64,000 nucleotides of DNA from a virus. The stretch spans positions 1-64,000 of IMG/VR virus record IMGVR_UViG_3300005821_000002; one strand, given 5' to 3'. Of the stretch, positions 1 through 64,000 are shown piece by piece. Below the pieces are notes generated by a model that searched no databases, had not been told where the DNA came from, and was given only the letters and a program-made list of their open reading frames with translations. A program made the translations under genes and the position numbers. The first letter of the stretch is position 1, and each line of letters starts with the position of its first letter.

Positions 1-4
1 AATA

Positions 5-499
5 ATGGGAGATAGTACTAGAGTAACTATAGCTAATATACAAACAGATATAGGAGAAGAGGGTAAAGCCCTTGTCTCCGATGGAGATGGTAATGTAGTA
101 CTTTCGGGTATTGTCATTTCTACAATAAGATATGTCGAACTAGAACCATTTAGCTGGGCAGCAGAAGTTCCATGTTCTACAGGAAATGGTAAAGCGTATT
201 TTCATGTACCCGCTGGTCTAGATGGATTGTCCCTTGCTGAATGTCACGCAGAAGTAAAAACTGCTGGTACAACTGGAACTATGTCCATAATGATTGCCAA
301 CGAAACACAAGTTGTGGATATGCTAAGTACAGCTTTAACTGTAGACACAGGAGAAACTGGATCAGACGAAGCAACTCCCTATGTAATAAAAAGCAATGGT
401 GATGAGATTATATCAGAGAATGATGTAATACGAGTTGATTATGATGCAGTACATAGCACTCCTGCTGAAGGCTGTATTGTAAGTATGGGGTTTAGCTAA
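5..499 (+). CDS. Tail/fibre-associated structural protein
   Basis: 164-aa protein with no signal peptide. Its first 30 residues (STRVTIANIQTD, then ALVSDGDGNVVLS) resemble the start of the protein at 1342-2013 (NTKITIVDMRND, then SIVADGAGNY), so the two probably share an N-terminal attachment module. The rest is beta-rich and rich in Thr, Gly and Asp, as in fibre proteins. The stop overlaps the next start (TAATG), so it is coupled to the glycine-rich gene. The window begins 4 bases before the ATG, so a longer upstream start cannot be excluded. Exact role inferred from context. Confidence 0.6.
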   Translation: MGDSTRVTIANIQTDIGEEGKALVSDGDGNVVLSGIVISTIRYVELEPFSWAAEVPCSTGNGKAYFHVPAGLDGLSLAECHAEVKTAGTTGTMSIMIANETQVVDMLSTALTVDTGETGSDEATPYVIKSNGDEIISENDVIRVDYDAVHSTPAEGCIVSMGFS

Positions 500-1335
500 T
501 GACTTATTGTAAAGGTGGAACCGAATCTGAGGTAGACGGATATAGAATTCATACTTTTTCATCAAGTGGTACTCTTACTGTATATCTTCACGGTGAAGTA
601 GAAATACTTGCTATAGGTGGAGGCGGAGGAGGGGCTGGTGGACAAAACTCAAACGGCGATGCAGGTGGTGGAGGAGGGGCTGGTGGCGTAGTCATTGAAA
701 CTGCTCACATATTAACTGTAGGTGCAAAATCTGTAGTAATTGGTACTGGTGGTGCAGGAAATTTATACACCGGTGTTTGTATTCCTAATGGTGATGATGG
801 ACTTGATACTACTATAGATACACTAACAGCATATGGTGGGGGTGGAGGTGGAAACAAATGTGATGGCGAGAATGGTGGCTGTGGCGGTGGCGCTGGTAAC
901 TGGAACGGCGGGCTGTGCTACGGAGGAACCGGAAGTCAGGGTTATGATGGTGGTGATGCAGTCACAAATATCACCACTAGTCGTGCTGGTTCCGGTGGCG
1001 GTGGTCTTGGAGGAGATGGAGTAGAAAGACCCAGTAATGTTGGAGGGGCTGGTGGAACTGGTATTAACAATTCTACATCAGGCTCATCTGTACAATATGG
1101 TGGTGGAGGAGGGGGAGGAGGTACAAATGGCTCTGCTGGGGGTGCTGCAACCTTTGGTGGTGGAGCGGGTGGAACTGGAAACGGTTCAGATGGTGGAGAT
1201 GGTACAGATGGTAAAGGTGGTGGTGGAGGTGGTGGTGGGTCCAATGTTAGTGGTCAAGGTGGAGATGGTGGAGATGGTATTGTTATTGTAAGATACAAAT
1301 ATGTAGGAAGTTCACGTCCAGTAGTGATAATGTAG
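499..1335 (+). CDS. Glycine-rich tail adhesin-like protein
   Basis: 278 aa. A short N-terminal beta region (about residues 1-35, with YRIHTFSSSGTLTVYL) is followed by about 220 residues dominated by runs of Gly such as GGGGGGAGG, alternating with short hydrophobic strands, and ends GIVIVRYKY. This layout (HTF...SGTL entry strand, Gly-rich sandwich, VIVRY exit) is typical of glycine-rich phage tail-tip and receptor-binding domains, comparable in principle to T-even gp38 adhesins. Poly-Gly coding makes long antisense and +1 open frames that are not genes. Likely host recognition; inferred from composition and neighbours. Confidence 0.7.
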   Translation: MTYCKGGTESEVDGYRIHTFSSSGTLTVYLHGEVEILAIGGGGGGAGGQNSNGDAGGGGGAGGVVIETAHILTVGAKSVVIGTGGAGNLYTGVCIPNGDDGLDTTIDTLTAYGGGGGGNKCDGENGGCGGGAGNWNGGLCYGGTGSQGYDGGDAVTNITTSRAGSGGGGLGGDGVERPSNVGGAGGTGINNSTSGSSVQYGGGGGGGGTNGSAGGAATFGGGAGGTGNGSDGGDGTDGKGGGGGGGGSNVSGQGGDGGDGIVIVRYKYVGSSRPVVIM

Positions 1336-1341
1336 GTAAAA

Positions 1342-2013
1342 ATGACAGATAACACCAAAATAACTATTGTAGATATGCGAAATGATACCGTAGCATCTGG
1401 CTATTCTATAGTTGCAGATGGTGCGGGTAATTATCACCACGAATTAATTAGTGGTGGGGGTGGTAGTGGGTCTACGACATTCCTAGATTTGACCGACACA
1501 CCAAGCGTGTATACTGATAAATATGGATATTCAGCCGTAGTTAATATAGCTGAAGATGGGGTGGAATTTGTAAACATTTCTGGTGGTGCAGGTGGTGGCG
1601 TAGATAATCCTATTTTAATGGATTATGTAATTGCAACATCCACTGATACACATACTAATGATACAACTTGGGAAGATATTGATAGTATGACCGTAACATT
1701 AAATTTACCAGCAAGTGGTTATGTATTAGTACCACAACTTACAGCAAGATGGGCACCATACGCTAACTGGGTACAGTGTTACATGGGATTTGTATTAGAT
1801 AGTGACGCAGTTATTAATACTTATACATCTGTAAAACAAGCGACTGCTTTTGCAGGTGAACAAAATACATGTAGTATGCAATATGTTTATGGACCACTAA
1901 CATCTGGTTCACATACAATAAAAGCACAGTGGTATACTAACAGTAACTTGGATGTACATATTTATCTTAGAACAATGACAGTAGTAGCATATCCACCAGA
2001 GAACCAAGAATAA
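1342..2013 (+). CDS. Tail fibre protein
   Basis: 223 aa. The N-terminal ITIVDMRND segment resembles the protein at 5-499. A GGGGSGS linker follows, then the motif TTFLDLTDTPSVY...GYSAVVNIAEDGVEFV (about residues 48-80), a short repeat unit common in phage tail fibres. The C-terminal 120 residues form a predicted beta-rich domain. It lies directly before the endolysin in the same transcriptional direction. Likely a distal fibre or accessory adhesin. Confidence 0.65.
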   Translation: MTDNTKITIVDMRNDTVASGYSIVADGAGNYHHELISGGGGSGSTTFLDLTDTPSVYTDKYGYSAVVNIAEDGVEFVNISGGAGGGVDNPILMDYVIATSTDTHTNDTTWEDIDSMTVTLNLPASGYVLVPQLTARWAPYANWVQCYMGFVLDSDAVINTYTSVKQATAFAGEQNTCSMQYVYGPLTSGSHTIKAQWYTNSNLDVHIYLRTMTVVAYPPENQE

Positions 2014-2047
2014 TGACCAGAACAAAAATTACCTATGAGGAGATAAG

Positions 2048-2806
2048 ATGTACCCTAAAATAATAGATATTTCACACTGGCAGGGAAACATGGATTGGGA
2101 TGCATTTATGCAGTCTGACGCAGAAGGGTGTATAATAAGAGCAGGAAGTTGTAATGCATCTACAGGCATTCCATATACAGATTATAAATATGAACAAAAC
2201 ATGACCGCTGTAGACAGTTTCACTGAAATTATCGGTACATATTGGTATTGGCGAGCAAACCATGACCCAATTGAACAAGCTGATTATTATGCCGATTTAT
2301 TGAAATTCAAGCCGTGGAACTTGGCCCCAGTAGCAGACGTGGAAGCATGGGGAAACGTAAGTATATCGACAATGCAATCGCGGCTAAAAAGGTTCGTTGA
2401 TAGACTAAAATATAGAACTGGTCGTACACCAATAATCTATACTAGAACTACCTTTTGGAACCCATATGTAGGAAATCCATCTTGGGCATCTGACCATGAT
2501 TTATGGATTGCTCGTTACAACAGCGCTATAACTGGACCGTGGGACGATGGGTGGGGAAAACCATATAGCTGGGATGATTGGACATTTTGGCAATACTCAG
2601 CTGACGGAAATGGTTTAGGTCGTGTATATGGAGCAGATGGTGACGATATAGATTTGGACTACTTTAATGGAACGTCAGAAGAATTAAGAGAATATGCAGG
2701 TCTTGACAACACTGTACCACAACCTCCCCAACAAGACAAAGTATGCATTGATGAGGACATTGCTCATGATATGTATTTGGAGTTGAAGGGAGTCTTCGAG
2801 GAATAA
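2048..2806 (+). CDS. Endolysin, GH25 muramidase
   Basis: 252 aa. It cleaves the N-acetylmuramic acid-beta-1,4-GlcNAc bond of peptidoglycan at lysis. Family landmarks are in order: DISHWQG near residue 7, catalytic acidic pair in VADVEAW (about residue 95), DLWIARYN (about 157), FWQYSADG (about 183) and DIDLDYFNG (about 199). The catalytic domain fills residues 1-205, and a short Pro-rich linker leads to a 25-residue acidic tail without a recognisable wall-binding repeat. There is no signal peptide, so release should depend on a holin; the next gene is a membrane protein. Start has the ribosome site GAGGAG. Confidence 0.9.
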   Translation: MYPKIIDISHWQGNMDWDAFMQSDAEGCIIRAGSCNASTGIPYTDYKYEQNMTAVDSFTEIIGTYWYWRANHDPIEQADYYADLLKFKPWNLAPVADVEAWGNVSISTMQSRLKRFVDRLKYRTGRTPIIYTRTTFWNPYVGNPSWASDHDLWIARYNSAITGPWDDGWGKPYSWDDWTFWQYSADGNGLGRVYGADGDDIDLDYFNGTSEELREYAGLDNTVPQPPQQDKVCIDEDIAHDMYLELKGVFEE

Positions 2807-2807
2807 T

Positions 2808-3146
2808 ATGAGTGAAAATAACAAAATCGTAAAAGAAGTAGAGAGTTTACTTAAAGCTGATGAAATAGACCCAGAAGTAGCTAGACGTCTACAATTGAGT
2901 ATCTCTCTAGAAAATCACACAGAATTGCTGAAAATCAATGGTCGCCTAAAAAAAGTAGAAAAGGTGGCAGAAGAATCGGAGAAAAACCCATCTCTACTGT
3001 GGTTACTAAGATTTAAAACAAAGAAAACGGTTATAGTTCTAATAAGTACATTATTGATTGGGTTTATAGTTTTCCAACTAGCGTGGCACTATGGTATCAT
3101 GCCAAATATATTAGAATGGTTGAATCTGCCACCGTTGATCCCTTGA
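2808..3146 (+). CDS. Holin-like membrane protein
   Basis: 112 aa. Residues 1-70 are charged and predicted helical or coiled-coil. One strong transmembrane segment (VIVLISTLLIGFIVFQLAW) lies at about 76-95, and a short Pro/Leu-rich tail follows. It sits 1 base after the endolysin stop, the usual position of a lysis partner. One membrane span with a long soluble N-terminus is unlike the commonest multi-span holins, so it could be a single-span holin or an accessory membrane anchor. Role inferred from position. Confidence 0.55.
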   Translation: MSENNKIVKEVESLLKADEIDPEVARRLQLSISLENHTELLKINGRLKKVEKVAEESEKNPSLLWLLRFKTKKTVIVLISTLLIGFIVFQLAWHYGIMPNILEWLNLPPLIP

Positions 3147-3171
3147 CAAATGCATGATTTTGTGATATAAT
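3143..3171 (+). promoter_or_regulatory. Sigma70-type promoter
   Basis: TTGACA (3143-3148), a 17-bp spacer ending TGTGA, and TATAAT (3166-3171). It precedes the small-gene operon that starts at 3190. One of a set of matching promoters in the window. Confidence 0.85.
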
Positions 3172-3189
3172 AGGGCTGGAGGTAAGGGT

Positions 3190-3411
3190 ATGGATATGTA
3201 CTGGTGGATGAAGGAAGAGAACTATAAAGGCGATATAGTTAGTGAAACTGGAAATCGACTAAAAATATATTATCGTAGTCGCTTTCCAGATGATGATACG
3301 TATGCTATTGTTGCAGAAGAAGACGGCCAATTGAAAATAATGGCCTTCTTGTGGTTAGGGGAGATAGTTGATCCCCGTGATCCAGATAGACAATATTTTT
3401 GGGAGGATTAA
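3190..3411 (+). CDS. Small protein, unknown function
   Basis: 73 aa, acidic, with Trp-rich ends (MYWWMKEEN near the start, YFWED at the end). First gene after the 3143 promoter, preceded by GGAGGTAAGG. No family recognised. The layout of short beta segments (GNRLKIYYRSRF, TYAIVAEEDGQLKIM) suggests a small beta-barrel fold. Confidence 0.65.
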   Translation: MDMYWWMKEENYKGDIVSETGNRLKIYYRSRFPDDDTYAIVAEEDGQLKIMAFLWLGEIVDPRDPDRQYFWED

Positions 3412-3412
3412 C

Positions 3413-3625
3413 ATGATTGAAACACTGGTAGAAATGGAAAAAGATAATCTATTCGTTGAAGCTGTAAAAGGGCTTCATGGTACTTACTTTGCATTGAGTA
3501 AACATGAAAGAGGATTATGCCTTACGTTAGAAGAGGCAATAGAGTTGAGTAAACTCATACGAAACGTTGCAGAGTATAAAGAAGAGGGCCCTGTGTTCGA
3601 GAACTTTGAGAGTGAACCAGAATGA
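3413..3625 (+). CDS. Small protein, unknown function
   Basis: 70 aa. The ATG at 3413 is chosen because GGGAGG lies 7 bases upstream; a longer frame from 3368 would run through the preceding gene. Contains GTYFALSKHERGLCLTLEEA, a strand-turn-helix pattern, and an acidic tail. Its stop overlaps the next ATG (ATGA). Not recognised. Confidence 0.65.
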   Translation: MIETLVEMEKDNLFVEAVKGLHGTYFALSKHERGLCLTLEEAIELSKLIRNVAEYKEEGPVFENFESEPE

Positions 3626-3843
3626 TAAACGATCCGCACGATTATGAGAAGGACGTTGCTGGAAGATGTCCCCATTACACCATTAGAAAGGATATATTAG
3701 TTGCATTAGAAGAAATAGCAATAGCTTCTAAGGATTGGCTTACTTGTGTACCCTACATTGTAGGTGTTGATGGTTATATAGAAAAAAGAGATATCTTAAG
3801 AGATGCATTAATAAAATTGGAAGAGTTAAGGCGAACGAAGTAA
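3622..3843 (+). CDS. Small protein, unknown function
   Basis: 73 aa, coupled to the previous gene by an ATGA overlap. Mixed helical content with no metal-binding or membrane features. Not recognised. Confidence 0.6.
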   Translation: MINDPHDYEKDVAGRCPHYTIRKDILVALEEIAIASKDWLTCVPYIVGVDGYIEKRDILRDALIKLEELRRTK

Positions 3844-3897
3844 AAAAATATATTCGGACCAAATACATCTCATTAATTATAAGTTGGCGGAGGGACC

Positions 3898-4098
3898 ATG
3901 CCTAAAGAGAATAAGAAGATACAAATAGATACCGAAACTAAAACGATCTACGTGGATGAGAATATGACACCTGCGGAATTAGAGGTAGAACTGTTGAAGA
4001 TTGCTTTTGAAAAGGGCGTAGATATAAGTATTCAGGACTCTGATCCCCAATTGTATGAACCAACACCTGAACCAGATGAGGTACCCCCAGATGAGTGA
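3898..4098 (+). CDS. Small acidic protein, unknown function
   Basis: 66 aa with a Pro/Glu/Asp-rich C-terminus (EPTPEPDEVPPDE). Preceded by GGCGGAGGGACC. The N-terminus KIQIDTETKTIYVDENMTP looks like a small beta hairpin followed by a helix. The stop overlaps the next start by 8 bases. Confidence 0.65.
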   Translation: MPKENKKIQIDTETKTIYVDENMTPAELEVELLKIAFEKGVDISIQDSDPQLYEPTPEPDEVPPDE

Positions 4099-4276
4099 TT
4101 TAAATGATGTAAAGGAATGCATACTAATTGATGGATTTGATTATACATTTATTGATTACAGTAATTTTGAAGATGTAAATGATGAGAAGTTTCATGAGTT
4201 AAGAAAGGCTTATGTCAAGGCTCATAAAGACCTGTATAGTTATATTGAACTACATTGTGGACCATTGGAGGAGTAA
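4091..4276 (+). CDS. Small protein, unknown function
   Basis: 61 aa beginning MSDLNDVKEC. This start overlaps the end of the previous gene and is favoured over an upstream ATG at 4055 that lies wholly inside it. Acidic, with no recognised domain. Its last base is the A of the next ATG (TAATG). Confidence 0.6.
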   Translation: MSDLNDVKECILIDGFDYTFIDYSNFEDVNDEKFHELRKAYVKAHKDLYSYIELHCGPLEE

Positions 4277-4395
4277 TGATTGATGCATTGTGTGAATTCT
4301 TATATCCCATTATAAGAGATGCAACATTCGTAGGAATAATTGCAGGCGGTTTGTTTGGTATGCTTTTACTTATTCTGCTAAAAAGGAATGACTAA
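4276..4395 (+). CDS. Small single-span membrane protein
   Basis: 39 aa, too short for many gene callers. A hydrophobic stretch (FVGIIAGGLFGMLLLILL) ends in the basic KRND, giving one transmembrane helix with a cytoplasmic tail. Start is coupled to the previous stop (TAATG) and preceded by GGAGGAG. Its own stop abuts the next ATG. Confidence 0.6.
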   Translation: MIDALCEFLYPIIRDATFVGIIAGGLFGMLLLILLKRND

Positions 4396-4512
4396 ATGAA
4401 AAATTACATACTAGTTACTCCAGGCAGGTCTTGTGGATGTGATTTCTGTAAAGACGTATATGGGTTGAATCTAATTGGCTGGATTAAGAGAATATTCAGG
4501 AGAATAAGATGA
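4396..4512 (+). CDS. Small Cys-containing protein
   Basis: 38 aa with a CGCDFC cluster (three Cys in six residues) that could bind a metal, followed by a basic amphipathic tail. It starts immediately after the preceding TAA, and its TGA overlaps the next ATG, so the coupling supports it as real. Confidence 0.5.
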   Translation: MKNYILVTPGRSCGCDFCKDVYGLNLIGWIKRIFRRIR

Positions 4513-4694
4513 CTAGTCTTGATGAAATGGTAAAACTAGGTAAAGAAATGGATGCTGGATCATTGAAATCTATTTCAAGAAAAGGTGATGGAACACCTTT
4601 ACTTGCTATATGTATTTATTATGAATCAGATGAATTAGACGCCTTTCTGAAGGACCTAGAAAAATTGGAGGAAAAACACGGTTATGGAGAATGA
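4509..4694 (+). CDS. Small acidic protein, unknown function
   Basis: 61 aa, predicted mostly helical, with charged ends. ATGA coupling upstream and an 11-base overlap with the next gene downstream. Not recognised. Confidence 0.6.
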   Translation: MTSLDEMVKLGKEMDAGSLKSISRKGDGTPLLAICIYYESDELDAFLKDLEKLEEKHGYGE

Positions 4695-4902
4695 CTATAC
4701 AACTGGTGGGTATAATTGTGGGGTATGTGGTGAATATATTCCGCATAATACAATTCATGTTTGTGGGGGTAGTAAATACCCTCCACAAGTACCAGCACCA
4801 ACATATAATTTTACTGCTGGGGACACCAAATTCGATTCAGAGACACAGCGTAAATTGAATGAAATAATCGAATTGTTGAAAAGTATAAGAAGGAGACTGT
4901 AA
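4684..4902 (+). CDS. Zinc-ribbon-like small protein
   Basis: 72 aa. CGVCGEYI...HVCGG in the first 30 residues could bind zinc, followed by a Pro-rich linker and a C-terminal helix ending IRRRL. Coupled on both sides (11-base overlap upstream, TAATG downstream). Function unknown. Confidence 0.6.
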   Translation: MENDYTTGGYNCGVCGEYIPHNTIHVCGGSKYPPQVPAPTYNFTAGDTKFDSETQRKLNEIIELLKSIRRRL

Positions 4903-5096
4903 TGGAATACAAAGTAGTGGTAAGGCTAAGTATTATTCTACTAATTCAAGAAGTAAATGATCTGATCAACGAAGGCTGGGAACCCTATGGTAGTCTTGTA
5001 TCTACTGATGACGAATACCTACAGCCTATGGTTAGATATACTGCTATTCCCTCCACATATAGAGGTAAACCTATAGATGTTCCCATTACACCATAG
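4902..5096 (+). CDS. DUF1737-like small protein
   Basis: 64 aa. EYKVVV, then QEVNDLINEGWEPYGSLVS, then LQPMVRY follow the pattern of the DUF1737 family (strand, helix with GWxPxG, strand with Q-M-V), a small domain of unknown role common in phages and bacteria. Family assignment by motif only. Confidence 0.6.
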   Translation: MEYKVVVRLSIILLIQEVNDLINEGWEPYGSLVSTDDEYLQPMVRYTAIPSTYRGKPIDVPITP

Positions 5097-5104
5097 GAGA
5101 TAAT

Positions 5105-5317
5105 ATGTATATACACGTACAGCCTACAATACATGAGTGTGGAGAGTGTGGTTCTAGGAACATAGCCCGCAAGGTTGTTCCTTATGGTGATCCACATGTT
5201 ATTGGAAGGTTAGTCTGCCTCTCTTGTGGGCACGTCGAGCCTACGCCCAAGACACACTCTAACATTGATTCATTTACTTACACATATGAGAATAAACCCC
5301 GCATAGTCTCCTTTTAG
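5105..5317 (+). CDS. Zinc-ribbon protein
   Basis: 70 aa with two CxxC pairs, CGECG (about residues 12-16) and CLSCG (about 38-42), spaced as in a zinc ribbon. Last gene of the rightward block; its stop lies in the left arm of an inverted repeat (TTAGTCCGA). Could bind nucleic acid. Exact role unknown. Confidence 0.65.
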   Translation: MYIHVQPTIHECGECGSRNIARKVVPYGDPHVIGRLVCLSCGHVEPTPKTHSNIDSFTYTYENKPRIVSF

Positions 5318-5445
5318 TCCGATAACGTTTTCAGAATTTTTTCGATAATTTTTTTGAGAATTTGGGTTGAGGCATTGGGGTATACACCTGGCATCGCCCG
5401 CCAGAATTCGGACTAATTTTACCTTAATTAGGGGGGATGCATGAC

Positions 5446-5560
5446 CATAGTACTATAGGAGACATATTGATGAACTTCAATTCGTTTAAGGTAGCCGTAG
5501 GGTAAAACCTCCGCTTCCCTTAAATATGTCTATGCGAATAAATAGTACTGTACTCCTATG
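5446..5560. repeat. Palindromic element, left copy
   Basis: Imperfect palindrome. Arms visible: GACATAT (5461-5467)/ATATGTC (5524-5530), TTTAAGG (5485-5491)/CCTTAAA (5518-5524), with an inner CCGTAGGG facing CCTCCG, and CATAG/CTATG at the ends. It shares CAATTCGTTTAAGG and TAGTACTATAGG with the reverse complement of the element at 6520-6650. The two copies face each other across one gene. Confidence 0.75.
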
Positions 5561-5569
5561 AATTAGGAC

Positions 5570-5606
5570 AAAAACTATCCCCAATGTCGTGTTGACCATT
5601 GGGGAT
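5570..5606 (-). terminator. Intrinsic terminator of the leftward block
   Basis: Ten-bp stem ATCCCCAATG (5577-5586)/CATTGGGGAT (5597-5606) with a 10-base loop. Read on the minus strand the stem is followed by a T tract (5570-5574). Ends transcription from 5627-11884. Confidence 0.75.
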
Positions 5607-5626
5607 TGTGAGTCTATCTTGTCAGT

Positions 5627-6322
5627 TTAGACCCAGTTAATCTGCCCGCTTTTTGACCCCCCTTTCCCTTGTCGGTCTGCCCATGTTTCCAATATACGAG
5701 TCGCATTGGATTGAAAGGCATTGTAGACATTGGTAAAATCATCCCCAGTATAGACCATGCGGGAGTCATTCTTGCCAGTGATTGCAACCGAGTCGACCTG
5801 CAGCCCATTATCACCTAACCATGATTTTATGAAGTGACTCATGATCGTTGACTGACCGGACGGTTTCACTGGAGTCGGGAGCATACCGGTCAACATACAA
5901 CCGGTGAAGTAGGAAAGCACTGACCAGAACTCACGCAATCCGATTCGATCATCTGGCAAGTTGCCCGTTCTGTAGTCACTGTATACGTTACCAGCGAGTC
6001 CCTTATTCAAGACTCCCGATTCTACTTCACGTGCTGGCATGAAGTCCAGTAGGTCAACAGTGATTGTATTTTCTCCTTGTGAGAATGTCACTTCACAGGA
6101 CATAACCCGATTCCCTAATAGCTGAGTCGGGATGTTCGTTATAACCTTGCGATTCGTTTGTTCGTTCACTTTCCTATTGAACGAGTCGGGAATCACTGTA
6201 AACGCTTGGCGAATCTGATTGATCGGATTCTCTATTGCGACCTTGGTAATACCCTTAATTGTGACTGTCATCATCTGACTCCTTTTTGACTGACTCGGCT
6301 GGACTAGGTAATCATCGTTCAT
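5627..6322 (-). CDS. Unknown protein between paired palindromes
   Basis: 231 aa from MNDDYLVQPSQ, with ribosome site AGGAGTC 4 bases before the ATG; an upstream in-frame start at 6463 lacks one. No family recognised. Visible pattern: beta-rich middle (VMSCEVTFSQGENTITVDLLDF), a hydrophobic FWSVLSYFTGCML stretch, and a Gly/Ser/Lys-rich C-terminus. No catalytic motif of recombinases, protelomerases or nucleases is visible. It is alone between two related palindromic elements and next to iterons, so a DNA-binding or replication-linked role is possible but only inferred from position. Confidence 0.75.
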   Translation of the reverse strand: MNDDYLVQPSQSKRSQMMTVTIKGITKVAIENPINQIRQAFTVIPDSFNRKVNEQTNRKVITNIPTQLLGNRVMSCEVTFSQGENTITVDLLDFMPAREVESGVLNKGLAGNVYSDYRTGNLPDDRIGLREFWSVLSYFTGCMLTGMLPTPVKPSGQSTIMSHFIKSWLGDNGLQVDSVAITGKNDSRMVYTGDDFTNVYNAFQSNATRILETWADRQGKGGSKSGQINWV

Positions 6323-6519
6323 ATAGACTCCTTTATAAGATAGAACAACCATGCGACAGTGAGAGTGAGTGCGAGTGCGACCAGTTGCCAAGTTTGCAAG
6401 GTGGAAAGCCAGACCATAATTGACTCCTTGGTGGGTGGTGGTGGCGGTGGGTGGGTGACTCATGGTCTAATCGTACCAAAAAGTTGTGAATTTTACGTTA
6501 ACATTGTATTAACATTTTT

Positions 6520-6650
6520 AGTACTGGAGAGCTATAGGAAACATATAGACAAGTTTCGATATGTTTAAGGTATCCGTAGGGTTAACCCTACGCTTTCCTT
6601 AAACGAATTGATGAACGTCTATATGACACCTATAGTACTATAGTACTCCA
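6520..6650. repeat. Palindromic element, right copy
   Basis: Nested arms all share one centre at 6583.5: CGTAGGG/CCCTACG around TTAA, GTTTAAGG/CCTTAAAC, CATATAGAC/GTCTATATG and CTATAGG/CCTATAG. The span is about 104 bp (6532-6635). Perfect two-fold placement of four separated arms indicates a DNA-level symmetric site rather than only an RNA hairpin. Confidence 0.85.
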
Positions 6651-6660
6651 GGTTTTTTGC

Positions 6661-6750
6661 ATTAGTGAAGAATTTCACAAATTAGTACTAAATTTCACAA
6701 ACCAGATTTCATTAGTGACAGATTTCACAAACTAGTGACAAATTTCACAA
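6661..6750. repeat. 20-bp iteron array A
   Basis: Four direct units of exactly 20 bp at 6661, 6681, 6711 and 6731, with consensus ATTAGTGACAAATTTCACAA. One 10-bp half unit (6701-6710) between units 2 and 3 keeps helical phase. Each unit itself contains a GTGA/TTCAC dyad. Such phased repeats typically bind a replication initiator or a partition protein. Confidence 0.85.
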
Positions 6751-6930
6751 TCAGGAAAGCTTTGGGTTGATCCTATAGTACCTTGGTTCTTGGTACATAG
6801 TTCCGGTAACGGTACCAGAACCGCTTTGTCGCCCGCAGGTACCAACACCAAGATCGCCTTGTCGCAAATTTCGCAGCAAGACGACCCTGTGTGATGGTAC
6901 ATTGTTTGGGTAACGGCGAGGTACCAGAAC

Positions 6931-7185
6931 CTAGAATGCCATAGGTTGTGCCTCAAAGAATGGTTCCAAACGCTTAGGTATTCGATAGGTACCCTTACCA
7001 ACTACGCATGTTCTTAGCTTAGGTCCATTCCCTATACTATGGTAGTAGAGCGTCATATTTGGGTACGTTATGACTTCTACGGTATCATCACCGCACTTTG
7101 GACACTTCATACTCAATATCTCATGTACGCACCACTCACCACCAATCCTGTAGTGAGTACGGTCCGGTAGCTCAATTTGTATCAT
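6931..7185 (-). CDS. Small zinc-binding-like protein
   Basis: 84 aa with CPKCGDD at about residues 28-34 and a lone Cys later. Its ATG overlaps the stop of the upstream gene (ATGA). Function unknown. Confidence 0.6.
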   Translation of the reverse strand: MIQIELPDRTHYRIGGEWCVHEILSMKCPKCGDDTVEVITYPNMTLYYHSIGNGPKLRTCVVGKGTYRIPKRLEPFFEAQPMAF

Positions 7186-7394
7186 GCTGCACCAGCTATA
7201 TGTAACAGTTTACGGTGCATTTTCGTATCTACCTTGGTTAGCTGCCATGATACTGGTTTAACTTGCAATCCCAGATCATCAACGATGCTACCGGTACAAT
7301 GGTTAACCATCCACTCAATAGCATCAGTCTGGTGCGTGAATTGTTCTCGGTGCAATATAGCGTCCATCTCATCAAATAGTGTAACCTGGTACAT
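7182..7394 (-). CDS. Small protein, unknown function
   Basis: 70 aa from MYQVTLFDEMD. AAAGGAG lies 6 bases upstream of this ATG, which is preferred over the ATG two codons earlier. Strand-helix pattern (QVTLFDEMDAILHREQFTHQTDAIEWMVNH). Not recognised. Confidence 0.6.
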   Translation of the reverse strand: MYQVTLFDEMDAILHREQFTHQTDAIEWMVNHCTGSIVDDLGLQVKPVSWQLTKVDTKMHRKLLHIAGAA

Positions 7395-7405
7395 TATCAT
7401 CTCCT

Positions 7406-7912
7406 TTATAGATAGTCCCGAATTTCATATGGTGGATCAATTATCCAGCTTGGCACCGATCTTTTGGTCCATTTGAATAGCCTACGCTTGTTCTTCAGAT
7501 AGTAGGCACGATATGCTAATACAGGTTCAAGGTGTTTCAATTCTGGTGATACAGCCAAGTGGTGCGGTGTGCGATCCCCATCACTTAGACTCGTATTAAT
7601 TGGGCCCCAGTAAGCATCTATACCATCCAGTACCTCCATTGTGGCATGTTCTCGTTCAAACCGGTACTCATACTCTAGCAGTAGTTTGTTTGCATAGTCA
7701 ATAGTCCACATGAAGTTTAGGAAACAGGCACCAACCCATCGGGTAACAGGATGGTTGACGTAGGTACTTTTGTAGCCGTAATCAATGTCGCACCACTCTC
7801 TCATTACGGTACATAGTAGTTGGGTCGCCTCAACTGGCATCTTCACTACGTGCTTATCAACATGGTGCGCTGCATTGATTTTGTTATCAGCATGTAATAT
7901 GAATAGGTTCAT
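7406..7912 (-). CDS. Conserved phage protein, DKHVVKM family
   Basis: 168 aa. The N-terminus MNLFILHADNKINAAHHVDKHVVKMPVEATQLL matches a family seen in many phages (pattern MNxFxLDxDxxxAAxxHxDKHVVKMxxExxQLL), followed by NHPVTRWVG and LLLEYEYRFEREHATMEVL, also typical. It is often annotated without a proven function. The conserved His, Lys and Asp in DKHVVK would suit an active site, but this is not established. Adjacent genes overlap by 4 bases. Confidence 0.75.
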   Translation of the reverse strand: MNLFILHADNKINAAHHVDKHVVKMPVEATQLLCTVMREWCDIDYGYKSTYVNHPVTRWVGACFLNFMWTIDYANKLLLEYEYRFEREHATMEVLDGIDAYWGPINTSLSDGDRTPHHLAVSPELKHLEPVLAYRAYYLKNKRRLFKWTKRSVPSWIIDPPYEIRDYL

Positions 7913-8418
7913 TTTACTCTCCAGTCTAGGTGTAATACCTTATCACATTCTACCGCATGTCGGTTCAAGACAGTCGCAAACTGTTTGATAATGACACTAC
8001 GCTTCTTGAACCTAGGGTTTGGTTCCCATATGTCTTTCCCACACATCGGGCAGCGAAACTCCAAGACGGCACCACGTCTGGGGTAACGGCGTTTGAGTGC
8101 TGGTGCAGGATGTGGTCCCCCTCCCCACTTATACCAAAAACAGGCTAGTACCCAAAGCATAGCCTGTACCTCAAAGGGTGCCTTCTCACGGTATTTCTTG
8201 ATATCAGCACGCTCAAGGATCAATGGCACCGTCATTCTCATAGCACCCCTATGGGCTAGAATGACACTTACTTTAACGTCTGGAACCAGGTCTTTGATAA
8301 GACCCAGCACGAACATCTTGGCGATGATAGCGTTCACATCGTCCCAAGATGGACTGAATACAATCCCAGTGATGAAGGATGTACCAGTCTCCATTATTCC
8401 GAACTTCGCTTTCTTCAT
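7909..8418 (-). CDS. Unknown protein with C-terminal zinc knuckle
   Basis: 169 aa from MKKAKFGIMETG, with AGGAGGT 6 bases upstream; a longer frame to 8496 has no ribosome site. A CPMCG pair at about residue 124 plus later His and Cys (NRHAVEC) could form a zinc site. A basic Pro-rich stretch (PAPALKRRYPRR) precedes it. Not recognised. Confidence 0.65.
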   Translation of the reverse strand: MKKAKFGIMETGTSFITGIVFSPSWDDVNAIIAKMFVLGLIKDLVPDVKVSVILAHRGAMRMTVPLILERADIKKYREKAPFEVQAMLWVLACFWYKWGGGPHPAPALKRRYPRRGAVLEFRCPMCGKDIWEPNPRFKKRSVIIKQFATVLNRHAVECDKVLHLDWRVK

Positions 8419-8970
8419 TCTGTACCTCCTAATCTTGGTAGCGTACCGGTGGCTTGTTTCATATCTAATTCTATCATAGGGTGCAGTACCAGTCAATAGG
8501 GTCTTCCTACCTAGTACCGCCAGGGTAGTACCGGCAGTTGGGTCGGTACCCTATACGTGCGTGTGCGTGAATCTCTTAAAGGAAGGACACATTGTACCTA
8601 GGTACCAGCGTTCCAGTAGTACGGGTACCGGTGAATGACAAGGTACTGTACCGGCCCCCTTTTAGTCAGGGTACCACTACCATAAACCTGGGTGTCAAAC
8701 CAGGGGTAAAAGGTACCAGTACCCACATGCTAATCCCTATAGTACTGATGTACCCTATAGCCGTGGTACATGTTTGGGTAACAGGTGCCGTATACATTGT
8801 CACACAGAAGGTACCAGGACCATAACTTGGTCGAAAAAAAGAGTTTTGGTGCGTAATTGCCCATAAATGGTACATATACGGCATAAAGGTGCAAACCGAT
8901 AACTTTTGGTGCGAAATATCTAGTTTTGAGTGCTTGCCTATACAAATTGGTGCCTTATATGCATACCCTA
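8419..8970. other. Non-coding region rich in GGTACC words
   Basis: No gene with a ribosome site seen on either strand. GGTACC occurs about six times in 300 bp, together with many GTACC, GGTAC and CTATAGTAC words. The right third is a 20-bp periodic repeat (8824-8963). Likely regulatory or replication-related DNA. Confidence 0.6.
8824..8963. repeat. 20-bp iteron array B (degenerate)
   Basis: Seven consecutive 20-bp windows beginning 8824, 8844, 8864, 8884, 8904, 8924 and 8944 each carry an AT-rich stretch followed by GGT or GGTGC at the same helical face. The units at 8844 and 8904 share TTTTGGTGCG; only the 8924 unit lacks GGT and has GAGTGC instead. Confidence 0.65.
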
Positions 8971-9243
8971 CTATATACAATGATTGTAGCAATATATATC
9001 AGTAATTGGTACGTGTATAGTATAAATAAAAAGAGACCCGTTTATAGGGTCTCCTTTGATTGTAGTACAGTGAGCATTAGAGATAGGTGCGTACTCATGA
9101 TAATCAGGTGCTGTCTCTAGTGATGGTAGGGGCACCAACTGTCTGAATGGAACGTCTGCCTTGTATGCTACTGCACCAATAAGTATGTATACTAGTATCA
9201 GAGTGACTAATCCTACCAATGTAGCACGAAGTACTTGTTTCAT
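8971..9243 (-). CDS. Small membrane or exported protein
   Basis: 90 aa. Residues 5-28 (LRATLVGLVTLILVYILIGAVAY) form a transmembrane or signal-anchor helix. The remainder is hydrophilic with three Cys. Its ATG overlaps the stop of the upstream gene. Function unknown. Confidence 0.55.
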   Translation of the reverse strand: MKQVLRATLVGLVTLILVYILIGAVAYKADVPFRQLVPLPSLETAPDYHEYAPISNAHCTTIKGDPINGSLFIYTIHVPITDIYCYNHCI

Positions 9244-9461
9244 GGTTCCACATCGAAATCGGTCAACTTCATATTCATATAACCGGTTCTACTTACTACA
9301 TAGGCTAGGAACTCTGATTCTTGGTCCTCCTTTCTTAATCTACTTGCTGCTATCATACCTCGGTGCAAAGTCTCATTATGGACTGTAATCTCTACAGTAA
9401 TGGTACTTGTTTCGTTCTTACCCCCTATAATACCAGCTAAACTTGCAAATACTTTATTCAT
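9240..9461 (-). CDS. Small protein, unknown function
   Basis: 73 aa with strong ribosome site AGGAGGG. Contains GGKNETSTITVEITVHNETLHRGM, two beta strands, then a basic helix. Not recognised. Confidence 0.6.
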   Translation of the reverse strand: MNKVFASLAGIIGGKNETSTITVEITVHNETLHRGMIAASRLRKEDQESEFLAYVVSRTGYMNMKLTDFDVEP

Positions 9462-9651
9462 TGGTCCCTCCTATATATGATGGAAGGGAGTACCTCATAT
9501 AGCCTTTTTTGATCGACTGTGGAGGTACTCCCTTTGTCTTGTGGTACTATCCTTTCTCTTGGCTTACTATTTCTCACTTCATGGGGTCATTATATGATCA
9601 TTGGCTCATACTCCTCTCTACTCGGTATGTAGTGAGCGTCTAGGTACGTAT

Positions 9652-10041
9652 CTACTTATCCTGTCCAGGGGGACCAGAGTGGCAGTGGTTATCATCGCCA
9701 TAGCCCCAACCGGGTCTGCATGGTTCAACAGGAGGTTCCGTAGGTACGACTGTAGGTTTGGGTGGTACATCAGTAGACTCTGTAACAGGAATGTAGGGCA
9801 TGGTACAATCTTCTACCCCACATCCACAGAAGGGCACTACGGTTGTACCACGCATAATCACCCATCCATAGTCTAATTGATAGACGTACCCATATTCAAG
9901 ATCATCTACCATAAAAATATAGGTAGGTTGTAACTCTGTTGGTTCCAGAGCTTGTGCTCTTGCAGTACCCACCAAAAATAGGCACGCAATAACAAGTAGG
10001 AACAACAGTACCAAGATTCTATTCGTAATTTGATTCTTCAT
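9652..10041 (-). CDS. Secreted protein with signal peptide
   Basis: 129 aa. N-terminal KNQITNR, hydrophobic core ILVLLFLLVIACLFLV and cleavage-like AQA form a clear signal peptide (about residues 1-31). The mature part has paired Cys (CGCGVEDC), a Pro/Thr/Val-rich linker and a C-terminal PGWGYGDDNHCHSGPPG motif like the Gly-Asp-Asn-His tails of many secreted bacterial proteins. Role unknown; probably host-derived. Confidence 0.65.
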   Translation of the reverse strand: MKNQITNRILVLLFLLVIACLFLVGTARAQALEPTELQPTYIFMVDDLEYGYVYQLDYGWVIMRGTTVVPFCGCGVEDCTMPYIPVTESTDVPPKPTVVPTEPPVEPCRPGWGYGDDNHCHSGPPGQDK

Positions 10042-10060
10042 TTTATCTTTCTCCTAGGTA

Positions 10061-10276
10061 CTACTTCAACTGCTCAGGTACGTACTGCTCTTCATTCCAA
10101 ATTGGATTCGGAACAGGTACGTATACTGTTGCTACGGTAGCATATATCTGAAAGGTGGTTCCAGGTGTCTCAACTGCTTTACGTTCTGCTACCGCCTGAG
10201 CGTCACCATATGTCTGGTGCTTTTCGGGTCTTCCACCCTTGATTCCACCGCCATCTGGTATGATTATGAATGGCAT
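10061..10276 (-). CDS. Small protein, unknown function
   Basis: 71 aa with ribosome site GGGAGG. Central TYGDAQAVAERKAVETPGTTFQIYATVATVYVP is a helix followed by strands, a layout seen in small phage proteins of unknown function. Confidence 0.6.
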   Translation of the reverse strand: MPFIIIPDGGGIKGGRPEKHQTYGDAQAVAERKAVETPGTTFQIYATVATVYVPVPNPIWNEEQYVPEQLK

Positions 10277-10280
10277 AGGT

Positions 10281-10547
10281 TCAACCTCCCTTCACTTGGG
10301 TCGTCAAGCGTCTTTCTTGTGACCTAGACTTGATTGGTACAATCTTGACAACCGGCGTAGATATTACTGATGGGTTCTTGTAGTGTGGATTCAGGTGCGA
10401 TCTCTCAGGTGTAGATATAAGCATTGAGTGACCGCTCCGAACCGGATACAATAGTCTACCATCCTTCAGGTTCTTACTTCCACCCATCACTTTCTCACCA
10501 GCTACAAGATAGACAGCACCGGATGCTGTTGTAACCTGAATGGTCAT
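10281..10547 (-). CDS. Small basic protein, unknown function
   Basis: 88 aa, basic (SRSQERRL near the end), beta-rich. Preceded by GGGAAG. Not recognised. Confidence 0.55.
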   Translation of the reverse strand: MTIQVTTASGAVYLVAGEKVMGGSKNLKDGRLLYPVRSGHSMLISTPERSHLNPHYKNPSVISTPVVKIVPIKSRSQERRLTTQVKGG

Positions 10548-10550
10548 GGT

Positions 10551-10733
10551 TCACTTCCCTTCCTTTGGTCTAACCCATTCCCAAGCACCATCTTTCCACA
10601 CCATTTGGTCCGAACAATACTGGCACTCCATTATATCACCTTCTTTAGGTGCCTTCTTGATCTCGGCGTTTTCGATAGTTGCTATGCAACAACGCATCAG
10701 ACCACCTATACGAATTGCTTTATATTGGTTCAT
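10551..10733 (-). CDS. Zinc-ribbon-like small protein
   Basis: 60 aa from MNQYKAIRIGG (AGGAGG 5 bases upstream). CQYCSDQMVWKDGAWEW holds a CxxC pair and a Trp-flanked strand; a CC pair near residue 14 may complete a metal site. Confidence 0.55.
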   Translation of the reverse strand: MNQYKAIRIGGLMRCCIATIENAEIKKAPKEGDIMECQYCSDQMVWKDGAWEWVRPKEGK

Positions 10734-10783
10734 TTGCACCTCCTAGAGCAAGAGACAAACGAGCGGTGGTGCGAACTCGATTG

Positions 10784-11272
10784 TTATAGCCAAACTTCGA
10801 TTTCTTCTACATCATCCTCGATCTTGGTGCTACGTGCTCTCTTGGGTAGCGGGTGTTTCTCAAGAGATTGAATCAACAATTTGGCACGTGACTTCGTTAT
10901 TGCGGTCCAATCTGATACCTTCGCTTCCAGCGTACCTCCACGTGCCTTAGGTACCGCAATCACGGTATAATTGGATAGGTGAGACATCTTGCTTGCGTTA
11001 TTTGCGGTCCAAATTGCTGCTCCGCCCGGTGCGTCACCACGACCACCAACCGCACCCATAATCAGGGCACACAGGTAATCAGCGTTAGCTGCACCAATTT
11101 TTGTTTCCTTCTTCTTATCCTGGGCCACTACCACGGCAATCTCCTTGCCTGTATCATCATGCAAAGTGACCCTATTAAACTGCTGTCGTACCGTGCTGTC
11201 CATGTTATACAGCGGTTCGTTACCTAATGTTCTTGGTGCATCTAACGAGATAGCTTTCTTTTCATTTGCCAT
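10784..11272 (-). CDS. Unknown protein
   Basis: 162 aa. Gly/Ala-rich centre (YLCALIMGAVGGRGDAPGGAAIWTANNASKM) between beta-rich segments; the end is acidic (TKIEDDVEEIEVWL). Ribosome site AAGGAG. No motif I can assign; no signal peptide. Confidence 0.6.
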   Translation of the reverse strand: MANEKKAISLDAPRTLGNEPLYNMDSTVRQQFNRVTLHDDTGKEIAVVVAQDKKKETKIGAANADYLCALIMGAVGGRGDAPGGAAIWTANNASKMSHLSNYTVIAVPKARGGTLEAKVSDWTAITKSRAKLLIQSLEKHPLPKRARSTKIEDDVEEIEVWL

Positions 11273-11276
11273 AATA

Positions 11277-11441
11277 CTACTCCTTCGTTAAGGTTGGTTC
11301 GATTTGTTTGACTTGCAACATTCTACGAACATCTTTCTTTGAACCTAAACACTTACGGTAGGACCGACGTTTCTGTATCTTCTGAAAACCTCCGGTACAA
11401 TATAACCTAAATCTCACACGCAGGTATGGCTGGTTCATCAT
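11277..11441 (-). CDS. Small basic protein
   Basis: 54 aa, very basic (RVRFRLY, KIQKRRSYRKC). Ribosome site AAAGGAG. Its TAG lies just before the next ATG. Composition suggests nucleic-acid binding; not recognised. Confidence 0.5.
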   Translation of the reverse strand: MMNQPYLRVRFRLYCTGGFQKIQKRRSYRKCLGSKKDVRRMLQVKQIEPTLTKE

Positions 11442-11500
11442 GATTATCTCCTTTACTAGACCAGCTCTCGGTACTGTATGCTATGGTCTGGACGGGTTAG

Positions 11501-11884
11501 TTAGGCAGGTACGAGCGGTTGTACCGTGATGAATCGTTGCATAATCTTATGTCCAGCACCGAAATCACTGGGCCAAGTTGACTTCTCTTGGTACTTACCC
11601 AATAACTTTGGATCGGACCGGCAACGATCATACACTCGTACCGCTAGTGCCTTTGCGTTGTCGTCCTCGAAGAACCCACAGATTGGTTCTCCGTCTGATG
11701 TCTGGGCCTCAAAACATATCTGTAAGGCAGGGATCAAGATTAACCAAGGAGTGTTTCCACGGTGCGGAAACTCGTCCTCTGGTGCGGCATCTCTATCAAA
11801 CGGTGCGGAGTTGATAACGAAAATTGGTTGACGCACCAGTTCTTGAGCCGCTTGAGCTGTTTCTTGGTTGATAGTTTTTCCCAT
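11501..11884 (-). CDS. Unknown protein
   Basis: 127 aa with ribosome site AAAAGGAG. Mixed alpha/beta, with ICGFFEDDNAKALAVRVYDRC in the middle. First gene of the 5.6-11.9 kb block. Not recognised. Confidence 0.55.
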   Translation of the reverse strand: MGKTINQETAQAAQELVRQPIFVINSAPFDRDAAPEDEFPHRGNTPWLILIPALQICFEAQTSDGEPICGFFEDDNAKALAVRVYDRCRSDPKLLGKYQEKSTWPSDFGAGHKIMQRFITVQPLVPA

Positions 11885-12470
11885 GGTTCAATCTCCTTTT
11901 GATTGACCCAGACCACAGCAAACGAGAGTGCACCCTGGTCCACGGTTCGGTACCGTACCAAAAAGATGCACTCTCTCACATCCATTGTCTCACGTGGTTC
12001 GGGACCAGTCAAGGGTGACTTCATACCTTGAACCAGCTATGTGACATCAATACCAGTACCGTCGGTGCCGGTGCGGTGACCCTTTTAGTACGGAACCAAG
12101 TTCTCAGGTCCCATCTAGTTCCAGGCAGGTACAGAAGAACAAATGAACGAACCAGCTTCGCTGGTTCAAAATGCATTTTCTGGGGAGGTACCGTAACCAC
12201 AAGAACGTATTGCAACCAATGGTACTATCCTGGATACCAATGGTGCATAATAGACCCAGTATTTACAAGAAAATAAAATGAAATCTTATGACCCAACCGA
12301 ACAATATAGGATATAAAGTCCAGTCAGATCATAAGATTTGGGACAATAAAGTTAGTAATGATAATTTGGGTAACGGCGATTATTTTACATTGTAGTATTA
12401 TGAGAAACTCTGAATTTTCTTCACGCTAAAATTAGCAACAATAATTTGGGTAACAGATTCTATCTGTAAA
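11885..12470. other. Non-coding region
   Basis: No supported gene; open frames here lack ribosome sites and overlap each other. It holds GGTACC-type words, an 11-bp inverted repeat AAATCTTATGA (12281-12291)/TCATAAGATTT (12329-12339), and two copies of AATTTGGGTAAC (12365 and 12445). Confidence 0.55.
12368..12456. promoter_or_regulatory. Two copies of the GGGTAAC boundary motif
   Basis: GGGTAACGG at 12368 and GGGTAACAG at 12448, both preceded by AATTT. On the minus strand they read CYGTTACCCAAATT. The same motif marks other operon boundaries (18871, 29035) and also occurs at 6908 and 8776. Function unknown. Confidence 0.5.
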
Positions 12471-12803
12471 CTAAAATACTATTGTAATCATTGACATAAA
12501 TAATTCATATAAAAGATAAAAGAATCCTCCAATAAATGCTACTATAATTGCAATCACAGGAGTCCATGTCAATAAGTAGACCGGAATTGCAACTATTTCT
12601 TTCCAGCAATATTTCTCTATAACCCATCTATTGTGATATTTGTCTGGATATTTTTTATTCATTTTATGAAAGTTTTTTCTATTTGCATATGTTACCTTAA
12701 AATTCACAAACCATTTTACACTCCAACTCATTAACCAGAAATACAGAATAACTGCCATACCAATAGTTATGAATGTTTGTAAGTTTAGTAATATAGTTTT
12801 CAT
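12471..12803 (-). CDS. Membrane protein, unknown function
   Basis: 110 aa from MKTILLNLQT (AAAAAGGAG upstream). Two or three transmembrane segments (residues 8-30, 70-105) flank a basic, Tyr/Lys-rich loop. Last gene of a leftward operon. Confidence 0.6.
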   Translation of the reverse strand: MKTILLNLQTFITIGMAVILYFWLMSWSVKWFVNFKVTYANRKNFHKMNKKYPDKYHNRWVIEKYCWKEIVAIPVYLLTWTPVIAIIVAFIGGFFYLLYELFMSMITIVF

Positions 12804-12804
12804 T

Positions 12805-13146
12805 TTATTTCTCCTTTTTGTAACCCATAATTTCGTTATAATAATCGAATATATAACATTCAATCATATGTGAAAATGTAGCAAGAGACATGGCAATATG
12901 TGTGCCAGAATATGAAAGAATTATTGTATGTAATCCATATACAAATCTTTGAGAGATTTTGAAATCATTTATTTCTATTGCATCTTCATCCCAATAATTT
13001 TCTAACAATTTATCTACAACCATTTCAAATGTTTCTCTTGGTATACATATAGTTCTATTTGGACCTTTATGAATACAAGTATTTCCATTGACATCATGAT
13101 AGGCATAAATTTTCTCATGATTTGAAGTAGAACGAATGAGACTCAT
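12805..13146 (-). CDS. Unknown protein
   Basis: 113 aa from MSLIRSTSNHE; the ATG overlaps the upstream TGA (ATGA). Contains HDVNGNTCIHKGPNRTICIPRE and a helical C-terminus. Not recognised. Confidence 0.6.
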   Translation of the reverse strand: MSLIRSTSNHEKIYAYHDVNGNTCIHKGPNRTICIPRETFEMVVDKLLENYWDEDAIEINDFKISQRFVYGLHTIILSYSGTHIAMSLATFSHMIECYIFDYYNEIMGYKKEK

Positions 13147-13415
13147 GTTAACTCTTCTTCCCACACCAAATTAGCATATACATTACTTATGGCATATTCC
13201 ACTTGATCTTTATCTTGAACATTTACTGCTAAAATTTCACATACAATTTCCTCATCAATTATTAATCCATTGGACGTAACATCGAGATTACAGTATAAGA
13301 CTTTATCACCAATTTTATACTTGGCATCTGGATGATCTTTATTATGCAATTTAATAAACTCAATTAACCATTCAGCTTTTAATCCTATTCTTTGAGGGTC
13401 ATATCCTTCATACAT
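13143..13415 (-). CDS. Unknown protein
   Basis: 90 aa. Residues 30-50 (KYKIGDKVLYCNLDVTSNGLIIDEE) resemble a small SH3-like beta barrel (KIGDxV then strand), often seen in phage accessory proteins. Ribosome site GAGGAG. Confidence 0.6.
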   Translation of the reverse strand: MYEGYDPQRIGLKAEWLIEFIKLHNKDHPDAKYKIGDKVLYCNLDVTSNGLIIDEEIVCEILAVNVQDKDQVEYAISNVYANLVWEEELT

Positions 13416-13606
13416 TATTTTCTCCTCGTAAGCTTAGATAAATCCTTACTAACCTTATTCCAAGATATTTGGAATATAATACCTAATACCTCTTCTGGAC
13501 TCAATTTTACAAACCACATTCCTCCACCCATTTCATAATCTTTTTGTTCTCTTTTTATTCCGTTTGCCAATCTTTTTATTGCTTGATTGTAGGTAATAGG
13601 TTTCAT
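13415..13606 (-). CDS. Small protein, unknown function
   Basis: 63 aa, basic. ITYNQAIKRLANGIKREQKDYEMGGGMWFVKLSPEE is helix-loop-helix-like. Ribosome site GAGG; overlaps the gene upstream. Not recognised. Confidence 0.55.
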   Translation of the reverse strand: MKPITYNQAIKRLANGIKREQKDYEMGGGMWFVKLSPEEVLGIIFQISWNKVSKDLSKLTRRK

Positions 13607-13797
13607 GATTTATCCTCCAATTCTTCTGGAGTATATACTTCTTCTGCATCTTTTAATGTATCAACTATATCGAAAGTTTGTTCCTCCATCTCCTGATTCA
13701 TAATAAATACATAATGATATTCACTGAATTGATCAAGATAATGATATAAAAAATCCAACTGTCTTTTCGTAAATTGTACGCTATATAATTGTTCCAT
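13603..13797 (-). CDS. Small acidic protein, unknown function
   Basis: 64 aa, mostly helical with an acidic tail. Ribosome site GGAGG. Not recognised. Confidence 0.55.
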   Translation of the reverse strand: MEQLYSVQFTKRQLDFLYHYLDQFSEYHYVFIMNQEMEEQTFDIVDTLKDAEEVYTPEELEDKS

Positions 13798-14222
13798 TAT
13801 TTATCCTCCAATTTACGCAAGAGTTTAATGACTCCGTCTGCTTCTAATAGCATATTTATTCCATAACAATCTGCTGTGTCATAAGTAATATATTGATATA
13901 GGTCATACTTTTTCATAATATGATTATCACAGATATTACCTTCTTCAATATAGATAGTTTCTCCATCTTCTTCTGCACACACTTTACAGACATTTAACCA
14001 AACCTTTTTTACTTCTGTTTTTAATAGTCTGTAAACCATTACATTATTATCATCATTACTATATACACGACTGTCATAATTTCTTCGCCGTTCATTAAAG
14101 ATTCTTTCCATCTCACTATCACTAAATTCTCCATATGTGGATACTTGAAACATTAGTTCTTCTGCATTATGCACTTCTATTATTTTAGCCTTTTGTAATG
14201 GACGCATAATAATAAAGTACAT
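13797..14222 (-). CDS. Unknown protein with Cys pair
   Basis: 141 aa from MYFIIMRPLQ (AAAAGGAG upstream; an earlier start at 14258 lies inside the next gene). VCKVCAEEDGET at about residues 86-97 is a CxxC knuckle. The N-terminus is strand-rich. Not recognised. Confidence 0.55.
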   Translation of the reverse strand: MYFIIMRPLQKAKIIEVHNAEELMFQVSTYGEFSDSEMERIFNERRRNYDSRVYSNDDNNVMVYRLLKTEVKKVWLNVCKVCAEEDGETIYIEEGNICDNHIMKKYDLYQYITYDTADCYGINMLLEADGVIKLLRKLEDK

Positions 14223-14488
14223 TATTTTCTCCTTTTTGGTTGACCACAATGTTTGCAATCAATCCAGCCAGATGATTCATCATATTCACAGTATTTTGTT
14301 GGAGATTTTTCACAATACCAACCAAAACTCTCACCACAAATATCACAATAAGCTCCACCAAAATCTTTTATTTCAACAATAAGGTGCTTACATTCCTTAA
14401 TTAGTTTGTTCAATGTCCCCTGAACTTTATTAACATATTCACGTAAATCGCTGATCTTTTTAGCATAAGCTTTTTGTTCAGGATTCAT
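14222..14488 (-). CDS. Zinc-binding-like small protein
   Basis: 88 aa from MNPEQKAYAKK. N-terminal coiled coil (residues 5-32) and a C-terminal Cys/His cluster (CDICGESFGWYC, CEYDES, CKHCGQ) that could bind two metal ions. Confidence 0.6.
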   Translation of the reverse strand: MNPEQKAYAKKISDLREYVNKVQGTLNKLIKECKHLIVEIKDFGGAYCDICGESFGWYCEKSPTKYCEYDESSGWIDCKHCGQPKRRK

Positions 14489-14489
14489 G

Positions 14490-14906
14490 TTATACACCTC
14501 TCAGTATGTTAACATTTCTTAATGTATACTTCATTCTATCTTTAATATCAATTTTTCTTGATTTCATCACATTAGCAAATGCCATTTTGAGTTTATTTTT
14601 ATCAGGAATATCATCATATCTTTTTCTGTCGTATCCATAATTTAAGTAGCTATAGCCAGTGTGAATTGTGAGTAAACTTCCTGGATGATAAATTATTTGA
14701 ACAAACCAATCATCGTCACCCCATTGTTTAATATCAATTTCTTTAGAATGTTTGTAGTTAAAATGTCTCGCATCAGTATAAATATTAGAATCAAATAGAA
14801 ACAAATATGGCTGAATTACACTATCCATTACAACATAACTTTGTGCCAAATCATTTTTCGCTTTCATAAGACAATTTTTTAGTTTTTTCAACATTTCTTT
14901 TCCCAT
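14490..14906 (-). CDS. Unknown protein
   Basis: 138 aa. Basic N-terminal helix, aromatic middle (HTGYSYLNYGYDRKRYDDIPD), basic C-terminus. Coupled to the phosphoesterase upstream. Not recognised. Confidence 0.55.
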   Translation of the reverse strand: MGKEMLKKLKNCLMKAKNDLAQSYVVMDSVIQPYLFLFDSNIYTDARHFNYKHSKEIDIKQWGDDDWFVQIIYHPGSLLTIHTGYSYLNYGYDRKRYDDIPDKNKLKMAFANVMKSRKIDIKDRMKYTLRNVNILRGV

Positions 14907-15451
14907 TAGTTTTCCTCCTTTAATTCTTTAAGAATGCTTATTTCCTCAAGAATATTACCAAGTTTCCAAGGTGAATATTCTCGAACTTCTACGCACATAT
15001 TGATATGATTATCTGTTCTAGATTGTAATTGATGAATATGCCCATGCAAGTTGTATGTTAATGGATGCTTTATTTTGTGCACAGGAACATGAGAAAAGAT
15101 CAATGTAAATTCACCAAACTTTTTGAACAACATTTCATCTCTACCAAAGGTAGTAAATCCCATCAATTTGCGTAGTCTTCTTCGACTATCATGATTACCA
15201 TTTACTAGGTATTTATTACCACGTAATAATGGGGCAATTTCCTTAATTTGTTCAGGCTTTCCTAGGGCAAAATCACCCAAATGTAAAATATTATCTTCAG
15301 GTTGTACTAGAATATTCCAGTTATAAATCATAAGATCATGGTGATTTAAAGGTCTATTGGCATATCTTTGTATATTTTTATGAAAGAAATGAGTATCCGC
15401 AATTATCCAAGTATCTTCGTTTAACCATTCCAATTTGTCCTCCTTATTCAT
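14906..15451 (-). CDS. Calcineurin-like metallophosphoesterase
   Basis: 181 aa. All metal-binding motifs are present in order: DTHFFH (about 19-24), GDFALG (about 60), GNHD (about 84), SHVPVH (about 119) and HGHIH (about 135). These belong to the metallophosphoesterase superfamily, which hydrolyses phosphomono- or diesters with two metals. The short length, without extra domains, fits phage-type members. Substrate not predictable. Cytosolic. Sits inside an operon of membrane and unknown proteins. Confidence 0.85.
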   Translation of the reverse strand: MNKEDKLEWLNEDTWIIADTHFFHKNIQRYANRPLNHHDLMIYNWNILVQPEDNILHLGDFALGKPEQIKEIAPLLRGNKYLVNGNHDSRRRLRKLMGFTTFGRDEMLFKKFGEFTLIFSHVPVHKIKHPLTYNLHGHIHQLQSRTDNHINMCVEVREYSPWKLGNILEEISILKELKEEN

Positions 15452-15668
15452 TCCACGGAATATTTATGGTGAATTTTTTGGGCGGTTTCTTTTTAGTTCC
15501 AAAACAAGCCGCGTCCATAAATGCTCCCATGAAAAACCATTTTATTCCTGTGGCATTTTCCAGAATTTTCTCTATATGATATAATGGACGTGGAGAGTAA
15601 TAAACATCTACAATTACTCTCCATATACCATCTATACCTTTTTCTGGTTTACATTTTATGGTTTTCAT
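15444..15668 (-). CDS. Small protein, unknown function
   Basis: 74 aa, basic. Contains GIDGIWRVIVDVYYSPRPLYHIEKIL. Overlaps both neighbours by several bases. Not recognised. Confidence 0.5.
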   Translation of the reverse strand: MKTIKCKPEKGIDGIWRVIVDVYYSPRPLYHIEKILENATGIKWFFMGAFMDAACFGTKKKPPKKFTINIPWNE

Positions 15669-15924
15669 AATTAATTGTCCAAACTTTCTTTACCCATTCC
15701 CATATATTTTTGTGTAAATCTTCTGCACGAATTAGTAACCAAATTCCTCTAAGAATTAGTATCACAATAGCTAGGACAAGAAGTAGGGGCCAAAGAAAAG
15801 CCCCCAAAAATACACACACAATCATTGCTAAAAAGTCTTCCCAAAAATCATCAGCTATCATAGCAGCAAAGATTATACCTGCTATAAGAGTAGTGCAAAA
15901 TCCTATCCAATATATTATAATCAT
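15649..15924 (-). CDS. Membrane protein
   Basis: 91 aa with three hydrophobic segments (IIIYWIGFCTTLIAGIIFAAM; FLAMIVCVFLGAFLW; LLLVLAIVILILRGIWLLI), then a basic-aromatic cytoplasmic-type tail. Function unknown. Confidence 0.6.
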   Translation of the reverse strand: MIIIYWIGFCTTLIAGIIFAAMIADDFWEDFLAMIVCVFLGAFLWPLLLVLAIVILILRGIWLLIRAEDLHKNIWEWVKKVWTINYENHKM

Positions 15925-16124
15925 AATTCACGCTCCAATGTTGTGACACTAAATTTACGAAGATTTCTTACAGGAACTCCTGTTACCATTTTATGTCCCT
16001 GTTCATTTATGCTATCAATATTTAAACATTTTGTTTGTTCATCATATGATAAAAGTTCTGTTTCAAATGTTTCTGGTGGCATATCTGCATCATCAAAAAG
16101 ATAATAAAATTTAACTATTTTCAT
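15921..16124 (-). CDS. Small acidic protein, unknown function
   Basis: 67 aa from MKIVKFYYLFDDAD; the ATG overlaps the upstream TGA. Strand-rich. Not recognised. Confidence 0.55.
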   Translation of the reverse strand: MKIVKFYYLFDDADMPPETFETELLSYDEQTKCLNIDSINEQGHKMVTGVPVRNLRKFSVTTLEREL

Positions 16125-16348
16125 ATTGCACACATACTTTCATCAACAATAGCTACATAATCGGTGGTATATAATTCTATATGAAGTGTTTCTATCTCAA
16201 AGTCAGGGTCAATTTCAGGTTTTATTTTATGGAATCTTTCCAACGCCTGACGTTCATTTTCTGCCACAACTAAATAATATGTTTCTTCTTCTATATGGGC
16301 CCGTACATAACCATTTATAAATCCGATTGCTCTAATTTTATATAACAT
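16121..16348 (-). CDS. Small protein, unknown function
   Basis: 75 aa. YVRAHIEEETYYLVVAENERQALERFHKI is strand-strand-helix. TAATG coupling to the upstream gene. Not recognised. Confidence 0.55.
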   Translation of the reverse strand: MLYKIRAIGFINGYVRAHIEEETYYLVVAENERQALERFHKIKPEIDPDFEIETLHIELYTTDYVAIVDESMCAI

Positions 16349-16548
16349 TATTTTAACATCCTATCTGTCTTTATAACCTTAATAATTGGCTCAGGTTCAT
16401 TGTTCATTATTGTTTCCCAAAAATCATATAAATTATCTTGTATTTCATTTATTTCATCTAAACTTAATTCAAGTTCAAATTCTACTTTTACTTTCACAAA
16501 CTCTGATACGCCAAGTTGTTCAAAGATTGTAGTTGCTATGTTAGCCAT
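16348..16548 (-). CDS. Small acidic protein, unknown function
   Basis: 66 aa from MANIATTIFEQ (GGAG upstream). The longer frame to 16587 runs through the 39-codon gene before it. VKVKVEFELELSLDEI is a strand then helix. Not recognised. Confidence 0.55.
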   Translation of the reverse strand: MANIATTIFEQLGVSEFVKVKVEFELELSLDEINEIQDNLYDFWETIMNNEPEPIIKVIKTDRMLK

Positions 16549-16660
16549 AATATTTCTCCAGTAAGTAAGTTGTCTTATATCCAACATAAAGACCCATAAT
16601 TAGCGTTAATTCTATTGCTATTGTTAGAATAAATATATCGAATTGTTGTGCGTTAAACAT
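16541..16660 (-). CDS. Small single-span membrane protein
   Basis: 39 aa with one hydrophobic helix (FILTIAIELTLIMGLYVGY). Ribosome site GAAAGG. Overlaps the genes on both sides, as expected in this tightly packed operon. Confidence 0.5.
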   Translation of the reverse strand: MFNAQQFDIFILTIAIELTLIMGLYVGYKTTYLLEKYYG

Positions 16661-16997
16661 CTTCACCCTTTCTCCTATCCATTATTGGTAAATCTTTTAT
16701 GAATTTATATATTGGAACAATGATTTTTATAATAAATTGTACAATTAGAAGATTGAATCCAAATAATAGGGCAAATGGAACTAAAAATCCCCAACAAAAT
16801 ACTAGAACGATTGATACACCAAATCCTATAAATAAAGGTATAACAATATCTTCCCAAACATCTACATACTGAGTATCTTCTACTTTTTTTACAGTCCAAA
16901 CTGTAAAAAATCCCCAACAAAATATTCCAAGGATAGTTCCACATAGTAAATATCCTGTAGTAAATGACCATATAAGATTGCTTAAATAAATGTTCAT
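16653..16997 (-). CDS. Membrane protein
   Basis: 114 aa from MNIYLSNLIW (AAAGGAG upstream). Three hydrophobic segments with W/F/C-rich cores (LLCGTILGIFCWGFF; IPLFIGFGVSIVLVFCWGFLV; LLFGFNLLIVQFIIKII). Function unknown. Confidence 0.6.
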   Translation of the reverse strand: MNIYLSNLIWSFTTGYLLCGTILGIFCWGFFTVWTVKKVEDTQYVDVWEDIVIPLFIGFGVSIVLVFCWGFLVPFALLFGFNLLIVQFIIKIIVPIYKFIKDLPIMDRRKGEDV

Positions 16998-17008
16998 AGT
17001 TTTCTCCT

Positions 17009-17335
17009 TTAAACCCAAATTACTTTGGGTTTTTCTTCTTCTTTTTCTTCCGGTTTTTCTTCTGAATTTTTAACGTCCTTTTTACCCTTAATTGAATTCA
17101 TAAATACACCATTAATTGGAATTACTTTTGATAATGTTAATTCATGTTCCCAAAATATTTGATCATGAGTCTCTGTAAATTGACAAGTATATTCAAATCG
17201 TCTATAATCATCAGTAGGTTCATCTATATCAACTATTTGAATAATCTTTCCAATATATTGCCCAATAAGACAGCTTTCATTTACTTCTACCCAATCTCCT
17301 ATACAAAATGCTGGTATTTTATTCAATGGGAACAT
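17009..17335 (-). CDS. Unknown protein with acidic tail
   Basis: 108 aa. PAFCIGDWVEVNES then IGKIIQIVDID looks like an SH3-like barrel; the C-terminus is a Lys/Glu stretch. Ribosome site GAGG. Not recognised. Confidence 0.55.
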   Translation of the reverse strand: MFPLNKIPAFCIGDWVEVNESCLIGQYIGKIIQIVDIDEPTDDYRRFEYTCQFTETHDQIFWEHELTLSKVIPINGVFMNSIKGKKDVKNSEEKPEEKEEEKPKVIWV

Positions 17336-17708
17336 CTTTTTCCTCTATTTCTTCTTCTAATTCAAAGAGTGATTTATCTAAAGAACTTCTGTGATATTTT
17401 CCAGAAATTTTACATTTTAGTGAACAATAATATCCACCATTTTCTCTTGCATTAACTTCCTTTTTAGTAGCCCTAAAGCTAGCACTACAACTATCACAAC
17501 TATATAACATTTTACCATCGGATTTCTTTTCTGATTTCTTTCCTATTTTCTGTTTTATCTTTTTATTAGGTGCTCCTATATTTTTGATCACATCATCAAT
17601 ATCAAAATTACCATCAATTATCCAATCACTACTACTAGCATCAGTGCCAGGATTATTGGTAGTTGTTCCAGTATAACTGGTTGTAAATTTAGGACCATCA
17701 TTTGGCAT
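17319..17708 (-). CDS. Zinc-finger-like protein
   Basis: 129 aa. Disordered Thr/Ser/Gly N-terminus, basic linker (KKIKQKIGKKSEKKS), then CDSCSASF...YYCSLKC, a four-Cys zinc site at about residues 72-101, and an acidic tail. Could be a small nucleic-acid-binding factor. Confidence 0.6.
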   Translation of the reverse strand: MPNDGPKFTTSYTGTTTNNPGTDASSSDWIIDGNFDIDDVIKNIGAPNKKIKQKIGKKSEKKSDGKMLYSCDSCSASFRATKKEVNARENGGYYCSLKCKISGKYHRSSLDKSLFELEEEIEEKDVPIE

Positions 17709-17946
17709 GAGATTGTTCCTCCCTTACTGTTTGTATAAATGTTTTTGATTCATCAATCATATTGTTTATTGATTGTAATGAAAGCATATTATTACTACTA
17801 TCTAAATACAATTCAAACCCAAGTTTCAATATTGTATAGTGTGATTTAGCATTAAAACTTACTGATGGGTTTTTATGTCGGCGGTTTATTGCCGATAAAG
17901 TAGCAAGTGTTGCTGTCACACGATTTATTGTGATTGTTTTATTCAT
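17698..17946 (-). CDS. Small protein, unknown function
   Basis: 82 aa, mostly helical. NKTITINRVTATLATLSAINRRHKNPSVS at the start. Overlaps both neighbours. Not recognised. Confidence 0.55.
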   Translation of the reverse strand: MNKTITINRVTATLATLSAINRRHKNPSVSFNAKSHYTILKLGFELYLDSSNNMLSLQSINNMIDESKTFIQTVREEQSHAK

Positions 17947-18370
17947 CGAAATGATACTCTAACAATGTTTCCAAATGATATTGAGCTTTTTTAGCATTAT
18001 CTTCCAATAATCTATCCGCAAAATTGTTTACATCATTCACAAATTTCAACATTGAGTCAAATCTTTCAGGATTTTCTCTGAAGTTTTCAACTACATCTAA
18101 TACCCATTTTAATGTATGTAAATTATTGTATGCAATTCTTACCTGATCTTTTCTGGGGTCGTCCATACAAATCTTTAATAATTTTGAAGACGAAGAAATA
18201 ACTTTATTTATTACAGCATCAACTTCCTGAGAATTAGACCCAGAATGTTTTATCACTTTCTTCGGTGTCTTCTTTTTCACTGTCTTTTCCACCGTTTTCT
18301 TTGGTGGATTTATTATCAGACTTATTCCCAGTAGTTTGCTCGCTAGTCTTCGCAGGAAGGAGTTTGACAT
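17939..18370 (-). CDS. Helical protein with basic N-terminus
   Basis: 143 aa. The start has a strong GAGAGG site and lies 137 bases inside the preceding gene in another frame. Residues 20-45 are Lys-rich (PPKKTVEKTVKKKTPKKV); the remainder is helical. Function unknown. Confidence 0.6.
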   Translation of the reverse strand: MSNSFLRRLASKLLGISLIINPPKKTVEKTVKKKTPKKVIKHSGSNSQEVDAVINKVISSSSKLLKICMDDPRKDQVRIAYNNLHTLKWVLDVVENFRENPERFDSMLKFVNDVNNFADRLLEDNAKKAQYHLETLLEYHFDE

Positions 18371-18704
18371 CTTTTTCCTCTCTTTCTTTAGTTGGTAAAG
18401 CAGCGTCTAAAAGTTTTGCCATACTCATATCATCAGTATTATCTACATAATATGAACTAGTATCTCCTAACCAATATTTTATATCATCATCATTGTTTAT
18501 AATATAAAGTTCAGGGTCAACAACAAAAGAATCACCTAAATCAAGGTTTATTGGGTCAAGAACTTCTAAATCCCCCATAACTTTTAAAGATGGAAAAGTT
18601 TCCGCAGCTTGTATTAAAGCTTGTTCAGTAGTTTCTCCAATAACAAAACATATAAAAGGAATAAAATCATTGACTGTTATTGGATAAAGTTTGAATTTTG
18701 ACAT
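18234..18704 (-). CDS. Acidic unknown protein
   Basis: 156 aa. N-terminal alpha/beta part (YPITVNDFIPFICFVIGETTEQALIQAAETF), then a disordered Lys/Glu/Asp/Ser-rich tail. Its last 45 codons are shared, in another frame, with the basic N-terminus of the next gene. First gene of the 12.5-18.7 kb operon; ribosome site AGGAG. Confidence 0.6.
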   Translation of the reverse strand: MSKFKLYPITVNDFIPFICFVIGETTEQALIQAAETFPSLKVMGDLEVLDPINLDLGDSFVVDPELYIINNDDDIKYWLGDTSSYYVDNTDDMSMAKLLDAALPTKEREEKDVKLLPAKTSEQTTGNKSDNKSTKENGGKDSEKEDTEESDKTFWV

Positions 18705-18893
18705 GTTTTTCTCCTAGTTTATTTCCGATAACCGAATAAATTTATGAGTTAGTTTACCTTTTTACCCCTTATTTTATTGGTATTTATCAATAAAATATAG
18801 ACAAATTTACTCTAAACTATCTTCTTCGGGCACCGAAGATTATATCTAACAAATTTTGTGATACTAATTTGGGTAACGGAATTGTTCTGCAAT
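18705..18893 (-). promoter_or_regulatory. Operon boundary with hairpin and GGGTAAC motif
   Basis: Holds GGGTAACGG (18871-18879; CCGTTACCC on the minus strand) and a 7-bp hairpin TCTTCGG/CCGAAGA around 18823-18840. TATAAT-like AT-rich DNA follows on the minus strand. Probably drives the 12.5-18.7 kb operon, but no sigma70-like -35 is visible. Confidence 0.4.
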
Positions 18894-19136
18894 CTAACTT
18901 CCTAATATTTTTTCTTCTAAATCGTCCAAAAGAGTTTCGACATCTTCTGGTAGCCAATAAGTGTTAGAATAAATGGGTCCCCCACATGCAGGAAGATTGT
19001 TTGCAAAATTAATTGAACCCATTAGTTCTCGCTCATTGTCAGTAATTGGTCTAAGAACATTATCACCAGTTTTTGTGGTAGTATCTTCTACAATTATTGG
19101 CTCAATTCCATCTAAAAGTTCCAAGTTTTTAGTCAC
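18894..19136 (-). CDS. Small acidic protein ending ligase cassette
   Basis: 80 aa from a GTG start with AAAGGAG upstream, right after the C26 peptidase stop. Contains NLPACGGPIYSNTYWLPEDVETLLDDLEEKI. Not recognised. Its tight linkage suggests a role with the cassette; it might be a substrate or accessory, which is speculation. Confidence 0.55.
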   Translation of the reverse strand: MTKNLELLDGIEPIIVEDTTTKTGDNVLRPITDNERELMGSINFANNLPACGGPIYSNTYWLPEDVETLLDDLEEKILGS

Positions 19137-19137
19137 A

Positions 19138-19797
19138 TTAAAACTCCTTTGTTCTAAATAACCAGTCTAAAACTTTCATACGATTTATATAGGCTTTTTC
19201 TGCCATTTCAGGATGAGATTGTACAGCCCTAAATTTTCCATCTAAACTTTGAAAACCCTCTACTACTCCAAAATTAGAGTCAATCATTACTGGTAATAAT
19301 CCATCACCTAAATCTTTGACTGCTTGGTGGTGTAAAGAATTTACAGTTATTTCATCACCATCTTTTAACCCTAAATAAGTGAATAAACATTCACTATCTA
19401 CTAGCGTAATTTGGTGAATATGATTGTGTCCAATATCTGCTGATGGTAAATCTTCATATAATGTTCCACCCATCATTACGTTTAAGAATTGTGACCCACG
19501 ACAAATTCCTAGAAAGATTGTATCTAAATTCTTATAGAAATCAAAAACTAATTTCTCTTGCCAATCTCTAGCTAAATTTACACTAAGTGATGGGTGATAA
19601 GAACCTCCATAAAGTACTGGATGAACGTCTGCCCCACCATCAAAGATTATCATATCAATATCTTTTGGTAATTTATCATCACCATAATTGGGGTCTAAAT
19701 CAACAATACTTGCTTTTTCTCCAAATAAATGTAGGATAAGTCCGTCCCAACTTGCTGCCCCACTATATCCTGTGAATGGTATTCCTATTTTTATCAT
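19138..19797 (-). CDS. Peptidase C26-like class I glutamine amidotransferase
   Basis: 219 aa. DGGADVHPVLYG (about 51-62), the nucleophile elbow LGICRGSQFLNV (about 95-106), GGTLYEDLP, and C-terminal AVQSHPEM with His and Glu form the Cys-His-Glu triad of the gamma-glutamyl hydrolase / PuuD-like C26 family. Such enzymes hydrolyse gamma-glutamyl amide bonds. It sits at the end of a cassette of amide ligases, so it probably trims or reverses the bonds they form; that is inference. ATGA coupling with the gene upstream. Confidence 0.85.
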   Translation of the reverse strand: MIKIGIPFTGYSGAASWDGLILHLFGEKASIVDLDPNYGDDKLPKDIDMIIFDGGADVHPVLYGGSYHPSLSVNLARDWQEKLVFDFYKNLDTIFLGICRGSQFLNVMMGGTLYEDLPSADIGHNHIHQITLVDSECLFTYLGLKDGDEITVNSLHHQAVKDLGDGLLPVMIDSNFGVVEGFQSLDGKFRAVQSHPEMAEKAYINRMKVLDWLFRTKEF

Positions 19798-20531
19798 TTA
19801 ACTTTCCTCCAAAAGTTTAGTAAACCATCTATTGTCATAGTATTGTAAGTTGCTGGACCCGATCTTAGGAATGTATTATCTCCAACTATTCCTTTACCAA
19901 AAACATCAGTCAACATATTTAGATAGTTTGCGATCCATTTTTCTGCACCTGCTTTATCAGAACTCCAGCATTTCTTAAATAAAGCATCATGTAAATAATA
20001 TTCATCATCACCAAATGCCATTTCAGAAATAGATACAACATCTTTCCAAGATGTTAATGCTTTTTGTCTAGGATTATCCTTGAAAAACCTATCCCAATCT
20101 TCGTAATACTGTATGTTTATTTTTCTCAATAATAAATATATTGTATATAATCCACCCCAATGCAAAGCTTTCCATCTAGGTTTTTTTATTGGATTAATAT
20201 GAACTAATCTTGTGTATCTGTATCCAGAATAATATCTACTAATTCTAAAATAATGTCCATACATTCTATTCAAATCTTTAAACAAAGCATCATAATTAAA
20301 ATACTTCAAACGGCGGTTGAATTTCAAAGGATAAACTGCCATAGAATATGTGTCAACAGGTAGATTAAAAACATAACCAAATAAATCACCATAACATCTT
20401 GCTCTTTTATAATTATTTTCTCCAAAAAAGTAATGAGCGTACAAATCCTTACCTTGATCATTTTGAGCAAATTCTCTAATTCTATCTTTATGAAAGGTTT
20501 TTATATGTTCAATTTCATTTTTTGTTGTCAT
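19794..20531 (-). CDS. Unknown protein, paralogue 2 of ligase cassette
   Basis: 245 aa. Aligns by eye to the next gene upstream (20515-21351): EIEHIKTFHKDRIREFA with DIDFIKKHKKERINAIS, LFKDLNRMYGHYFRISRYYSG with MMKDMKRIFGHRFTILRYKSG, LHWGGLYTIYLLLRKI with LRYMGYYLIFILLRAI, and NYLNMLTDVFGKG with NYIEVLTTAFGRK. No known family recognised. Conserved Arg, His, Tyr and Trp suggest a folded catalytic or binding domain. Confidence 0.75.
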   Translation of the reverse strand: MTTKNEIEHIKTFHKDRIREFAQNDQGKDLYAHYFFGENNYKRARCYGDLFGYVFNLPVDTYSMAVYPLKFNRRLKYFNYDALFKDLNRMYGHYFRISRYYSGYRYTRLVHINPIKKPRWKALHWGGLYTIYLLLRKINIQYYEDWDRFFKDNPRQKALTSWKDVVSISEMAFGDDEYYLHDALFKKCWSSDKAGAEKWIANYLNMLTDVFGKGIVGDNTFLRSGPATYNTMTIDGLLNFWRKVK

Positions 20532-21351
20532 TTTTTGCCTGCCTTTCTTTTACAATTTGTTCAACTATATTAAACGCTGGAGTTTGTCCACATCTAAAGT
20601 TTCCAATTTTGAAAGAACCTAGATAATATCTTCCCTTACTATTTTCACAAACAGCAGAGAGAATTTTTTCTAGTTCTTCTTTAGTCATTCTGAAGTCAAA
20701 TTTTCTACCAAATGCAGTAGTAAGAACTTCGATATAATTATTGATAGCAGATTCAAATAATTCTTCTGAGCCTATATTATTAGCATTTTTATCTTCAGGA
20801 CGTAGAGCATAAAGTTCATCATTAATTCCATGCCCCGAACCTTGAGCATATCTACTCCACATATATACTAAATCTTTCCAATTATTAATTGGAAAATCAT
20901 ACTTTTCTTTTCTAGCTGGAGTATGATAAATCATAGATAATTTTTCCATTCCTTCTCCATCAATAGCTCTCAGTAAAATAAATATAAGATAATAACCCAT
21001 ATATCTTAACTCTGTGCGAGGTAAAGGTCGCCGTTCTCTTATATCAATAATTCTACAATCTTTATTTCCAGATTTATATCTCAAAATAGTAAAACGGTGT
21101 CCAAAGATTCTTTTCATATCTTTCATCATTTCTGTAAAATTTACAATTTTAGAATCATCATCCCATTTTAGAAGATACTGCATAGAAGTTCCTTTGGGAG
21201 TCTCCGCTAATCTTTGATTTAACCTTGCAAAACAAACATCATTCATTAGCTTTTCTTTATGTCCAAAATTAACTCCATAAACACTGTTACTAATAGCGTT
21301 GATTCTTTCTTTCTTATGTTTTTTGATAAAATCTATATCTTCTCTGGACAT
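20515..21351 (-). CDS. Unknown protein, paralogue 1 of ligase cassette
   Basis: 278 aa, paralogue of 19794-20531 with an added C-terminal 60 residues (EELEKILSAVCENSKGRYYLG). TAATG coupling to the type 2 ligase gene upstream. The shared IFGHRFTILRYKSG and YMGYYLIFILLR segments are the best-conserved parts. Always next to the ligases here, so a partner of the modification pathway is plausible. Confidence 0.75.
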   Translation of the reverse strand: MSREDIDFIKKHKKERINAISNSVYGVNFGHKEKLMNDVCFARLNQRLAETPKGTSMQYLLKWDDDSKIVNFTEMMKDMKRIFGHRFTILRYKSGNKDCRIIDIRERRPLPRTELRYMGYYLIFILLRAIDGEGMEKLSMIYHTPARKEKYDFPINNWKDLVYMWSRYAQGSGHGINDELYALRPEDKNANNIGSEELFESAINNYIEVLTTAFGRKFDFRMTKEELEKILSAVCENSKGRYYLGSFKIGNFRCGQTPAFNIVEQIVKERQAKNDNKK

Positions 21352-22361
21352 TAGAATAAACCCCTTTGCATTGTAATATTTAGAAATTTTAAATCATCCA
21401 TCTTTACAAAACCATTTTCCAACGCCCATCCCATAGATTTCTTATATAATTTACCTGCATTTTCTTGATCAAGTGTCATCAAAGTTTTATACATATCAGG
21501 AATTAAGTTTGCTTTATCCTCTGCAAATTTTTCTCCAGCACTTTCAGCAATAGTTGCTGCTAAATCCATTGTGTAAAGTAGTGCTCTTGTCATTGGATAA
21601 TTCCTAATGAAATGATTTGACATTACTCTATATTCAATTCCAAATATCTGTTCTTTAGGATTATAAATTTGCAAACGAATTCTTCCAGGTTTTCCATAAT
21701 ATTCTAATCGAGCTTTTTCGTACTTAATTATCTCTGGTTTTCTCCTAAAAGTTGTATTCAACATTCCTACAAAGAAGTCGAAACAAATTGCAGTTGAATC
21801 CCATTTTTCAAAATAAATTGATGGAGAAGAAATTGGGGCTTGAATATGAATATGTGCGCCACCATATCTAAATTCATGAGAAGAAACATCCAATTCTTCC
21901 GTATGATCTTTTCCTTCTAAACCTAACTCAAAATATTGCATAGGAAATTCGTCAGGATCACACCCAAATATGACGCACATTTGAAATTCTTCGCCACGAC
22001 CTTCCCAGTATTTATTTACATCAAAATGTCCCAATGGTTTTGTCCAAACTTTTAATCCATGTGGACTAATAAAATGTTGCAAAGCATTAATTCCACGATT
22101 TACTGTACTAAAGAAACCTCGCACAGTATCTTGGGGATCAATTTGCATTTCAATTGCAGCCCCATCTTCTGACCATTGAAAACCATTACCAAAAAGTAAA
22201 ACTTTCTTTCCTTCACTATTAACCATATTCATACCAAAATCTTCTACTAAAGCGGCTGGTGGAATTATTTCTGGAATATTCCCGTATTTTGTCGGAACTA
22301 AATCCTGGTAAACAAATGCTTCAGGATCAGTTCCAAAAGTATGTAAAAGAGTTTTACCCAT
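21351..22361 (-). CDS. COOH-NH2 ligase type 2 (phiEco32-like amidoligase)
   Basis: 336 aa. FGTDPEAFVYQ near residue 9 matches the GADPE(F/L) signature of phage COOH-NH2 ligase type 2 enzymes, a branch of the amidoligase (glutamine-synthetase-like) fold. Further hallmarks are YGGAHIHIQAP (about 167-177) and IEYRVMSNHFIRN (about 224-236). These proteins are predicted to use ATP to join a carboxylate to an amine. GAGGAG site; 8-base overlap with the gene upstream. Substrate unknown. Confidence 0.85.
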   Translation of the reverse strand: MGKTLLHTFGTDPEAFVYQDLVPTKYGNIPEIIPPAALVEDFGMNMVNSEGKKVLLFGNGFQWSEDGAAIEMQIDPQDTVRGFFSTVNRGINALQHFISPHGLKVWTKPLGHFDVNKYWEGRGEEFQMCVIFGCDPDEFPMQYFELGLEGKDHTEELDVSSHEFRYGGAHIHIQAPISSPSIYFEKWDSTAICFDFFVGMLNTTFRRKPEIIKYEKARLEYYGKPGRIRLQIYNPKEQIFGIEYRVMSNHFIRNYPMTRALLYTMDLAATIAESAGEKFAEDKANLIPDMYKTLMTLDQENAGKLYKKSMGWALENGFVKMDDLKFLNITMQRGLF

Positions 22362-22776
22362 GTTTAATCTCCTCGTCTAGGAAAATTTTTGGCTCTACTT
22401 CTTGTGCAGTAAAACCATCACGTTCTATATCCTTAATATAAGTATCTTTTACTTTAATATGTAATAATTGTGGATTTAATTCCTCTTTTGTTCCTTCTTT
22501 AAATGCATAAATAATTCTAAAATCTTCTACGCTACCTTTATTTCCACTATATCCACATTGTAATTCTAGTTCTTCACTTCCATCTAAAACTTTTTTACAA
22601 TCACTACACCGTAATCCTACAGTTTTAATTCTGACATCATGTGCTATAAGACTTGCAAAAGAAATAAGAATTTTATGTTTATCCTTAATTTTGATATTTG
22701 GTCTTCCGAATATATTTTCAATACTAATATTGATATTAATATTTCCACCACAATTTGCGTGTCTAAGATTTAGCAC
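22354..22776 (-). CDS. Unknown protein of ligase cassette
   Basis: 140 aa from GTG with GAGGAG upstream. Residues 50-75 hold a CSDCKK knuckle; the rest is beta-rich (ININISIENIFGRPNIKIKD). It ends in the acidic EVEPKIFLDEEIKHG. Not recognised. Confidence 0.6.
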   Translation of the reverse strand: MLNLRHANCGGNININISIENIFGRPNIKIKDKHKILISFASLIAHDVRIKTVGLRCSDCKKVLDGSEELELQCGYSGNKGSVEDFRIIYAFKEGTKEELNPQLLHIKVKDTYIKDIERDGFTAQEVEPKIFLDEEIKHG

Positions 22777-24082
22777 TGATTTCTTCTCCTCTCTTTAGAA
22801 TATCTTTAGCCCCATCCTCATCTAAACCAAGAAATTGAACGGCTATACCATATTTTTCTTCTACAATTTCTGCTAATTCTTTACACAATTTTCTTTGAAC
22901 ATCATCTTCAACAAGAATTTCTAAAAATCCATATGAAATAATTGCTATTAACATTTCACTCTCTGCAATTGAAATACCACCCTCAGTAATATTGGTATCA
23001 ATATTTACCATATATTCTGCTCCCCAAATTTCAGATGTTAGCATAGCTTGTCCGGATAATATTTTGGAAAGTTTAATTGGTTTATGTTCATTAAGAGTAT
23101 TATCATTAGATGGCTCTTCTTTTGCTAGTGTAATTTGTTTTTGTACAAGATTCTTAGCATTTTTGAGCATTTCACTAATGGAAGATGTCTCTGTTGAATT
23201 CTTTTCTAAATTTGTTTCCGGGTCCTTCTCCCAATTTTCCTCCAGATTTTTTACTACAAGTTCCTCAGCTTCTTTTTCTTCCTTTCTTATCTTCTTATCT
23301 TCTAATTCTTTCAAAATTAAATCCAATCTTCTTGTATTCATTAATTCAATATCAGTAGTTTTCCAACGAGTAGGAATTACTGGGATACATTTTGCTCTAT
23401 CAAAATCGTTATACAAAGTTCTTAATTGACTGGTAGTAATTGATCTTGTATCACCTATTATTTTTCTCAAAAACATAACAAGAGTAGCAAATCCCCAAAA
23501 AGATACTGGTTTTACTTCTCCATTTTGTTTTGGAACAAATTTATCACAATAATCTGCGAGAACTATTGTTCCCAAAACTCTCTCGGAATACATAGTAGGT
23601 GTCCTAAAAAGTTGATCACCTATTTTCCAGAATAAATCTGGACCACCTAATTCTATTCCATTAGTATCAAACCAATCACAATAAGTAGAAAAATTAAGTG
23701 GTTTCCATTCATCAGTTTCTATTCCAAGATATGTCCAAGGGTCTTTATAATCTCCTCTTCCCCCAAATAATTGATAATTTTTATCCAATAAAATAAACTT
23801 AAAACTATCTCCATATTTTTCGTGTGCTCTTACTAAAGATGATGCAATACATTTTTTCATATTATCTGTAGGAAAACTTGTTCCAGTATATACCTTTGTA
23901 TCATTAATCTGAATCTTACAAAGTTTAGCCTCAAATTCTACTAAAACTTTTGGATGATTATTTCCTGATAAAAAGGTAAGTTCTCCCCATTTAACTATGT
24001 CTGACATATCTGCTCCAATTCTAGCAGATACTTCCCAACTTATTTTATTCCATTGAATTTCTAGCTTTTTAATGTCTGTCAT
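22763..24082 (-). CDS. Unknown 439-aa protein of ligase cassette
   Basis: N-terminal 240 residues are alpha/beta with Trp/Tyr-rich turns (DPWTYLGIETDEWKPLNFSTYCDWFD) and a FWGFATLVMFLRKIIG segment reminiscent of the YLIFILLR segment in the two paralogues downstream. A Lys/Glu-rich linker follows at about 255-330, then a C-terminal 100-residue acidic domain. No family recognised. Ribosome site AAAGGA; overlaps the AAA+ gene. Confidence 0.7.
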   Translation of the reverse strand: MTDIKKLEIQWNKISWEVSARIGADMSDIVKWGELTFLSGNNHPKVLVEFEAKLCKIQINDTKVYTGTSFPTDNMKKCIASSLVRAHEKYGDSFKFILLDKNYQLFGGRGDYKDPWTYLGIETDEWKPLNFSTYCDWFDTNGIELGGPDLFWKIGDQLFRTPTMYSERVLGTIVLADYCDKFVPKQNGEVKPVSFWGFATLVMFLRKIIGDTRSITTSQLRTLYNDFDRAKCIPVIPTRWKTTDIELMNTRRLDLILKELEDKKIRKEEKEAEELVVKNLEENWEKDPETNLEKNSTETSSISEMLKNAKNLVQKQITLAKEEPSNDNTLNEHKPIKLSKILSGQAMLTSEIWGAEYMVNIDTNITEGGISIAESEMLIAIISYGFLEILVEDDVQRKLCKELAEIVEEKYGIAVQFLGLDEDGAKDILKRGEEISAKS

Positions 24083-24884
24083 TTTCTAATCCTTTCCAGT
24101 CTAGGAATTTACGTCCTCGACTTGTAATTGTTATGTGACCTTTTTCTATTAGAAAAGGTTCTATTTCATTCTTAATTGTATCTTCATCTACTTTTATTGA
24201 CCTAGAAATCATCTTCAAACTTGCACTAATAACAGTTGAAATAAATTTTAGATAATCATTATCTATATCAGTATATCCTTGTGAATAAATTCCAATATCT
24301 TTGAACGCATTTTCTACACCAGAAATTGTAAAAGCATGTAATCCATTATCTAGCATAAATTTAATTCTACGAGTATAAACTTTTACTTTTCTCGGACTTC
24401 CTCTTGATCTTTTTGCAACTAAAATTGCCGTTGCTAAAGTCATGGCAAGTCCCAACTCTCTGGCATAATTTACTGCAATTTGTGCCAACTCTTCATCCGT
24501 ATAATCTCGTAGATTAAATGTAATACATCTGCTAGAAAATGGATCAGGTAAATCTCCAAAATCTGTTGTACAATATACCATTACATATTTTCCAGAGTCC
24601 ATAAATTCATAAAGTTGTTCAAAGTTTTTCATCATATGAATTTCGTCAATAATATGACAACGAATTGCTTCATAACCTTTCATACTGAAATTATTATCCG
24701 CTATTTGATAGCTATATCTTCCACAGACAAATTTACAGAATTCTTCTGCTAACATTGTTTTACCAGAACCTGCGGGTCCACGCATAATAATATTTACTGA
24801 TTCTTTTCTCCTACGTTTTACACTATTAGCAATAGCTTGTAATTCTCTTACTATTTTCTTTTGACCAATATATCCTTTAAACAT
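24069..24884 (-). CDS. RuvB-like AAA+ ATPase
   Basis: 271 aa. Walker A GPAGSGKT (about 35-42), Walker B IIDEIH (about 73-78), sensor 1 CTTD, arginine finger SSRC, sensor 2 GSPRKV (about 163-168), and a winged-helix-like end (EIEPFLIEKGHITITSRGRKFL) as in RuvB. RuvB moves branched DNA, but here the gene is coupled between an ATP-grasp and unknown cassette genes, so it may remodel a protein or nucleoprotein substrate. ATPase class is clear; role is inference. Confidence 0.85.
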   Translation of the reverse strand: MFKGYIGQKKIVRELQAIANSVKRRRKESVNIIMRGPAGSGKTMLAEEFCKFVCGRYSYQIADNNFSMKGYEAIRCHIIDEIHMMKNFEQLYEFMDSGKYVMVYCTTDFGDLPDPFSSRCITFNLRDYTDEELAQIAVNYARELGLAMTLATAILVAKRSRGSPRKVKVYTRRIKFMLDNGLHAFTISGVENAFKDIGIYSQGYTDIDNDYLKFISTVISASLKMISRSIKVDEDTIKNEIEPFLIEKGHITITSRGRKFLDWKGLENDRH

Positions 24885-25636
24885 TATATATACTCCCTTA
24901 ACTCATTGGCATATATTCGCATAGTATTTGGGTTCAATCCTGGGGCAGTATTTATTTCCCAGATTATGTATTCTTTCTTTTCTTTATTCCATGCCATATC
25001 AATACCACCAAAAAATAACCCTAATTTACTAGAAATATTCACTGCTAATTCTTGTGCTTTTTGATATTTATTATTCAGTGTCTCATCCAATCTTAATGAG
25101 TAATGAAATCCATGTCTAGAAGTTCTAATCATTTCCCCACGTTCTATATGTCCAGGTTTTACTTTCTTAAAAATTCGCACAATTTTACTATTGATAACAT
25201 GGACTCGTAATTCAGAAGATGTAGGCACAAAATCTACTACATATCTTTGGGCTAAAATATTACGACGAATTCTCATTAAATCTTGTTCACTTTTTATGAT
25301 GATAATATCTCGCCCTGCCATATGATATAAATTCCTTAGTAAGAAGGGATATTCTGGTAAATTATTCCAATCAAATCGGCTATAATATGGAACATTAAAT
25401 TCATTATCTTTCGCCCATCTTCCAAACCAATAAGAATTTGCACAAAGTCGGATAATTTCTGGAGAATTTATATTTGTATCCTTATAGAATTCTCCGTGAG
25501 AACATCCATATCTTATTATAGGATAACTTCTTTTTCTCTTTATTTGGTCAATATTTCTATTAAACGGAATTCTCAATAATCTCGCCAATTCTCTTGCAGT
25601 ACGAAAAGATTTAGGATGATATAAAAAGTGTCCCAT
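24884..25636 (-). CDS. ATP-grasp ligase (RimK-like)
   Basis: 250 aa. The C-terminal half carries ATP-grasp hallmarks: SELRVHVINSKIVRIFKKV (about 136-154), GIDMAWN (about 216) and the metal-binding YIIWEINTAPGLNPNT (about 227-242), where E and N coordinate Mg. Such enzymes make amide bonds through an acyl-phosphate intermediate, often adding amino acids to peptides or proteins. The N-terminal region (HPKSFRTARELARLL) may bind substrate. Ribosome site AGGAG. Confidence 0.85.
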   Translation of the reverse strand: MGHFLYHPKSFRTARELARLLRIPFNRNIDQIKRKRSYPIIRYGCSHGEFYKDTNINSPEIIRLCANSYWFGRWAKDNEFNVPYYSRFDWNNLPEYPFLLRNLYHMAGRDIIIIKSEQDLMRIRRNILAQRYVVDFVPTSSELRVHVINSKIVRIFKKVKPGHIERGEMIRTSRHGFHYSLRLDETLNNKYQKAQELAVNISSKLGLFFGGIDMAWNKEKKEYIIWEINTAPGLNPNTMRIYANELREYI

Positions 25637-25645
25637 AATTTTCTC

Positions 25646-26917
25646 CTAGTGATTTACTGCTACGGGTAATTTAACTTTCTTTGCCTTGCTTTTTATAAGT
25701 TTCTTTGACATCAATAAATACGGGAAAGAAATATCACTGTATTTATATCCTGCAAGTACATGAATTTTATTGTCTTTCAAAAATTCTCTCCAAACTTTAC
25801 GACGTCCCTCATAATCAAATTCAGAAAGTCTTACCATAATTTCCCGCAAATATTCTAATTGAACTTCAGTACAAACATGTAAACTATTTCCGAAAGCATA
25901 TTCTGCTAAAATCATTAATTCTGCCAAACCTGTTCCAGTATCTGTAGCAAGATCATAAAAATCTGAAAATCTTTTTGCATCATCATTTCGTTCACTAGAA
26001 TCTAAATAACCTTTATTAGGTGAAGCAATAGATTGAGAAACATTCCCAACTCTTGGGACGGGTTTTCGTACTACTACAGGTGGAGATGTTTGTTCAATAT
26101 CTTCAACGGCATCACCTATATTATAAGAATTTAAGTTATATTCATATATTTTCTCTTCTTCCAATATACTAATACCAATATGTACATTTAGATTATGAAA
26201 TTCCTTTGCAATACTCTTTACCATCTTTGACCAGAACATTAATTCATAAAGATTAGTATTTAAAACTAATCCAATTCTTTCACCATCTTGTTTCCCTGAA
26301 CAAAGTCTAGCCATATGTAGTGGTCTATCTTTTCCACGAACTACGAATACTTTTTTGGGTTGTTTTATATCATAAATTAATAGAGCAAAGGGACCGTGAA
26401 AGTATTCCATAGTTTTTATTATGTGTTCTTTTTCTAATTTATGTTTACCACAAACATGAGACAATAATACACAGAATTTTTCACTATCAATCATTGGCTC
26501 ATCTTTTGAATTAGCAGTTTCGAGTAATTTCTGCAATTTTTTATTATCTTCTAATTCAGCACTTTCAACCAATGTTCCATTATGTGCTAGAATAATATGC
26601 CCATGATGAAATGGGTGAGCATCCTCTTCAAAGATTGTAGTGATATTATTACTGGCTGCTCTTACATGATAAATTCCATTAGGATTTCGTACAGATTTTT
26701 GATATGATTCCCAATTTTCACCCCACCATTTTGCAGCACTTAATCCTGTCTTTATAATTTCGGGGGCTTTTGAAAATGTCATATATCCAAATCCATCCGT
26801 ATTTGATTGGGGACTAAATTTTACTATTGCTTGTTGGTTTAATTCCATCAAATTTCTGATGGTAGCTTTACCCAACTTTAACTTAGGATCAATATCTAAG
26901 AGTGTTAGTTGACACAT
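25646..26917 (-). CDS. Class II glutamine amidotransferase
   Basis: 423 aa. The start is placed at MCQLTLLD (AAAGGAG upstream) so that Cys2 becomes the N-terminal nucleophile after Met removal, as the Ntn family requires; a frame nine codons longer has no site. GIYHVRAASN (Arg) and ILAHNGTL (Asn-Gly oxyanion) follow at about 80-125. These domains release ammonia from glutamine. The C-terminal 150 residues hold no synthetase domain I recognise, so ammonia or glutamyl transfer may be shared with a neighbour ligase. Confidence 0.85.
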   Translation of the reverse strand: MCQLTLLDIDPKLKLGKATIRNLMELNQQAIVKFSPQSNTDGFGYMTFSKAPEIIKTGLSAAKWWGENWESYQKSVRNPNGIYHVRAASNNITTIFEEDAHPFHHGHIILAHNGTLVESAELEDNKKLQKLLETANSKDEPMIDSEKFCVLLSHVCGKHKLEKEHIIKTMEYFHGPFALLIYDIKQPKKVFVVRGKDRPLHMARLCSGKQDGERIGLVLNTNLYELMFWSKMVKSIAKEFHNLNVHIGISILEEEKIYEYNLNSYNIGDAVEDIEQTSPPVVVRKPVPRVGNVSQSIASPNKGYLDSSERNDDAKRFSDFYDLATDTGTGLAELMILAEYAFGNSLHVCTEVQLEYLREIMVRLSEFDYEGRRKVWREFLKDNKIHVLAGYKYSDISFPYLLMSKKLIKSKAKKVKLPVAVNH

Positions 26918-26928
26918 ATCTTTCTCCT

Positions 26929-28431
26929 TTATTGAAAACGACAATCTGATAGTGGATTTCCGTCAAATAAATCATCTATGATAAGTTGTAAATTAAACCA
27001 TTGAAGTTCATGTAGTATTCTTACTTCTTCTTCTTCAATATCACGATTATATACCACAATCTTGACGGAATCCGGTGTTTCTCTTATTAAAGAAATATCG
27101 AATAATTCAGCATCCCATCTACAAATATAACCTAGTTGCATTCTATGTGTTGCTATTTCGTTAAGATTAGAAGTATTATTTTCACTTATTCTAATCTCTG
27201 GTCTCATTCTTGGTCCTTCTGCCACTAATCTTGGCGGTCCGCCAAGGAAACCTCCCAAACCCTCACCTAACCTAATATCAAGATTATTTGCATCATTTTC
27301 TTGAATTTGATGTATGTCTACAAATTCTGCATCTAAAATTTCTACATCACCCAATGATTTAGGTGCTCTTTTTGAGTCATTATATCTTGTTGGTTCTTTT
27401 AAATGAGTAAATCTCCAAAGATTATCAAACATTGGTGTAGGAGATTTTTCCCAAATATCTGCCAAAACATCTACTGTATCTTCATCCAATTTTGGATAAT
27501 AAGAAAGTGCCTCTATAAGTTCTTTAACAGAAATTTCTCTATTTTCATATAATGGTCTATAAAGTTTTTCATATGATTCATCATCCTTACAAGTAAAGGA
27601 TTTATCTACAATCGCCTTGCAAAAATTTGTCCATGCAATAATATACTCAGGATTTAGTGTCTTATTTGCAGTTCTAAATTCAAAAGAACCTTGTGTAAGA
27701 ATTGGAAAGAAGTTTACACACATATAACGCTGAGTTACATATCGTACATTATGTTGAGCATAATAAAGTGAGTCACCAAAATAATTGAAAAAATCTTCTT
27801 TACTTTCTGCATTTAACATTTTCTCTGGGTCGCAAATTGGAATATTTGATATTTTACCATTTCCCCATTTTTGAGCAATAACTGGGGGACCATTTCCTAA
27901 AAATGGTCTGCAAAAACAATAGTTATTTGATACACCTCTATTTATTCTTCCCATACCACCAAGTCTAAAAAGGATTGCCTCCAAGATTAGTGTAATTTTG
28001 AGAAGATTTTGTACAGCAAATAATGGTATAGATTGACTCACATTTACATGAACATGAAATGAGTCACGTTCTGAATTTTCATCTTCACCACATTGTTGTA
28101 AAACTTCAACTAAATCATAAATTTCTTTTATCCAATCTTTATGTCCAGAATGTCTGATTGGACTTACAACTTCTCCACCAATAACTGCTTTCCTAACAAT
28201 AGGTGCTAAAGTTTCTAAATCATCTTTTCCAGTAAATTCGATAGGTAAATCAGTATCAGCAAAGAATTCACGCATACTCTCACATGATGCGTCATGGACA
28301 AGTCTATAATTCCTTAAATTTTTATTTATTAAATTTTGTTGAAGTTTTTTTGAGCGGCGGTCTAAATTACTAAATTCTATTTCTATACCAACTGACTCTA
28401 TAATTTCATGATTCATCATTCTTTCTGGCAT
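26929..28431 (-). CDS. Amidoligase (COOH-NH2 ligase type 1-like)
   Basis: 500 aa from MPERMMNHEI (AAAGGAG upstream). VGIEIEF at residues 14-20 gives the acidic metal ligands; DSFHVHVNVS at about 130 gives the His pair; YVTQRYMCVNFFPI and GSFEFRTANKTLN at about 240-265 supply the Arg/Asn signature of the Amidoligase_2 family, a glutamine-synthetase-like fold that forms isopeptide or amide bonds. A C-terminal 150-residue acidic region is extra. First gene of the cassette, behind a terminator-like hairpin. Confidence 0.9.
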   Translation of the reverse strand: MPERMMNHEIIESVGIEIEFSNLDRRSKKLQQNLINKNLRNYRLVHDASCESMREFFADTDLPIEFTGKDDLETLAPIVRKAVIGGEVVSPIRHSGHKDWIKEIYDLVEVLQQCGEDENSERDSFHVHVNVSQSIPLFAVQNLLKITLILEAILFRLGGMGRINRGVSNNYCFCRPFLGNGPPVIAQKWGNGKISNIPICDPEKMLNAESKEDFFNYFGDSLYYAQHNVRYVTQRYMCVNFFPILTQGSFEFRTANKTLNPEYIIAWTNFCKAIVDKSFTCKDDESYEKLYRPLYENREISVKELIEALSYYPKLDEDTVDVLADIWEKSPTPMFDNLWRFTHLKEPTRYNDSKRAPKSLGDVEILDAEFVDIHQIQENDANNLDIRLGEGLGGFLGGPPRLVAEGPRMRPEIRISENNTSNLNEIATHRMQLGYICRWDAELFDISLIRETPDSVKIVVYNRDIEEEEVRILHELQWFNLQLIIDDLFDGNPLSDCRFQ

Positions 28432-28504
28432 AAAGTTTACTCCTTTTTTAGATACTAAATCTTGTACAAACATTATCATGTACCAATTATATAATTTACT
28501 TAAT

Positions 28505-28537
28505 AAAAAGAGCCCTGCGAGTCAAGCTTCCGCAGGG
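28505..28537 (-). terminator. Terminator or attenuator before ligase cassette
   Basis: Stem CCCTGCG (28513-28519)/CGCAGGG (28531-28537) with T tract on the minus strand (28505-28509). It ends about 75 bases before the amidoligase ATG, so either ends the RNR operon or attenuates the cassette. Confidence 0.7.
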
Positions 28538-28776
28538 ACCAACTATCTAATTCTACCATACAATATATTAGGAGTCAAGGTCTTAATTGTTGAAAAACTA
28601 CCGAGATTGTATATACTAAATTCATTGAACCAGTTCTATATTCTTCGAACCCAAGATTCTATTATGGGGTGGGGTTTTGGTTCGGGGCTAAAAGGGTGAC
28701 CGCACCAGAACCATAGGTCCCTGGTTCCGTACTAAATAAGTCTCCGCACCCATACCACGGGTCGGGTACCTTATTC

Positions 28777-28818
28777 TTATCGTAACATTTTATTGCACGA
28801 TAACAAAAAAAATGTTAC
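28777..28818 (-). promoter_or_regulatory. Interlocked inverted repeats, possible pseudoknot
   Basis: TTATCG (28777-28782) pairs CGATAA (28798-28803); GTAACATTTT (28782-28791) pairs AAAATGTTAC (28809-28818). The order 1-2-1'-2' allows a pseudoknot or two alternative hairpins. Confidence 0.45.
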
Positions 28819-29034
28819 AGTAGAGGTACCACCACCACTGGGTCTATGTATACTGTTATTATGTAAAGTTGACTTTTCAAAAAAAGGTACCTAACGCAAA
28901 ACGGGGTACCGATATTATTGGGACAATGTTGATAAAATATGTCCGAATATAAAATAAAAAACAAATTACTTCCGAAAATTGAACTAACATTACCCCACAA
29001 CCTTTGTTCAGTATGTTTGACACAAAAACGATTG

Positions 29035-29043
29035 GGGTAACGG
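29035..29043. promoter_or_regulatory. GGGTAACGG boundary motif
   Basis: Same motif as at 12368, 12448 and 18871. TCTGTAAACTAAAAT follows both here and after the 12448 copy, so the flanking sequence is conserved too. Confidence 0.5.
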
Positions 29044-29065
29044 GTTCAATCTGTAAACTAAAATC

Positions 29066-29269
29066 CTAGATAGATGTAGAACTTTTGGTAATCTCTTCTA
29101 CTACCTTGAAATGTTTGTTCGTTAAGCCAAAGAAGCTACGATAATCAGGGCAGTGTAGAGTAACTTTAAATTCTATTGGTCTACCTTCATGTATATCATA
29201 CTCCGAAATAACCTGATTAGAAATCAGTTCTTTTCCACACTTGCTACAGTACTTAGGTAATTTAGTCAT
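29066..29269 (-). CDS. Zinc-ribbon protein
   Basis: 67 aa with CSKCGKEL near the start and HCPDY later. Ribosome site AAAGGA. Possible nucleic-acid binding; function unknown. Confidence 0.6.
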   Translation of the reverse strand: MTKLPKYCSKCGKELISNQVISEYDIHEGRPIEFKVTLHCPDYRSFFGLTNKHFKVVEEITKSSTSI

Positions 29270-29310
29270 TGTTTTATCCTTTCAATCTAAACTATAGGTG
29301 TACTTTAATA

Positions 29311-29409
29311 CTACTTGAATGCTCTGAATATAGCATCAGCAATAATGAGCCAACCTATAGAAGCAAATAGAGAGATGGTGATAAATATTACCTTTCCTAT
29401 CTTCTTCAT
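29311..29409 (-). CDS. Small single-span membrane protein
   Basis: 32 aa: KKIGK, a hydrophobic helix (VIFITISLFASIGWLIIA), short tail. AGGAG 7 bases upstream. ATGA coupling with the next small membrane gene upstream. Confidence 0.55.
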   Translation of the reverse strand: MKKIGKVIFITISLFASIGWLIIADAIFRAFK

Positions 29410-29504
29410 TTTACTCTCCTAGCCCATGTAAATATTCCACGAACAACTACAATGATCACCACAGTTAGAAGCCCATCCAAAAAAGTTAGATTAATCCTCC
29501 TCAT
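29406..29504 (-). CDS. Small single-span membrane protein
   Basis: 32 aa with a hydrophobic helix (LLTVVIIVVVRGIFTW) flanked by Arg. AGGAGG upstream; its TGA overlaps the ATG of 29311-29409. The pair may be lysis-control or superinfection proteins; this is not shown by sequence. Confidence 0.55.
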   Translation of the reverse strand: MRRINLTFLDGLLTVVIIVVVRGIFTWARRVK

Positions 29505-29505
29505 A

Positions 29506-31188
29506 TTATCCTCCTGTATTTAGTATCTGAAACAGCCTGCTTCCATCTCTATATATTGTAATTCCTTTACATCCTGATTCCCATGCCAATTCATATGCTT
29601 CCATTACATCCTTTACTGTTGCATCATTAGGCATATTGATAGTCTTACTCACTGCATTACACGTCCATTTCTGCCATGCAGCCTGCATCTTTATATGATC
29701 CTTCCAATGTATATCATGAGCAGTCTTTACGGTATGTGAAACTGCGGATTGTTCAAGAGTATCCGTAGCAGTGTTTCCAATGCCCTCAGTGATATTACGG
29801 CTATAATCATGGGCAAAAAAAGGCTCAATACCGCTATTGACATCGCTAACAAGAGATATACTACCAGTAGGAGCAATGCTTGTGACGGCAACATTTCTAA
29901 CTGGCTTCCTTTCTAATCCTAGATCGTCTATTAGTTTCCAATTTATATTGTCCCATTGAAACGCTGGAAATTCTCCACGTTCCTCTGCTAATTGCATGGA
30001 TGTTTCCCATGCTGTAGTCTGAATTGTCTTAGCTATCATATCTGCCAGAATGAATGCATCTTCATGATCGTATGGTATACCTACTTCTTCTAAAGCATCT
30101 GCCCACCCCATAACTCCTAACCCTATTCTACGAGTCATACGGACAGCTTCGTTGATTTCATCTACTGGTGTATCATTTAGTTCATGTACATTATCTAGAA
30201 ATCTTACAGCATACGCTACTACATCTTTTAAGTAGGCAAAGTCTACATACTTTCCATCTACAAATCTTTCTAAATTGATAGAGCCTAGACAACAAGCCTC
30301 ATAGGGTAACAGCGGAACTTCACCACATGGATTAGTTGCCTCTATCTCACCCAAGTAGGGCACCATGTTATCAGCATTAGCTCTGTCTAAAAAGAAAACA
30401 CCAGGGTCACCATTCAGCCATGCGTTCTCTGCTATTTCCTTAAGAATATTCATTGCTCTTTCACTGAGCAAATCAATGTCATACATAAATTCATCTGTAA
30501 TACCGACTGACATATTGAAGTGTGTCAACTGGTCATCGGCTAATGTCTTTCTCATTACGTCAAAGTATTTCTTACCATCCCTATCCAGATTATTTACATC
30601 CAAGTTTCTCATATACTCTTCAAACAATCTTTGATTACGGGTGTTCAATTCATTCTTAAAGTTTATAAACCCAAGAATATCAGGATGGTCTACGTTCATT
30701 ATACCCATCTGAGCACCACGTCTTGACGCTTGGGAGATTACCTCTCCAGTCTGGTCAAACAGACTCATGAAATCCAGAGGACCACTTGCCGTACCTCCAG
30801 TAGTAGAAACTGGTTCACCCCTACCTCTCAAATGAGAAAAGTTATATCCGATACCACCACCCCATGCAAAAATTTCCGCAGCTTTTCCTAGTGTATCATA
30901 GATACTCTGTTTACTATCCTCAATCGGAAGAACAAAACAGTTCATCAGATTTTTGATACCTGTACCAGCATTAGCTAATATTCTACCTCCTGGTACAAAG
31001 GTACGTTCTAACATAATCTTAGTAAAGTCAGCTAGATATTGTAGGCGATTACTCTCATTCAACTCAGCCTTAGATACATAATCGGCTACCCTTACACAAG
31101 TCTCACCCCACTCTTCTAGCCTTCCGTTAGCCCTTTCTTGGGCATACTTCATCTTGAAAATCTTGTCTGCATTAGTACTAAGTTCCAT
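29506..31188 (-). CDS. nrdJ: Ribonucleotide reductase, class II (NrdJ-like)
   Basis: 560 aa. Reduces ribonucleotides to deoxyribonucleotides. FVPGGRILANAGT (about 65), CFVLPIEDS, GGGIGYNFSHLRGRG (about 108), SRRGAQMGIMNVDHPDI (about 155), the active-site NPCGE with LGSINL (about 285-305), and KGITIYRDGSR near the end match adenosylcobalamin-dependent NrdJ. No NrdB-like small subunit is seen, which fits class II. It stops just after YRDGSR and lacks the usual C-terminal extension with a CxxC pair. Confidence 0.88.
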   Translation of the reverse strand: MELSTNADKIFKMKYAQERANGRLEEWGETCVRVADYVSKAELNESNRLQYLADFTKIMLERTFVPGGRILANAGTGIKNLMNCFVLPIEDSKQSIYDTLGKAAEIFAWGGGIGYNFSHLRGRGEPVSTTGGTASGPLDFMSLFDQTGEVISQASRRGAQMGIMNVDHPDILGFINFKNELNTRNQRLFEEYMRNLDVNNLDRDGKKYFDVMRKTLADDQLTHFNMSVGITDEFMYDIDLLSERAMNILKEIAENAWLNGDPGVFFLDRANADNMVPYLGEIEATNPCGEVPLLPYEACCLGSINLERFVDGKYVDFAYLKDVVAYAVRFLDNVHELNDTPVDEINEAVRMTRRIGLGVMGWADALEEVGIPYDHEDAFILADMIAKTIQTTAWETSMQLAEERGEFPAFQWDNINWKLIDDLGLERKPVRNVAVTSIAPTGSISLVSDVNSGIEPFFAHDYSRNITEGIGNTATDTLEQSAVSHTVKTAHDIHWKDHIKMQAAWQKWTCNAVSKTINMPNDATVKDVMEAYELAWESGCKGITIYRDGSRLFQILNTGG

Positions 31189-31517
31189 TATCGCTTGTCT
31201 CCACTACCACCGAGAACTTCTCTATCCCTTCTATCTGATAATTTATTTAGGTTATCTTGAGCGATGTCATTTAGACTCAGTCCTAATTCATCTGCTAATC
31301 TAGCAAGATACCAAAGAACATCTCCGATTTCTCCTGAGATAGCCTCGACAAACTCAAAGGTAAGCTGAAAATTATTGTCACGAATTAGTTTCTTTACTTT
31401 ACCCGCTACCTCACCGGCTTCATTGGTAAGACCAAGAGCAGTATATACAAGCCCATGTTCTTTAGGATAGATAGCGGTTTCTCCTGTTTTTGTCTGATAT
31501 TCTTCAAAGCTAGGCAT
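31188..31517 (-). CDS. MazG-like nucleotide pyrophosphohydrolase
   Basis: 109 aa. NEAGEVAGKVKKLIRD and ISGEIGDVLWYLARLADELGLSL give the ExxE and ExxD metal-binding helices of MazG-type enzymes that hydrolyse NTPs or dNTPs to monophosphates. Coupled to RNR by TAATG, suggesting control of the nucleotide pool. Confidence 0.85.
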   Translation of the reverse strand: MPSFEEYQTKTGETAIYPKEHGLVYTALGLTNEAGEVAGKVKKLIRDNNFQLTFEFVEAISGEIGDVLWYLARLADELGLSLNDIAQDNLNKLSDRRDREVLGGSGDKR

Positions 31518-31518
31518 T

Positions 31519-32082
31519 TTATTTCCTTGTTAGTATAGTTAGATATTCATACAACTCGATTAAATTTCCTATAATGATTGCCTCAAATGCTTTATAACTA
31601 TTATATGGCTGTGCCATTTGAAATACTTTTGTAACTTTTGGAAGAACTTCCAAGTACTTTGGTCTATCTTCCACAAAGTAATTACAGCCAACATCCTCTA
31701 CTACTTTTACTTTACCACCATTTCCATCAGCCATAATTAAATTATCTGCAAATGGAAATTCATTATCCTTCAACCACTTGGCTGTATCATAATGAAATCG
31801 TTCTGGTCTACTAGTAATATAGTAAATCTCAGCGTTGAAATCTTTTACTATATCATTTACAATACTAACATCTGATTTCTTTGCCTTGGCTGATACATAG
31901 GGTAACGTTTCGTTTACCAATGCTTTGACAATAGCAGTACCTTCGTTTCTGTGTACCCAACCATTAGGATACTTCCAGAACTCAATGAAAGAGATAGTAT
32001 TTGTACTGCGGTTGTTATACCACTTCCAAACCTCTTCGTGCCAAGGGTATAGCACTCCGTCTAAATCAAATCCTACTATCAT
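31519..32082 (-). CDS. HAD-superfamily phosphatase
   Basis: 187 aa from MIVGFDLDGVLYPW; the ATG overlaps the upstream TGA. DLDGVLY (motif I), YYITSRPERFH (motif II, Ser/Thr) and CNYFVEDRPKY (motif IV) fit 5'-nucleotidase-like HAD enzymes. Likely dephosphorylates nucleotides; substrate not certain. Confidence 0.8.
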   Translation of the reverse strand: MIVGFDLDGVLYPWHEEVWKWYNNRSTNTISFIEFWKYPNGWVHRNEGTAIVKALVNETLPYVSAKAKKSDVSIVNDIVKDFNAEIYYITSRPERFHYDTAKWLKDNEFPFADNLIMADGNGGKVKVVEDVGCNYFVEDRPKYLEVLPKVTKVFQMAQPYNSYKAFEAIIIGNLIELYEYLTILTRK

Positions 32083-32663
32083 TTTGGTTTTCCTCTCTTC
32101 GGAATTTCTCCGAACCTTAGTTGTCCATCTATTCCAAGTCCATGAGTAAACCATGCCACAGGAAACCACGAACCTGAACCTTCACCACTAGGCGTACGAA
32201 AATCTACACGCCTGTTGAACATGATAATACCTACTCCATGTTCCTTATATAGTGCCTGTCTCTTCAACCCCTCTAACGCACGTGGGGGTAGAAGAAAAGC
32301 AAATGGTTTACCCAACTCATATGCACGTAGAAGAAAGTCATCCTTGATAGAATATGGTGGGTTTGTTACAATGACATCCCAATGCTCTTTAGGCTTCCAT
32401 GTAAGGAAATCCTCACCAGTATTGATATCAGAACCAATAGTATTGAATCCCAGTTCTCTCAATCTCTTTGTTAGCCAACCCATCCCCTCTGCACACTCCC
32501 AAATTGTCCAACTCTTATTCAAATAAGGAAGCAATGGTAACAGTGCTATCGGTGGTGTCTGAAAATCATTAGGACTTCCACGCTTGGCTGGTAACGCCTT
32601 CTTTTTTATATGATCCATATTTGGTACTTGAAAATGTGTTATGTGTCCTTCTTTATCAGGCAT
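32079..32663 (-). CDS. DNA adenine methyltransferase-like protein
   Basis: 194 aa. QTPPIALLPLLPYL...WECAEGMGWL (motif I-like) and VTNPPYSIKDDFLLRA (motif IV NPPY) mark an S-adenosylmethionine-dependent N6-adenine methyltransferase of the small phage type. Shares layout with the shorter protein at 38262-38732 (DIIVTNPPFSIAKKFLRRA, FPSRRIDF). Target site unknown. Confidence 0.75.
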   Translation of the reverse strand: MPDKEGHITHFQVPNMDHIKKKALPAKRGSPNDFQTPPIALLPLLPYLNKSWTIWECAEGMGWLTKRLRELGFNTIGSDINTGEDFLTWKPKEHWDVIVTNPPYSIKDDFLLRAYELGKPFAFLLPPRALEGLKRQALYKEHGVGIIMFNRRVDFRTPSGEGSGSWFPVAWFTHGLGIDGQLRFGEIPKRGKPK

Positions 32664-32878
32664 TATGGCGATGCTGGCGGTGTATAATCAAATGCCAGTC
32701 TCCTACCACTGTTTATAGTAAATACAAATCTTTGACAGTTTGGACATGTAGTTCTTTCTCTGTAATCAGGATCACCGTTGTCCAGTTTATAATCATTTTT
32801 TATTTGTTCAATTTTACCACTCAATGCCGTGTCACAAAATGGACATGCCACACGGACTGAATTTGTTGATTGCATCAC
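32663..32878 (-). CDS. Zinc-ribbon protein
   Basis: 71 aa. CPFCDTAL and TCPNCQRFVF form a four-Cys zinc ribbon (about 12-47). Second Met (32875) may be the start. TAATG-type coupling to the methyltransferase. Confidence 0.65.
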   Translation of the reverse strand: MMQSTNSVRVACPFCDTALSGKIEQIKNDYKLDNGDPDYRERTTCPNCQRFVFTINSGRRLAFDYTPPASP

Positions 32879-33066
32879 TTATTCTCCTTTCCTTTGAGCA
32901 GGGCATCAATAATTGGGCGTAACTCATTTATTCTCTTATAGTCTCCTCGATGGTCCGAGTCCCAAACTAGCATTTCTCTAGTTTCTCGTAGGTAACCTAG
33001 TAGCCTCTCATTTTCTGCTTTGAGTGCTTTGATACGTCTTTCATATGTTGCATCATATATTTCCAT
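32875..33066 (-). CDS. Small coiled-coil protein
   Basis: 63 aa from MEIYDATYERRIKAL. Nearly all helical coiled coil (ALKAENERLLGYLRETREML), ending LRPIIDALLKGKENK, similar in pattern to the C-termini at 34256 and 34522. Function unknown. Confidence 0.55.
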   Translation of the reverse strand: MEIYDATYERRIKALKAENERLLGYLRETREMLVWDSDHRGDYKRINELRPIIDALLKGKENK

Positions 33067-33079
33067 CGCTAACCCCAAT

Positions 33080-33259
33080 CTAAATAAAATGCCCATTACA
33101 AGCGTACTGGTCATAATCTATTCTGTCTTTATAATCTTTTGGTTTTGGTGTCCACATACGTACTCTTTCTTCATCTGTACGTCCACATAGAACACACTCA
33201 GAGATATAGATTTTATACCAGCACCCCTTACCTTTTGGATGTTTCTCCTTTTCATTCAT
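33080..33259 (-). CDS. Small Cys-containing protein
   Basis: 59 aa from MNEKEKHPKG, chosen because AGGAG sits 6 bases upstream. CVLCGRTDEE and a later Cys/His could bind zinc. Overlaps the gene upstream by 8 bases. Confidence 0.5.
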   Translation of the reverse strand: MNEKEKHPKGKGCWYKIYISECVLCGRTDEERVRMWTPKPKDYKDRIDYDQYACNGHFI

Positions 33260-33557
33260 CAGCATCTCCTGTCCACATACTCGCCAACCACATGCACGTT
33301 GATTGCAACAATCGAGATTCGTATTCATCAAACGTAATCAACTCTTCGTTCCATGAGTATTGAAAGTTCTTTCTGTCCCACCCATCAGGATCAAGAACTT
33401 GTGGGTACGGATGCTTCTCTTGCCACTCTGCACTTGTTTTCATCACTTCCCCCTCCAGTGTGTCTTCTAAATCCTGTTCGATCCACAGGTGTCCAAACAA
33501 TGCGCCTAGCAACATCGTTGTAATCATAAGAACAATCACTATATACTCACCCACCAT
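33252..33557 (-). CDS. Membrane-anchored unknown protein
   Basis: 101 aa. N-terminal transmembrane helix (YIVIVLMITTMLLGALFGHLWI), then an acidic, Trp-rich soluble part. Function unknown. Confidence 0.6.
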   Translation of the reverse strand: MVGEYIVIVLMITTMLLGALFGHLWIEQDLEDTLEGEVMKTSAEWQEKHPYPQVLDPDGWDRKNFQYSWNEELITFDEYESRLLQSTCMWLASMWTGDADE

Positions 33558-33774
33558 CTTGCTCCTCTGTTGTGAGTAGGGCGGTATCGAAACCGCAGTT
33601 ACACTCTCCGTCTATTTGTAGGAATTTCCTACAGTGCCCTCGATGTTGTGCGTACGAAGCCAACCGCTTGTATCTAAAATATTCTTCCGTAACACACTCT
33701 TCTTTCAGGTCTTCTGTTATTCTTATAATTCGTTCTTTGTATCTCTTCTTACTGGGTCGAGTTATACGCATCAC
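33547..33774 (-). CDS. Small protein, unknown function
   Basis: 75 aa, basic N-terminus (RITRPSKKRYKERIIR), a Cys/His patch (HRGHCRKFLQIDGECNC) and the end DTALLTTEEQDGG, which recurs in neighbouring proteins. Not recognised. Confidence 0.55.
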   Translation of the reverse strand: MMRITRPSKKRYKERIIRITEDLKEECVTEEYFRYKRLASYAQHRGHCRKFLQIDGECNCGFDTALLTTEEQDGG

Positions 33775-34004
33775 TCATTCTCCAGTATGTCGGCATAGGC
33801 GCATAGGGCATTGTAAGAATGGGCATAGTCTCCAATGCCATTTATATACATGAATGTCTTTATTACTTCTGCCGATTGAGCATTGAGTAACTCGGCGGCG
33901 TTGAGCATGGCGTCGGCTTTGGTTGGTTTCAAAACAACACCGCACTCCTCGCAATGCACCTTCCCAGTTATATGTATTGCCCACTCATGCACATGCTTAG
34001 TCAT
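33771..34004 (-). CDS. Small Cys/His protein
   Basis: 77 aa. HVHEWAIHITGKVHCEECGVVL is a likely zinc site (His/Cys) followed by helices. Overlaps the next gene by 4 bases. Confidence 0.55.
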   Translation of the reverse strand: MTKHVHEWAIHITGKVHCEECGVVLKPTKADAMLNAAELLNAQSAEVIKTFMYINGIGDYAHSYNALCAYADILENE

Positions 34005-34259
34005 CTAGCCACTCCTTTGTTTTCTTCTGACGTATTTATCGGCAATCATCATTGCAAAGTTCGCAACATCGGCGGCCTCGATTACTGGGTCGTCATCGAG
34101 ATCATATCCATTTAGTGCGGTGTCTAACTCGTCTACCTCTTCTCGAAGTCTCTCCAATAAATACTCAAACGAGCATGTTAGCCACCCCCCTTTGTGGTCA
34201 TTTTCTTTTAGCCTTGTTTCCATTCGTTCCGCGTGTTCTATAACTGCTGGTCTCATCAC
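34005..34259 (-). CDS. MazG-like pyrophosphohydrolase, second copy
   Basis: 84 aa. REEVDELDTALNG and VIEAADVANFAMMIADKYV give the ExxE/ExxD helix pair of the MazG fold. Shorter than the protein at 31188. Could hydrolyse a different (d)NTP; inferred from motifs only. Confidence 0.65.
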   Translation of the reverse strand: MMRPAVIEHAERMETRLKENDHKGGWLTCSFEYLLERLREEVDELDTALNGYDLDDDPVIEAADVANFAMMIADKYVRRKQRSG

Positions 34260-34522
34260 TCATCCTCCTGTTCTGTGAGGAGGGCGTCGCCCAGTGCGTG
34301 TAGTGCAGTTGTGAATGGGTTAGGAAAATCTCCCCGTATTCCCCAGTTGTTCCACTCTACCAAAACGTCATTCGCCAACCTCTTGAGTGCGGCGTTCTCT
34401 GCTTCGAGTTTATCGAATGTATCCCATTCTAGTCCTTCTAGCTCGCCTAGTCTTTGAAATACCTTCTCTTCTCTTTTACATTTATCGCAAGAACACTGAG
34501 GTCCAAGATTTGCTTCGTGCAT
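34256..34522 (-). CDS. Small coiled-coil protein
   Basis: 88 aa with CSCDKC near the start, coiled coil (KLEAENAALKRLANDV) and PFTTALHALGDALLTEQEDE at the end. Paralogous to 34522-34740 by its ENxALKRLAN/ENEAFGDFAN and FT-TALxxLxxxLLTxExxE pattern. Confidence 0.6.
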   Translation of the reverse strand: MHEANLGPQCSCDKCKREEKVFQRLGELEGLEWDTFDKLEAENAALKRLANDVLVEWNNWGIRGDFPNPFTTALHALGDALLTEQEDE

Positions 34523-34740
34523 TATTCACTCTCCTCTGTTGTGAGTAGGACATTCCTCAAGTCTTCTAATGCTTTCGTAAATGTCAACCCAAGACCGCTT
34601 CTTCGCTTTCCATCTGACGTATACGCTATTGTGTTAGCGAAATCCCCAAATGCCTCATTCTCCCGCTTGAGTTGGACGATACTCTCTTTCAATATTTCAA
34701 TTTGTTCTTCTGCTAACTTCAATCCAAATTCTGCACCCAT
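34522..34740 (-). CDS. Small coiled-coil protein, paralogue
   Basis: 72 aa. AEEQIEILKESIVQLKRENEAF coiled coil, then FTKALEDLRNVLLTTEESE. Adjacent to and related to 34256-34522. Function unknown. Confidence 0.6.
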   Translation of the reverse strand: MGAEFGLKLAEEQIEILKESIVQLKRENEAFGDFANTIAYTSDGKRRSGLGLTFTKALEDLRNVLLTTEESE

Positions 34741-34741
34741 T

Positions 34742-35686
34742 TTACATTCCTTTCAAGATGTGAGCTATCACATCTACAGTCCAACCATTACCTATCATCT
34801 TGTATCGTTGAGTATTAGACACACCCTCAGTATAGTTATCGGGTACTGTCTGCAATCTTTCACACTCAATCGGGTGAAACTTACGAATACAATCTTCATC
34901 CTTCAAAACATTATAGGGTACTCCCTTGAAGAAGTTAGCAACAACGGCTGACGACTTCTCATTCCTTACATCACTATAATGTTTGAAATCCCAATGGTTT
35001 CTTCCATCCCTTACCTTCCTATCCATGTAAGCCAAAGCTTTCTCTGACAACAACAAGCTAGGAATATGCCCTCCTCCGGCTGGAGTTCTAATGGTTGGAC
35101 TTTTCTTTGTAAATGTACGATGTTCTTTCTCATTGAAACCACCATACAAATTGTGCAAAGCTACCGGATAAGCGTCGTTTAGGATAATGTCTTTCAACAT
35201 TATTCCACGATCAGTAGGTTGATACGTTGGTATGTTTGTCCAGTATAATCTCTTTCTATTCTGTGCTGATACCAACGCAGAATTTATCATGATAGGAGCT
35301 ACGTGTAGAAAATCTGTAATAATATCTACATATTCTTTCTTCATGGGAACATTCTCAAGTAGAAAATACTTGGGTTCACATTCACGTAACAGACGTACAA
35401 ACTCAAAGAATAATGAACTTCTAGGATCATCAAAGTTTAGTTGCTTTCCAGCAAAACTAAATCCTTGACATGGACTACCACCAATAAGTAAGTCTATCTT
35501 TGGTAAGTCCTCCCCATCTACATTTAATACATTGCCTAAATGTATAGTATCTGGATAGTTCTTACGTGCAATTTGAATAGCCCACCTATCTATCTCTGAT
35601 GCTAGATAGTATTTATAGACTATACCTGCTCTTTCAAGAGCAAGTTGTCCACAACTCATACCATCAAACAGACTTAGTACATTCAT
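34742..35686 (-). CDS. DNA cytosine-5 methyltransferase
   Basis: 314 aa. Motif I SLFDGMSCGQLAL (about 5), motif IV GGSPCQGFSF (catalytic Cys, about 70-79), motif VI ENVP (about 113), motif VIII QNRKRLYW (about 143), and motifs IX-X YKMIGNGWTVDVIAHI at the end. All conserved blocks of C5-type enzymes are present. The target-recognition part is about 110 residues. No cognate endonuclease nearby, so likely protects phage DNA. Confidence 0.9.
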   Translation of the reverse strand: MNVLSLFDGMSCGQLALERAGIVYKYYLASEIDRWAIQIARKNYPDTIHLGNVLNVDGEDLPKIDLLIGGSPCQGFSFAGKQLNFDDPRSSLFFEFVRLLRECEPKYFLLENVPMKKEYVDIITDFLHVAPIMINSALVSAQNRKRLYWTNIPTYQPTDRGIMLKDIILNDAYPVALHNLYGGFNEKEHRTFTKKSPTIRTPAGGGHIPSLLLSEKALAYMDRKVRDGRNHWDFKHYSDVRNEKSSAVVANFFKGVPYNVLKDEDCIRKFHPIECERLQTVPDNYTEGVSNTQRYKMIGNGWTVDVIAHILKGM

Positions 35687-35687
35687 A

Positions 35688-36053
35688 TTAGTGTCCTAGA
35701 TGTGAAGCCACGATGTTTCTTGTGATCTTCTTTATCTCCCACTTGTCCAGTTGTCTCAACAATCTTCTAAGTTTATTCCTTGCCGTACGTAAGTGGTCGT
35801 AATTACACTGCCACTCTCCAGCAGTCTGCATCACTACTAATCTTGAGTCAGTTAGTATAATTATGTTCATCATTTTATTAATGATAGCATACTTTACTGC
35901 CTCTATCATGATAAGATACTCTGCTAAATTTGACGTACCATATCCAAATACTATTTGTTTATGAACTAATTCATTACCTTCATCATCGAATATCTTGAAT
36001 GAGCCATACGTAATATCCTTACGTTTCCCACCATCCGTTATAAATGTGTACAT
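35688..36053 (-). CDS. Ribonuclease HI-like protein
   Basis: 121 aa. FITDGG (first Asp), NLAEYLIMIEA (Glu), IILTDSRLVV (Asp) and SHLGH (terminal His) give the RNase H active site. Shorter than bacterial RNase HI (about 150 aa). Likely removes RNA primers. Start overlaps the upstream stop (TAATG). Confidence 0.8.
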   Translation of the reverse strand: MYTFITDGGKRKDITYGSFKIFDDEGNELVHKQIVFGYGTSNLAEYLIMIEAVKYAIINKMMNIIILTDSRLVVMQTAGEWQCNYDHLRTARNKLRRLLRQLDKWEIKKITRNIVASHLGH

Positions 36054-36220
36054 TATAATTCATCTTCAATTAGCTCAACAACGTCTTCTGCTACTTTTAG
36101 AAAATCTTCTTGTACTGAGGGGTCTAACATTTCCCACAATACCCACTCATTATAACCTTGGTTAGCCATATCATAATCATAGATAACCTCAGCAACTGCT
36201 TCTGTTAAATGCTCAAGCAT
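36053..36220 (-). CDS. Small acidic protein
   Basis: 55 aa, acidic and helical (LTEAVAEVIYDYDMANQGYNEW). GGAGGG upstream; its TAA overlaps the RNase H start. Not recognised. Confidence 0.55.
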   Translation of the reverse strand: MLEHLTEAVAEVIYDYDMANQGYNEWVLWEMLDPSVQEDFLKVAEDVVELIEDEL

Positions 36221-36221
36221 A

Positions 36222-36419
36222 CTACCCTCCGAGCACGGACTCCAGCTTATCGTTTAGGAATGAAGCCAGAGCTTCCATATTATTTCTTACATCTGGATGT
36301 TCATTATAATCAAAAGTCATATCAATAGCGTCTGCTGATCCTTTGATATAAAAGCGAACACGAATCTTATCAGCAAATAACCAAGCCTTCTCAACCATAT
36401 ACTTCTCTACTTTAGCCAT
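36222..36419 (-). CDS. Small protein, unknown function
   Basis: 65 aa from MAKVEKYMVEKAW (GGGAG upstream). DKIRVRFYIKGSADAIDMTFDY is beta-rich, followed by a helix. Overlaps the methyltransferase by 8 bases. Confidence 0.55.
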   Translation of the reverse strand: MAKVEKYMVEKAWLFADKIRVRFYIKGSADAIDMTFDYNEHPDVRNNMEALASFLNDKLESVLGG

Positions 36420-37272
36420 TTCTTTTCTCCCATTCTTTTTTGAGTCCATAATAAGGGTTCTCTCCACGTTTCAATCTATCCATAGACATCTGCGCCAAAT
36501 TTAGGTACTCTTCGAACAATTCTATACCAATGAATTTTCTTCCTAACTTTTCTGCCTCAATCCACGTAGTTCCTGCGCCCATCATTGGATCGAGAACTGT
36601 CTCCCCCTCTTCACTATATGCACCTATTGCCCACTCAGCCAAATGTGGTTGCATAGGGGCTGGATGTGGACGACCACTAGTATCCTGCGGTAGAAACAAA
36701 TAGTTATTGGGTACTTTCCCAAGTGGATTTGGCTCTACCTTCACCCGCTTATTGAACTCACCTTCCTTATCACCCTGTAAATTACTCACCTTATACTTCA
36801 TACGTTCAAGTGTAGCTTCTGCATAAGACTCACGGACATTATCTCTATGAAATACTACCTCTTCTGGATTCTTAGCTATCACATAGTTATGTTCCCACAT
36901 ATGGGGAGGTCTATTCTTGAAAAACTTTGGTGGCCCTGATGTTTTCAGCCACGGGATTTCATCTATAATATCCAACCCAATCATGTCCAGATCATTTACT
37001 AATTGATATACTTCTCTCATTTTACGATGATTAGCATAACCTGAGCCAGTATTCCACCAAATAACCCCACTAGGTTTGATTACGTCACGAAGTTCTGAAA
37101 GAACATCCATACACCAAATCAACCACTCAGCGGGGTCTCTAAATAATGCTTCACCACCATAATGTCGTGCATTGTAATAGGGTGGTGATGTAACAACTAA
37201 ATCTATGCTATTCCTATCCAATGTTGGTAACACATCAAAAAGATTTCCTTGATATATCATGGAATCTGCCAT
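36412..37272 (-). CDS. Beta-class N4/N6 DNA methyltransferase
   Basis: 286 aa. Motif IV TSPPYYN comes first (about 29-35) and motif I DPMMGAGTT last (about 238-246), the beta-class order typical of N4-cytosine and many N6-adenine enzymes. The target region lies between (about 90-200). No partner nuclease seen. Probably modifies phage DNA against restriction. Confidence 0.88.
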   Translation of the reverse strand: MADSMIYQGNLFDVLPTLDRNSIDLVVTSPPYYNARHYGGEALFRDPAEWLIWCMDVLSELRDVIKPSGVIWWNTGSGYANHRKMREVYQLVNDLDMIGLDIIDEIPWLKTSGPPKFFKNRPPHMWEHNYVIAKNPEEVVFHRDNVRESYAEATLERMKYKVSNLQGDKEGEFNKRVKVEPNPLGKVPNNYLFLPQDTSGRPHPAPMQPHLAEWAIGAYSEEGETVLDPMMGAGTTWIEAEKLGRKFIGIELFEEYLNLAQMSMDRLKRGENPYYGLKKEWEKRNG

Positions 37273-38117
37273 ATGTTTACTGCCTTATCCCTGATCGTCT
37301 CCAAAAATTCATGTTTTGTTCCTTCCTTGAAGAAGTCTGTAGTATCAAACCCGTCTGCAAAATCCCAATAGTTATATATTCTAGTTCTATCTATCCCCAA
37401 ATTTTTCGCCACTCTCTCTGCTCCTCTATTACCTGCTTCGTCATTATCATACGTTACAAATACTTCCTTTATATTTATGAAGTGATGAAGCCACTCATTA
37501 TTCCACGTTCCCGCTCCACCTGTCTGACTCACTGCTGGAATATTATTCTGTCTTAACATTATAGCATCAACTGGCCCTTCTGTCAAGACCACCCAATCAG
37601 TAAATCTCAAGGTTGAAAAGTTGAATGGTAATGCTCCCATATCTACATACCATGCTTTTCTTCCTTTTGGTTTATGTCGTAGACATTGAAAATTTCTAAA
37701 ATGTCCGTCAACATAGATAGGTATCGTGTACCACTTGCCAGTGTATCCCAATCGGAAGCGTTCAACTGTTTCTTGCGTGTAACCCCGTACATCATACCAA
37801 TACTCACGATACCCTTCACCACGTAGGTAGAAAACCTCCACCAAATCTGTATCTGGTGTAGCAACATTTTTCTTACGTGTGGTATAGACGACAGAAAAGA
37901 AATCGTCTTCCGAAGCAACAGCATTTTTCGCCTCTTGTACACTAAAACCCATTACTTTAACAAGCCAATCGTAAGTATTACCAAAGATACCTCGACTATT
38001 CCAGAAAAACAACTGTCGTTGCTTGTCCACAACAAGGCTGTTATGGTCAACTGATCGCAGAAAGCGACCACGACCTTGCAACTCATGGGTTTTGTTGATA
38101 ATATTTTCTATGCTCAT
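37257..38117 (-). CDS. DnaG-type primase, Toprim domain
   Basis: 286 aa from MSIENIINKT. Toprim motifs VLTEGPVDAI (about 184-193) and TYDNDEAGNRGAERV (about 228-242). The N-terminal part (residues 20-110) resembles a primase core, but no zinc-binding Cys are present. Makes RNA primers with the DnaB-type helicase encoded at 50157. A perfect promoter ends only about 9 bases before this ATG, so the transcript may be almost leaderless. Confidence 0.85.
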   Translation of the reverse strand: MSIENIINKTHELQGRGRFLRSVDHNSLVVDKQRQLFFWNSRGIFGNTYDWLVKVMGFSVQEAKNAVASEDDFFSVVYTTRKKNVATPDTDLVEVFYLRGEGYREYWYDVRGYTQETVERFRLGYTGKWYTIPIYVDGHFRNFQCLRHKPKGRKAWYVDMGALPFNFSTLRFTDWVVLTEGPVDAIMLRQNNIPAVSQTGGAGTWNNEWLHHFINIKEVFVTYDNDEAGNRGAERVAKNLGIDRTRIYNYWDFADGFDTTDFFKEGTKHEFLETIRDKAVNIWQIP

Positions 38118-38126
38118 GTTACCTGC

Positions 38127-38155
38127 ATTATAACACAAAATAACACATTTGTCAA
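38127..38155 (-). promoter_or_regulatory. Sigma70-type promoter before primase
   Basis: Minus strand TTGACA (38150-38155), 17-bp spacer ending TGTGT, TATAAT (38127-38132). Start point expected near 38119-38121, 2-4 bases from the primase ATG. Confidence 0.85.
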
Positions 38156-38156
38156 G

Positions 38157-38186
38157 TAAAAAAGCGAAGTCATTTAGCTTCGCTTT
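38157..38186 (-). terminator. Intrinsic terminator after tRNA array
   Basis: Stem AAAGCGAAG (38161-38169)/CTTCGCTTT (38178-38186) with an 8-base loop and a T6 tract on the minus strand. It ends the tRNA transcript just before the primase promoter. Confidence 0.85.
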
Positions 38187-38189
38187 AGG

Positions 38190-38262
38190 TGCTTGCAGAG
38201 GGGCTCGAACCCCCGACCTTCGGTTTAAAAGACCGTTGCTCTTCCGGCTGAGCTATGCAAGC
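38190..38262 (-). tRNA. tRNA-Lys(UUU)
   Basis: Cloverleaf with acceptor GCTTGCA/TGCAAGC, loop CTTTTAA, T-loop TTCGAGC. Ends ACC-T, CCA not complete. Last tRNA of the array. Confidence 0.92.
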
Positions 38263-38732
38263 TAAAAAACTAATTGAGTACCTATCTCTAGGTCCATTGT
38301 ATACCAAGCGCTGTAGAACCATGGTGCCTTCTTCCCCGTAAAGTCTATTCTACGTGATGGGAAGATAACTTCCACACCACTCAACTGTGCTCTACATTCT
38401 TTTGCACCTAACTTTGTTATAGGTAGCAACATGCACCAAGGTTTTCCCAACTCATTTGCTCTACGTAGAAACTTCTTAGCTATAGAGAATGGTGGGTTGG
38501 TTACAATGATATCATAGGATGGTGGTTCATCAACAAGAAAATCTCCATCCCATTCTACTACATCGTAACCACCTGCGATAAGGTGTGCTATCAACACACC
38601 AGAACCAGGTGCACAATCCCACAGCTTTTTGTCTGTGGGTAGATACGGAACCAATACCTCCAAAGCCTCTGGAGGAGTCCATATATCGTCGTAACTTCCT
38701 CTTTTACTGTAATCCTTCAATACTTCTAACAT
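38262..38732 (-). CDS. Adenine methyltransferase-like protein, NPPF
   Basis: 156 aa. TPPEALEVLVPYLPTDKKLWDCAPGSG (motif I region) and DIIVTNPPFSIAKKFLRRA (motif IV). Paralogue of 32079-32663; both share the motif order and the (F/S)xRRxDF segment. Its ends overlap tRNA genes on both sides, indicating insertion in the tRNA array. Probable N6-adenine methyltransferase. Confidence 0.75.
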   Translation of the reverse strand: MLEVLKDYSKRGSYDDIWTPPEALEVLVPYLPTDKKLWDCAPGSGVLIAHLIAGGYDVVEWDGDFLVDEPPSYDIIVTNPPFSIAKKFLRRANELGKPWCMLLPITKLGAKECRAQLSGVEVIFPSRRIDFTGKKAPWFYSAWYTMDLEIGTQLVF

Positions 38733-38808
38733 GGTGCCACCGGTAGGACTCGAACCTACAACCTTTGGTTTAAGAGACCACTGCTCTCACCCGTTGAGCT
38801 ACGGAGGC
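38732..38808 (-). tRNA. tRNA-Lys(CUU)
   Basis: Acceptor GCCTCCG/CGGTGGC, loop CTCTTAA, T-loop TTCGAGT. CCA is encoded. Confidence 0.92.
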
Positions 38809-38812
38809 ATAA

Positions 38813-38901
38813 GACGGCGACGTTCCCACAACGCCTTCGTGCAACCTAAGTGAGTGGCCTACTCACAGCTACACAGTTGGATTCGAACCAACATCTCCGT
38901 C
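38813..38901 (-). ncRNA. Structured inter-tRNA element E0
   Basis: Bounded by GACGG/CCGTC. Inside, a perfect T-arm-like hairpin GTTGG-TTCGAAT-CCAAC comes first, followed by hairpin GTGAGT/ACTCAC. Arm order is unlike a normal tRNA, so it may be a permuted or decayed tRNA. Confidence 0.5.
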
Positions 38902-38904
38902 AGG

Positions 38905-38978
38905 TGGGTCTGGCTGGGCTCGAACCAGCGACCTCTTTCTTGTAAGGAAAGCGCTCTAACCAACTGAGCTACACACCC
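38905..38978 (-). tRNA. tRNA-Val(UAC)
   Basis: Acceptor GGGTGTG/CAGACCC, anticodon stem CTTTC/GAAAG, loop CTTACAA. Ends ACC-T. Confidence 0.92.
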
Positions 38979-38979
38979 A

Positions 38980-39171
38980 TTATCCTGTTAATCTACCTTT
39001 ACCATCATTCTGATAGAAACCCTTACCCTTAAATACGACGTTAGGAGGATTGAACACTCTCCTAATACTTATTTTACCACATTCAGGGCATTTTGTCAAG
39101 CCCAAATCCAAGTGTTCTTCGGATATGAACTCATACAAACAATCTTCACATTTGTAATCATATATTCCCAT
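38980..39171 (-). CDS. FmdB-like zinc-ribbon protein
   Basis: 63 aa. IYDYKCEDCLYEF and LTKCPECGKISI give the CxxC...CxxC ribbon of the FmdB family, whose exact role is unknown; FVFNPP-like tail (RRVFNPPNVVF) is also typical. Lies between tRNA-Val and tRNA-Gly. Confidence 0.8.
   Translation of the reverse strand: MGIYDYKCEDCLYEFISEEHLDLGLTKCPECGKISIRRVFNPPNVVFKGKGFYQNDGKGRLTG
39071..39099 (-). promoter_or_regulatory. Sigma70-like promoter inside fmdB-like gene
   Basis: TTGACA (39094-39099), 17-bp spacer ending TGTGG, TAAAAT (39071-39076). Matches the other promoters but lies within coding sequence; may boost the last tRNAs. Confidence 0.55.
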
Positions 39172-39184
39172 AGTTACCTCAAGG

Positions 39185-39256
39185 AGCGAGTAGGTGGATT
39201 TGAACCACCGACATTCTGCTTGGAAGGCAGACGTTCTACCACTGAACTATACCCGC
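39185..39256 (-). tRNA. tRNA-Gly(UCC)
   Basis: Acceptor GCGGGTA/TACTCGC, loop CTTCCAA, T-loop TTCAAAT. Ends TCC-T. Confidence 0.92.
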
Positions 39257-39261
39257 TAAGG

Positions 39262-39332
39262 TGGGAACACAGGGAATCGAACCCTGCTCGTCGGCTTGAA
39301 AGGCCGGTGTCCTGCCGATAGACGATGCTCCC
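39262..39332 (-). tRNA. tRNA-Glu(UUC)
   Basis: Acceptor GGGAGCA/TGTTCCC, loop CTTTCAA, T-loop TTCGATT. Ends ACC-T. Confidence 0.92.
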
Positions 39333-39509
39333 TTATGAAACCATACTCTGAATGCTATCTAATAAGTCATTCAGTTCATCGTACTTGTCTATTAAACTTT
39401 CTACAGCCTCATATGCATTTTTATCATCTACTATAAAATCTACTGGTGAGCCTGGTCCATTTAATAAATCTACGATATCTTGTAGTTCTGCTTCTATACT
39501 TATACCCAT
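39333..39509 (-). CDS. Small acidic protein
   Basis: 58 aa from MGISIEAELQDIV (AGGAG 7 bases upstream). Acidic, helical. Sits between two tRNA-Glu genes. Not recognised. Confidence 0.5.
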   Translation of the reverse strand: MGISIEAELQDIVDLLNGPGSPVDFIVDDKNAYEAVESLIDKYDELNDLLDSIQSMVS

Positions 39510-39527
39510 AATCATACTCCTTTTAGG

Positions 39528-39599
39528 TGATTCTACGGAGATTTGAACTCCGGTCTGTACTTTGAGAGAGTACTGTCCTAACCACTAGACGATAGAACC
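39528..39599 (-). tRNA. tRNA-Glu(CUC)
   Basis: Acceptor GGTTCTA/TAGAATC, stem GTACT/AGTAC, loop CTCTCAA. Ends ACC-T. Confidence 0.92.
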
Positions 39600-39603
39600 A
39601 AGG

Positions 39604-39675
39604 TAGGCCCCCCACGAATTGAACGTGGCTCCTTCCCCTTATAAGAGGGATGCTTCCCCGATCAGCTTGAGGCCC
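39604..39675 (-). tRNA. tRNA-Ile(UAU)
   Basis: Acceptor GGGCCTC/GGGGCCT with one G-U pair, stem TCCCT/GGGGA, loop CTTATAA. Anticodon UAU reads AUA without lysidine. The D stem is only three pairs. The HNH gene ends inside its 5' arm. Confidence 0.85.
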
Positions 39676-39943
39676 ATCGTGTTTCATTATTTTCTACTCG
39701 TTTTATCCAATTACAATTTGCACAAAGTAGTTGATAGTCTTCACTTTCTCCCCTACAAATTCTACGAGCTATATAATCGGAACTATGAGCAAGTATTTCT
39801 TTACCACCGCCACCTTTTATATGATCTATCTGTAATGCTCTTGGATCGGAAAATCCACATCTTGTGCATATACCACCCAAAAGCTCTATCGCTTTCTGTC
39901 TATTTTTTCGACGGTATTCTCTACCCCATTGTTTTTTATTCAT
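39662..39943 (-). CDS. HNH endonuclease
   Basis: 93 aa from MNKKQWGREYRRK. CTRCGFSDPRALQIDHIKGGG and LLCANCNWIKR give the HNH core with four zinc Cys. It lies between the two tRNA-Ile genes; its start abuts one and its stop lies in the other. Probably a mobile homing-type nuclease that uses the tRNA array as a home. No clear ribosome site. Confidence 0.8.
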   Translation of the reverse strand: MNKKQWGREYRRKNRQKAIELLGGICTRCGFSDPRALQIDHIKGGGGKEILAHSSDYIARRICRGESEDYQLLCANCNWIKRVENNETRWASS

Positions 39944-39946
39944 AGG

Positions 39947-40019
39947 TGGACCAAAATGGAGTCGAACCATTGGCCTTCCCCTTATCAGAGGGATGCTCTA
40001 ACCACTGAGCTACTGGTCC
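39947..40019 (-). tRNA. tRNA-Ile(GAU)
   Basis: Acceptor GGACCAG/TTGGTCC, stem TCCCT/GGGGA identical to the other tRNA-Ile, loop CTGATAA. Ends ACC-T. Confidence 0.92.
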
Positions 40020-40430
40020 TTATATTACATGCCATTCAGCTTTCCTTGCTCTCTTAGCTGTCCAACATCCTCCAGACTTTATATGATCTGAAGTGTGACA
40101 GTGATAACAGTAATCAAACTTCATTCCTTTATATCCTTCTGGATAATCTGCTACCACAATACAATGAACAATGTCAGATGCTCTAGCTATCTTTAGATTT
40201 CTCTGCTTAAAACCACCTTCCCACCGTGGTATAGCTGGAAGATAAATCTCTTTTTCCAATCCTAGTTTATTGGCCTCTTCCTCAGCCCATATATCTATAC
40301 CACCAAGATGACATCCACCACTGACAAGAATATCATCAGGAGACAATAGAGAACGTATTATTTCTCTTGCCTTTGCCTCTGTTTCAGGCGTAAACTTTCT
40401 TGCCTCATGACCAACTATTCCTACTCTCAT
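40020..40430 (-). CDS. SLOG-superfamily nucleotide-binding protein
   Basis: 136 aa. MRVGIVGHEARKFTPETEAKA and LVSGGCHLGGIDIWAEEEANKLG fit the SLOG Rossmann-like fold (YspA/DprA-related), with the GG(C)xxGGxDxxAE loop that binds nucleotides or nucleotide-derived signals. A C-terminal CYHCHTSDHIKSGGC adds a Cys/His patch. SLOG proteins occur in signalling and phage conflict systems; role here unknown. Confidence 0.75.
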   Translation of the reverse strand: MRVGIVGHEARKFTPETEAKAREIIRSLLSPDDILVSGGCHLGGIDIWAEEEANKLGLEKEIYLPAIPRWEGGFKQRNLKIARASDIVHCIVVADYPEGYKGMKFDYCYHCHTSDHIKSGGCWTAKRARKAEWHVI

Positions 40431-40445
40431 TGTATCTCCTTAAGG

Positions 40446-40517
40446 CACGGGTACTCGGATTCGAACCAAGACCATAGGCTTAGAACACCTTTATGCTATC
40501 CTTTACACCATACCCGC
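40446..40517 (-). tRNA. tRNA-Arg(UCU)
   Basis: Acceptor GCGGGTA/TACCCGT, loop GTTCTAA giving anticodon UCU; D region GGTGTAAAGGATAGC resembles phage T4 tRNA-Arg. Ends GCC-T. Confidence 0.88.
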
Positions 40518-40522
40518 TTAGG

Positions 40523-40594
40523 TGTGTCCAGTGGGGATTGAACCCACGACCCTCTGCTCTTCAGACAGATGCTCTACCACTGAGCTACAGACAC
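40523..40594 (-). tRNA. tRNA-Phe(GAA)
   Basis: Acceptor GTGTCTG/TGGACAC, loop CTGAAGA, T-loop TTCAATC. Ends ACC-T. Confidence 0.92.
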
Positions 40595-40602
40595 ATAAAA
40601 CC

Positions 40603-40673
40603 GAGGGCTTATGCTTATCATCTAGAATGTGACCACTCAGTTTACTGCTGGAAGTCAGACAGCAGAAGCCCTC
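40603..40673 (-). ncRNA. Structured inter-tRNA element E3
   Basis: Bounded by GAGGGCTT/AAGCCCTC (8 bp) with an inner 6-bp hairpin CTGCTG/CAGCAG. 71 nt, no reading frame. Confidence 0.55.
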
Positions 40674-40674
40674 T

Positions 40675-40760
40675 TGGTGCCAACAGCAGGGATCGAACCT
40701 GCACTCCCGAAGGAAACTGGTTTTAAGCCAGTCGTGTCTGCCAAATTCCACCATGTCGGC
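40675..40760 (-). tRNA. tRNA-Leu(UAA)
   Basis: Class II tRNA with long variable arm. Acceptor GCCGACA/TGTTGGC, loop CTTAAAA. CCA encoded. Confidence 0.92.
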
Positions 40761-40762
40761 AT

Positions 40763-40851
40763 AAGGTGAGAAGGGTTTACTCTGAGTATTCGTCTGACTA
40801 TCGGACTTTCCCCTAACAGGTATAGTCTCCTGCGTAAAGCGTTCTCACCTT
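40763..40851 (-). ncRNA. Structured inter-tRNA element E2
   Basis: Perfect 10-bp ends AAGGTGAGAA/TTCTCACCTT enclose 69 nt with an inner stem GACTAT/ATAGTC. No reading frame. Confidence 0.6.
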
Positions 40852-40855
40852 AAGG

Positions 40856-40929
40856 TAGCGGGGAGGGGATTCGAACCCCTGGTTTCCAGCTTATGAGGCT
40901 AGTGACTTGGGCCGCTAGTCTACCCCGCA
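40856..40929 (-). tRNA. tRNA with CAU anticodon (Met, fMet or Ile2)
   Basis: Stem CTAGC/GCTGG, loop CTCATAA. Acceptor TGCGGGG/CCCCGCT leaves position 1:72 unpaired (T-T), a feature of initiators, but the three G-C pairs of an initiator anticodon stem are absent. Assignment among the three is open. Confidence 0.85.
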
Positions 40930-40933
40930 ATGA

Positions 40934-40986
40934 TGGACACCTACATCGAACCACAAGGAGCGACCCTGCTTACGTTTCAGTGTCCA
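40934..40986 (-). ncRNA. Structured inter-tRNA element E4
   Basis: Ends TGGACAC/GTGTCCA (7 bp) around 39 nt with TGGTTCGATG, a T-loop-like stretch. Resembles a very short tRNA-like fold. Confidence 0.45.
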
Positions 40987-40989
40987 AGG

Positions 40990-41063
40990 TCGGAATGACA
41001 GGATTTGAACCTGTGGCCCCTCGGACCCAAACCGAGTGCTCTTCCAAGCTGAGCTACACTCCG
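40990..41063 (-). tRNA. tRNA-Pro(UGG)
   Basis: Acceptor CGGAGTG/CATTCCG, stem CTCGG/CCGAG, loop TTTGGGT. Ends ACC-T. Confidence 0.92.
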
Positions 41064-41169
41064 ATGTACTTTTTTGATAGAGCAGAAAGACATAATAAAA
41101 ACTGCTTGGGCCTAACTCATACAAGTCAGGGTTCCACCACTTGTTTTTTAGAGAAACAAGAAACTCAGG

Positions 41170-41240
41170 TGGAGCTTCAGAGGATCGAACTCTGATAACA
41201 GCATTGCAAGTGCTGGGTAATACCGTTATACGAAAGCCCC
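41170..41240 (-). tRNA. tRNA-Ala(UGC)
   Basis: Acceptor GGGGCTT/AAGCTCC, stem CAGCA/TGCTG, loop CTTGCAA. Ends ACC-T. A CTTGTTT/AAACAAG hairpin lies just upstream in the plus reading (41140-41160). Confidence 0.92.
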
Positions 41241-41245
41241 AAAGG

Positions 41246-41327
41246 TACCGAAGGTGAGAGTCGAACTCACAAGCCCGTGGGCACTGACTTCTAAGGCCAG
41301 CGTGTTTGCCATTTTCACCACTTCGGC
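41246..41327 (-). tRNA. tRNA-Leu(UAG)
   Basis: Class II. Acceptor GCCGAAG/CTTCGGT, stem CTGGC/GTCAG, loop CTTAGAA. Ends ACC-T. Confidence 0.9.
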
Positions 41328-41330
41328 ATG

Positions 41331-41408
41331 TTGAGAACTAGGGTGCACCACGGAATCTAACCGTCTCTGCTAGGCTGTCGCCCACTAACAAGTCGTGCTA
41401 GTTCTCAA
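41331..41408 (-). ncRNA. Structured inter-tRNA element E1, cloverleaf-like
   Basis: Perfect 11-bp ends TTGAGAACTAG/CTAGTTCTCAA. Inside on the minus strand: CAC..GTG arm, GGC-GACA-GCC arm and ACGG-TTAGATT-CCGT arm, a four-armed shape without a proper anticodon loop. Confidence 0.6.
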
Positions 41409-41410
41409 GG

Positions 41411-41482
41411 TGGATGTTAGAAGAATCGAACTTCTCTCCGTCGGTTTACAGCCGAGTGCCGTCCCCAGACGACCCAACATCC
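41411..41482 (-). tRNA. tRNA-Tyr(GUA)
   Basis: Acceptor GGATGTT/AACATCC, loop CTGTAAA. Short variable region, unlike the usual bacterial class II tRNA-Tyr. Ends ACC-T. Confidence 0.82.
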
Positions 41483-41494
41483 AATGTTTTCCTT

Positions 41495-41523
41495 ATTATA
41501 TCACATATTACTAGAAATGTCAA
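41495..41523 (-). promoter_or_regulatory. Sigma70-type promoter inside tRNA array
   Basis: TTGACA (41518-41523), 17-bp spacer ending TGTGA, TATAAT (41495-41500). Lies between tmRNA and tRNA-Tyr and should start transcription near 41488, just before tRNA-Tyr. Confidence 0.85.
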
Positions 41524-41550
41524 GCCCAATATTAGTGCCATATCATTCCT

Positions 41551-41801
41551 TGGTGGAGATGGGGGGAGTTGAACCCCCGTCCAAATAGTCTTGGTTCACA
41601 TGTTACTGGCGTTCCGTTTACTGTCGGTCAGTCTTACTGGGTGTAACTAGGTGTAGCTTCTACCGCTACTGGGAGACTGAATAAAGTTTCAGCCAGACTC
41701 ACTCTGCTAAAGAGTGCTGATGCTAAACTATTATCGTTTGCATTTGTGTTAGGGTGCCAGAATGCTTAGCGTCCTCTATCTGTCGAAGCCATTTCATCCC
41801 C
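41551..41801 (-). ncRNA. ssrA: tmRNA (ssrA)
   Basis: 251 nt. 5' GGGGATGAAATGGCTTCGAC and 3' GGACGGGGGTTCAACTCC, ending CATCTCCACCA, match the tRNA-like domain of tmRNA, with acceptor GGGGATG/CATCTCC and CCA encoded. A candidate tag frame starts at GCA in ACAAATGCAAACGAT and reads ANDNSLASA, like the ANDEN start of the E. coli tag, but stays open for 35 codons before TAA instead of the usual 8-15. Much shorter than bacterial tmRNA (about 350-400 nt), so pseudoknots must be fewer. Rescues stalled ribosomes with SmpB; no smpB gene is in this window. Confidence 0.9.
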
Positions 41802-41805
41802 AAGG

Positions 41806-41877
41806 AGCACCTAAGAGGATTCGAACCTCCAACTCTTGGTCCGTAGCCAAGCGGTTTATCCGTTAGCCTACAGGTGC
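41806..41877 (-). tRNA. tRNA-Arg(ACG)
   Basis: Acceptor GCACCTG/TAGGTGC, stem CTTGG/CCAAG, loop CTACGGA. A34 would need conversion to inosine. Four bases from the tmRNA 5' end. Ends TCC-T. Confidence 0.92.
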
Positions 41878-41882
41878 TTAGG

Positions 41883-41956
41883 GGCCCATGATGAGAATCG
41901 AACTCATAACCTAGCGATTACAAAACGCTTGCTCTGCCTAATTGAGCTACACGGGC
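41883..41956 (-). tRNA. tRNA-Thr(UGU)
   Basis: Acceptor GCCCGTG/CATGGGC, loop TTTGTAA, T-loop TTCGATT. Ends CCC-T. Confidence 0.9.
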
Positions 41957-41961
41957 TTAGG

Positions 41962-42046
41962 CGGAATGTGTAGGATTCGAACCTACGTGGGTGTTACCCC
42001 AACTCCCTTAGCAGGGGAGCACTTTAAACCACTCAGTCAACATTCC
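41962..42046 (-). tRNA. tRNA-Ser(GCU)
   Basis: Class II. Acceptor GGAATGT/ACATTCC, stem CTCCC/GGGAG, loop CTGCTAA, discriminator G as usual for Ser. Confidence 0.92.
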
Positions 42047-42054
42047 GTAATACT

Positions 42055-42288
42055 CTATCCAGTTGAACGAACAAATGTAATTACATTATCCGGTATATCA
42101 GCTGGATGTTCATACGATTTATTAGAGCGTGTGCGGTGAGTGAAAGGGAAGAACCCAGTGTCACTCCTACCGATACTCACTCCTCTAAACTTACCACCCT
42201 GTTGTGGATATGTACCTTCTCCCACATCAAGGTTATCTGGTGCTTTTTCTACTAGTTTTACACCACCAACAAGACTTTCTTCTGTCAT
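42055..42288 (-). CDS. Small protein, unknown function
   Basis: 77 aa, no clear domain: GEGTYPQQGGKFRGVSIGRSD and FPFTHRTRSNKSYEHP. Lies in a tRNA-free pocket with the gene upstream. Weak ribosome site (GGTGAT). Confidence 0.45.
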   Translation of the reverse strand: MTEESLVGGVKLVEKAPDNLDVGEGTYPQQGGKFRGVSIGRSDTGFFPFTHRTRSNKSYEHPADIPDNVITFVRSTG

Positions 42289-42291
42289 ATA

Positions 42292-42501
42292 TCACCAATT
42301 CTTCCAGTTACATATACTTTCCCAATGTAATAATCCTCTACGATGAGGGTCTCTCCAAGCACGACGACGAGCTTTACTCAAACGTCGTTTGTAGTAACGA
42401 CCCTCTCCTCTACTACCCCATCTACAACAAATGCTTCCATTTACTACTTGAATTTTCTTACCAAACTCTTTCCATGTTCTACGGTAATTCTCTTTATGCA
42501 T
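42292..42501 (-). CDS. Small basic protein
   Basis: 69 aa from MHKENYRRTWKEF (GGAG 6 bases upstream). Very basic (RRLSKARRRAWRDPHRRG). Possibly RNA-binding. Not recognised. Confidence 0.5.
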   Translation of the reverse strand: MHKENYRRTWKEFGKKIQVVNGSICCRWGSRGEGRYYKRRLSKARRRAWRDPHRRGLLHWESICNWKNW

Positions 42502-42543
42502 GACAACTCCGTAACCAGGATTCTGTTTTATCCCTACATCCAT

Positions 42544-42697
42544 CTATGCCACAACCACACCCTTAGCCCTGCTCACCAGCTAGGTAAATTTGTGTTGCTC
42601 CCTCGGTAGTATAACGGGTTTCCCCTTCCACCTTAAGCAGAGGAGTCCTGAGTTTCCTCTGACGGCATGAAGCCATCAGCGTAGGGTCAAGTTGTCA
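42544..42697. other. Structured inter-tRNA spacer E6
   Basis: 154 nt without a gene. Hairpins CAGAGGA (42638-42644)/TCCTCTG (42655-42661) and GACGGC/GCCATC just after. No proper cloverleaf on either strand. Confidence 0.4.
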
Positions 42698-42772
42698 TGG
42701 AGGCAAGAGTGGGAATCGAACCCACCACTCGACGTTTTGCAGACGCCACCCTAACCAATCGGGATTCTCGCC
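42698..42772 (-). tRNA. tRNA-Cys(GCA)
   Basis: Acceptor GGCGAGA/TCTTGCC, stem GGCGT/ACGTC, loop CTGCAAA, discriminator U. CCA encoded. Confidence 0.92.
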
Positions 42773-43438
42773 CTATTCAAAGTACGGTAGCCAATAATAT
42801 AATACTTTATCAGCATATACAGGCCCACCAAAGTATAAACAAACATCGGCATTCAAGCTTGTCCAACCACAATTGTATGCAGCTAAAGCTCTGTGCATAT
42901 CCTTCTCAGGATTTTCTTCTTCATTGTTAATGTTAGCATTTAACATATACATGCCCTGCCAAATATTCCATCTTGGTTGCCAAAGATATTCTTCTGCCAG
43001 TGTCCACGGCTTCACAGCTATCTGCATAAGACCGATGGTACTATACCCATCATCCGACATCTCATTTGGGTTGCAAGCACTTTCCTGAGCCATAACAGCA
43101 AGTACAATATTAGGATCAATGGGAAACTCATCATACCACCCTTCAACAAGGGGTCGATAATATTCACATAACCTTACTACAATTTCAGCTGTTACTTCTT
43201 CTCCGGTTGGTCGTGGAGTTGATGTTTTACTCGGCACAACCGTTGGTACTTTTTCTGGTGTTGGTATTGATAGTGGTTCTACTATTCGCGGCGGATACTC
43301 TGTTGAAGTTACCACCGGTGTCGGAGTTATTGTGGGAAGTTCAGGTTCAGGTATATCATTAGGTATACTATATATCCCACACATAACGCTGATTACTAGC
43401 ATAACCACAAGAAAATTCTTGCTAGATGATTTCAGCAA
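42773..43438 (-). CDS. Secreted lytic transglycosylase (SLT-like)
   Basis: 221 aa. N-terminal signal sequence or anchor (NFLVVMLVISVMCGIYSI), Pro/Thr/Val-rich linker (residues 28-80), then a goose-lysozyme-like domain: VLAVMAQESACNP (catalytic Glu, about 117), STIGLMQIAV (about 134), ALAAYNCGWTSL (about 185) and YADKVLYYW. Cleaves peptidoglycan strands. The TP-rich linker resembles secreted bacterial proteins. Unusual inside a tRNA array; could aid lysis or act as moron cargo. Confidence 0.85.
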   Translation of the reverse strand: MLKSSSKNFLVVMLVISVMCGIYSIPNDIPEPELPTITPTPVVTSTEYPPRIVEPLSIPTPEKVPTVVPSKTSTPRPTGEEVTAEIVVRLCEYYRPLVEGWYDEFPIDPNIVLAVMAQESACNPNEMSDDGYSTIGLMQIAVKPWTLAEEYLWQPRWNIWQGMYMLNANINNEEENPEKDMHRALAAYNCGWTSLNADVCLYFGGPVYADKVLYYWLPYFE

Positions 43439-43478
43439 ATATTCCCCCTATATTATATTGTCCGTACCATACCAAAGG

Positions 43479-43566
43479 CGGAGAGTGCAGGGGTCAAACC
43501 TGCAAGGCAGTTACGCTCGGCGGGTTTCAAATCCGCTGCCGTCGTCAACTATCGGCTTGACTCTCC
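43479..43566 (-). tRNA. tRNA-Ser(UGA)
   Basis: Class II with long variable arm. Acceptor GGAGAGT/ACTCTCC, loop TTTGAAA, discriminator G. Confidence 0.88.
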
Positions 43567-43608
43567 GAAATGTGGGGAAGTTAGGTTCCGACCTCCCTTC
43601 CCAATAGG

Positions 43609-43690
43609 TGCCGATAACAGGAGTCGAACCTGTACGCTGTTAGGCGGTTGCTTTTGAGGCAACTGTGTCTACCTCTTCCACCATATCGGC
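43609..43690 (-). tRNA. tRNA-Leu(CAA)
   Basis: Class II. Acceptor GCCGATA/TATCGGC, stem GTTGC/GCAAC, loop CTCAAAA. Ends ACC-T. Confidence 0.92.
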
Positions 43691-43692
43691 AA

Positions 43693-43784
43693 TTGTCTTA
43701 CCGTACCCATAGGCAATACTAGGCTTGTAGGCCCTATGGGTATTGCTCAATCATGAGGTATATAGTCATGAAAGAGTGCCTAGG
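43693..43784 (-). ncRNA. Structured element E7 with H-type pseudoknot
   Basis: Plus-strand order CCCATAGG (43706-43713), GCAATAC (43713-43719), CCTATGGG (43733-43740), GTATTGC (43740-43746): two interlocked perfect stems of 8 and 7 bp. A CATGA/TCATG hairpin follows (43752-43772). Confidence 0.6.
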
Positions 43785-43860
43785 CGGTCTTGAAGGGATT
43801 TGAACCCTCGATCTCTTGCTTGACAGGCAAGCGTGTTAGGCCGGACTACACCACAAGACC
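43785..43860 (-). tRNA. tRNA-Asp(GUC)
   Basis: Acceptor GGTCTTG/CAAGACC, stem CTTGC/GCAAG, loop CTGTCAA, discriminator G. Ends GCC-T. Confidence 0.92.
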
Positions 43861-43864
43861 ATAA

Positions 43865-44017
43865 GATGTATCATAGCTGGTTTCCCCACCCAGCACCCGT
43901 ACAAACCTGACCATTTTTCGGTTTTTTAGTCTGACCGATACAGACTTGTGACCTTTCTGAAAAGGTTGTCAGGATGAATTCTAAGCCCAAGTGTTTCAGA
44001 CACTTTATGATACATCA
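43865..44017 (-). ncRNA. Large structured inter-tRNA element E8
   Basis: Closed by GATGTATCATA/TATGATACATC (11 bp). Minus strand inner hairpins: AAGTGT/ACACTT, CTTT/AAAG, AGTCTG-TATCGGT-CAGACT and GCTGG/CCAGC. The loop TCGGT can pair ACCGA just downstream, so a pseudoknot is possible. 153 nt, no frame. Confidence 0.6.
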
Positions 44018-44093
44018 TGGGGTGTCCAGAGGGGTTCGAACCCTCGAATGTGGATTCACAGTCCAGTGTTTTTCCGACTAAACTATGGACACC
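44018..44093 (-). tRNA. tRNA-His(GUG)
   Basis: Acceptor GTGTCCA/TGGACAC plus the extra G-1 facing C73 that defines tRNA-His; loop CTGTGAA. CCA encoded. Confidence 0.93.
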
Positions 44094-44097
44094 ATGT

Positions 44098-44263
44098 ATG
44101 TACCGGTACCCCTCTTACTCACCGTATTACGATGATATAACTACCTCTGGAGACCCAGTAGGGGCAGGTAGGCGGTATTTTCTCTTCCTTATTCCTAGCT
44201 GGTCTTAATCAGAATAAGGCGTAGTCTCCCACGTTCTGTCCATGCCAGCGGACACCGGTACAA
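44098..44263 (-). ncRNA. Large structured inter-tRNA element E9
   Basis: Closed by TGTACCGGT/ACCGGTACA. Minus strand inner stems TGTCC/GGACA, CCTTATTC/GAATAAGG (8 bp perfect) and GGAGAC/GTCTCC. About 165 nt, no supported gene. Confidence 0.55.
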
Positions 44264-44265
44264 GG

Positions 44266-44336
44266 TAGCTAAGGGAGGATTCGAACCGCCATCCTAGGCT
44301 TCAAAGGCCCATGTCCTGCCGTTAGACGACTTAGCT
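44266..44336 (-). tRNA. tRNA-Gln(UUG)
   Basis: Acceptor AGCTAAG/CTTAGCT, stem TGGGC/GCCTA, loop CTTTGAA. Ends ACC-T. Confidence 0.9.
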
Positions 44337-44341
44337 ATAGG

Positions 44342-44412
44342 TTGTAGAGGAAGGATTCGAACCTCCATTGACTGATTCAGAGTCAGCAGTACTGCCGTTA
44401 TACTACTCTACA
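44342..44412 (-). tRNA. tRNA-Gln(CUG)
   Basis: Acceptor TGTAGAG/CTCTACA, stem GCTGA/TCAGT, loop CTCTGAA. Ends ACC-T. Confidence 0.9.
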
Positions 44413-44563
44413 AGGTAAAGGCGTATTCCAACCCCTTTATTCCGCCTATAAGTCCTGTCTGTATTCACAGCGTTTTCCTTGAAACTAGACCTGACTAGAA
44501 TTCCAAGGACGTAAGGGGTACAGGACTTGGCTCATAACCTTTCCCCACTCTTTCGAGTGAGAA
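44413..44563 (-). ncRNA. Large structured inter-tRNA element E10
   Basis: AAGTCCTGT/ACAGGACTT (9 bp) encloses an inner stem CCTTG/CAAGG and CTGT/ACAG. A CACTC-GAAA-GAGTG tetraloop hairpin prec​edes it on the minus strand. No frame. Confidence 0.55.
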
Positions 44564-44565
44564 GG

Positions 44566-44636
44566 CACGGGATGAAGGATTCGAACCTCCTACAGTAACG
44601 TTTTGGAGACGCACTCGCTCCCAAGCTGTATCCCGC
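44566..44636 (-). tRNA. tRNA-Trp(CCA)
   Basis: Acceptor GCGGGAT/ATCCCGT, loop CTCCAAA, discriminator G. Ends GCC-T. Confidence 0.9.
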
Positions 44637-44643
44637 ATATAGG

Positions 44644-44716
44644 CAGGCAAGACAGGATTCGAACCTGTAACCTTCTCCTTAACAGGGAGTTGCTCTGCCG
44701 ATTGAGCTACTCGCCT
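44644..44716 (-). tRNA. tRNA-Asn(GUU)
   Basis: Acceptor AGGCGAG/CTTGCCT, loop CTGTTAA, discriminator G. First tRNA after the array promoter. Ends GCC-T. Confidence 0.92.
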
Positions 44717-44726
44717 ATATGTACAC

Positions 44727-44755
44727 ATTATACCACAAAATCTACACTTTGTCAA
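44727..44755 (-). promoter_or_regulatory. Sigma70-type promoter of the tRNA array
   Basis: TTGACA (44750-44755), 17-bp spacer ending TGTGG, TATAAT (44727-44732). Expected start near 44720, 4 bases before tRNA-Asn. Confidence 0.9.
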
Positions 44756-44833
44756 GAGGGTTAATAGCGAACGTTCCATGACGACCAGTACTATCAACCC
44801 CCTCAACACAAGTGTACTTAATTATACCTTATT

Positions 44834-45082
44834 TTACTGAACTATGTCAGTTTGGGGTGCCATTTGAAAGTCAACTCTTCCATTCAATTTACCCTTTGAA
44901 ATAATCTGAGCTTCAAAAAAGCATTTCACAAGGTAAGCGTAATTACTACTGTCAACTTTCCATACCCCATCAGTATCTTTAAAGACACCTATAACAAGAC
45001 GTGCATTATCAGTGAGATTATTCTCACAAAAATTTACAAGGCTATCCTCATCTACATCACGATAAGTGATAGTATCATCCAT
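44834..45082 (-). CDS. Small acidic protein
   Basis: 82 aa. DTITYRDVDEDSLVNFCENNL then VIGVFKDTDGVWKVDSSNYAYLVKCFF, similar in tone to 46425-46787 (ILGSKNTDGMWSITAEAVFS). Possibly a distant paralogue. Function unknown. Confidence 0.6.
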   Translation of the reverse strand: MDDTITYRDVDEDSLVNFCENNLTDNARLVIGVFKDTDGVWKVDSSNYAYLVKCFFEAQIISKGKLNGRVDFQMAPQTDIVQ

Positions 45083-45084
45083 TC

Positions 45085-45390
45085 TTAGCTAGCCTTTGGT
45101 GTAACTAGGTATGTACCCTGTGATGTCAGCACAAATGCAAAGTATGCAACAAAAGCTTCCTTCAGACCAAAAAGTGTACAGGCCCAAGGTAGATCAAACA
45201 AAAAGCTTACACAGTTAAGTCCAAATACACCAAGTACTACAACTAAACCAGAACCTAGAACAAACAATCTCTGAGTGTTATCTGGTAGAGCATTATACCA
45301 AGTGTTCAACTTTGGAAAATACTCAAGTGCTAGTGACCAGGTTGTACCTGCGAGTGCAAATGCAAAGATTTGCTCAATTGTAATTAACAT
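45085..45390 (-). CDS. Membrane protein, holin-like
   Basis: 101 aa with hydrophobic segments IFAFALAGTTWSLALEYF, LFVLGSGLVVVLGVFGLNCV and EAFVAYFAFVLTSQGTYLV. Short cytoplasmic ends. Ribosome site GAGG. Size fits a small holin, but it is far from the endolysin, so an envelope role is as likely. Confidence 0.5.
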   Translation of the reverse strand: MLITIEQIFAFALAGTTWSLALEYFPKLNTWYNALPDNTQRLFVLGSGLVVVLGVFGLNCVSFLFDLPWACTLFGLKEAFVAYFAFVLTSQGTYLVTPKAS

Positions 45391-45393
45391 TTC

Positions 45394-45939
45394 TTATACC
45401 TCTTTTTTGATTAGATTTTCTTCTACGAACTTCCTTGCCTTTTCTTTCAATATCTGAGCAGTACTATCATTTTGTACAATTACGTTATAATACTCATCAT
45501 TTTCTGGTAATGATGTTTCACTAACATCATTATACAAAGGGCTGTTCAATAATGTATGGTATTGTCTCGGTCTACGTACTCTAACTGTAATGGTGGGCCA
45601 AAAGTGCTCTTGAAGATATAAGCCTTCATTTGGAAATCGCCAATCGTCAATAAAAACATACTCGAATTCCGCTGGATGTTGATCTATAAATTCAACTGTA
45701 TGTCTTGCCCATAGATCAATATCATATAGACGTCCAGTATTGCCAATCTCTTGCAACAGCTTTCTGCCCTTATCATCCTTCTCTCCATCCCACCCCATAA
45801 AGAAGGCAGTATCTTTCACCATCCTTGCAAAAGGTACAATAGCAGAACTAATTTTATGATCTGCAACCAGAACATCTTGACAATATTTAGCAAAGGTAGT
45901 TTTACCCTCTCCTGCCCTTCCCGAAACCAATGTTATCAT
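45394..45939 (-). CDS. Deoxynucleoside monophosphate kinase-like
   Basis: 181 aa. P-loop GRAGEGKTT (about 7-15), DDWRFPNE (about 97-104) and VRVRRPRQYH fit phage dNMP kinases (Adenylate-kinase-like NTPase fold). Would phosphorylate dNMPs to dNDPs for replication. Confidence 0.78.
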   Translation of the reverse strand: MITLVSGRAGEGKTTFAKYCQDVLVADHKISSAIVPFARMVKDTAFFMGWDGEKDDKGRKLLQEIGNTGRLYDIDLWARHTVEFIDQHPAEFEYVFIDDWRFPNEGLYLQEHFWPTITVRVRRPRQYHTLLNSPLYNDVSETSLPENDEYYNVIVQNDSTAQILKEKARKFVEENLIKKEV

Positions 45940-46205
45940 ACTCTAATACCCTTCGCTGGTACTGCATCATCATCAGTGTTATCTTCTAATTCTTCACTGT
46001 CTACAATGTCACCTTGAGTCACGAAGGTAGCTGTGGCTGTTCCCTTTTCGTGAATAGCAGCCTCGATGAAACTACGTTGGTCACCAAGCCAATCAGCAAC
46101 AAAATCACTGCTTGTCTTAGCAATAGCATCATCTACAGTCATCTCTTCCTCAAGGAGGTAGTCAGCCCATTCCTCAAAAGAACGGCTATAACTAGGCATA
46201 CGCAT
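45936..46205 (-). CDS. Small acidic protein
   Basis: 89 aa with AGGAGG upstream. Helical N-terminus, acidic middle (DSEELEDNTDDDAVP). Overlaps the kinase by 4 bases. Not recognised. Confidence 0.6.
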   Translation of the reverse strand: MRMPSYSRSFEEWADYLLEEEMTVDDAIAKTSSDFVADWLGDQRSFIEAAIHEKGTATATFVTQGDIVDSEELEDNTDDDAVPAKGIRV

Positions 46206-46215
46206 AGCTTTCCTC

Positions 46216-46425
46216 CTATTCTGTATTTGCTTGTTCTAAAATTCCACGTAATGTTTTCTGATGTATAAATCCATTAGTTACCATAAAATTTAACATGGTA
46301 ATAAACCCTTCTTTACCAATAATAATTGAATCTGGTGTAGTGATAAAGAACCTAGAGTCTGTACTCTTTCGAATAACTAAAGTATTTGAACCACCTAAAG
46401 TCAATACGCTTAATTTGTTTTCCAT
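46216..46425 (-). CDS. Small protein, unknown function
   Basis: 69 aa, beta-rich (KLSVLTLGGSNTLVIRKSTDSRFFITTPDS), then a helix. TAATG coupling. Not recognised. Confidence 0.55.
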   Translation of the reverse strand: MENKLSVLTLGGSNTLVIRKSTDSRFFITTPDSIIIGKEGFITMLNFMVTNGFIHQKTLRGILEQANTE

Positions 46426-46787
46426 TACATTATCTTCCCACCCTCTATTATACCGCCTTTATCTACTTTGTGTTGATTCAACATATAGCGTAACCGTGCC
46501 AGAATCTCCCTATTATTCAACCCTCCAGCCACACCCATCATAGCAGTAGCTAGGGCTGTATCATAATCCTGATCCATCGTAGCAACAGGTACTGTGATTG
46601 ATGCCCAATCCATACCGTTCAATGACATAGAAAAGACGGCTTCAGCAGTTATACTCCACATTCCATCAGTATTCTTAGAACCCAGAATAGAGAAATCCAC
46701 CTTATGTCCAATAATATCATCAAAATCGAACTCTTGGTCCATTATCTTGTCTAGTTCTTCCTTGTTTATATACTCGTCCTGATCCAT
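46425..46787 (-). CDS. Unknown protein
   Basis: 120 aa from MDQDEYINKEELD; an earlier start lies in the exonuclease gene. Contains HKVDFSILGSKNTDGMWSITAEAVFSMSLNGMDW and a Gly-rich helical part. Function unknown. Confidence 0.6.
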   Translation of the reverse strand: MDQDEYINKEELDKIMDQEFDFDDIIGHKVDFSILGSKNTDGMWSITAEAVFSMSLNGMDWASITVPVATMDQDYDTALATAMMGVAGGLNNREILARLRYMLNQHKVDKGGIIEGGKIM

Positions 46788-47404
46788 TTTGAGTGACTCC
46801 ATAGTAGGTCATGCAACCTTTCAAGAATTATGACATCTTCTCGGTTATGGTGTAGAAGCTCTTTCATAGCCGCTGGATCACCATACTGCGCCTTAAATAA
46901 CATCTGAGGTTCAAGGTGTGTCTTACCTTCAATACCAAAGAATTTAGTAACTACCTCTAAAGATTTACGATGAGTCTTTATCTTACTTCTTACCTTGTAA
47001 AATAAGTCCCAATGGTGAATAGTTCCAAAAGCTGGGAACACTAAACCATGATACAAAGCACGTGTCCGTACAAACGGAATGTCATAACCAGTACCATAAT
47101 ATGTAACCAAAATATCTACATTCTTTAGTTCTTCCATCAACTCTTCATTAATACGCTTATCAAATTTGTAATCAAAAATTTCTTTCTTAGTGATAGCACC
47201 TTCTCTAATCTTGTTATCACCACGATACTTTATACACCATGAGAGCATCATCCCCCAATTGGCAGTAAGATCGGATGCTTCTATATCGAAGTAAGCAATC
47301 CGTTTATCATGCCACCAATCGTCTCGTTTGATTAAACCAGTACGAAAACAATTAGGATGTGTCTTTATAGTGTGGCGATGAATACACCTTAGTTCTTTAC
47401 TCAT
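46766..47404 (-). CDS. RNase H-like 3'-5' exonuclease (YprB-type)
   Basis: 212 aa. AYFDIEASDL (Asp-x-Glu, about 35-44), GYDIPFVRTRA (Asp, about 105), and LEVVTKFFG...HHNREDVIILERL (Asp, about 195) supply the DEDD metal ligands of DnaQ-like nucleases; spacing fits the YprB / RNase_H_2 family. Located with replication genes. Likely trims DNA or RNA. Confidence 0.75.
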   Translation of the reverse strand: MSKELRCIHRHTIKTHPNCFRTGLIKRDDWWHDKRIAYFDIEASDLTANWGMMLSWCIKYRGDNKIREGAITKKEIFDYKFDKRINEELMEELKNVDILVTYYGTGYDIPFVRTRALYHGLVFPAFGTIHHWDLFYKVRSKIKTHRKSLEVVTKFFGIEGKTHLEPQMLFKAQYGDPAAMKELLHHNREDVIILERLHDLLWSHSKWIRTSI

Positions 47405-47561
47405 CTGTTGATTTTCTCCTCTTCTTTAGTTTAGTGGCGTTGACATGTTGTTTTGTATCGCCATTAGTTTTGTCTGCTAAGGCACAATTGTTACAAATGT
47501 CAAACTCACGTCCTTCCTTTAACAGACAATTACAATTATAACAGTACTGCCTTTTATTCAT
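47397..47561 (-). CDS. Small zinc-binding protein
   Basis: 54 aa from MNKRQYCYNCNC. CYNCNCLL and CNNCAL give two CxxC knuckles, then a basic tail. Ribosome site AAGGA. Possible transcription or translation factor; unproven. Confidence 0.55.
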   Translation of the reverse strand: MNKRQYCYNCNCLLKEGREFDICNNCALADKTNGDTKQHVNATKLKKRRKSTDE

Positions 47562-47946
47562 TTTTGTTAATCCTTGCAATTCCTTTTCTAAACATTTTCT
47601 CCATATCCTCTTCGGAGAGAGGTTCAATCCTTCCTATACGCTCAAGAAAAGCACTATCTGTTAGCTCTCCTCCTAGTATAAAAGATATACGATCTGTGAC
47701 ATCTTTAAATATCTGTGAAACTGTTAATCGGTGAATACTCAATACTCTTGCTATTTCTGAGTAACTATATCCAGCAGATACAGACCATATGACATCATTT
47801 TCTCTTTGGGTAATGGTGTTATTCTCGACCATATCTGATATTGTTTTCTCTATTATTATAGCATTATTATATGAGTCGCTGTTGATATTACCCCTTTCCT
47901 TTATATAGTGTATCTGTCTTATGTATTCTCCGATAATCCAACTCAT
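47554..47946 (-). CDS. HTH protein, sigma region 4-like
   Basis: 130 aa. ITQRENDVIWSVSAGYSYSEIARVLSIHRLTVSQIFKDV (about 52-90) is a helix-turn-helix like sigma70 region 4 or LuxR. N-terminal half is helical. It could act as a phage transcription factor. No second sigma domain seen, so not a complete sigma factor. Confidence 0.7.
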   Translation of the reverse strand: MSWIIGEYIRQIHYIKERGNINSDSYNNAIIIEKTISDMVENNTITQRENDVIWSVSAGYSYSEIARVLSIHRLTVSQIFKDVTDRISFILGGELTDSAFLERIGRIEPLSEEDMEKMFRKGIARINKNE

Positions 47947-47947
47947 C

Positions 47948-48682
47948 TTAATATTCCAGACCTATTCCCACTTCCATCTCTCCGTAACAAAAGTCACGAT
48001 AGAAACAGTTTCTACAATTATAACCAGTAACACGATGAAAATATTCATCCTTTAAATTACTAACAACACGATCAATAGTACTTGCCAAATCATTTCTCAT
48101 GTAATCATTTAATGGAACAGGAATAATATCACCAGTATTCAAATGTCCATAACAAACCGTTGGACGTTCACCATACATTTTCTCATAAGCCCAACTGTAC
48201 AGATAAAATTGAAAATCCTGTAATTGATACTTAGTTGGTCTACGAGCACCTGTCTTCCAATCATATACATTTGAACCCGATATTTTATCAATCTTACCTA
48301 AAATAACTACGTTATTTAATGAGGTCTGTTCCCAAGGCAATTCAAAGAAAAGTTCTGTCTTCTGTGGTTCCTCGGTTGAAAATTCAGGCACAATCTTAGT
48401 GTAGTAATTACCCAACATCTTGGTGAAGCTCTTGGGAGGTTTGGGCACCTGTTTGATTTCTGCAAATTCATATTCAGGTGTCATTCTCTCTGCCCATTGA
48501 GCTACTGACCATTTTACAGCATCCTTACCATTATCGAACTCTTCAATAGCCTCATGTACAATACTACCAAACACTACATGATTGGATAGCTTGGCTTTAC
48601 CTTTATGAAACGTACGATAATAAAATCTTTTCGGACATTCCAAATAATCCTTGATTGATGAGGCACTTAGTCTAAGTTTCAT
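47948..48682 (-). CDS. Cas4-like / RecB-family nuclease
   Basis: 244 aa. LSASSIKDYLECPKRFYYR (first Cys, about 5-23), GKIDKI and VYDWKTGARRP (PD-(D/E)XK core, about 127-145), QLQDFQFYLYSWAY (motif QxxxY), and CRNCFYRDFC at about 218 giving the remaining iron-sulfur Cys. Cas4-like phage nucleases process DNA ends in recombination. No CRISPR array or other cas gene is near. Confidence 0.85.
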   Translation of the reverse strand: MKLRLSASSIKDYLECPKRFYYRTFHKGKAKLSNHVVFGSIVHEAIEEFDNGKDAVKWSVAQWAERMTPEYEFAEIKQVPKPPKSFTKMLGNYYTKIVPEFSTEEPQKTELFFELPWEQTSLNNVVILGKIDKISGSNVYDWKTGARRPTKYQLQDFQFYLYSWAYEKMYGERPTVCYGHLNTGDIIPVPLNDYMRNDLASTIDRVVSNLKDEYFHRVTGYNCRNCFYRDFCYGEMEVGIGLEY

Positions 48683-49056
48683 GATCCCTCGAAATAACTT
48701 CCACGAAGATTAGCACTCTCTGTTCTCCATACATCAATCATAGAACGATATACATCGAACAATAGTTCAAGCTCACGTAATCTTCCTTCATTTTCTGCTA
48801 ATCTAGAGTGAAGTAATTCTAACTCCTCTCCCTGATCTTTTGTTAGTCCCAGCACATGGTAATTTGCTTTGATATATGCCATGCTGGGTGGCTTATCTGA
48901 TACATAGTAAGTAGGATCAGTAGAAGCCATCTCTGTGATGTATGCTTGAAGTCTACCAAGCTTTGCCTTATCTATGGCAATAGTTCTTTTTAGAGTACCT
49001 ATCTCTCCGGTGATTCCAATCATATCATCGAAATCAGGTAGTTTAACCTCGTCCAT
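48679..49056 (-). CDS. Coiled-coil protein
   Basis: 125 aa, helical, Leu/Glu-rich (ITGEIGTLKRTIAIDKAKLGRLQAYI). Overlaps both neighbours. Function unknown. Confidence 0.6.
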   Translation of the reverse strand: MDEVKLPDFDDMIGITGEIGTLKRTIAIDKAKLGRLQAYITEMASTDPTYYVSDKPPSMAYIKANYHVLGLTKDQGEELELLHSRLAENEGRLRELELLFDVYRSMIDVWRTESANLRGSYFEGS

Positions 49057-49285
49057 CAGCTTGTCCTTTCCACATAGGGCTATCCATATCGTTGTATTCT
49101 TGCATCAGTTGAGAAAATAACTCTACTGTTATAGCCGCGGACATCCCACTGTGACCTTGCTTGGCAAATGTATCAGACAGTTCCATAATAGCTTCACCTA
49201 GCATACCATCATAATCACTATCTTCGTCAAACATTCCTAACTCAGTTAACCTCTTCTCAAATAATTTATGCCTCTCACTTACCAT
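49043..49285 (-). CDS. Small acidic helical protein
   Basis: 80 aa. EAIMELSDTFAKQGHSGMSAAITVELFSQLMQEYN is helical. Not recognised. Confidence 0.6.
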   Translation of the reverse strand: MVSERHKLFEKRLTELGMFDEDSDYDGMLGEAIMELSDTFAKQGHSGMSAAITVELFSQLMQEYNDMDSPMWKGQADGRG

Positions 49286-49727
49286 CTACTTCCTCCTCTC
49301 GTAGAAACCTTTCTAAATCAAAGTATTTCTCTATATTCTGTATAACCATCTCGTATGTCTCATGTGTTAACGGTGTAGCCAAGAAATCATTCATATGATT
49401 ATATAACATATCTGCTGTAGTGTCTCTATTATACATCAAAATCGCATTAAAGTCAAGGGTCTCTTTTAGAGGCTCCACACCCCATGTGAGGGCAACCTTT
49501 CGTATTGCCTTACTCGGTATTCCAGTCATACGGTGTATAGCTGAAACGTTATAGCCTTGAGCTATGTACTTTATAATATCTATGTCTGCTCTCAGAGTTA
49601 ACAGATAAGAAGGAATACGTTCCTTTAATAAGGAAGTGAATGCATCCCATAAAGATACATCATGACGGCTTTCTCTCAACCGATCCCACTCTTCCATTAT
49701 AGACTCAGAGAGTACAGTTTTAGCCAT
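49275..49727 (-). CDS. Unknown protein with HTH-like segment
   Basis: 150 aa. IAQGYNVSAIHRMTGIPSKAIRKVALTWG (about 58-85) reads as a helix-turn-helix. Could be a DNA-binding factor; not recognised. Confidence 0.55.
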   Translation of the reverse strand: MAKTVLSESIMEEWDRLRESRHDVSLWDAFTSLLKERIPSYLLTLRADIDIIKYIAQGYNVSAIHRMTGIPSKAIRKVALTWGVEPLKETLDFNAILMYNRDTTADMLYNHMNDFLATPLTHETYEMVIQNIEKYFDLERFLREEEVDGK

Positions 49728-50157
49728 TACTATTCAACCTCTCATGTAACACACGTAACTCATTATGCATCTCAGCCATCTCTGTCATGAGTTCGTCCCA
49801 CGCCTCAAAGTCAAGACATATGATGTGCTTTACACCAGTTCTTGATTTTTCAAACTTCAATACCACGGCTGGAAGTGCTCCATAGTTTTTCTCAGCTATC
49901 TCACGAATACCATCAAACCATGCTTTTTCTATTTTCATTTGCTTTCCGCCGTACCCAACTTTACACTCACCCACAATACCCTTATCCATGTGTTCATACT
50001 TACCAGAGATATCAGGCATGAGTACTGGCATATTTAATATTGTTCCAAGAGCACCAGACATAGCTATTCTACGCCACACATCTGGAAACTGCTCATTCAA
50101 TAACTTTACAGAATCTCTCTCCCACCGTGTACCTTTTATTTTCTGTGGGTTAGGCAT
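49720..50157 (-). CDS. Hjc-like resolvase / PD-ECK nuclease
   Basis: 145 aa. KGTRWERDSVKLLNEQFPDVWRRIAMSGALG (N-terminal Glu and Arg), PDISG (Asp) and GECKVGYG (Glu-x-Lys) form the PD-(D/E)XK core of Holliday-junction-resolvase-like enzymes. Next to helicase and recombination genes. Likely cleaves branched DNA. Confidence 0.8.
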   Translation of the reverse strand: MPNPQKIKGTRWERDSVKLLNEQFPDVWRRIAMSGALGTILNMPVLMPDISGKYEHMDKGIVGECKVGYGGKQMKIEKAWFDGIREIAEKNYGALPAVVLKFEKSRTGVKHIICLDFEAWDELMTEMAEMHNELRVLHERLNSNG

Positions 50158-51476
50158 TATACAAAACTCTCCTCATCCCAACTATCTAATTTATTATCTG
50201 TGATATTTACTGTTGGTCCATCAAATCTCAGTAACGCTATACCAGTTGGTCCATTCCTAGATTTTCTAATCAAAAATTCAAGTGTCCCTGCAGCTGGTGA
50301 GTTAGGAAAATACATCTCATCCCTATACAACCCAATCATAATGTCAGCATCCTCTTCCATATTACCACTCTGGCGTAGGTCTGACATCCTGGGTCGCATA
50401 TCCTCTCTCTTTTCAACTTCACGATTTAACTGTGACAAAATTATAATTGTTATACCCAACTCATTAGCTAATAGCTTGAACGCACGTGATGCAGCACCGA
50501 GTAAATGAACTGATTCAGTTGTTCTATCTACTATCAATTGAATGTAATCAATTCCAACTACTTTTATATCGTATAGCTGATGGTATTTACGTATCATAGC
50601 TACTATATAATCTACACCTTGTGTAAAATTATTATCTATATAAATTGGTAATTTCTCTACAACTTTCTCAGCCCTTTGTAATGGACCAATTTGTTCCTCA
50701 CTTAAAGTACCCAAACGTATATCTTGTAATGGTACTTGACTAACTATAGATAAAATTCTCTCGTTAATATCATCAGCACTCATTTCTCTATTAAAGAGTA
50801 AGATACCGTTACCCTTCTTGGCGACATTTAATGCTGTCTTTAATAATAACGCTGATTTACCATGTCCGGGCCGAGAACCAATGTACCACACTTCACCAGG
50901 ATTAAATCCGGTTGTAAAATTATCAACTTCTCCCATTCCAGTAGAAATACCCCGTATTCCTGGGTTCTTTCTTCTTTCTAAAATCTTTAGAATAGTATCA
51001 GCAACAGTCTCACTTAATTTAGATACATCTGCTGAAGTTATACCACTCACCATGTTTTCTAACGCAGTATGAAGCTTCGAAATTGTTTCATTTACAGTAC
51101 TACTATTTTCAAGTATGTCAGGTATGCTTGCATTTATTTCTAATAATCTACGTGTCTTGTAATCATTCTGTACTTGATTTACAAACATCGCCATATTTTT
51201 TACTGGTTGTCTTAAATCCATCAAGACGGTAAGATATGACTCACCGCCTGCTTTTTGTAATTGATTCCTATCTCTAAGCATCTGTCCAACAATAGCAGGA
51301 TTTGGTTCTAATCCCTGTAATGAACATTCATGGATAACAGAATAGATAATCCTTTCTGCATCCATGTCAAACATTTCAGGTTTTAAATCTTTTGCATAAT
51401 TATAAACTTCATAACCATTAGCTAAAAAAGTACCCAATACTGCTGAACGTGGACTAAAGGTGTTGATATTCTCCAA
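50157..51476 (-). CDS. Replicative DNA helicase, DnaB-type
   Basis: 439 aa. N-terminal domain with PRSAVLGTFLANG...PEMFDMDAERIIYSVI, then RecA-like core: Walker A GSRPGHGKSALL (about 193), NREMSADD (about 220), VVGIDYIQLI (Walker B, about 290), QLNREVEKREDMRPRMSDLRQSGNMEEDAD (arginine-finger region). Unwinds DNA and recruits the primase. Full length for the family. Near its 5' side lies an odd tRNA-like element. Confidence 0.92.
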   Translation of the reverse strand: MENINTFSPRSAVLGTFLANGYEVYNYAKDLKPEMFDMDAERIIYSVIHECSLQGLEPNPAIVGQMLRDRNQLQKAGGESYLTVLMDLRQPVKNMAMFVNQVQNDYKTRRLLEINASIPDILENSSTVNETISKLHTALENMVSGITSADVSKLSETVADTILKILERRKNPGIRGISTGMGEVDNFTTGFNPGEVWYIGSRPGHGKSALLLKTALNVAKKGNGILLFNREMSADDINERILSIVSQVPLQDIRLGTLSEEQIGPLQRAEKVVEKLPIYIDNNFTQGVDYIVAMIRKYHQLYDIKVVGIDYIQLIVDRTTESVHLLGAASRAFKLLANELGITIIILSQLNREVEKREDMRPRMSDLRQSGNMEEDADIMIGLYRDEMYFPNSPAAGTLEFLIRKSRNGPTGIALLRFDGPTVNITDNKLDSWDEESFV

Positions 51477-51509
51477 TGTGTATTCTCCCTGGTATGGATT
51501 CTTTAAAGG

Positions 51510-51590
51510 TGGATGGGGAGGGATCGAACCTCGGCTTCTTCTATGCTAGCAACGTACTATAGCATCTAATAGTCACCAGACTAACCATCC
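51510..51590 (-). tRNA. Orphan tRNA-like element
   Basis: Minus strand acceptor GGATGG/CCATCC, D-like arm TAGTC/GACTA, T-arm with TTCGATC loop, discriminator A and CC. The central stem ATGCTA/TAGCAT encloses an 11-nt loop (TAGTACGTTGC) instead of 7, so no anticodon can be assigned. 7 kb away from the array. Confidence 0.6.
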
Positions 51591-51598
51591 AAGTGAAA

Positions 51599-51618
51599 GA
51601 GGGGGCTTACGCCCCCTC
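51599..51618 (-). terminator. Hairpin after SSB gene
   Basis: GAGGGGGC/GCCCCCTC with a 4-base loop directly after the SSB stop. Only three T follow on the minus strand, so termination may be partial. Confidence 0.65.
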
Positions 51619-51621
51619 AAT

Positions 51622-52425
51622 CTAGTTAGGGAAGAGTGTTTCAATGCTGGCTTTTACTTCATCACCAACGACTGCTTCTTCTTCCACAAGAATATCTGAT
51701 TCTTCTTCATCTCTACGTTGTTCAAAAATGTCACGTAAAGAAACACCATTTACCAATTTAGTAATCTCTTCAGGAGACAGACGAATACCAATTGTTTCAA
51801 GTGCATACTTGTCTTCTTCAGGTACAACTACTTCATCATCGTTATTAGGATACGGAATGACATTTGTAGTCATTTTACGTCCGTGTCCTGTTGCCATAAC
51901 AACGATATCATAAGCTGTCAATGGGCGAGGATTACCCGCCTCATCAGTAACCTGAGACATGATTGCGTTTAACTGAGAGAACAGCGTAGGCCCTCTCTCC
52001 ATAATCTCAACTCTATCAAGAGCTTCTGGTTGAACATCTACAAGAAGTTCTCCAGTATTAGGATCATGTGAAGGAAACTGACCACCCTTAGATTGAATTA
52101 CATTTCCACTAGGTGACCGTTTTACAAGTGTACGATTTAGTACGTTTACAAGGTAACGATTTTGTCTAAAAATCAGTCCTTTGATTTGTCGTGGACTTAC
52201 ATCAGGATTTGCTTTTATTAGTTTTTGATTATTAATACAAATTGGGCAAACATCATCACCCAAACAAAGAATACTTACCTTCTGATTAGGAAGAAAGTGC
52301 TTCTCTGTATGCAAAGCTTTCTTGTCCAAAATCCGCAAGCGTAAAGGAACGCCTGCTTCTATCTTTACGAACTGATTTGGTTTGAACTCTCGTCCACCCT
52401 CTTCGGGAATATCTGCGAATGACAT
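51622..52425 (-). CDS. Single-stranded DNA-binding protein (gp32-like)
   Basis: 267 aa. HTEKHFLPNQKVSILCLGDDVCPICINNQKL (about 39-69) provides a His/Cys zinc-like site of the T4 gp32 type; an OB-fold-like core follows and the C-terminus is strongly acidic (RRDEEESDILVEEEAVVGDE), as SSBs need for partner binding. Lies between helicase and RecA. Ribosome site GGAGG. Confidence 0.75.
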   Translation of the reverse strand: MSFADIPEEGGREFKPNQFVKIEAGVPLRLRILDKKALHTEKHFLPNQKVSILCLGDDVCPICINNQKLIKANPDVSPRQIKGLIFRQNRYLVNVLNRTLVKRSPSGNVIQSKGGQFPSHDPNTGELLVDVQPEALDRVEIMERGPTLFSQLNAIMSQVTDEAGNPRPLTAYDIVVMATGHGRKMTTNVIPYPNNDDEVVVPEEDKYALETIGIRLSPEEITKLVNGVSLRDIFEQRRDEEESDILVEEEAVVGDEVKASIETLFPN

Positions 52426-52426
52426 T

Positions 52427-52720
52427 TTATGCCTCCGTCTTACCGTTTAATAACGTTTTAATGGATTTGATCGTGTCTTGTCTAATTTTCTCTAGTTCTT
52501 CTACTCCCCGATCCTCCGCATTCAGCGGAATATCTTCCATGATTTTCAAGTACCTGCGAAATGAAACTTCTACGCTAAGTAATTGAAGGTATTTGATTTG
52601 CCCCACCAAGTCAACATCAAACATGAGTTCCTCTGGAACCTCAACAATGATGTCATCGAATGTGATATTTTTATAATCACCTAGTGAGTATAATCTCTTT
52701 ACTCCTATTTCTCTATTCAT
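52427..52720 (-). CDS. Unknown replication-operon protein
   Basis: 97 aa, acidic, helical (ELEKIRQDTIKSIKTLLNGKTEA). GGAG upstream. Between recA and SSB. Not recognised. Confidence 0.6.
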   Translation of the reverse strand: MNREIGVKRLYSLGDYKNITFDDIIVEVPEELMFDVDLVGQIKYLQLLSVEVSFRRYLKIMEDIPLNAEDRGVEELEKIRQDTIKSIKTLLNGKTEA

Positions 52721-53027
52721 CTTCTTCTCCTTTCCTAACCTTTAGGGCAAGTGCATACAAATATACATCAAAGAATGCGTGTTGCCACAAATCTTTAGTT
52801 CCTTTATCCAGTATCAACGTTGCAAACATGCTTTCATATTTCTCTATAATAGGCTGTTCTATAATAGTCTCAACATTCATACTCTTTACAATCTCGTCTA
52901 GGTCCACTCCTATTACCATATTACCATCTTCATCTACATTAAACCGTGCCACCGCTGAATCTTCCTTCTCGGTTTCCGTTACTGTTACATTACTTACCTT
53001 TATCTTCTTCTTTTTTCTTTTTGTCAT
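52713..53027 (-). CDS. Small protein, unknown function
   Basis: 104 aa. Lys-rich start (TKRKKKKIKV) encoded in the region that overlaps the 3' end of recA in another frame; then DEDGNMVIGVDLDEIVKSM. A promoter lies just upstream (53071-53099). Not recognised. Confidence 0.6.
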   Translation of the reverse strand: MTKRKKKKIKVSNVTVTETEKEDSAVARFNVDEDGNMVIGVDLDEIVKSMNVETIIEQPIIEKYESMFATLILDKGTKDLWQHAFFDVYLYALALKVRKGEEDE

Positions 53028-54030
53028 TTTTTGGTTTTACCTCCTCTTGTGTAATTTTCGCACCAGTTATATTATAACACATTTCTACGATTTTGTCAAG
53101 TAGTTTCTGGTCCTTAGCTAGAGCACGTGATGTATTAGTAACTCCTGGTTTACTACCAATTGTCTCATCTTCAAAAGCAAAATAGGAACCACGATTTTTG
53201 ATAACTCCCAACAGTGATGCAAAACTAATTACATCACGGTAGTAATCAACACCCTTACCATAGATAATGTTAGTTGTAGCCTGTCTAAACGGAATACCTA
53301 CCTTGTTCTTTTTGATCACGAAGTTTACAAAATTACCGATTACCTTATCGTGCTCCTCAATATCCTTACTCTTGGACATGTAGATACGCACAGATGTATA
53401 GTGCTTCAACGCATAGCCAGCAGGTGTAGTGTACCCACCAAAATAACTACCAATGTTAGCACGTACCTGATTGGTATAGATAAAAGCTATCTCCTTCTTA
53501 CGTATCTCATATGCCACCTTACGTAGAAACTTTGATGTGATGCGGGGTGCAAGACCAACCTGCATCTTGTCCATACCCTTGTCAAGCTCTTCTTGTGGTG
53601 ATAGTGCGGCTACCGAGTCAAATAGAATACAAGTAAAACCTCCTTCAATGCCTGCCATAGCAATTTCAAATGAAGACTCAGCACTCTGTGGTTGTACGAA
53701 AATAGGGTTGTCTTCCTTTAATAACTTACCTAGAATCTCTTCTGCATAAGCATAGTCAAGACCGTTCTCTGTATCAATATAAAGTACCTTCTCACCTGTC
53801 AACAGTGCTTGTTTGGCTATATTTAATAGGAGAGTAGTCTTACCACCACCTTCAGGTCCATAAATTTCAGTGAAACGTCCTTTGGGTACTCCACCTATTC
53901 CTGTCGAAACATCTATAGATAAAGAGCCAGTAGAAATAGCTGGTATACCGCCTTCATATTTTCTCAATACAATATCATCACCAAACTCATCCAATACCTT
54001 ATCCAAAAAACTTTCTACTCGTTTTGCCAT
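52990..54030 (-). CDS. RecA/UvsX recombinase
   Basis: 346 aa from MAKRVESFLDK (GGAGG upstream). ISTGSLSIDVSTGIGGVPKGRFTEIYGPEGGGKTT carries Walker A; VLYIDTENGLD, FTCILFDSVAALSP (Walker B) and FIYTNQVRANIG (L2 region) follow, with a Lys-rich tail. Strand exchange and recombination-dependent replication. Full length for a phage RecA. Confidence 0.92.
   Translation of the reverse strand: MAKRVESFLDKVLDEFGDDIVLRKYEGGIPAISTGSLSIDVSTGIGGVPKGRFTEIYGPEGGGKTTLLLNIAKQALLTGEKVLYIDTENGLDYAYAEEILGKLLKEDNPIFVQPQSAESSFEIAMAGIEGGFTCILFDSVAALSPQEELDKGMDKMQVGLAPRITSKFLRKVAYEIRKKEIAFIYTNQVRANIGSYFGGYTTPAGYALKHYTSVRIYMSKSKDIEEHDKVIGNFVNFVIKKNKVGIPFRQATTNIIYGKGVDYYRDVISFASLLGVIKNRGSYFAFEDETIGSKPGVTNTSRALAKDQKLLDKIVEMCYNITGAKITQEEVKPKNDKKKKEEDKGK
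53071..53099 (-). promoter_or_regulatory. Sigma70-type promoter inside recA end
   Basis: TTGACA (53094-53099), 17-bp spacer ending TGTGT, TATAAT (53071-53076), within the 3' part of recA. Would drive the 52713-leftward genes, including SSB and helicase. Confidence 0.75.
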
Positions 54031-55919
54031 TATTTCCTCCAGCAAGTGTCAACTTTAACGCTGTATTCTACAGGTACATCATTCAAAAACGGTTTTGATG
54101 CATCCGTCATACTTTGTCCAATAAACTCCACTGCTCTTTCCTCCAAATCTTCTCTAAACTCACCGTCACCTTCGTCATGTACTGTCAACAACACTCTAAA
54201 CAAATCTGGAAATTCTGGGTCTATATCGAATGGATTATTCCAGAACATATTACATAGATTCAATTTAATCATATCAGCAGAACCACCTTGAATAGCATGG
54301 TTTACACCCTGTCTTTTGGTTTTGTTTATTAACTTCATATGACCACGATGTAGTCTGTCTGGTAATGTGAAGTAACGCTTTCTACCGTATTGCGTAGTGC
54401 TATATCTACGTCCTATTACTTGGTGTCCTACCGCATCTATGAATTCTTTCAACGTAGTATACTGGTTGAAGTATCTCTCAAGATATTTCTTACCTACATC
54501 GAGGGGCCAGCCAAAATTATATCGCAAGCCCCACTCTGTCGTACCATATACCACCGCAAAGTTCACATTCTTGGCACGATCTCGTTCCTTACCTGTAACC
54601 TTATTCATCGGTTTATCAAAAATAATTGAGGCAGTCAACTTGTGGAGGTCTTCTCCATTCTGAAATGCCTCTATCATCAAAGGCTCTCGACTAATCTCAG
54701 CAAGAATTCTCAACTCAATCTGGGAGTAGTCAGCCGTGAAAAATTTGTAACCATCCCTAGCAAGAAAACAACTGCGGTAGTCTATACCAGATTTGATATT
54801 CTGTAGATTGGGACCACTGCTACTGAAACGACCTGTTGCAGCACCCTGCTGATCGAAGTTACCATGAATTCTACCAGTGATAGGATTAATCTTAGTTAGA
54901 AACTCCTCACCAAACGCATGTCCTGCTTTGTAGTACTCACGATACTTAAAGAGCAAGTCAATGAAATCATGTCCAGCATACTTCTGTAATTCTTTTGCAG
55001 ATGAACTTTTGGTAGGTACTCCCAAGCCTTGAAGAACATTCAACATCTGTATTGGACTGTTCAAATTGATCTGAGGCACCAACACCGATATGATTTCATC
55101 TTTCACTTTTAATAATGATAAAGCTTCTCTTTTGTACTTACGATCAAACGACTCCGTTATCCTCATATTCTCTGCTGCTTCTAAACCATTGGTGTATTGT
55201 CCAGCAAAGTAATCAAACCTTTCCGCCAAATAACTTTCTATCTTATTATAGTATTCTTCCGACTTCTCTGCACTGTTACCAGCTAGCTCACGCCATCTCT
55301 CTGAGTTGAGGAGCATACCTTGATACTCCATCAGAGTTACCATAGGCTCAAGCCTCATTTCCAAATCCCACATCTCTTGACTTTGGTTCTTAGCTAACTT
55401 CTCACTAAGTATCTTTCTTAAAGGAAGAAGATACTTCACATCGTTAGCAGAATATACCAACTGCTCTTCAGTGAACTCAAAGTTTTCCTTTCCCACGAAT
55501 TCCATACGGATATTCTTTGGTAGCCTGACATTGAAATATTTATCTATCAGACCAGCATAGCTTGGAAACTTCTTACTGACACCAGATAACTGAAACGCTT
55601 CAGCTAGCATAGTATCAAACACATTCGAAAGCAAAATAGAAAAGTTATGATATACCATCTTAAGGTCATACTTAAGATTGTGACCGACAACCTCTGTATC
55701 ACTATCCTTTATCAGTCTAAATAAATAACGGAGAGTCTCATTCTTAACTCTCCCTACATTTATGATATATATTTCTTTCTCAGTTGATAGCTGTACTAAT
55801 AACAACCTTGCTGTATAAGGGTCCAGACCTGTAGCCTCTACGTCTAGTCCCATGACTCGACTCTCTTGAACCAGTGGTACTAGTTCTAACAAATCATGAT
55901 CGTTATTAATTAAATTCAT
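54030..55919 (-). CDS. DNA polymerase, family A (with 3'-5' exonuclease)
   Basis: 629 aa. Exonuclease: GLDVEATGLDPY (about 24), VGHNLKYDLKMV (about 78), YSANDVKYL (about 155). Polymerase: GRFSSSGPNLQNIKSG (motif before A), FFTADYSQIELRILAEIS (motif A, about 393), RDRAKNVNFAVVYGTT (motif B, about 437), LLTVHDEGDGEF (motif C, about 585). A complete T7-like replicative enzyme. Coupled to recA by TAATG. First gene after the divergent promoter pair. Confidence 0.93.
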   Translation of the reverse strand: MNLINNDHDLLELVPLVQESRVMGLDVEATGLDPYTARLLLVQLSTEKEIYIINVGRVKNETLRYLFRLIKDSDTEVVGHNLKYDLKMVYHNFSILLSNVFDTMLAEAFQLSGVSKKFPSYAGLIDKYFNVRLPKNIRMEFVGKENFEFTEEQLVYSANDVKYLLPLRKILSEKLAKNQSQEMWDLEMRLEPMVTLMEYQGMLLNSERWRELAGNSAEKSEEYYNKIESYLAERFDYFAGQYTNGLEAAENMRITESFDRKYKREALSLLKVKDEIISVLVPQINLNSPIQMLNVLQGLGVPTKSSSAKELQKYAGHDFIDLLFKYREYYKAGHAFGEEFLTKINPITGRIHGNFDQQGAATGRFSSSGPNLQNIKSGIDYRSCFLARDGYKFFTADYSQIELRILAEISREPLMIEAFQNGEDLHKLTASIIFDKPMNKVTGKERDRAKNVNFAVVYGTTEWGLRYNFGWPLDVGKKYLERYFNQYTTLKEFIDAVGHQVIGRRYSTTQYGRKRYFTLPDRLHRGHMKLINKTKRQGVNHAIQGGSADMIKLNLCNMFWNNPFDIDPEFPDLFRVLLTVHDEGDGEFREDLEERAVEFIGQSMTDASKPFLNDVPVEYSVKVDTCWRK

Positions 55920-55980
55920 TAAGTGTGTTTACCTCGTTAATTAAGCTTATTAAGTATATTTACCCTCTGCTCGCTCATAT

Positions 55981-56009
55981 ATTATACCACACTTTTAACC
56001 ATTTGTCAA
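55981..56009 (-). promoter_or_regulatory. Leftward replication promoter
   Basis: TTGACA (56004-56009), 17-bp spacer ending TGTGG, TATAAT (55981-55986). Drives the polymerase operon. Forms a divergent pair with the + promoter at 56041. Confidence 0.9.
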
Positions 56010-56040
56010 GTACCAATTTTAAGATTGATGTGGTCCAGAC

Positions 56041-56069
56041 TTGACAAAAGTACCGAAATGTGGTATAAT
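56041..56069 (+). promoter_or_regulatory. Rightward promoter
   Basis: TTGACA (56041-56046), 17-bp spacer ending TGTGG, TATAAT (56064-56069). Start expected near 56076, just before a GGAGG site. Confidence 0.9.
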
Positions 56070-56087
56070 AGATACACGGAGGATAAG

Positions 56088-56279
56088 ATGACATCAGATG
56101 ATAAATTGAACCTGTTCAGAAAATATTTACAACGTCGGCTATCTCACGTTAAGATGTTACTCACTGTAGCTGAGTCCGCTAATCAAGACTCGAAAGTTAT
56201 AGAAATATTTCGTCTTCAACGTGATAACTTAACTGACATTATACACGATTTTGATATGCTTGTCAAGTCCGATGGCTAG
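56088..56279 (+). CDS. Small helical protein
   Basis: 63 aa from MTSDDKLNLF with GGAGG 6 bases upstream; a longer frame from 56025 would start before the promoter. Helical, charged. Not recognised. Confidence 0.65.
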   Translation: MTSDDKLNLFRKYLQRRLSHVKMLLTVAESANQDSKVIEIFRLQRDNLTDIIHDFDMLVKSDG

Positions 56280-56325
56280 ATTGCCATCATTTTATTTCCC
56301 TATAACCTAAACTTAAGAGAGTAGT

Positions 56326-56547
56326 ATGCCTAAGAAAAACAAGTGCTTTTATTGCGATAAATATTTCACTGACCCTGAGAAAGCACGGGAATGTGAGCTT
56401 ACACACGATGTCCTTTTCGTTCCGATTCTTAGAACGGATTTGAATCGACTAATAAATTTCATAGCAACTGGTGACAGAAAACTTTTGACGGAACGCCTGT
56501 CAAAGGTTTTGTTTCGTTATGTGAGAGCTTACATAGACGATGACTAA
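56326..56547 (+). CDS. C2H2-like zinc-finger protein
   Basis: 73 aa. CFYCDKYFTDPEKARECELTHDV gives Cys-x2-Cys with later Cys/His, like a zinc finger. Overlaps the next gene by 8 bases. Possible regulator. Confidence 0.6.
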   Translation: MPKKNKCFYCDKYFTDPEKARECELTHDVLFVPILRTDLNRLINFIATGDRKLLTERLSKVLFRYVRAYIDDD

Positions 56548-56722
56548 GAAGAAAAAGAAAATAATTTGTGTATTATGTGGAAAGGTTGTAAGGAAGGATC
56601 AGAAGAAATTTATGCTGGCTGTGGAGAAACCTGTGAGGTTCGACCTAACAGTACATCGTAGATGTTTTCAGAAAAACGACGAAAATAGCAGAAAAATAGC
56701 CATAAAACAGCATCTTACATAG
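56540..56722 (+). CDS. Small basic zinc-like protein
   Basis: 60 aa. Very basic start (TKKKKK), CVLCGKVV knuckle, then HRRCF. Possible nucleic-acid binder. Confidence 0.55.
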   Translation: MTKKKKKIICVLCGKVVRKDQKKFMLAVEKPVRFDLTVHRRCFQKNDENSRKIAIKQHLT

Positions 56723-56751
56723 GTTTTATGGTATAATTATGGAGAGATTAG

Positions 56752-56940
56752 ATGGAAAAAGCTGAATTTAATATTGTAGAAGAAGGTGGAATTAGTGCTG
56801 TCGTAGAACTGGAAAACGATGTTGTGAAAATGATTTTATCAAACCCAAAATTACAATGCCCCAATTGTGGGGATATTGTCAGTATGAATGGGAGATGTAA
56901 AACCTGCCCCAGTTGTGGGTGGTCAACTTGTGATGTGTAG
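56752..56940 (+). CDS. Zinc-ribbon protein
   Basis: 62 aa. CPNCGDIV and CKTCPSCGWSTC at the C-terminus (about 36-60). A TATAAT box (56732-56737) without a clear -35 lies just upstream; GGAGAG site. Confidence 0.6.
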   Translation: MEKAEFNIVEEGGISAVVELENDVVKMILSNPKLQCPNCGDIVSMNGRCKTCPSCGWSTCDV

Positions 56941-56948
56941 GAGAGGTA

Positions 56949-57611
56949 ATGGGTGAAAAGCGGTTGGTGTTGCCAAATAAGAAAAAGATTCGAAATCTAG
57001 TTCAGTACCGTGATATGACTGACGAAGAGTTCGAAGATGCATGGGATGATATTGTCCTCGAAATTGAAGTATCTCCAGAGATGCTTGAAAAAAGGGTCAA
57101 AGAAAAATTAGACGAACTTGCCGTTGATTACGACATGGAAGACATGAAGATCAATGACATGGGACAGTTACGCTCCCTTGCCTTGGCACAACTTCAGCTG
57201 GATGACTTGGAGCAGACTGCATACGTAATAAGACAGAAGACAGACACTACATCTGTGCAGATACTTGAAAAGATCAATCGTATCCTTAGTGGATTACGGG
57301 ATGATATATCCAAGATTTCATCTGACCTCCAACTCACAAGAAAAATTCGTAAACAAAGTAAAGAAAGTAGTATCATTGATGCTATTAATGATTTGAGGGG
57401 TAAGGCGAGAAAATTTTATCGTGAAAGAATGCTGTATGTATTTTGTCCCGAATGTAAAATGTTACTCGCAACACTCTGGTTGAATTACTCCAGTGAGGAG
57501 TACAATCAGTTACAACTTAAGTGTAAAAGATGTAATAACAAATTTACTCAAGACCTTACCCCTCTTTATAAAACAGATAATAAGAACTTAGAGGATGTGG
57601 TGTTACCATGA
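56949..57611 (+). CDS. Unknown protein with C-terminal zinc ribbon
   Basis: 220 aa. Residues 20-150 are helical and charged; C-terminal YVFCPECKMLLATLWLNY...LKCKRCNNKF forms a four-Cys ribbon. Start of the virion-gene side. A small-terminase or regulatory role is conceivable from position and helical DNA-binding appearance, but I see no decisive motif. Confidence 0.6.
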   Translation: MGEKRLVLPNKKKIRNLVQYRDMTDEEFEDAWDDIVLEIEVSPEMLEKRVKEKLDELAVDYDMEDMKINDMGQLRSLALAQLQLDDLEQTAYVIRQKTDTTSVQILEKINRILSGLRDDISKISSDLQLTRKIRKQSKESSIIDAINDLRGKARKFYRERMLYVFCPECKMLLATLWLNYSSEEYNQLQLKCKRCNNKFTQDLTPLYKTDNKNLEDVVLP

Positions 57612-57820
57612 TAGTAACCGACATAAATGGAAAGGAACGAAATGTAGAATCTATAAAAAAGATTTCACATGCTGCAACCGATAGTATTACGGGTGAAGCC
57701 GTTGAAGAGACTTTTGTTGAAGTTAAGATACTTGGTAATACTCGTAATTGGGTTGAGTGGTGGCCCTTTGCTGACTTCAAAAGATTAAATCCTGAGCGTA
57801 GACCTAGATGGAAGGAATAA
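57608..57820 (+). CDS. Small protein, unknown function
   Basis: 70 aa, ATGA-coupled. Beta-rich with NTRNWVEWWPFADFKRLNPERRPRW, a Trp/Arg-rich end. Not recognised. Confidence 0.6.
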   Translation: MIVTDINGKERNVESIKKISHAATDSITGEAVEETFVEVKILGNTRNWVEWWPFADFKRLNPERRPRWKE

Positions 57821-58206
57821 ATCCAAAACCTATTCCACATCCAATAGTTATTAAAAGTGCAAAGATTAAAGAAACGCATGAATATGCACAGCTAGAGAGA
57901 CTAAAGAAACTATGGACTCTATTCTTTTGTTCAGAGTGCAAATATAAGTGGAATTGTTGTGATACCTGTAAAGAAAGTGACGGATACCTTAGATATAAAA
58001 TTGAAGGGGAACATTATCCTGAATATTTTTTAGAAGATGGCAAGGGGTGTAAATTACCCCTTGAACTTAAATCTGTAACTTGCATCACTTATATATGTAA
58101 AGAAAAAAGAGCAACAATGGATAAGACTTACTTAGATGGACTGGATGCATTAATAGAAGTGATGAGAAAGCTAGAGTTTGATTTGTATTTGATGGAGATT
58201 AAGTAA
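57808..58206 (+). CDS. Cys-rich protein
   Basis: 132 aa. FFCSECKYKWNCCDTCKES holds six Cys in 20 residues, plus GKGCKLPLELKSVTC. Could bind metal or an iron-sulfur cluster. Overlaps the previous gene by 13 bases and ends in TAATG with the next. Not recognised. Confidence 0.6.
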   Translation: MEGINPKPIPHPIVIKSAKIKETHEYAQLERLKKLWTLFFCSECKYKWNCCDTCKESDGYLRYKIEGEHYPEYFLEDGKGCKLPLELKSVTCITYICKEKRATMDKTYLDGLDALIEVMRKLEFDLYLMEIK

Positions 58207-59783
58207 TGGCGATCAATGTAGACGGCACCACCAACATGACCGACGTTTCCATGTGTGACTCTACTACAGGTTGGGCTGGTGGTATGTCACAGTTTGCTCT
58301 TGATACTGGAGTTTATGTTCAAGGCACTGGTTCACTTTCTGGCTGGATAAACGCAACCACTAGTGCGACCGAATATTATGCTATTACTTCTGTAGATATG
58401 TCTGGTGGCGACCATATTTATGTATGGATGTTTTGCTCTGGCGTAGTAGACACACAAGCTCTTGGTGGATATAGAGTTGTTTTGTACAGTGGTGCAGATT
58501 ATATTAACAATTTTGCGACTTTCTACGTTGGTGGAAACGATACTCATGGTACTGGTTGGCAATTGATGTGTGTTGATGCAAGTGCTTCTCCAGACTTGGA
58601 AACAGGAACATTTGACAATACTGATGTTATAGCTGTCGGAGTAGCTTTCAAAACACTAACTGCCGCTATCAGTAAGGGTAAAGAGTACATCAACAACTGT
58701 TATTGGGATGCAGTTCGTTATGGAACTGGATTGATAATTACTTCTGGTGCAACGGATGATATTGACTACGAACAAATTTATGCGGTGGATAATAACAATA
58801 CCTATAAGTATGGAGTTATCCAAAAAGCCTACAGTGCTTATGTGCAAACAGGAGAGCTTACGCTTGGTGGAACTGGCACAGAAACAATAGACTTTATAAT
58901 GGAAAACGATGTTATTCTTTTCCCTTCAAATGAATATGTTGATGCTGATTTCTATTCTATTTTGCCTTTGGGAAATACTACTAATCCAACGTATATTGAC
59001 CTCTCTGGCTCATACCTAAAGTCAGCTGGTGCAGAAAAGTTTGTATTTGATATGTCAGGTGCAAATATTAACACTTTTGTCATGGATGGATGTACTCTAG
59101 ATAACGCAGGAGTTTGTACGTTTACTACTGGACAGACAATAACAAATAATGTTTTTGCTACTTGTGGATTAGTTACTCCAGCAGCTGCTACATTTACTGG
59201 AAACAAGATAGTAAATTCAAATGTTTCATCGGCTATGCTTTATCCAACAACGGATAACACTGCCGAATTAGAATTTATTTCTGATGGGACAGGACATGCT
59301 ATTCTTATTAGTAGCACAGGAACATATACCTTTGATGAGCATACCTTCGATGGGTATGCTTCTACAGACGGTTCAACAGGAAATGAGTGTGTCTATAATA
59401 ACTCAGGTGGTTCGGTAACTATAAATATTATTAATGGTGGAGATACTCCAACCATTATGAATGGTACGAGTGCTTCAACTACAGTAAATAATGCTGTTGA
59501 CATTACCATTCACGTTATAGATGAGGATGGAAATAATATCGAGGATGCTCAAGTAGCGGTTTATCAAACATCAGGTGATACTGAATTGATGAATGAAGAT
59601 ACATTATCAACAGGAATAGCTACGGAGACATTCAACTTTGTAAGTGATACAGCAATTTACTGGAGAGTTAGAAAGTCTAGTACAGGTTCGACAAGGTATT
59701 TTCCAAGGAATGGTACCGGAACAATAACATCTGCCGGATTTTCAGCTACAATTACTTTGGCAGAAGATACAATAATTCAATAA
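58206..59783 (+). CDS. Large structural (tail/fibre) protein
   Basis: 525 aa. N-terminal jelly-roll-like part (VDGTTNMTDVSMCDSTTGWAGG...MSGGDHIYVWMFCSG), then a long Gly/Thr/Asn-rich beta-repeat region with strand turns typical of beta-helix fibres, and a C-terminal Ig-like part (ITIHVIDEDGNNIEDAQVAVYQTSGD). No enzyme motif. Likely virion surface or tail protein. Confidence 0.7.
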   Translation: MAINVDGTTNMTDVSMCDSTTGWAGGMSQFALDTGVYVQGTGSLSGWINATTSATEYYAITSVDMSGGDHIYVWMFCSGVVDTQALGGYRVVLYSGADYINNFATFYVGGNDTHGTGWQLMCVDASASPDLETGTFDNTDVIAVGVAFKTLTAAISKGKEYINNCYWDAVRYGTGLIITSGATDDIDYEQIYAVDNNNTYKYGVIQKAYSAYVQTGELTLGGTGTETIDFIMENDVILFPSNEYVDADFYSILPLGNTTNPTYIDLSGSYLKSAGAEKFVFDMSGANINTFVMDGCTLDNAGVCTFTTGQTITNNVFATCGLVTPAAATFTGNKIVNSNVSSAMLYPTTDNTAELEFISDGTGHAILISSTGTYTFDEHTFDGYASTDGSTGNECVYNNSGGSVTINIINGGDTPTIMNGTSASTTVNNAVDITIHVIDEDGNNIEDAQVAVYQTSGDTELMNEDTLSTGIATETFNFVSDTAIYWRVRKSSTGSTRYFPRNGTGTITSAGFSATITLAEDTIIQ

Positions 59784-59798
59784 TTTTGGAGATAAATT

Positions 59799-61532
59799 AT
59801 GGCGGCTATAGACGTAAATGATTATACGATTGATTATATAAATAAAGTAATAAGATATGACGGTGTAGAGACTCCGCCACATCCGTTAGCAGATATGCTT
59901 TCGGTAAATGCTCTGTATTCTGAAGTAATGGATACATTTGATGAACTTGGTCAAATGGATGATACCATGCCTATGAGTGCTCAGACTCCTACAGACTATT
60001 CTCTAATCAATGGTTGGTTCATTGATGAAATGACTATTCAAACTTTGAAGGGTGGAGCAATCACAACTATTGGTTGGACTAATATAATTCAGATCATGGC
60101 TGTGGACGGTATTACTACTCAAGCAACTATGCCAACCGATGTTGGTAAAGTGGTTAATGATGACGCATCACCAACGGGCACACTGTTATATGCAGAAGAG
60201 ATTGACGCTGATGAAGCCAAATGGTGGGTCAGAGGTACAACTCTTATTGGCGACGGGTCTACTATGACCGTTGACGGTAGCTCTGCTGATGGCGATGCTA
60301 ATGGTGATTCAGAAACCGGTAATAACCTTTGGACTAACCTATATACTCTTGGTACCCTGTATGGTACACCAACTCTCTATGGTACTAGAGATGATACTAG
60401 ATTATCACAGTCTGGAACTGGAACACCAGCATGGTGGGACACTGGACATATTGATATTCTAATTTTGATTAAAGAAGCTGGAGTAGAGCTTGGTGATGAC
60501 CTAGAAGGTGTCCTTACCGGTTACGTACAAATCTTTGAACGTGACTGGACAGATGCTGATGGAACACTTTGGGACTGGTTCGAGGTTGACCTTGGACCTG
60601 GTGGACGACAGGCTGTGCCTTTGGCTACGTTCTCTGACTTGAACAACACTACTGCCGAAGCTACTGTAGCTACATGGACTGATGTTGTAGTTAGTGTTGC
60701 TGGACCTTATACCGAAGATATCGGTGATGGTGCTGGCGACCAGAACTATGACTACAGTATTAACTGTGGTGGTAGAGTTCTAAGCCAAGTATATGAAAGA
60801 CTAAAGTATATTACTAGAGATGGTGAAACATCCCTAATTGATGCTGTTGAAGGTCAGCAATATACCGTTGTTGTGGGAGAAGAGGGAACATACGCCCCTG
60901 TAAAGTCGGCTCCGTTTGGAAGCTTTGCTGGTGGTAAACTCTTCGGTGCCCGTGGTATTTGGGTTTACAACATGGCCGGTGCTGATGCTGAAAACTATCA
61001 GCTAATTGACAGTGCTGGTACAACTAGACAGCCACCAACACAGGCTCCTATTACAGTAGGGTCTGTTGTTGCTGGAGATAGAGTGCTTGTTGCTCTATCA
61101 ATTGGCGCTGCATCAACTGTAATTGATAAGGAACAATATACTGTGTCAGGTACTATTTCAACTGGTGCAAATTACATTGATGTGACCATTCCAATTCCAA
61201 ATGACACGCCTTCATCTGGTTTCATTAGAGTTCTTGACACTGGAGTAAGTGAAGAAAGATACACATACTCTGGTTATGCAAACCATACTTTTGGTCTAAA
61301 TACAGTTACATCGAAGGAATATGTTGGACCAACAGATACAGCTTATGTGCCCTATGTTGATAACGAAGCTATTTCAACATCAATTGTTCAATCACTGATT
61401 TATGTGGCAGATAAGAACTTGGTAGCAAGAGTAAGAAAATATGGTATTTTACCATTTGAAACTACAGCTACATTAGTAACAGGTGGGGTAACTATTACTG
61501 CTATTAGAACTGAAGATACAATTGTAACATAA
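59799..61532 (+). CDS. Large structural protein
   Basis: 577 aa. Begins AAIDVNDYTIDYINKVIRYDGVETPPHPLADM, then long beta-rich Gly/Thr sequence with repeated GDGS(T)MTVDGSSADG-like loops, and ends RKYGILPFETTATLVTGGVTITAIRTEDTIVT, similar to the end of 58206-59783 (ITLAEDTIIQ). Ribosome site GGAG. Likely capsid-decoration or tail protein. Confidence 0.7.
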   Translation: MAAIDVNDYTIDYINKVIRYDGVETPPHPLADMLSVNALYSEVMDTFDELGQMDDTMPMSAQTPTDYSLINGWFIDEMTIQTLKGGAITTIGWTNIIQIMAVDGITTQATMPTDVGKVVNDDASPTGTLLYAEEIDADEAKWWVRGTTLIGDGSTMTVDGSSADGDANGDSETGNNLWTNLYTLGTLYGTPTLYGTRDDTRLSQSGTGTPAWWDTGHIDILILIKEAGVELGDDLEGVLTGYVQIFERDWTDADGTLWDWFEVDLGPGGRQAVPLATFSDLNNTTAEATVATWTDVVVSVAGPYTEDIGDGAGDQNYDYSINCGGRVLSQVYERLKYITRDGETSLIDAVEGQQYTVVVGEEGTYAPVKSAPFGSFAGGKLFGARGIWVYNMAGADAENYQLIDSAGTTRQPPTQAPITVGSVVAGDRVLVALSIGAASTVIDKEQYTVSGTISTGANYIDVTIPIPNDTPSSGFIRVLDTGVSEERYTYSGYANHTFGLNTVTSKEYVGPTDTAYVPYVDNEAISTSIVQSLIYVADKNLVARVRKYGILPFETTATLVTGGVTITAIRTEDTIVT

Positions 61533-61550
61533 TAATCTGAGGAGGTCGGA

Positions 61551-62894
61551 ATGGGTTTATTATTTGACGAAATCAATCAGATTATTACAGTTGAGAGTCC
61601 TGATACAGAAATAACAATGCAGAATTTAATAAATGGTGTTCGTGATTACGAGGATAATGTTGAAGGTATGGACATCCCTAAAATTGCAAATGCGTCAGGT
61701 AAGGAAGCTTTAGGTGGTGGGACTCTTGTAGGAATAACAGTGACTTTGATTGACTGGAAACTGAAATTTGAAGATCGGGCTGGGCCCGATTATATTATCT
61801 GTAATGCTACCGGTGGAAACTTGGTAACATATGATACAGGTACGTCTTCATATATCAACCCAATCGAACCAGCCACTTACGTAACAGTGGTTATTACTGC
61901 GTCCTCATCTGCTACCTTGCAAGAGTTGAGTACGCTTCAGTATAGCTCATTTAGTGGTGGAGTTACTGTTGATGTTACCAGTATATATACTGGTACAGAT
62001 TTTCCTGTTGGAACACCACAGGAACCGGTGAATAATTTAGCAGACGCTATGACTATCGCCACTGAAAGGGGTTTTACTCTTCTTTACATCATTGGTGATA
62101 TTACTGTTGATGCATCTGGTGATTATGAAAATATGGTGTTCATCGGAGAATCACAAACAAAGAGTGTTTTAACAATATCCGATGGAGCTAATGTAACTGG
62201 ATGTGAATTTAAAGACGCAACTATACTAGGAGTGCTTGATGGAAACAGTTTAATTCAAAACTGTGTATTAAGTGACCTAGAGTATGTTTATGGGATAATA
62301 GTTGAATGTATATTAGAACCAGGCACTATAATACTAGGCGGAACAAACCCCGCTCATTTTCTGGACTGCTGGTGCGGAGACCCCGACGACGCATGGCCAA
62401 CTATAGATTGCGGTGGAAGCGGGCAGGCTTTGGCCCTTCAAAATTACAATGGAAGAATCAAGATAATCAACAAGACGGGAACCGAGCAAGTTCAGATAGC
62501 TCTGAATGCGGGCCACGTTTGGCTTGATTCAACAGTAACTAATGGAGATATTTATATTAAGGGTGTTGGAGAATTAACAGATGATAGCTCCGCTACTGTG
62601 GATGCCACCGCTCTAATATCAAATGAATCTGTAGCAAATGCAGTTTGGAATGAAGCATATGCAGATCACCAAGTAGCCGGAACCTTTGGTGCATTCTTAT
62701 TGGCTACATTAGGTCTGTCTGGAGAGAATACCAAATGGTCAAGTTTGTCCCATGATGCTTACAACAACTTGACTGGTGCAACCATTACTTCGTATACAGA
62801 TGATACCTTGGTAACACCGATTAAATCATGGACGCTGACAGCTACTTACAATGATAACAGTGAGTTGACAGCATATCAAATGGTAGAAAACTAA
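61551..62894 (+). CDS. Structural protein, beta-helix-like
   Basis: 447 aa. Starts LLFDEINQIITVESPDTEITMQNLINGVRDYEDN, like the start of the previous gene (DYTIDYINKVIRYDG). A central right-handed-helix-like stretch runs at about 180-300 (VFIGESQTKSVLTISDGANVTGCEFKDATILGVLDGN). C-terminus GATITSYTDDTLVTPIKSWTLTATYNDNSELT is common in tail fibres. Ribosome site GGAGG. Confidence 0.7.
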   Translation: MGLLFDEINQIITVESPDTEITMQNLINGVRDYEDNVEGMDIPKIANASGKEALGGGTLVGITVTLIDWKLKFEDRAGPDYIICNATGGNLVTYDTGTSSYINPIEPATYVTVVITASSSATLQELSTLQYSSFSGGVTVDVTSIYTGTDFPVGTPQEPVNNLADAMTIATERGFTLLYIIGDITVDASGDYENMVFIGESQTKSVLTISDGANVTGCEFKDATILGVLDGNSLIQNCVLSDLEYVYGIIVECILEPGTIILGGTNPAHFLDCWCGDPDDAWPTIDCGGSGQALALQNYNGRIKIINKTGTEQVQIALNAGHVWLDSTVTNGDIYIKGVGELTDDSSATVDATALISNESVANAVWNEAYADHQVAGTFGAFLLATLGLSGENTKWSSLSHDAYNNLTGATITSYTDDTLVTPIKSWTLTATYNDNSELTAYQMVEN

Positions 62895-63088
62895 TGAGTG
62901 GAATGAGTATAGCTTCACACGGTAGAGCAGGTAAAGCATCTGGAATGTCTATAGGTTCTTTTGGTAGATTATATAGACGAATAGCCGGTGTAATACCTCC
63001 CATCGTTATAGAAGGCTTACGAGAAGTATGGAATCTTCTATCTAGAATTAATACAGTTGTTAATATTGAATCAAGGATTAACGAATGA
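62894..63088 (+). CDS. Small protein, repeat MSGMSIASHGR
   Basis: 64 aa with two near repeats (GMSIASHGRAGKA, GMSIGSFGRLY). TAATG coupling before and ATGA after. Function unknown, in virion block. Confidence 0.6.
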   Translation: MSGMSIASHGRAGKASGMSIGSFGRLYRRIAGVIPPIVIEGLREVWNLLSRINTVVNIESRINE

Positions 63089-63252
63089 ATCTTGATATCA
63101 CATCACCTATAAATACACAGCTGGACCTTGAGTCAAAGCTTAATTTCGAATTATATCTGATGTCAACTATATATCAGAAGATACTCGATTTATTTAGCGA
63201 TTTGACACTCACTTTGAATCTAACGTCTGAGTTAGAACTGGAAGAAGTATAA
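63085..63252 (+). CDS. Small acidic protein
   Basis: 55 aa rich in Leu/Asn/Asp with repeated L-x-L-x pattern (TQLDLESKLNFELYL, LTLTLNLTSELELEEV). ATGA before, TAATG after, so the coupling supports it. Not recognised. Confidence 0.55.
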   Translation: MNLDITSPINTQLDLESKLNFELYLMSTIYQKILDLFSDLTLTLNLTSELELEEV

Positions 63253-63566
63253 TGAGCGTGATAGAATATAAAGTTTATATAGGAGATACCCCACTCATAC
63301 GAGTAGATTGTGTGACAGATATCACAACAATTTCGGGTGCTCAAATAAATTATAGAAAACCAACAAGTGAAGATACAGGGGATTGGACAGCTACAGTTGC
63401 CAGTGATCCTAACACCAACTTGGGTAGATATCTAGAATATCAAGCACAGATAACTGATCTTGATGAATCTGGAGACTGGAAGTTTCAAGCGTACGTCGTT
63501 TTTAATGACGGCACACGCTTCTTTGGAGAAACAGCAACACAAAGAGTTCATGCCCTGTTTGAATAA
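63252..63566 (+). CDS. Small virion protein, beta-sandwich-like
   Basis: 104 aa. YKVYIGDTPLIRVDCVTDITTISGAQINYRKPT, then GDWKFQAYVVFNDGTRFFGETATQRV; strand pattern of an Ig-like domain seen in phage neck or baseplate genes. Function by context. Confidence 0.6.
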   Translation: MSVIEYKVYIGDTPLIRVDCVTDITTISGAQINYRKPTSEDTGDWTATVASDPNTNLGRYLEYQAQITDLDESGDWKFQAYVVFNDGTRFFGETATQRVHALFE

Positions 63567-63572
63567 GGAGTA

Positions 63573-64000
63573 ATGATGAAAAGGATTTTAGTATTAGGTT
63601 CGAGAGGATATCTGGGAAGACATTTAGTTGAGTACTTATGGAAAAACCCAGATAACAAAGTGTATGGTATAGACAAAAATCTAGTAGACTTGAGAGATTT
63701 AGACCATTGTTTACGTCTCTTCAGACATTTAGAATGTGATGAAATCTATCAGATGGCTGCCGATTCTGGAAATATGAAATATTTATTATCAAAAGATTAT
63801 TCGTATGGAGATTCAACAGTAATAAATTTAACCATTATAAAAGCACTTAGGACACTAAATTATAAAGGAAGGCTTTTATTTCCAAGTTCATTGTATGTAT
63901 ATGACAGGAAAAGCAGGTACGGTATAGAGAAATTATATAACGAACAATTATATTCTGCTTCAGGATTAGATGTTAGCATAGCTAGACTATTCAGTGTGTA
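63573..64000 (+). CDS. NAD-dependent epimerase/dehydratase, cut at window end
   Basis: 142 residues visible, no stop; the gene continues past the window. ILVLGSRGYLGRHLVEYL carries the GxxGxxG cofactor loop of the SDR family, DKNLVDLRD the acidic cofactor residue, and YGIEK the catalytic Tyr-x3-Lys. Extended SDR enzymes convert sugar nucleotides, so it could glycosylate virion or host surface. AGGAG 2 bases before the ATG at 63573, with a second ATG directly behind. Confidence 0.8.
   Translation, partial: MMKRILVLGSRGYLGRHLVEYLWKNPDNKVYGIDKNLVDLRDLDHCLRLFRHLECDEIYQMAADSGNMKYLLSKDYSYGDSTVINLTIIKALRTLNYKGRLLFPSSLYVYDRKSRYGIEKLYNEQLYSASGLDVSIARLFSV

Follow-up and report, generated by a model that had tools for sequence, protein, structure and literature searches.

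Amide-ligase cassettes occur in many phage families. The same gene set is found in phiEco32, LUZ24, 7-11, PA11-like phages, CW02, RIO-1, CVT22 and others, and in many phages it lies among replication genes. To our knowledge, none of these cassettes has been linked to a substrate or product. Hardies et al. (2013) is a further reference for the phiEco32/LUZ24/PA11/RIO-1 type. Phage cassettes of this kind were predicted by Iyer et al. in 2009, according to two later papers (PMC5498523, PMC10580990). The gene set has been named a conserved "peptidoglycan modification cassette" (Duhaime et al., 2017, PMC5498523), and a role in peptidoglycan modification or superinfection exclusion is a published conjecture.

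A cassette is defined here by four core genes in one operon, encoding an amidoligase, a type-2 COOH-NH2 ligase, an ATP-grasp ligase and a class II glutamine amidotransferase (GATase II). A deglutamylating enzyme of C26 or GGCT type, a C-terminal zinc ribbon on the GATase II, and the Y protein and X-type proteins beside the COOH-NH2 ligase are typical of cassettes without defining them.

We have analyzed such an operon in a window of 64,000 nucleotides, positions 1 to 64,000 of IMGVR_UViG_3300005821_000002. The complete record of 96,486 bp carries a 104-bp direct repeat at both ends, and is therefore probably a complete circular assembly. The source is an uncultivated phage, of a lineage or family without a close sequenced isolate, and a nucleotide search against phages gave no match. 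From the ORF coordinates, a single operon runs along the minus strand from 28431 to 18894, and contains all four defining genes. An earlier, sequence-only reading had placed nine genes here in tightly coupled succession. All nine are present, and the coupling is real, with spacings from the amidoligase to a terminal 80-aa ORF of +11, +9, -1, -14, -14, -8, -1, -17, -4 and +1 nt; its gene list left out the cysteine-rich ORF that we call U2. A candidate promoter and the genes, in operon order, are as follows:

28550..28578, minus strand: possible extended -10 promoter (TTGACT-17-TAGAAT with TG), pattern match 10/12
26929..28431, minus strand: amidoligase (Amidoligase_2), 500 aa; Pfam PF12224, E = 6.9e-15
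25646..26917, minus strand: class II glutamine amidotransferase (GATase_6); PF13522, E = 1e-7
24884..25636, minus strand: RimK-like ATP-grasp carboxylate-amine ligase, 250 aa; PF08443, E = 1.9e-9; phrog_2599, 1.8e-19
24069..24884, minus strand: short RuvB-like AAA+ ATPase, 271 aa; RuvB_C, 1.5e-12, with RuvB_N and RuvB lid
22763..24082, minus strand: U1, 439 aa, subtype-specific; homologues in contigs L023 and L103
22354..22776, minus strand: U2, 140 aa, cysteine-rich (H..CGG, CxxC); family of 8
21351..22361, minus strand: type-2 COOH-NH2 ligase (phiEco32 gp86 family), 336 aa; phrog_3815, E = 2.6e-21
20515..21351, minus strand: X1, 278 aa, probably of the divergent X family of these cassettes (C40-F-A, R128), from paralogy and motif
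19794..20531, minus strand: X2, 245 aa, paralogue of X1, from paralogy and motif
19138..19797, minus strand: C26 / class I GATase-fold gamma-glutamyl hydrolase-like enzyme, 219 aa; PF07722, E = 1.4e-27
18894..19136, minus strand: 80-aa ORF at the operon end, 1 nt after C26, from the ORF call

The sequence AAAAAAGGAG precedes the amidoligase start at 28431. The candidate promoter comes from a scan in which promoter-type matches were overall not above chance, and a GC-rich hairpin of 8 pairs with a T-run (z = -0.39) lies between it and the amidoligase. No credible Rfam RNA, riboswitches included, was found within 12000-31500, and an anti-phage defence library gave nothing meaningful. No homologue of the 80-aa ORF was detected.

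The profile search proposed in the sequence-only reading matched all the core enzyme families in Pfam or PHROG. Conservation of the active sites was judged against 9-12 phage homologues per enzyme. In these alignments the amidoligase keeps the invariant residues G15, E17, E19, D47, E87, H126, H128, R162, E251 and R253. The GATase II begins with MCQ at 26917, giving Cys2, and R86, N113-G114 and D144 are invariant, but the C-terminal zinc ribbon that is usual in such cassettes is absent. Invariant positions are E142, R144, K158, R171, D213, E227 and N229 in the ATP-grasp ligase, and D66, E71, H170, H172, R229, E243 and R245 in the COOH-NH2 ligase. The C26 enzyme passes the Pfam cut-off, and its catalytic Cys-His-Glu (C99, H195, E197) is invariant over 10 phage enzymes. 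The COOH-NH2 ligase matches Vp_R1, 7-11 and LAh_8 by tblastn. A tblastn search of INPHARED found nothing for the amidoligase, U1 or X1. Scans of IMG/VR with the AAA+ protein, X1 or the COOH-NH2 ligase as single proteins confirmed nothing; searches with alignments of the ATP-grasp ligase, COOH-NH2 ligase and AAA+ protein did find relatives.

The operon thus shares with the phiEco32/LUZ24/PA11/RIO-1 cassette the four core genes in a compact operon, a deglutamylating enzyme and proteins beside the COOH-NH2 ligase. It differs in that the enzymes are only ~17-31% identical, the gene order is different, there is neither Y nor zinc ribbon, and U1, U2 and an embedded AAA+ gene are additional. Such features were compared over 91 dereplicated metagenomic cassettes, each with all four core genes, with the present operon counted in addition. 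Y alone was found in 73, AAA+ with U2 in 6, U2 alone in 1, AAA+ alone in 1, and none of the three in 10. The GATase II zinc ribbon is present in 57 of the 73 Y-type cassettes, in contrast to none of the seven that contain U2; those seven also lack Y, as does our operon. C26 occurs in 56/91 cassettes, and C26 or GGCT in 72/91, so that C26 is a usual member of the set. In the tree of each of the five core enzymes, the eight U2-type cassettes group together as a single clade, with support of 100/100 for the ATP-grasp ligase, 1.0 for the COOH-NH2 ligase, 0.986 for the amidoligase, 1.0 for the GATase II and 0.93 for C26. On our best reading, these sequence comparisons place the operon in a newly delimited, deeply diverged subtype of the known cassette.

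What of the partner proteins? Homologues of U1 occupy the equivalent place in L023 (E = 1e-15) and in L103 (E = 9e-4), and U1 matched nothing in Pfam, PHROG or NCBIfam. Its predicted structure was unusable (pTM 0.30), and a profile comparison with Y was not significant. U2, a putative zinc-binding protein, is encoded immediately upstream of the COOH-NH2 ligase, overlapping it by 8 nt, and lies directly before that gene in 7/8 of the cassettes that have it. Homology of U2 with the GATase II zinc ribbon was considered, and not accepted (probability ~20%). X1 and X2 are 28% identical (E = 3e-18), with a conserved C and R. A motif of the form C[FYW][GAS]...hhhR (h, hydrophobic), identified by eye (background 2/285), is common to them and the phiEco32-type X proteins, although a profile comparison with the latter was not significant; the X1 structure prediction (pTM 0.64) gave no significant fold match in BFVD. 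A protein pair also stands beside the COOH-NH2 ligase in phiEco32 (gp87/88), 7-11, BUCT695 and LAh_8. Since phiEco32 itself has such a pair, to which X1 and X2 are probably related on the basis of motif and position, the paralogues probably do not extend the phiEco32 set as had been proposed.

The best overall explanation, to which we assign a probability of roughly 0.7, is a diverged amide-ligase cassette of phiEco32/LUZ24/PA11 type that would modify an envelope or small peptide, with the AAA+ protein as a passenger. The gamma-glutamyl or isopeptide pathway proposed earlier is supported insofar as an amide-ligase, amidotransferase and gamma-glutamyl-hydrolase set of phiEco32 kind is present with intact active sites; the role given to the AAA+ protein is not supported. 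In the chemistry that we infer, the amidoligase, COOH-NH2 ligase and RimK-like ATP-grasp ligase would join amino acids or amines in ATP-dependent reactions, via side-chain or gamma-glutamyl-type amide bonds, and the amidotransferase would hydrolyze glutamine to supply ammonia or glutamate. C26 may cut gamma-glutamyl bonds to trim or release the product, filling the place held by gamma-glutamyl cyclotransferase in other phages. X1 and X2 would correspond to the rapidly evolving protein pair that usually neighbors the COOH-NH2 ligase, and U1 and U2, in cassettes without Y and zinc ribbon, would probably act as scaffolds or bind the substrate. Most likely, the cassette would serve during infection to modify a small peptide or a peptide of the host envelope, following the published superinfection-exclusion idea.

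Alternatively, C26 might free a small gamma-glutamyl-protected metabolite, by the logic of PuuA/PuuD or of gamma-glutamyl-CDP-amidate hydrolase, with no polymer tag. The nearest solved structures to C26 are of Lin1909 and PuuD type, and it shares the fold family and Cys/His/Glu triad of the PuuD-type hydrolases. It matches the models of both hydrolases weakly, and the frequency of C26 or GGCT would also suit such a product. Yet the scores lie far below the cut-offs (25.9 against 266 bits for the PuuD equivalog), nothing in the operon was recognized as a dehydrogenase, oxidase or transferase step, and the presence of three distinct ligases points to a product of several residues. We consider a metabolite somewhat unlikely.

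The AAA+ protein has Walker A and B motifs, sensor 2, the RuvB_C winged helix and the P-loop, lid and terminal RGR of the RuvB Holliday-junction ATPase. It differs from RuvB in its length of 271 aa, in a score of 113.5 bits against the NCBIfam RuvB equivalog cut-off of 282, and in lacking the presensor-1 hairpin, where it is ~17 residues shorter than 3pfi. In RuvB this beta-hairpin docks domain III of RuvA (PMC9477746), and its loss argues against an ordinary RuvAB role. One alternative gives the protein a working role within the pathway, as a ring that has lost its RuvA dock and would remodel either the complex of ligases or the target that they modify, perhaps bound to DNA. All the ATPase motifs are kept. 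The gene lies next to or near that for ATP-grasp in all seven cassette-bearing members of the source phage family, immediately following it in six and separated from it by a single short ORF in L106. This holds even in L104 and L106, where the genes are rearranged, and is consistent with a functional link. A longer RuvB-like AAA+ gene stands between those for GATase II and ATP-grasp in L039 and L054, where the terminase of the source family was not found.

However, of the nine family members with the AAA+ protein, L184 and L185 have no cassette beside it. Both share the family's polymerase (37%), and L185 also its terminase (50%); as contigs of 40 and 44 kb they are probably partial, and a cassette may sit elsewhere in these genomes. 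L103, where the family's terminase was not found, has the only cassette of the same subtype detected outside the family. This cassette is otherwise full, but ATP-grasp joins U1 directly and AAA+ is absent, as it is from nearly all other cassettes. We regard a working role as doubtful, and the AAA+ gene as probably a DNA-metabolism gene of the phage family, a passenger embedded in the operon and outside the pathway, because it occurs without a nearby cassette and is missing from that of L103. Obligate membership was dropped once the carrier phages had been assigned to their family. The suggestion that the protein handles the tagged target is thus unsupported. It is also unlikely to extend the set, since most phages carry the ligases without it, an outcome that the sequence-only reading had itself named as counting against the proposal; in the comparison across phages that was proposed with it, the protein pair recurs beside the COOH-NH2 ligase, and AAA+ does not consistently accompany the ligases.

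Phage DNA or a DNA-bound protein is a very improbable target of the cassette, although a RuvB-like motor within the operon and the position of many cassettes among replication genes might suggest one: the substrates of related ligases are carboxylates of amino acids and peptides, the U2 subtype can dispense with AAA+, and 20 further phage proteins that were scanned included ordinary DNA methyltransferases but no recognized base-hypermodification enzyme. We give hardly any credence to a single machine of U1/U2 subtype and RuvB-derived AAA+, in which a RuvA-free, ATP-driven ring transports the three ligases along DNA or delivers them to a protein bound there; were it true, amide-linked glutamyl chains on DNA or DNA-bound protein would be a modification not described before.

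With the present analysis the AAA+ protein, an attractive but probably mistaken component, drops out of the pathway. The division into two exclusive cassette subtypes offers a way to approach function: where U1 and U2 are present, Y and the zinc ribbon are jointly missing, which suggests that these modules bind the substrate or a partner.

The minus-strand open reading frames from 28431 to 18894 form a single compact operon, with gene spacings of +11 to −17 nt. The gene families were confirmed by Pfam and PHROGs, upholding the operon of named genes seen in the sequence-only reading, to which one gene, U2, must be added. All eleven genes lie on the minus strand:

28431 (start of operon), minus strand: gene 1, amidoligase
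minus strand: gene 2, class II glutamine amidotransferase (GATase II)
minus strand: gene 3, ATP-grasp
minus strand: gene 4, RuvB-like AAA+
minus strand: gene 5, U1, 439 aa
minus strand: gene 6, U2, 140 aa
minus strand: gene 7, type-2 COOH-NH2 ligase
minus strand: gene 8, X1, 278 aa
minus strand: gene 9, X2, 245 aa
minus strand: gene 10, C26 hydrolase
18894 (end of operon), minus strand: gene 11, 80-aa open reading frame

The window is one part of a 96,486-bp virus record, probably a complete circular assembly since a 104-bp repeat is present at each end. Positions 12000-28500 form an AT-rich block (30-32% GC, against ~40% in the remaining window), suggesting acquisition or a different codon pressure; third-position GC within the cassette is 0.12-0.21. 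Block and cassette are flanked by copies of an intergenic repeat of approximate sequence TTTTAGTTTACAGAT.GAAYCCGTTACCC, which could be a regulatory or recombination element:

29017-29060, minus strand: repeated intergenic element
12430-12475, minus strand: repeated intergenic element
18855-18905, minus strand: repeated intergenic element

With at most one mismatch, CCGTTACCC occurs 20 times (5.7 expected). Ahead of the first cassette gene (28470-28578, minus strand) lie, in order, a promoter-like site, a GC-rich hairpin and a T-run; the arrangement could be an attenuator, and is statistically not above chance. Elsewhere, 27 tRNA genes occupy ~6.5 kb of the minus strand (38188-44716).

The core enzymes of the cassette are of an already published kind. 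The same four (amidoligase, COOH-NH2 ligase, ATP-grasp and GATase II), mostly with C26 or a gamma-glutamyl cyclotransferase (GGCT), are found in phiEco32 and LUZ24, and in phages of Alcaligenes, Salinivibrio, Pseudomonas, Vibrio, Aeromonas, Salmonella, Citrobacter, Klebsiella, Rhizobium and Pseudoalteromonas. Duhaime et al. (2017; PMC5498523) called the core a peptidoglycan modification cassette, reported its conservation in RIO-1, phiEco32, 7-11, PA11, tf, LUZ24, PaP3 and CW02, and restated the conjecture that it changes the host surface against superinfection (also PMC10580990). No experiments on its chemistry were found.

IMG/VR was scanned with ATP-grasp and COOH-NH2 ligase alignments (160 loci) and with the AAA+ (14 more), and merging of near-identical loci left 91 cassettes with all four core enzymes. 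Seventy-three contain the protein Y without AAA+ or U2, and six contain AAA+ and U2 without Y; one has U2 only, one a longer RuvB-like AAA+ only, and ten none of the three. The scans retained the loci most similar to the window, so that these counts overestimate the natural share of the U2 subtype. Of the 73 Y-type cassettes, 57 have a C-terminal CxxC..CxxC ribbon on GATase II; the enzyme lacks it in all seven U2-type cassettes and in the window. The U2-type set including the window forms one clade in all bootstrap trees of ATP-grasp (100/100), and likewise in the trees that FastTree gave for COOH-NH2 ligase (support 1.0), amidoligase (0.986), GATase II (1.0) and C26 (0.93). Because the AAA+ and U2 search models were built from U2-type members, the only independent evidence is the absence of Y, the absence of the ribbon, and the trees. 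One locus, L023, has the window's gene set and order, but with C26 before the second X protein. The conclusion that emerges from these comparisons of sequence is that the window cassette is a distinct new subtype of the known kind.

The paralogues X1 and X2, which share 28% identity (E=3e-18), had been taken as an extension of the phiEco32-type set. This they probably are not, since two uncharacterised proteins of like size adjoin the COOH-NH2 ligase in phiEco32, Salmonella 7-11, Aeromonas BUCT695 and LAh_8 also, several of them related to one another; locus L186 has its own paralogous pair. Direct profile comparison of X1/X2 with the X-type proteins of phiEco32-type cassettes gave no significant match. 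A joint motif, C[FYW][GAS] followed 83-90 residues on by a hydrophobic helix with a terminal Arg, occurs in X1, X2 and all three relatives, in 10 of 13 X-type proteins (phiEco32, LUZ24, 7-11, BUCT695, LAh_8, Vp_R1), in 2 of 285 background open reading frames and in 0.5% of shuffled sequences. As it was drawn up after inspecting both protein groups, it is only suggestive of kinship.

The AAA+ is RuvB-like along its entire length (Pfam RuvB_N, lid and RuvB_C), with RuvB its best solved match. It retains Walker A, Walker B, sensor 2 and the terminal [RK]GR, but has ~17 residues fewer at the site of the presensor-1 hairpin, which in RuvB docks RuvA (PMC9477746). It directly follows ATP-grasp in the window and in L023, L104, L105, L110 and L186, with one short open reading frame between them in L106. 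This position gave a first impression of a conserved pathway part, and the sequence-only reading had inferred that the protein handles the tagged target; a pathway role is the less likely reading, since the distribution of the gene tracks phage family rather than pathway. Families were assigned by searches with terminase, polymerase and a second, 302-aa conserved protein of the late region; the terminase and this second protein lie on locus L007 as follows:

L007:5184-6734: terminase
L007:10016-10921: second conserved late-region protein, probably capsid

The window's family has at least nine IMG/VR members; against 50,697 public phage records its terminase gave one weak match only (26%). L023, L104, L105, L106 and L110 belong to it (terminase 50-67% identity), as does L186 by polymerase (36%). 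L184, assigned by its polymerase, and L185, assigned by both terminase and polymerase, are members too; they encode the AAA+, but no cassette gene lies nearby and ATP-grasp is absent from their contigs, which are 40 and 44 kb long and probably partial. L103 shows the converse: its same-subtype cassette includes U1, U2, one X and C26, with U1 directly after ATP-grasp and no AAA+ across the 58.9 kb of the contig; the family's terminase and capsid-like gene were not found on this contig, and its polymerase has only distant likeness (28%). Long RuvB-like ATPases near GATase II in L039, L054 and L046 give a role in the pathway a small remaining probability. Most likely, the AAA+ serves DNA metabolism and its gene merely sits inside the operon, probably as a passenger. 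In the cassette-free L184, the gene just ahead of it encodes a 272-aa protein whose C-terminus has a zinc ribbon (L184:9013-9831), possibly its real partner.

The earlier interpretation is partly supported: the AAA+ as a pathway member and the paralogues as an extension probably fall away, and the amide-ligase core with its active sites stands. Alignment of each enzyme with 9-12 phage homologues showed retention of E142, R144, K158, D213, E227 and N229 in ATP-grasp; H170, H172, R229, E243 and R245 in COOH-NH2 ligase; C99, H195 and E197 in C26; E17, E19, H126, H128, E251 and R253 in amidoligase; and the Cys2 start, R86, N113, G114 and D144 in GATase II. With these expected residues kept, the enzymes are predicted to be active. 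ATP-dependent carboxylate-amine ligases couple an amine to a carboxylate that they have activated, class II amidotransferases convert glutamine into ammonia and glutamate, and C26 enzymes or GGCT cleave gamma-glutamyl bonds. The three ligases of the cassette would thus perform the coupling, its amidotransferase would free ammonia and glutamate, and its C26, whose place GGCT takes in other phages, would cut gamma-glutamyl bonds. C26 is present in 56 of the 91 cassettes, GGCT in 25 and both in nine, and from this interchange a gamma-glutamyl intermediate or product is the most economical inference. Candidate targets would be an envelope peptide, a small peptide or a protein; a scan of further proteins of the phage, covering a subset of its open reading frames, recognised no gene for base hypermodification. 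The subtype tells us which accessory parts of the cassette deserve testing, and which to drop.
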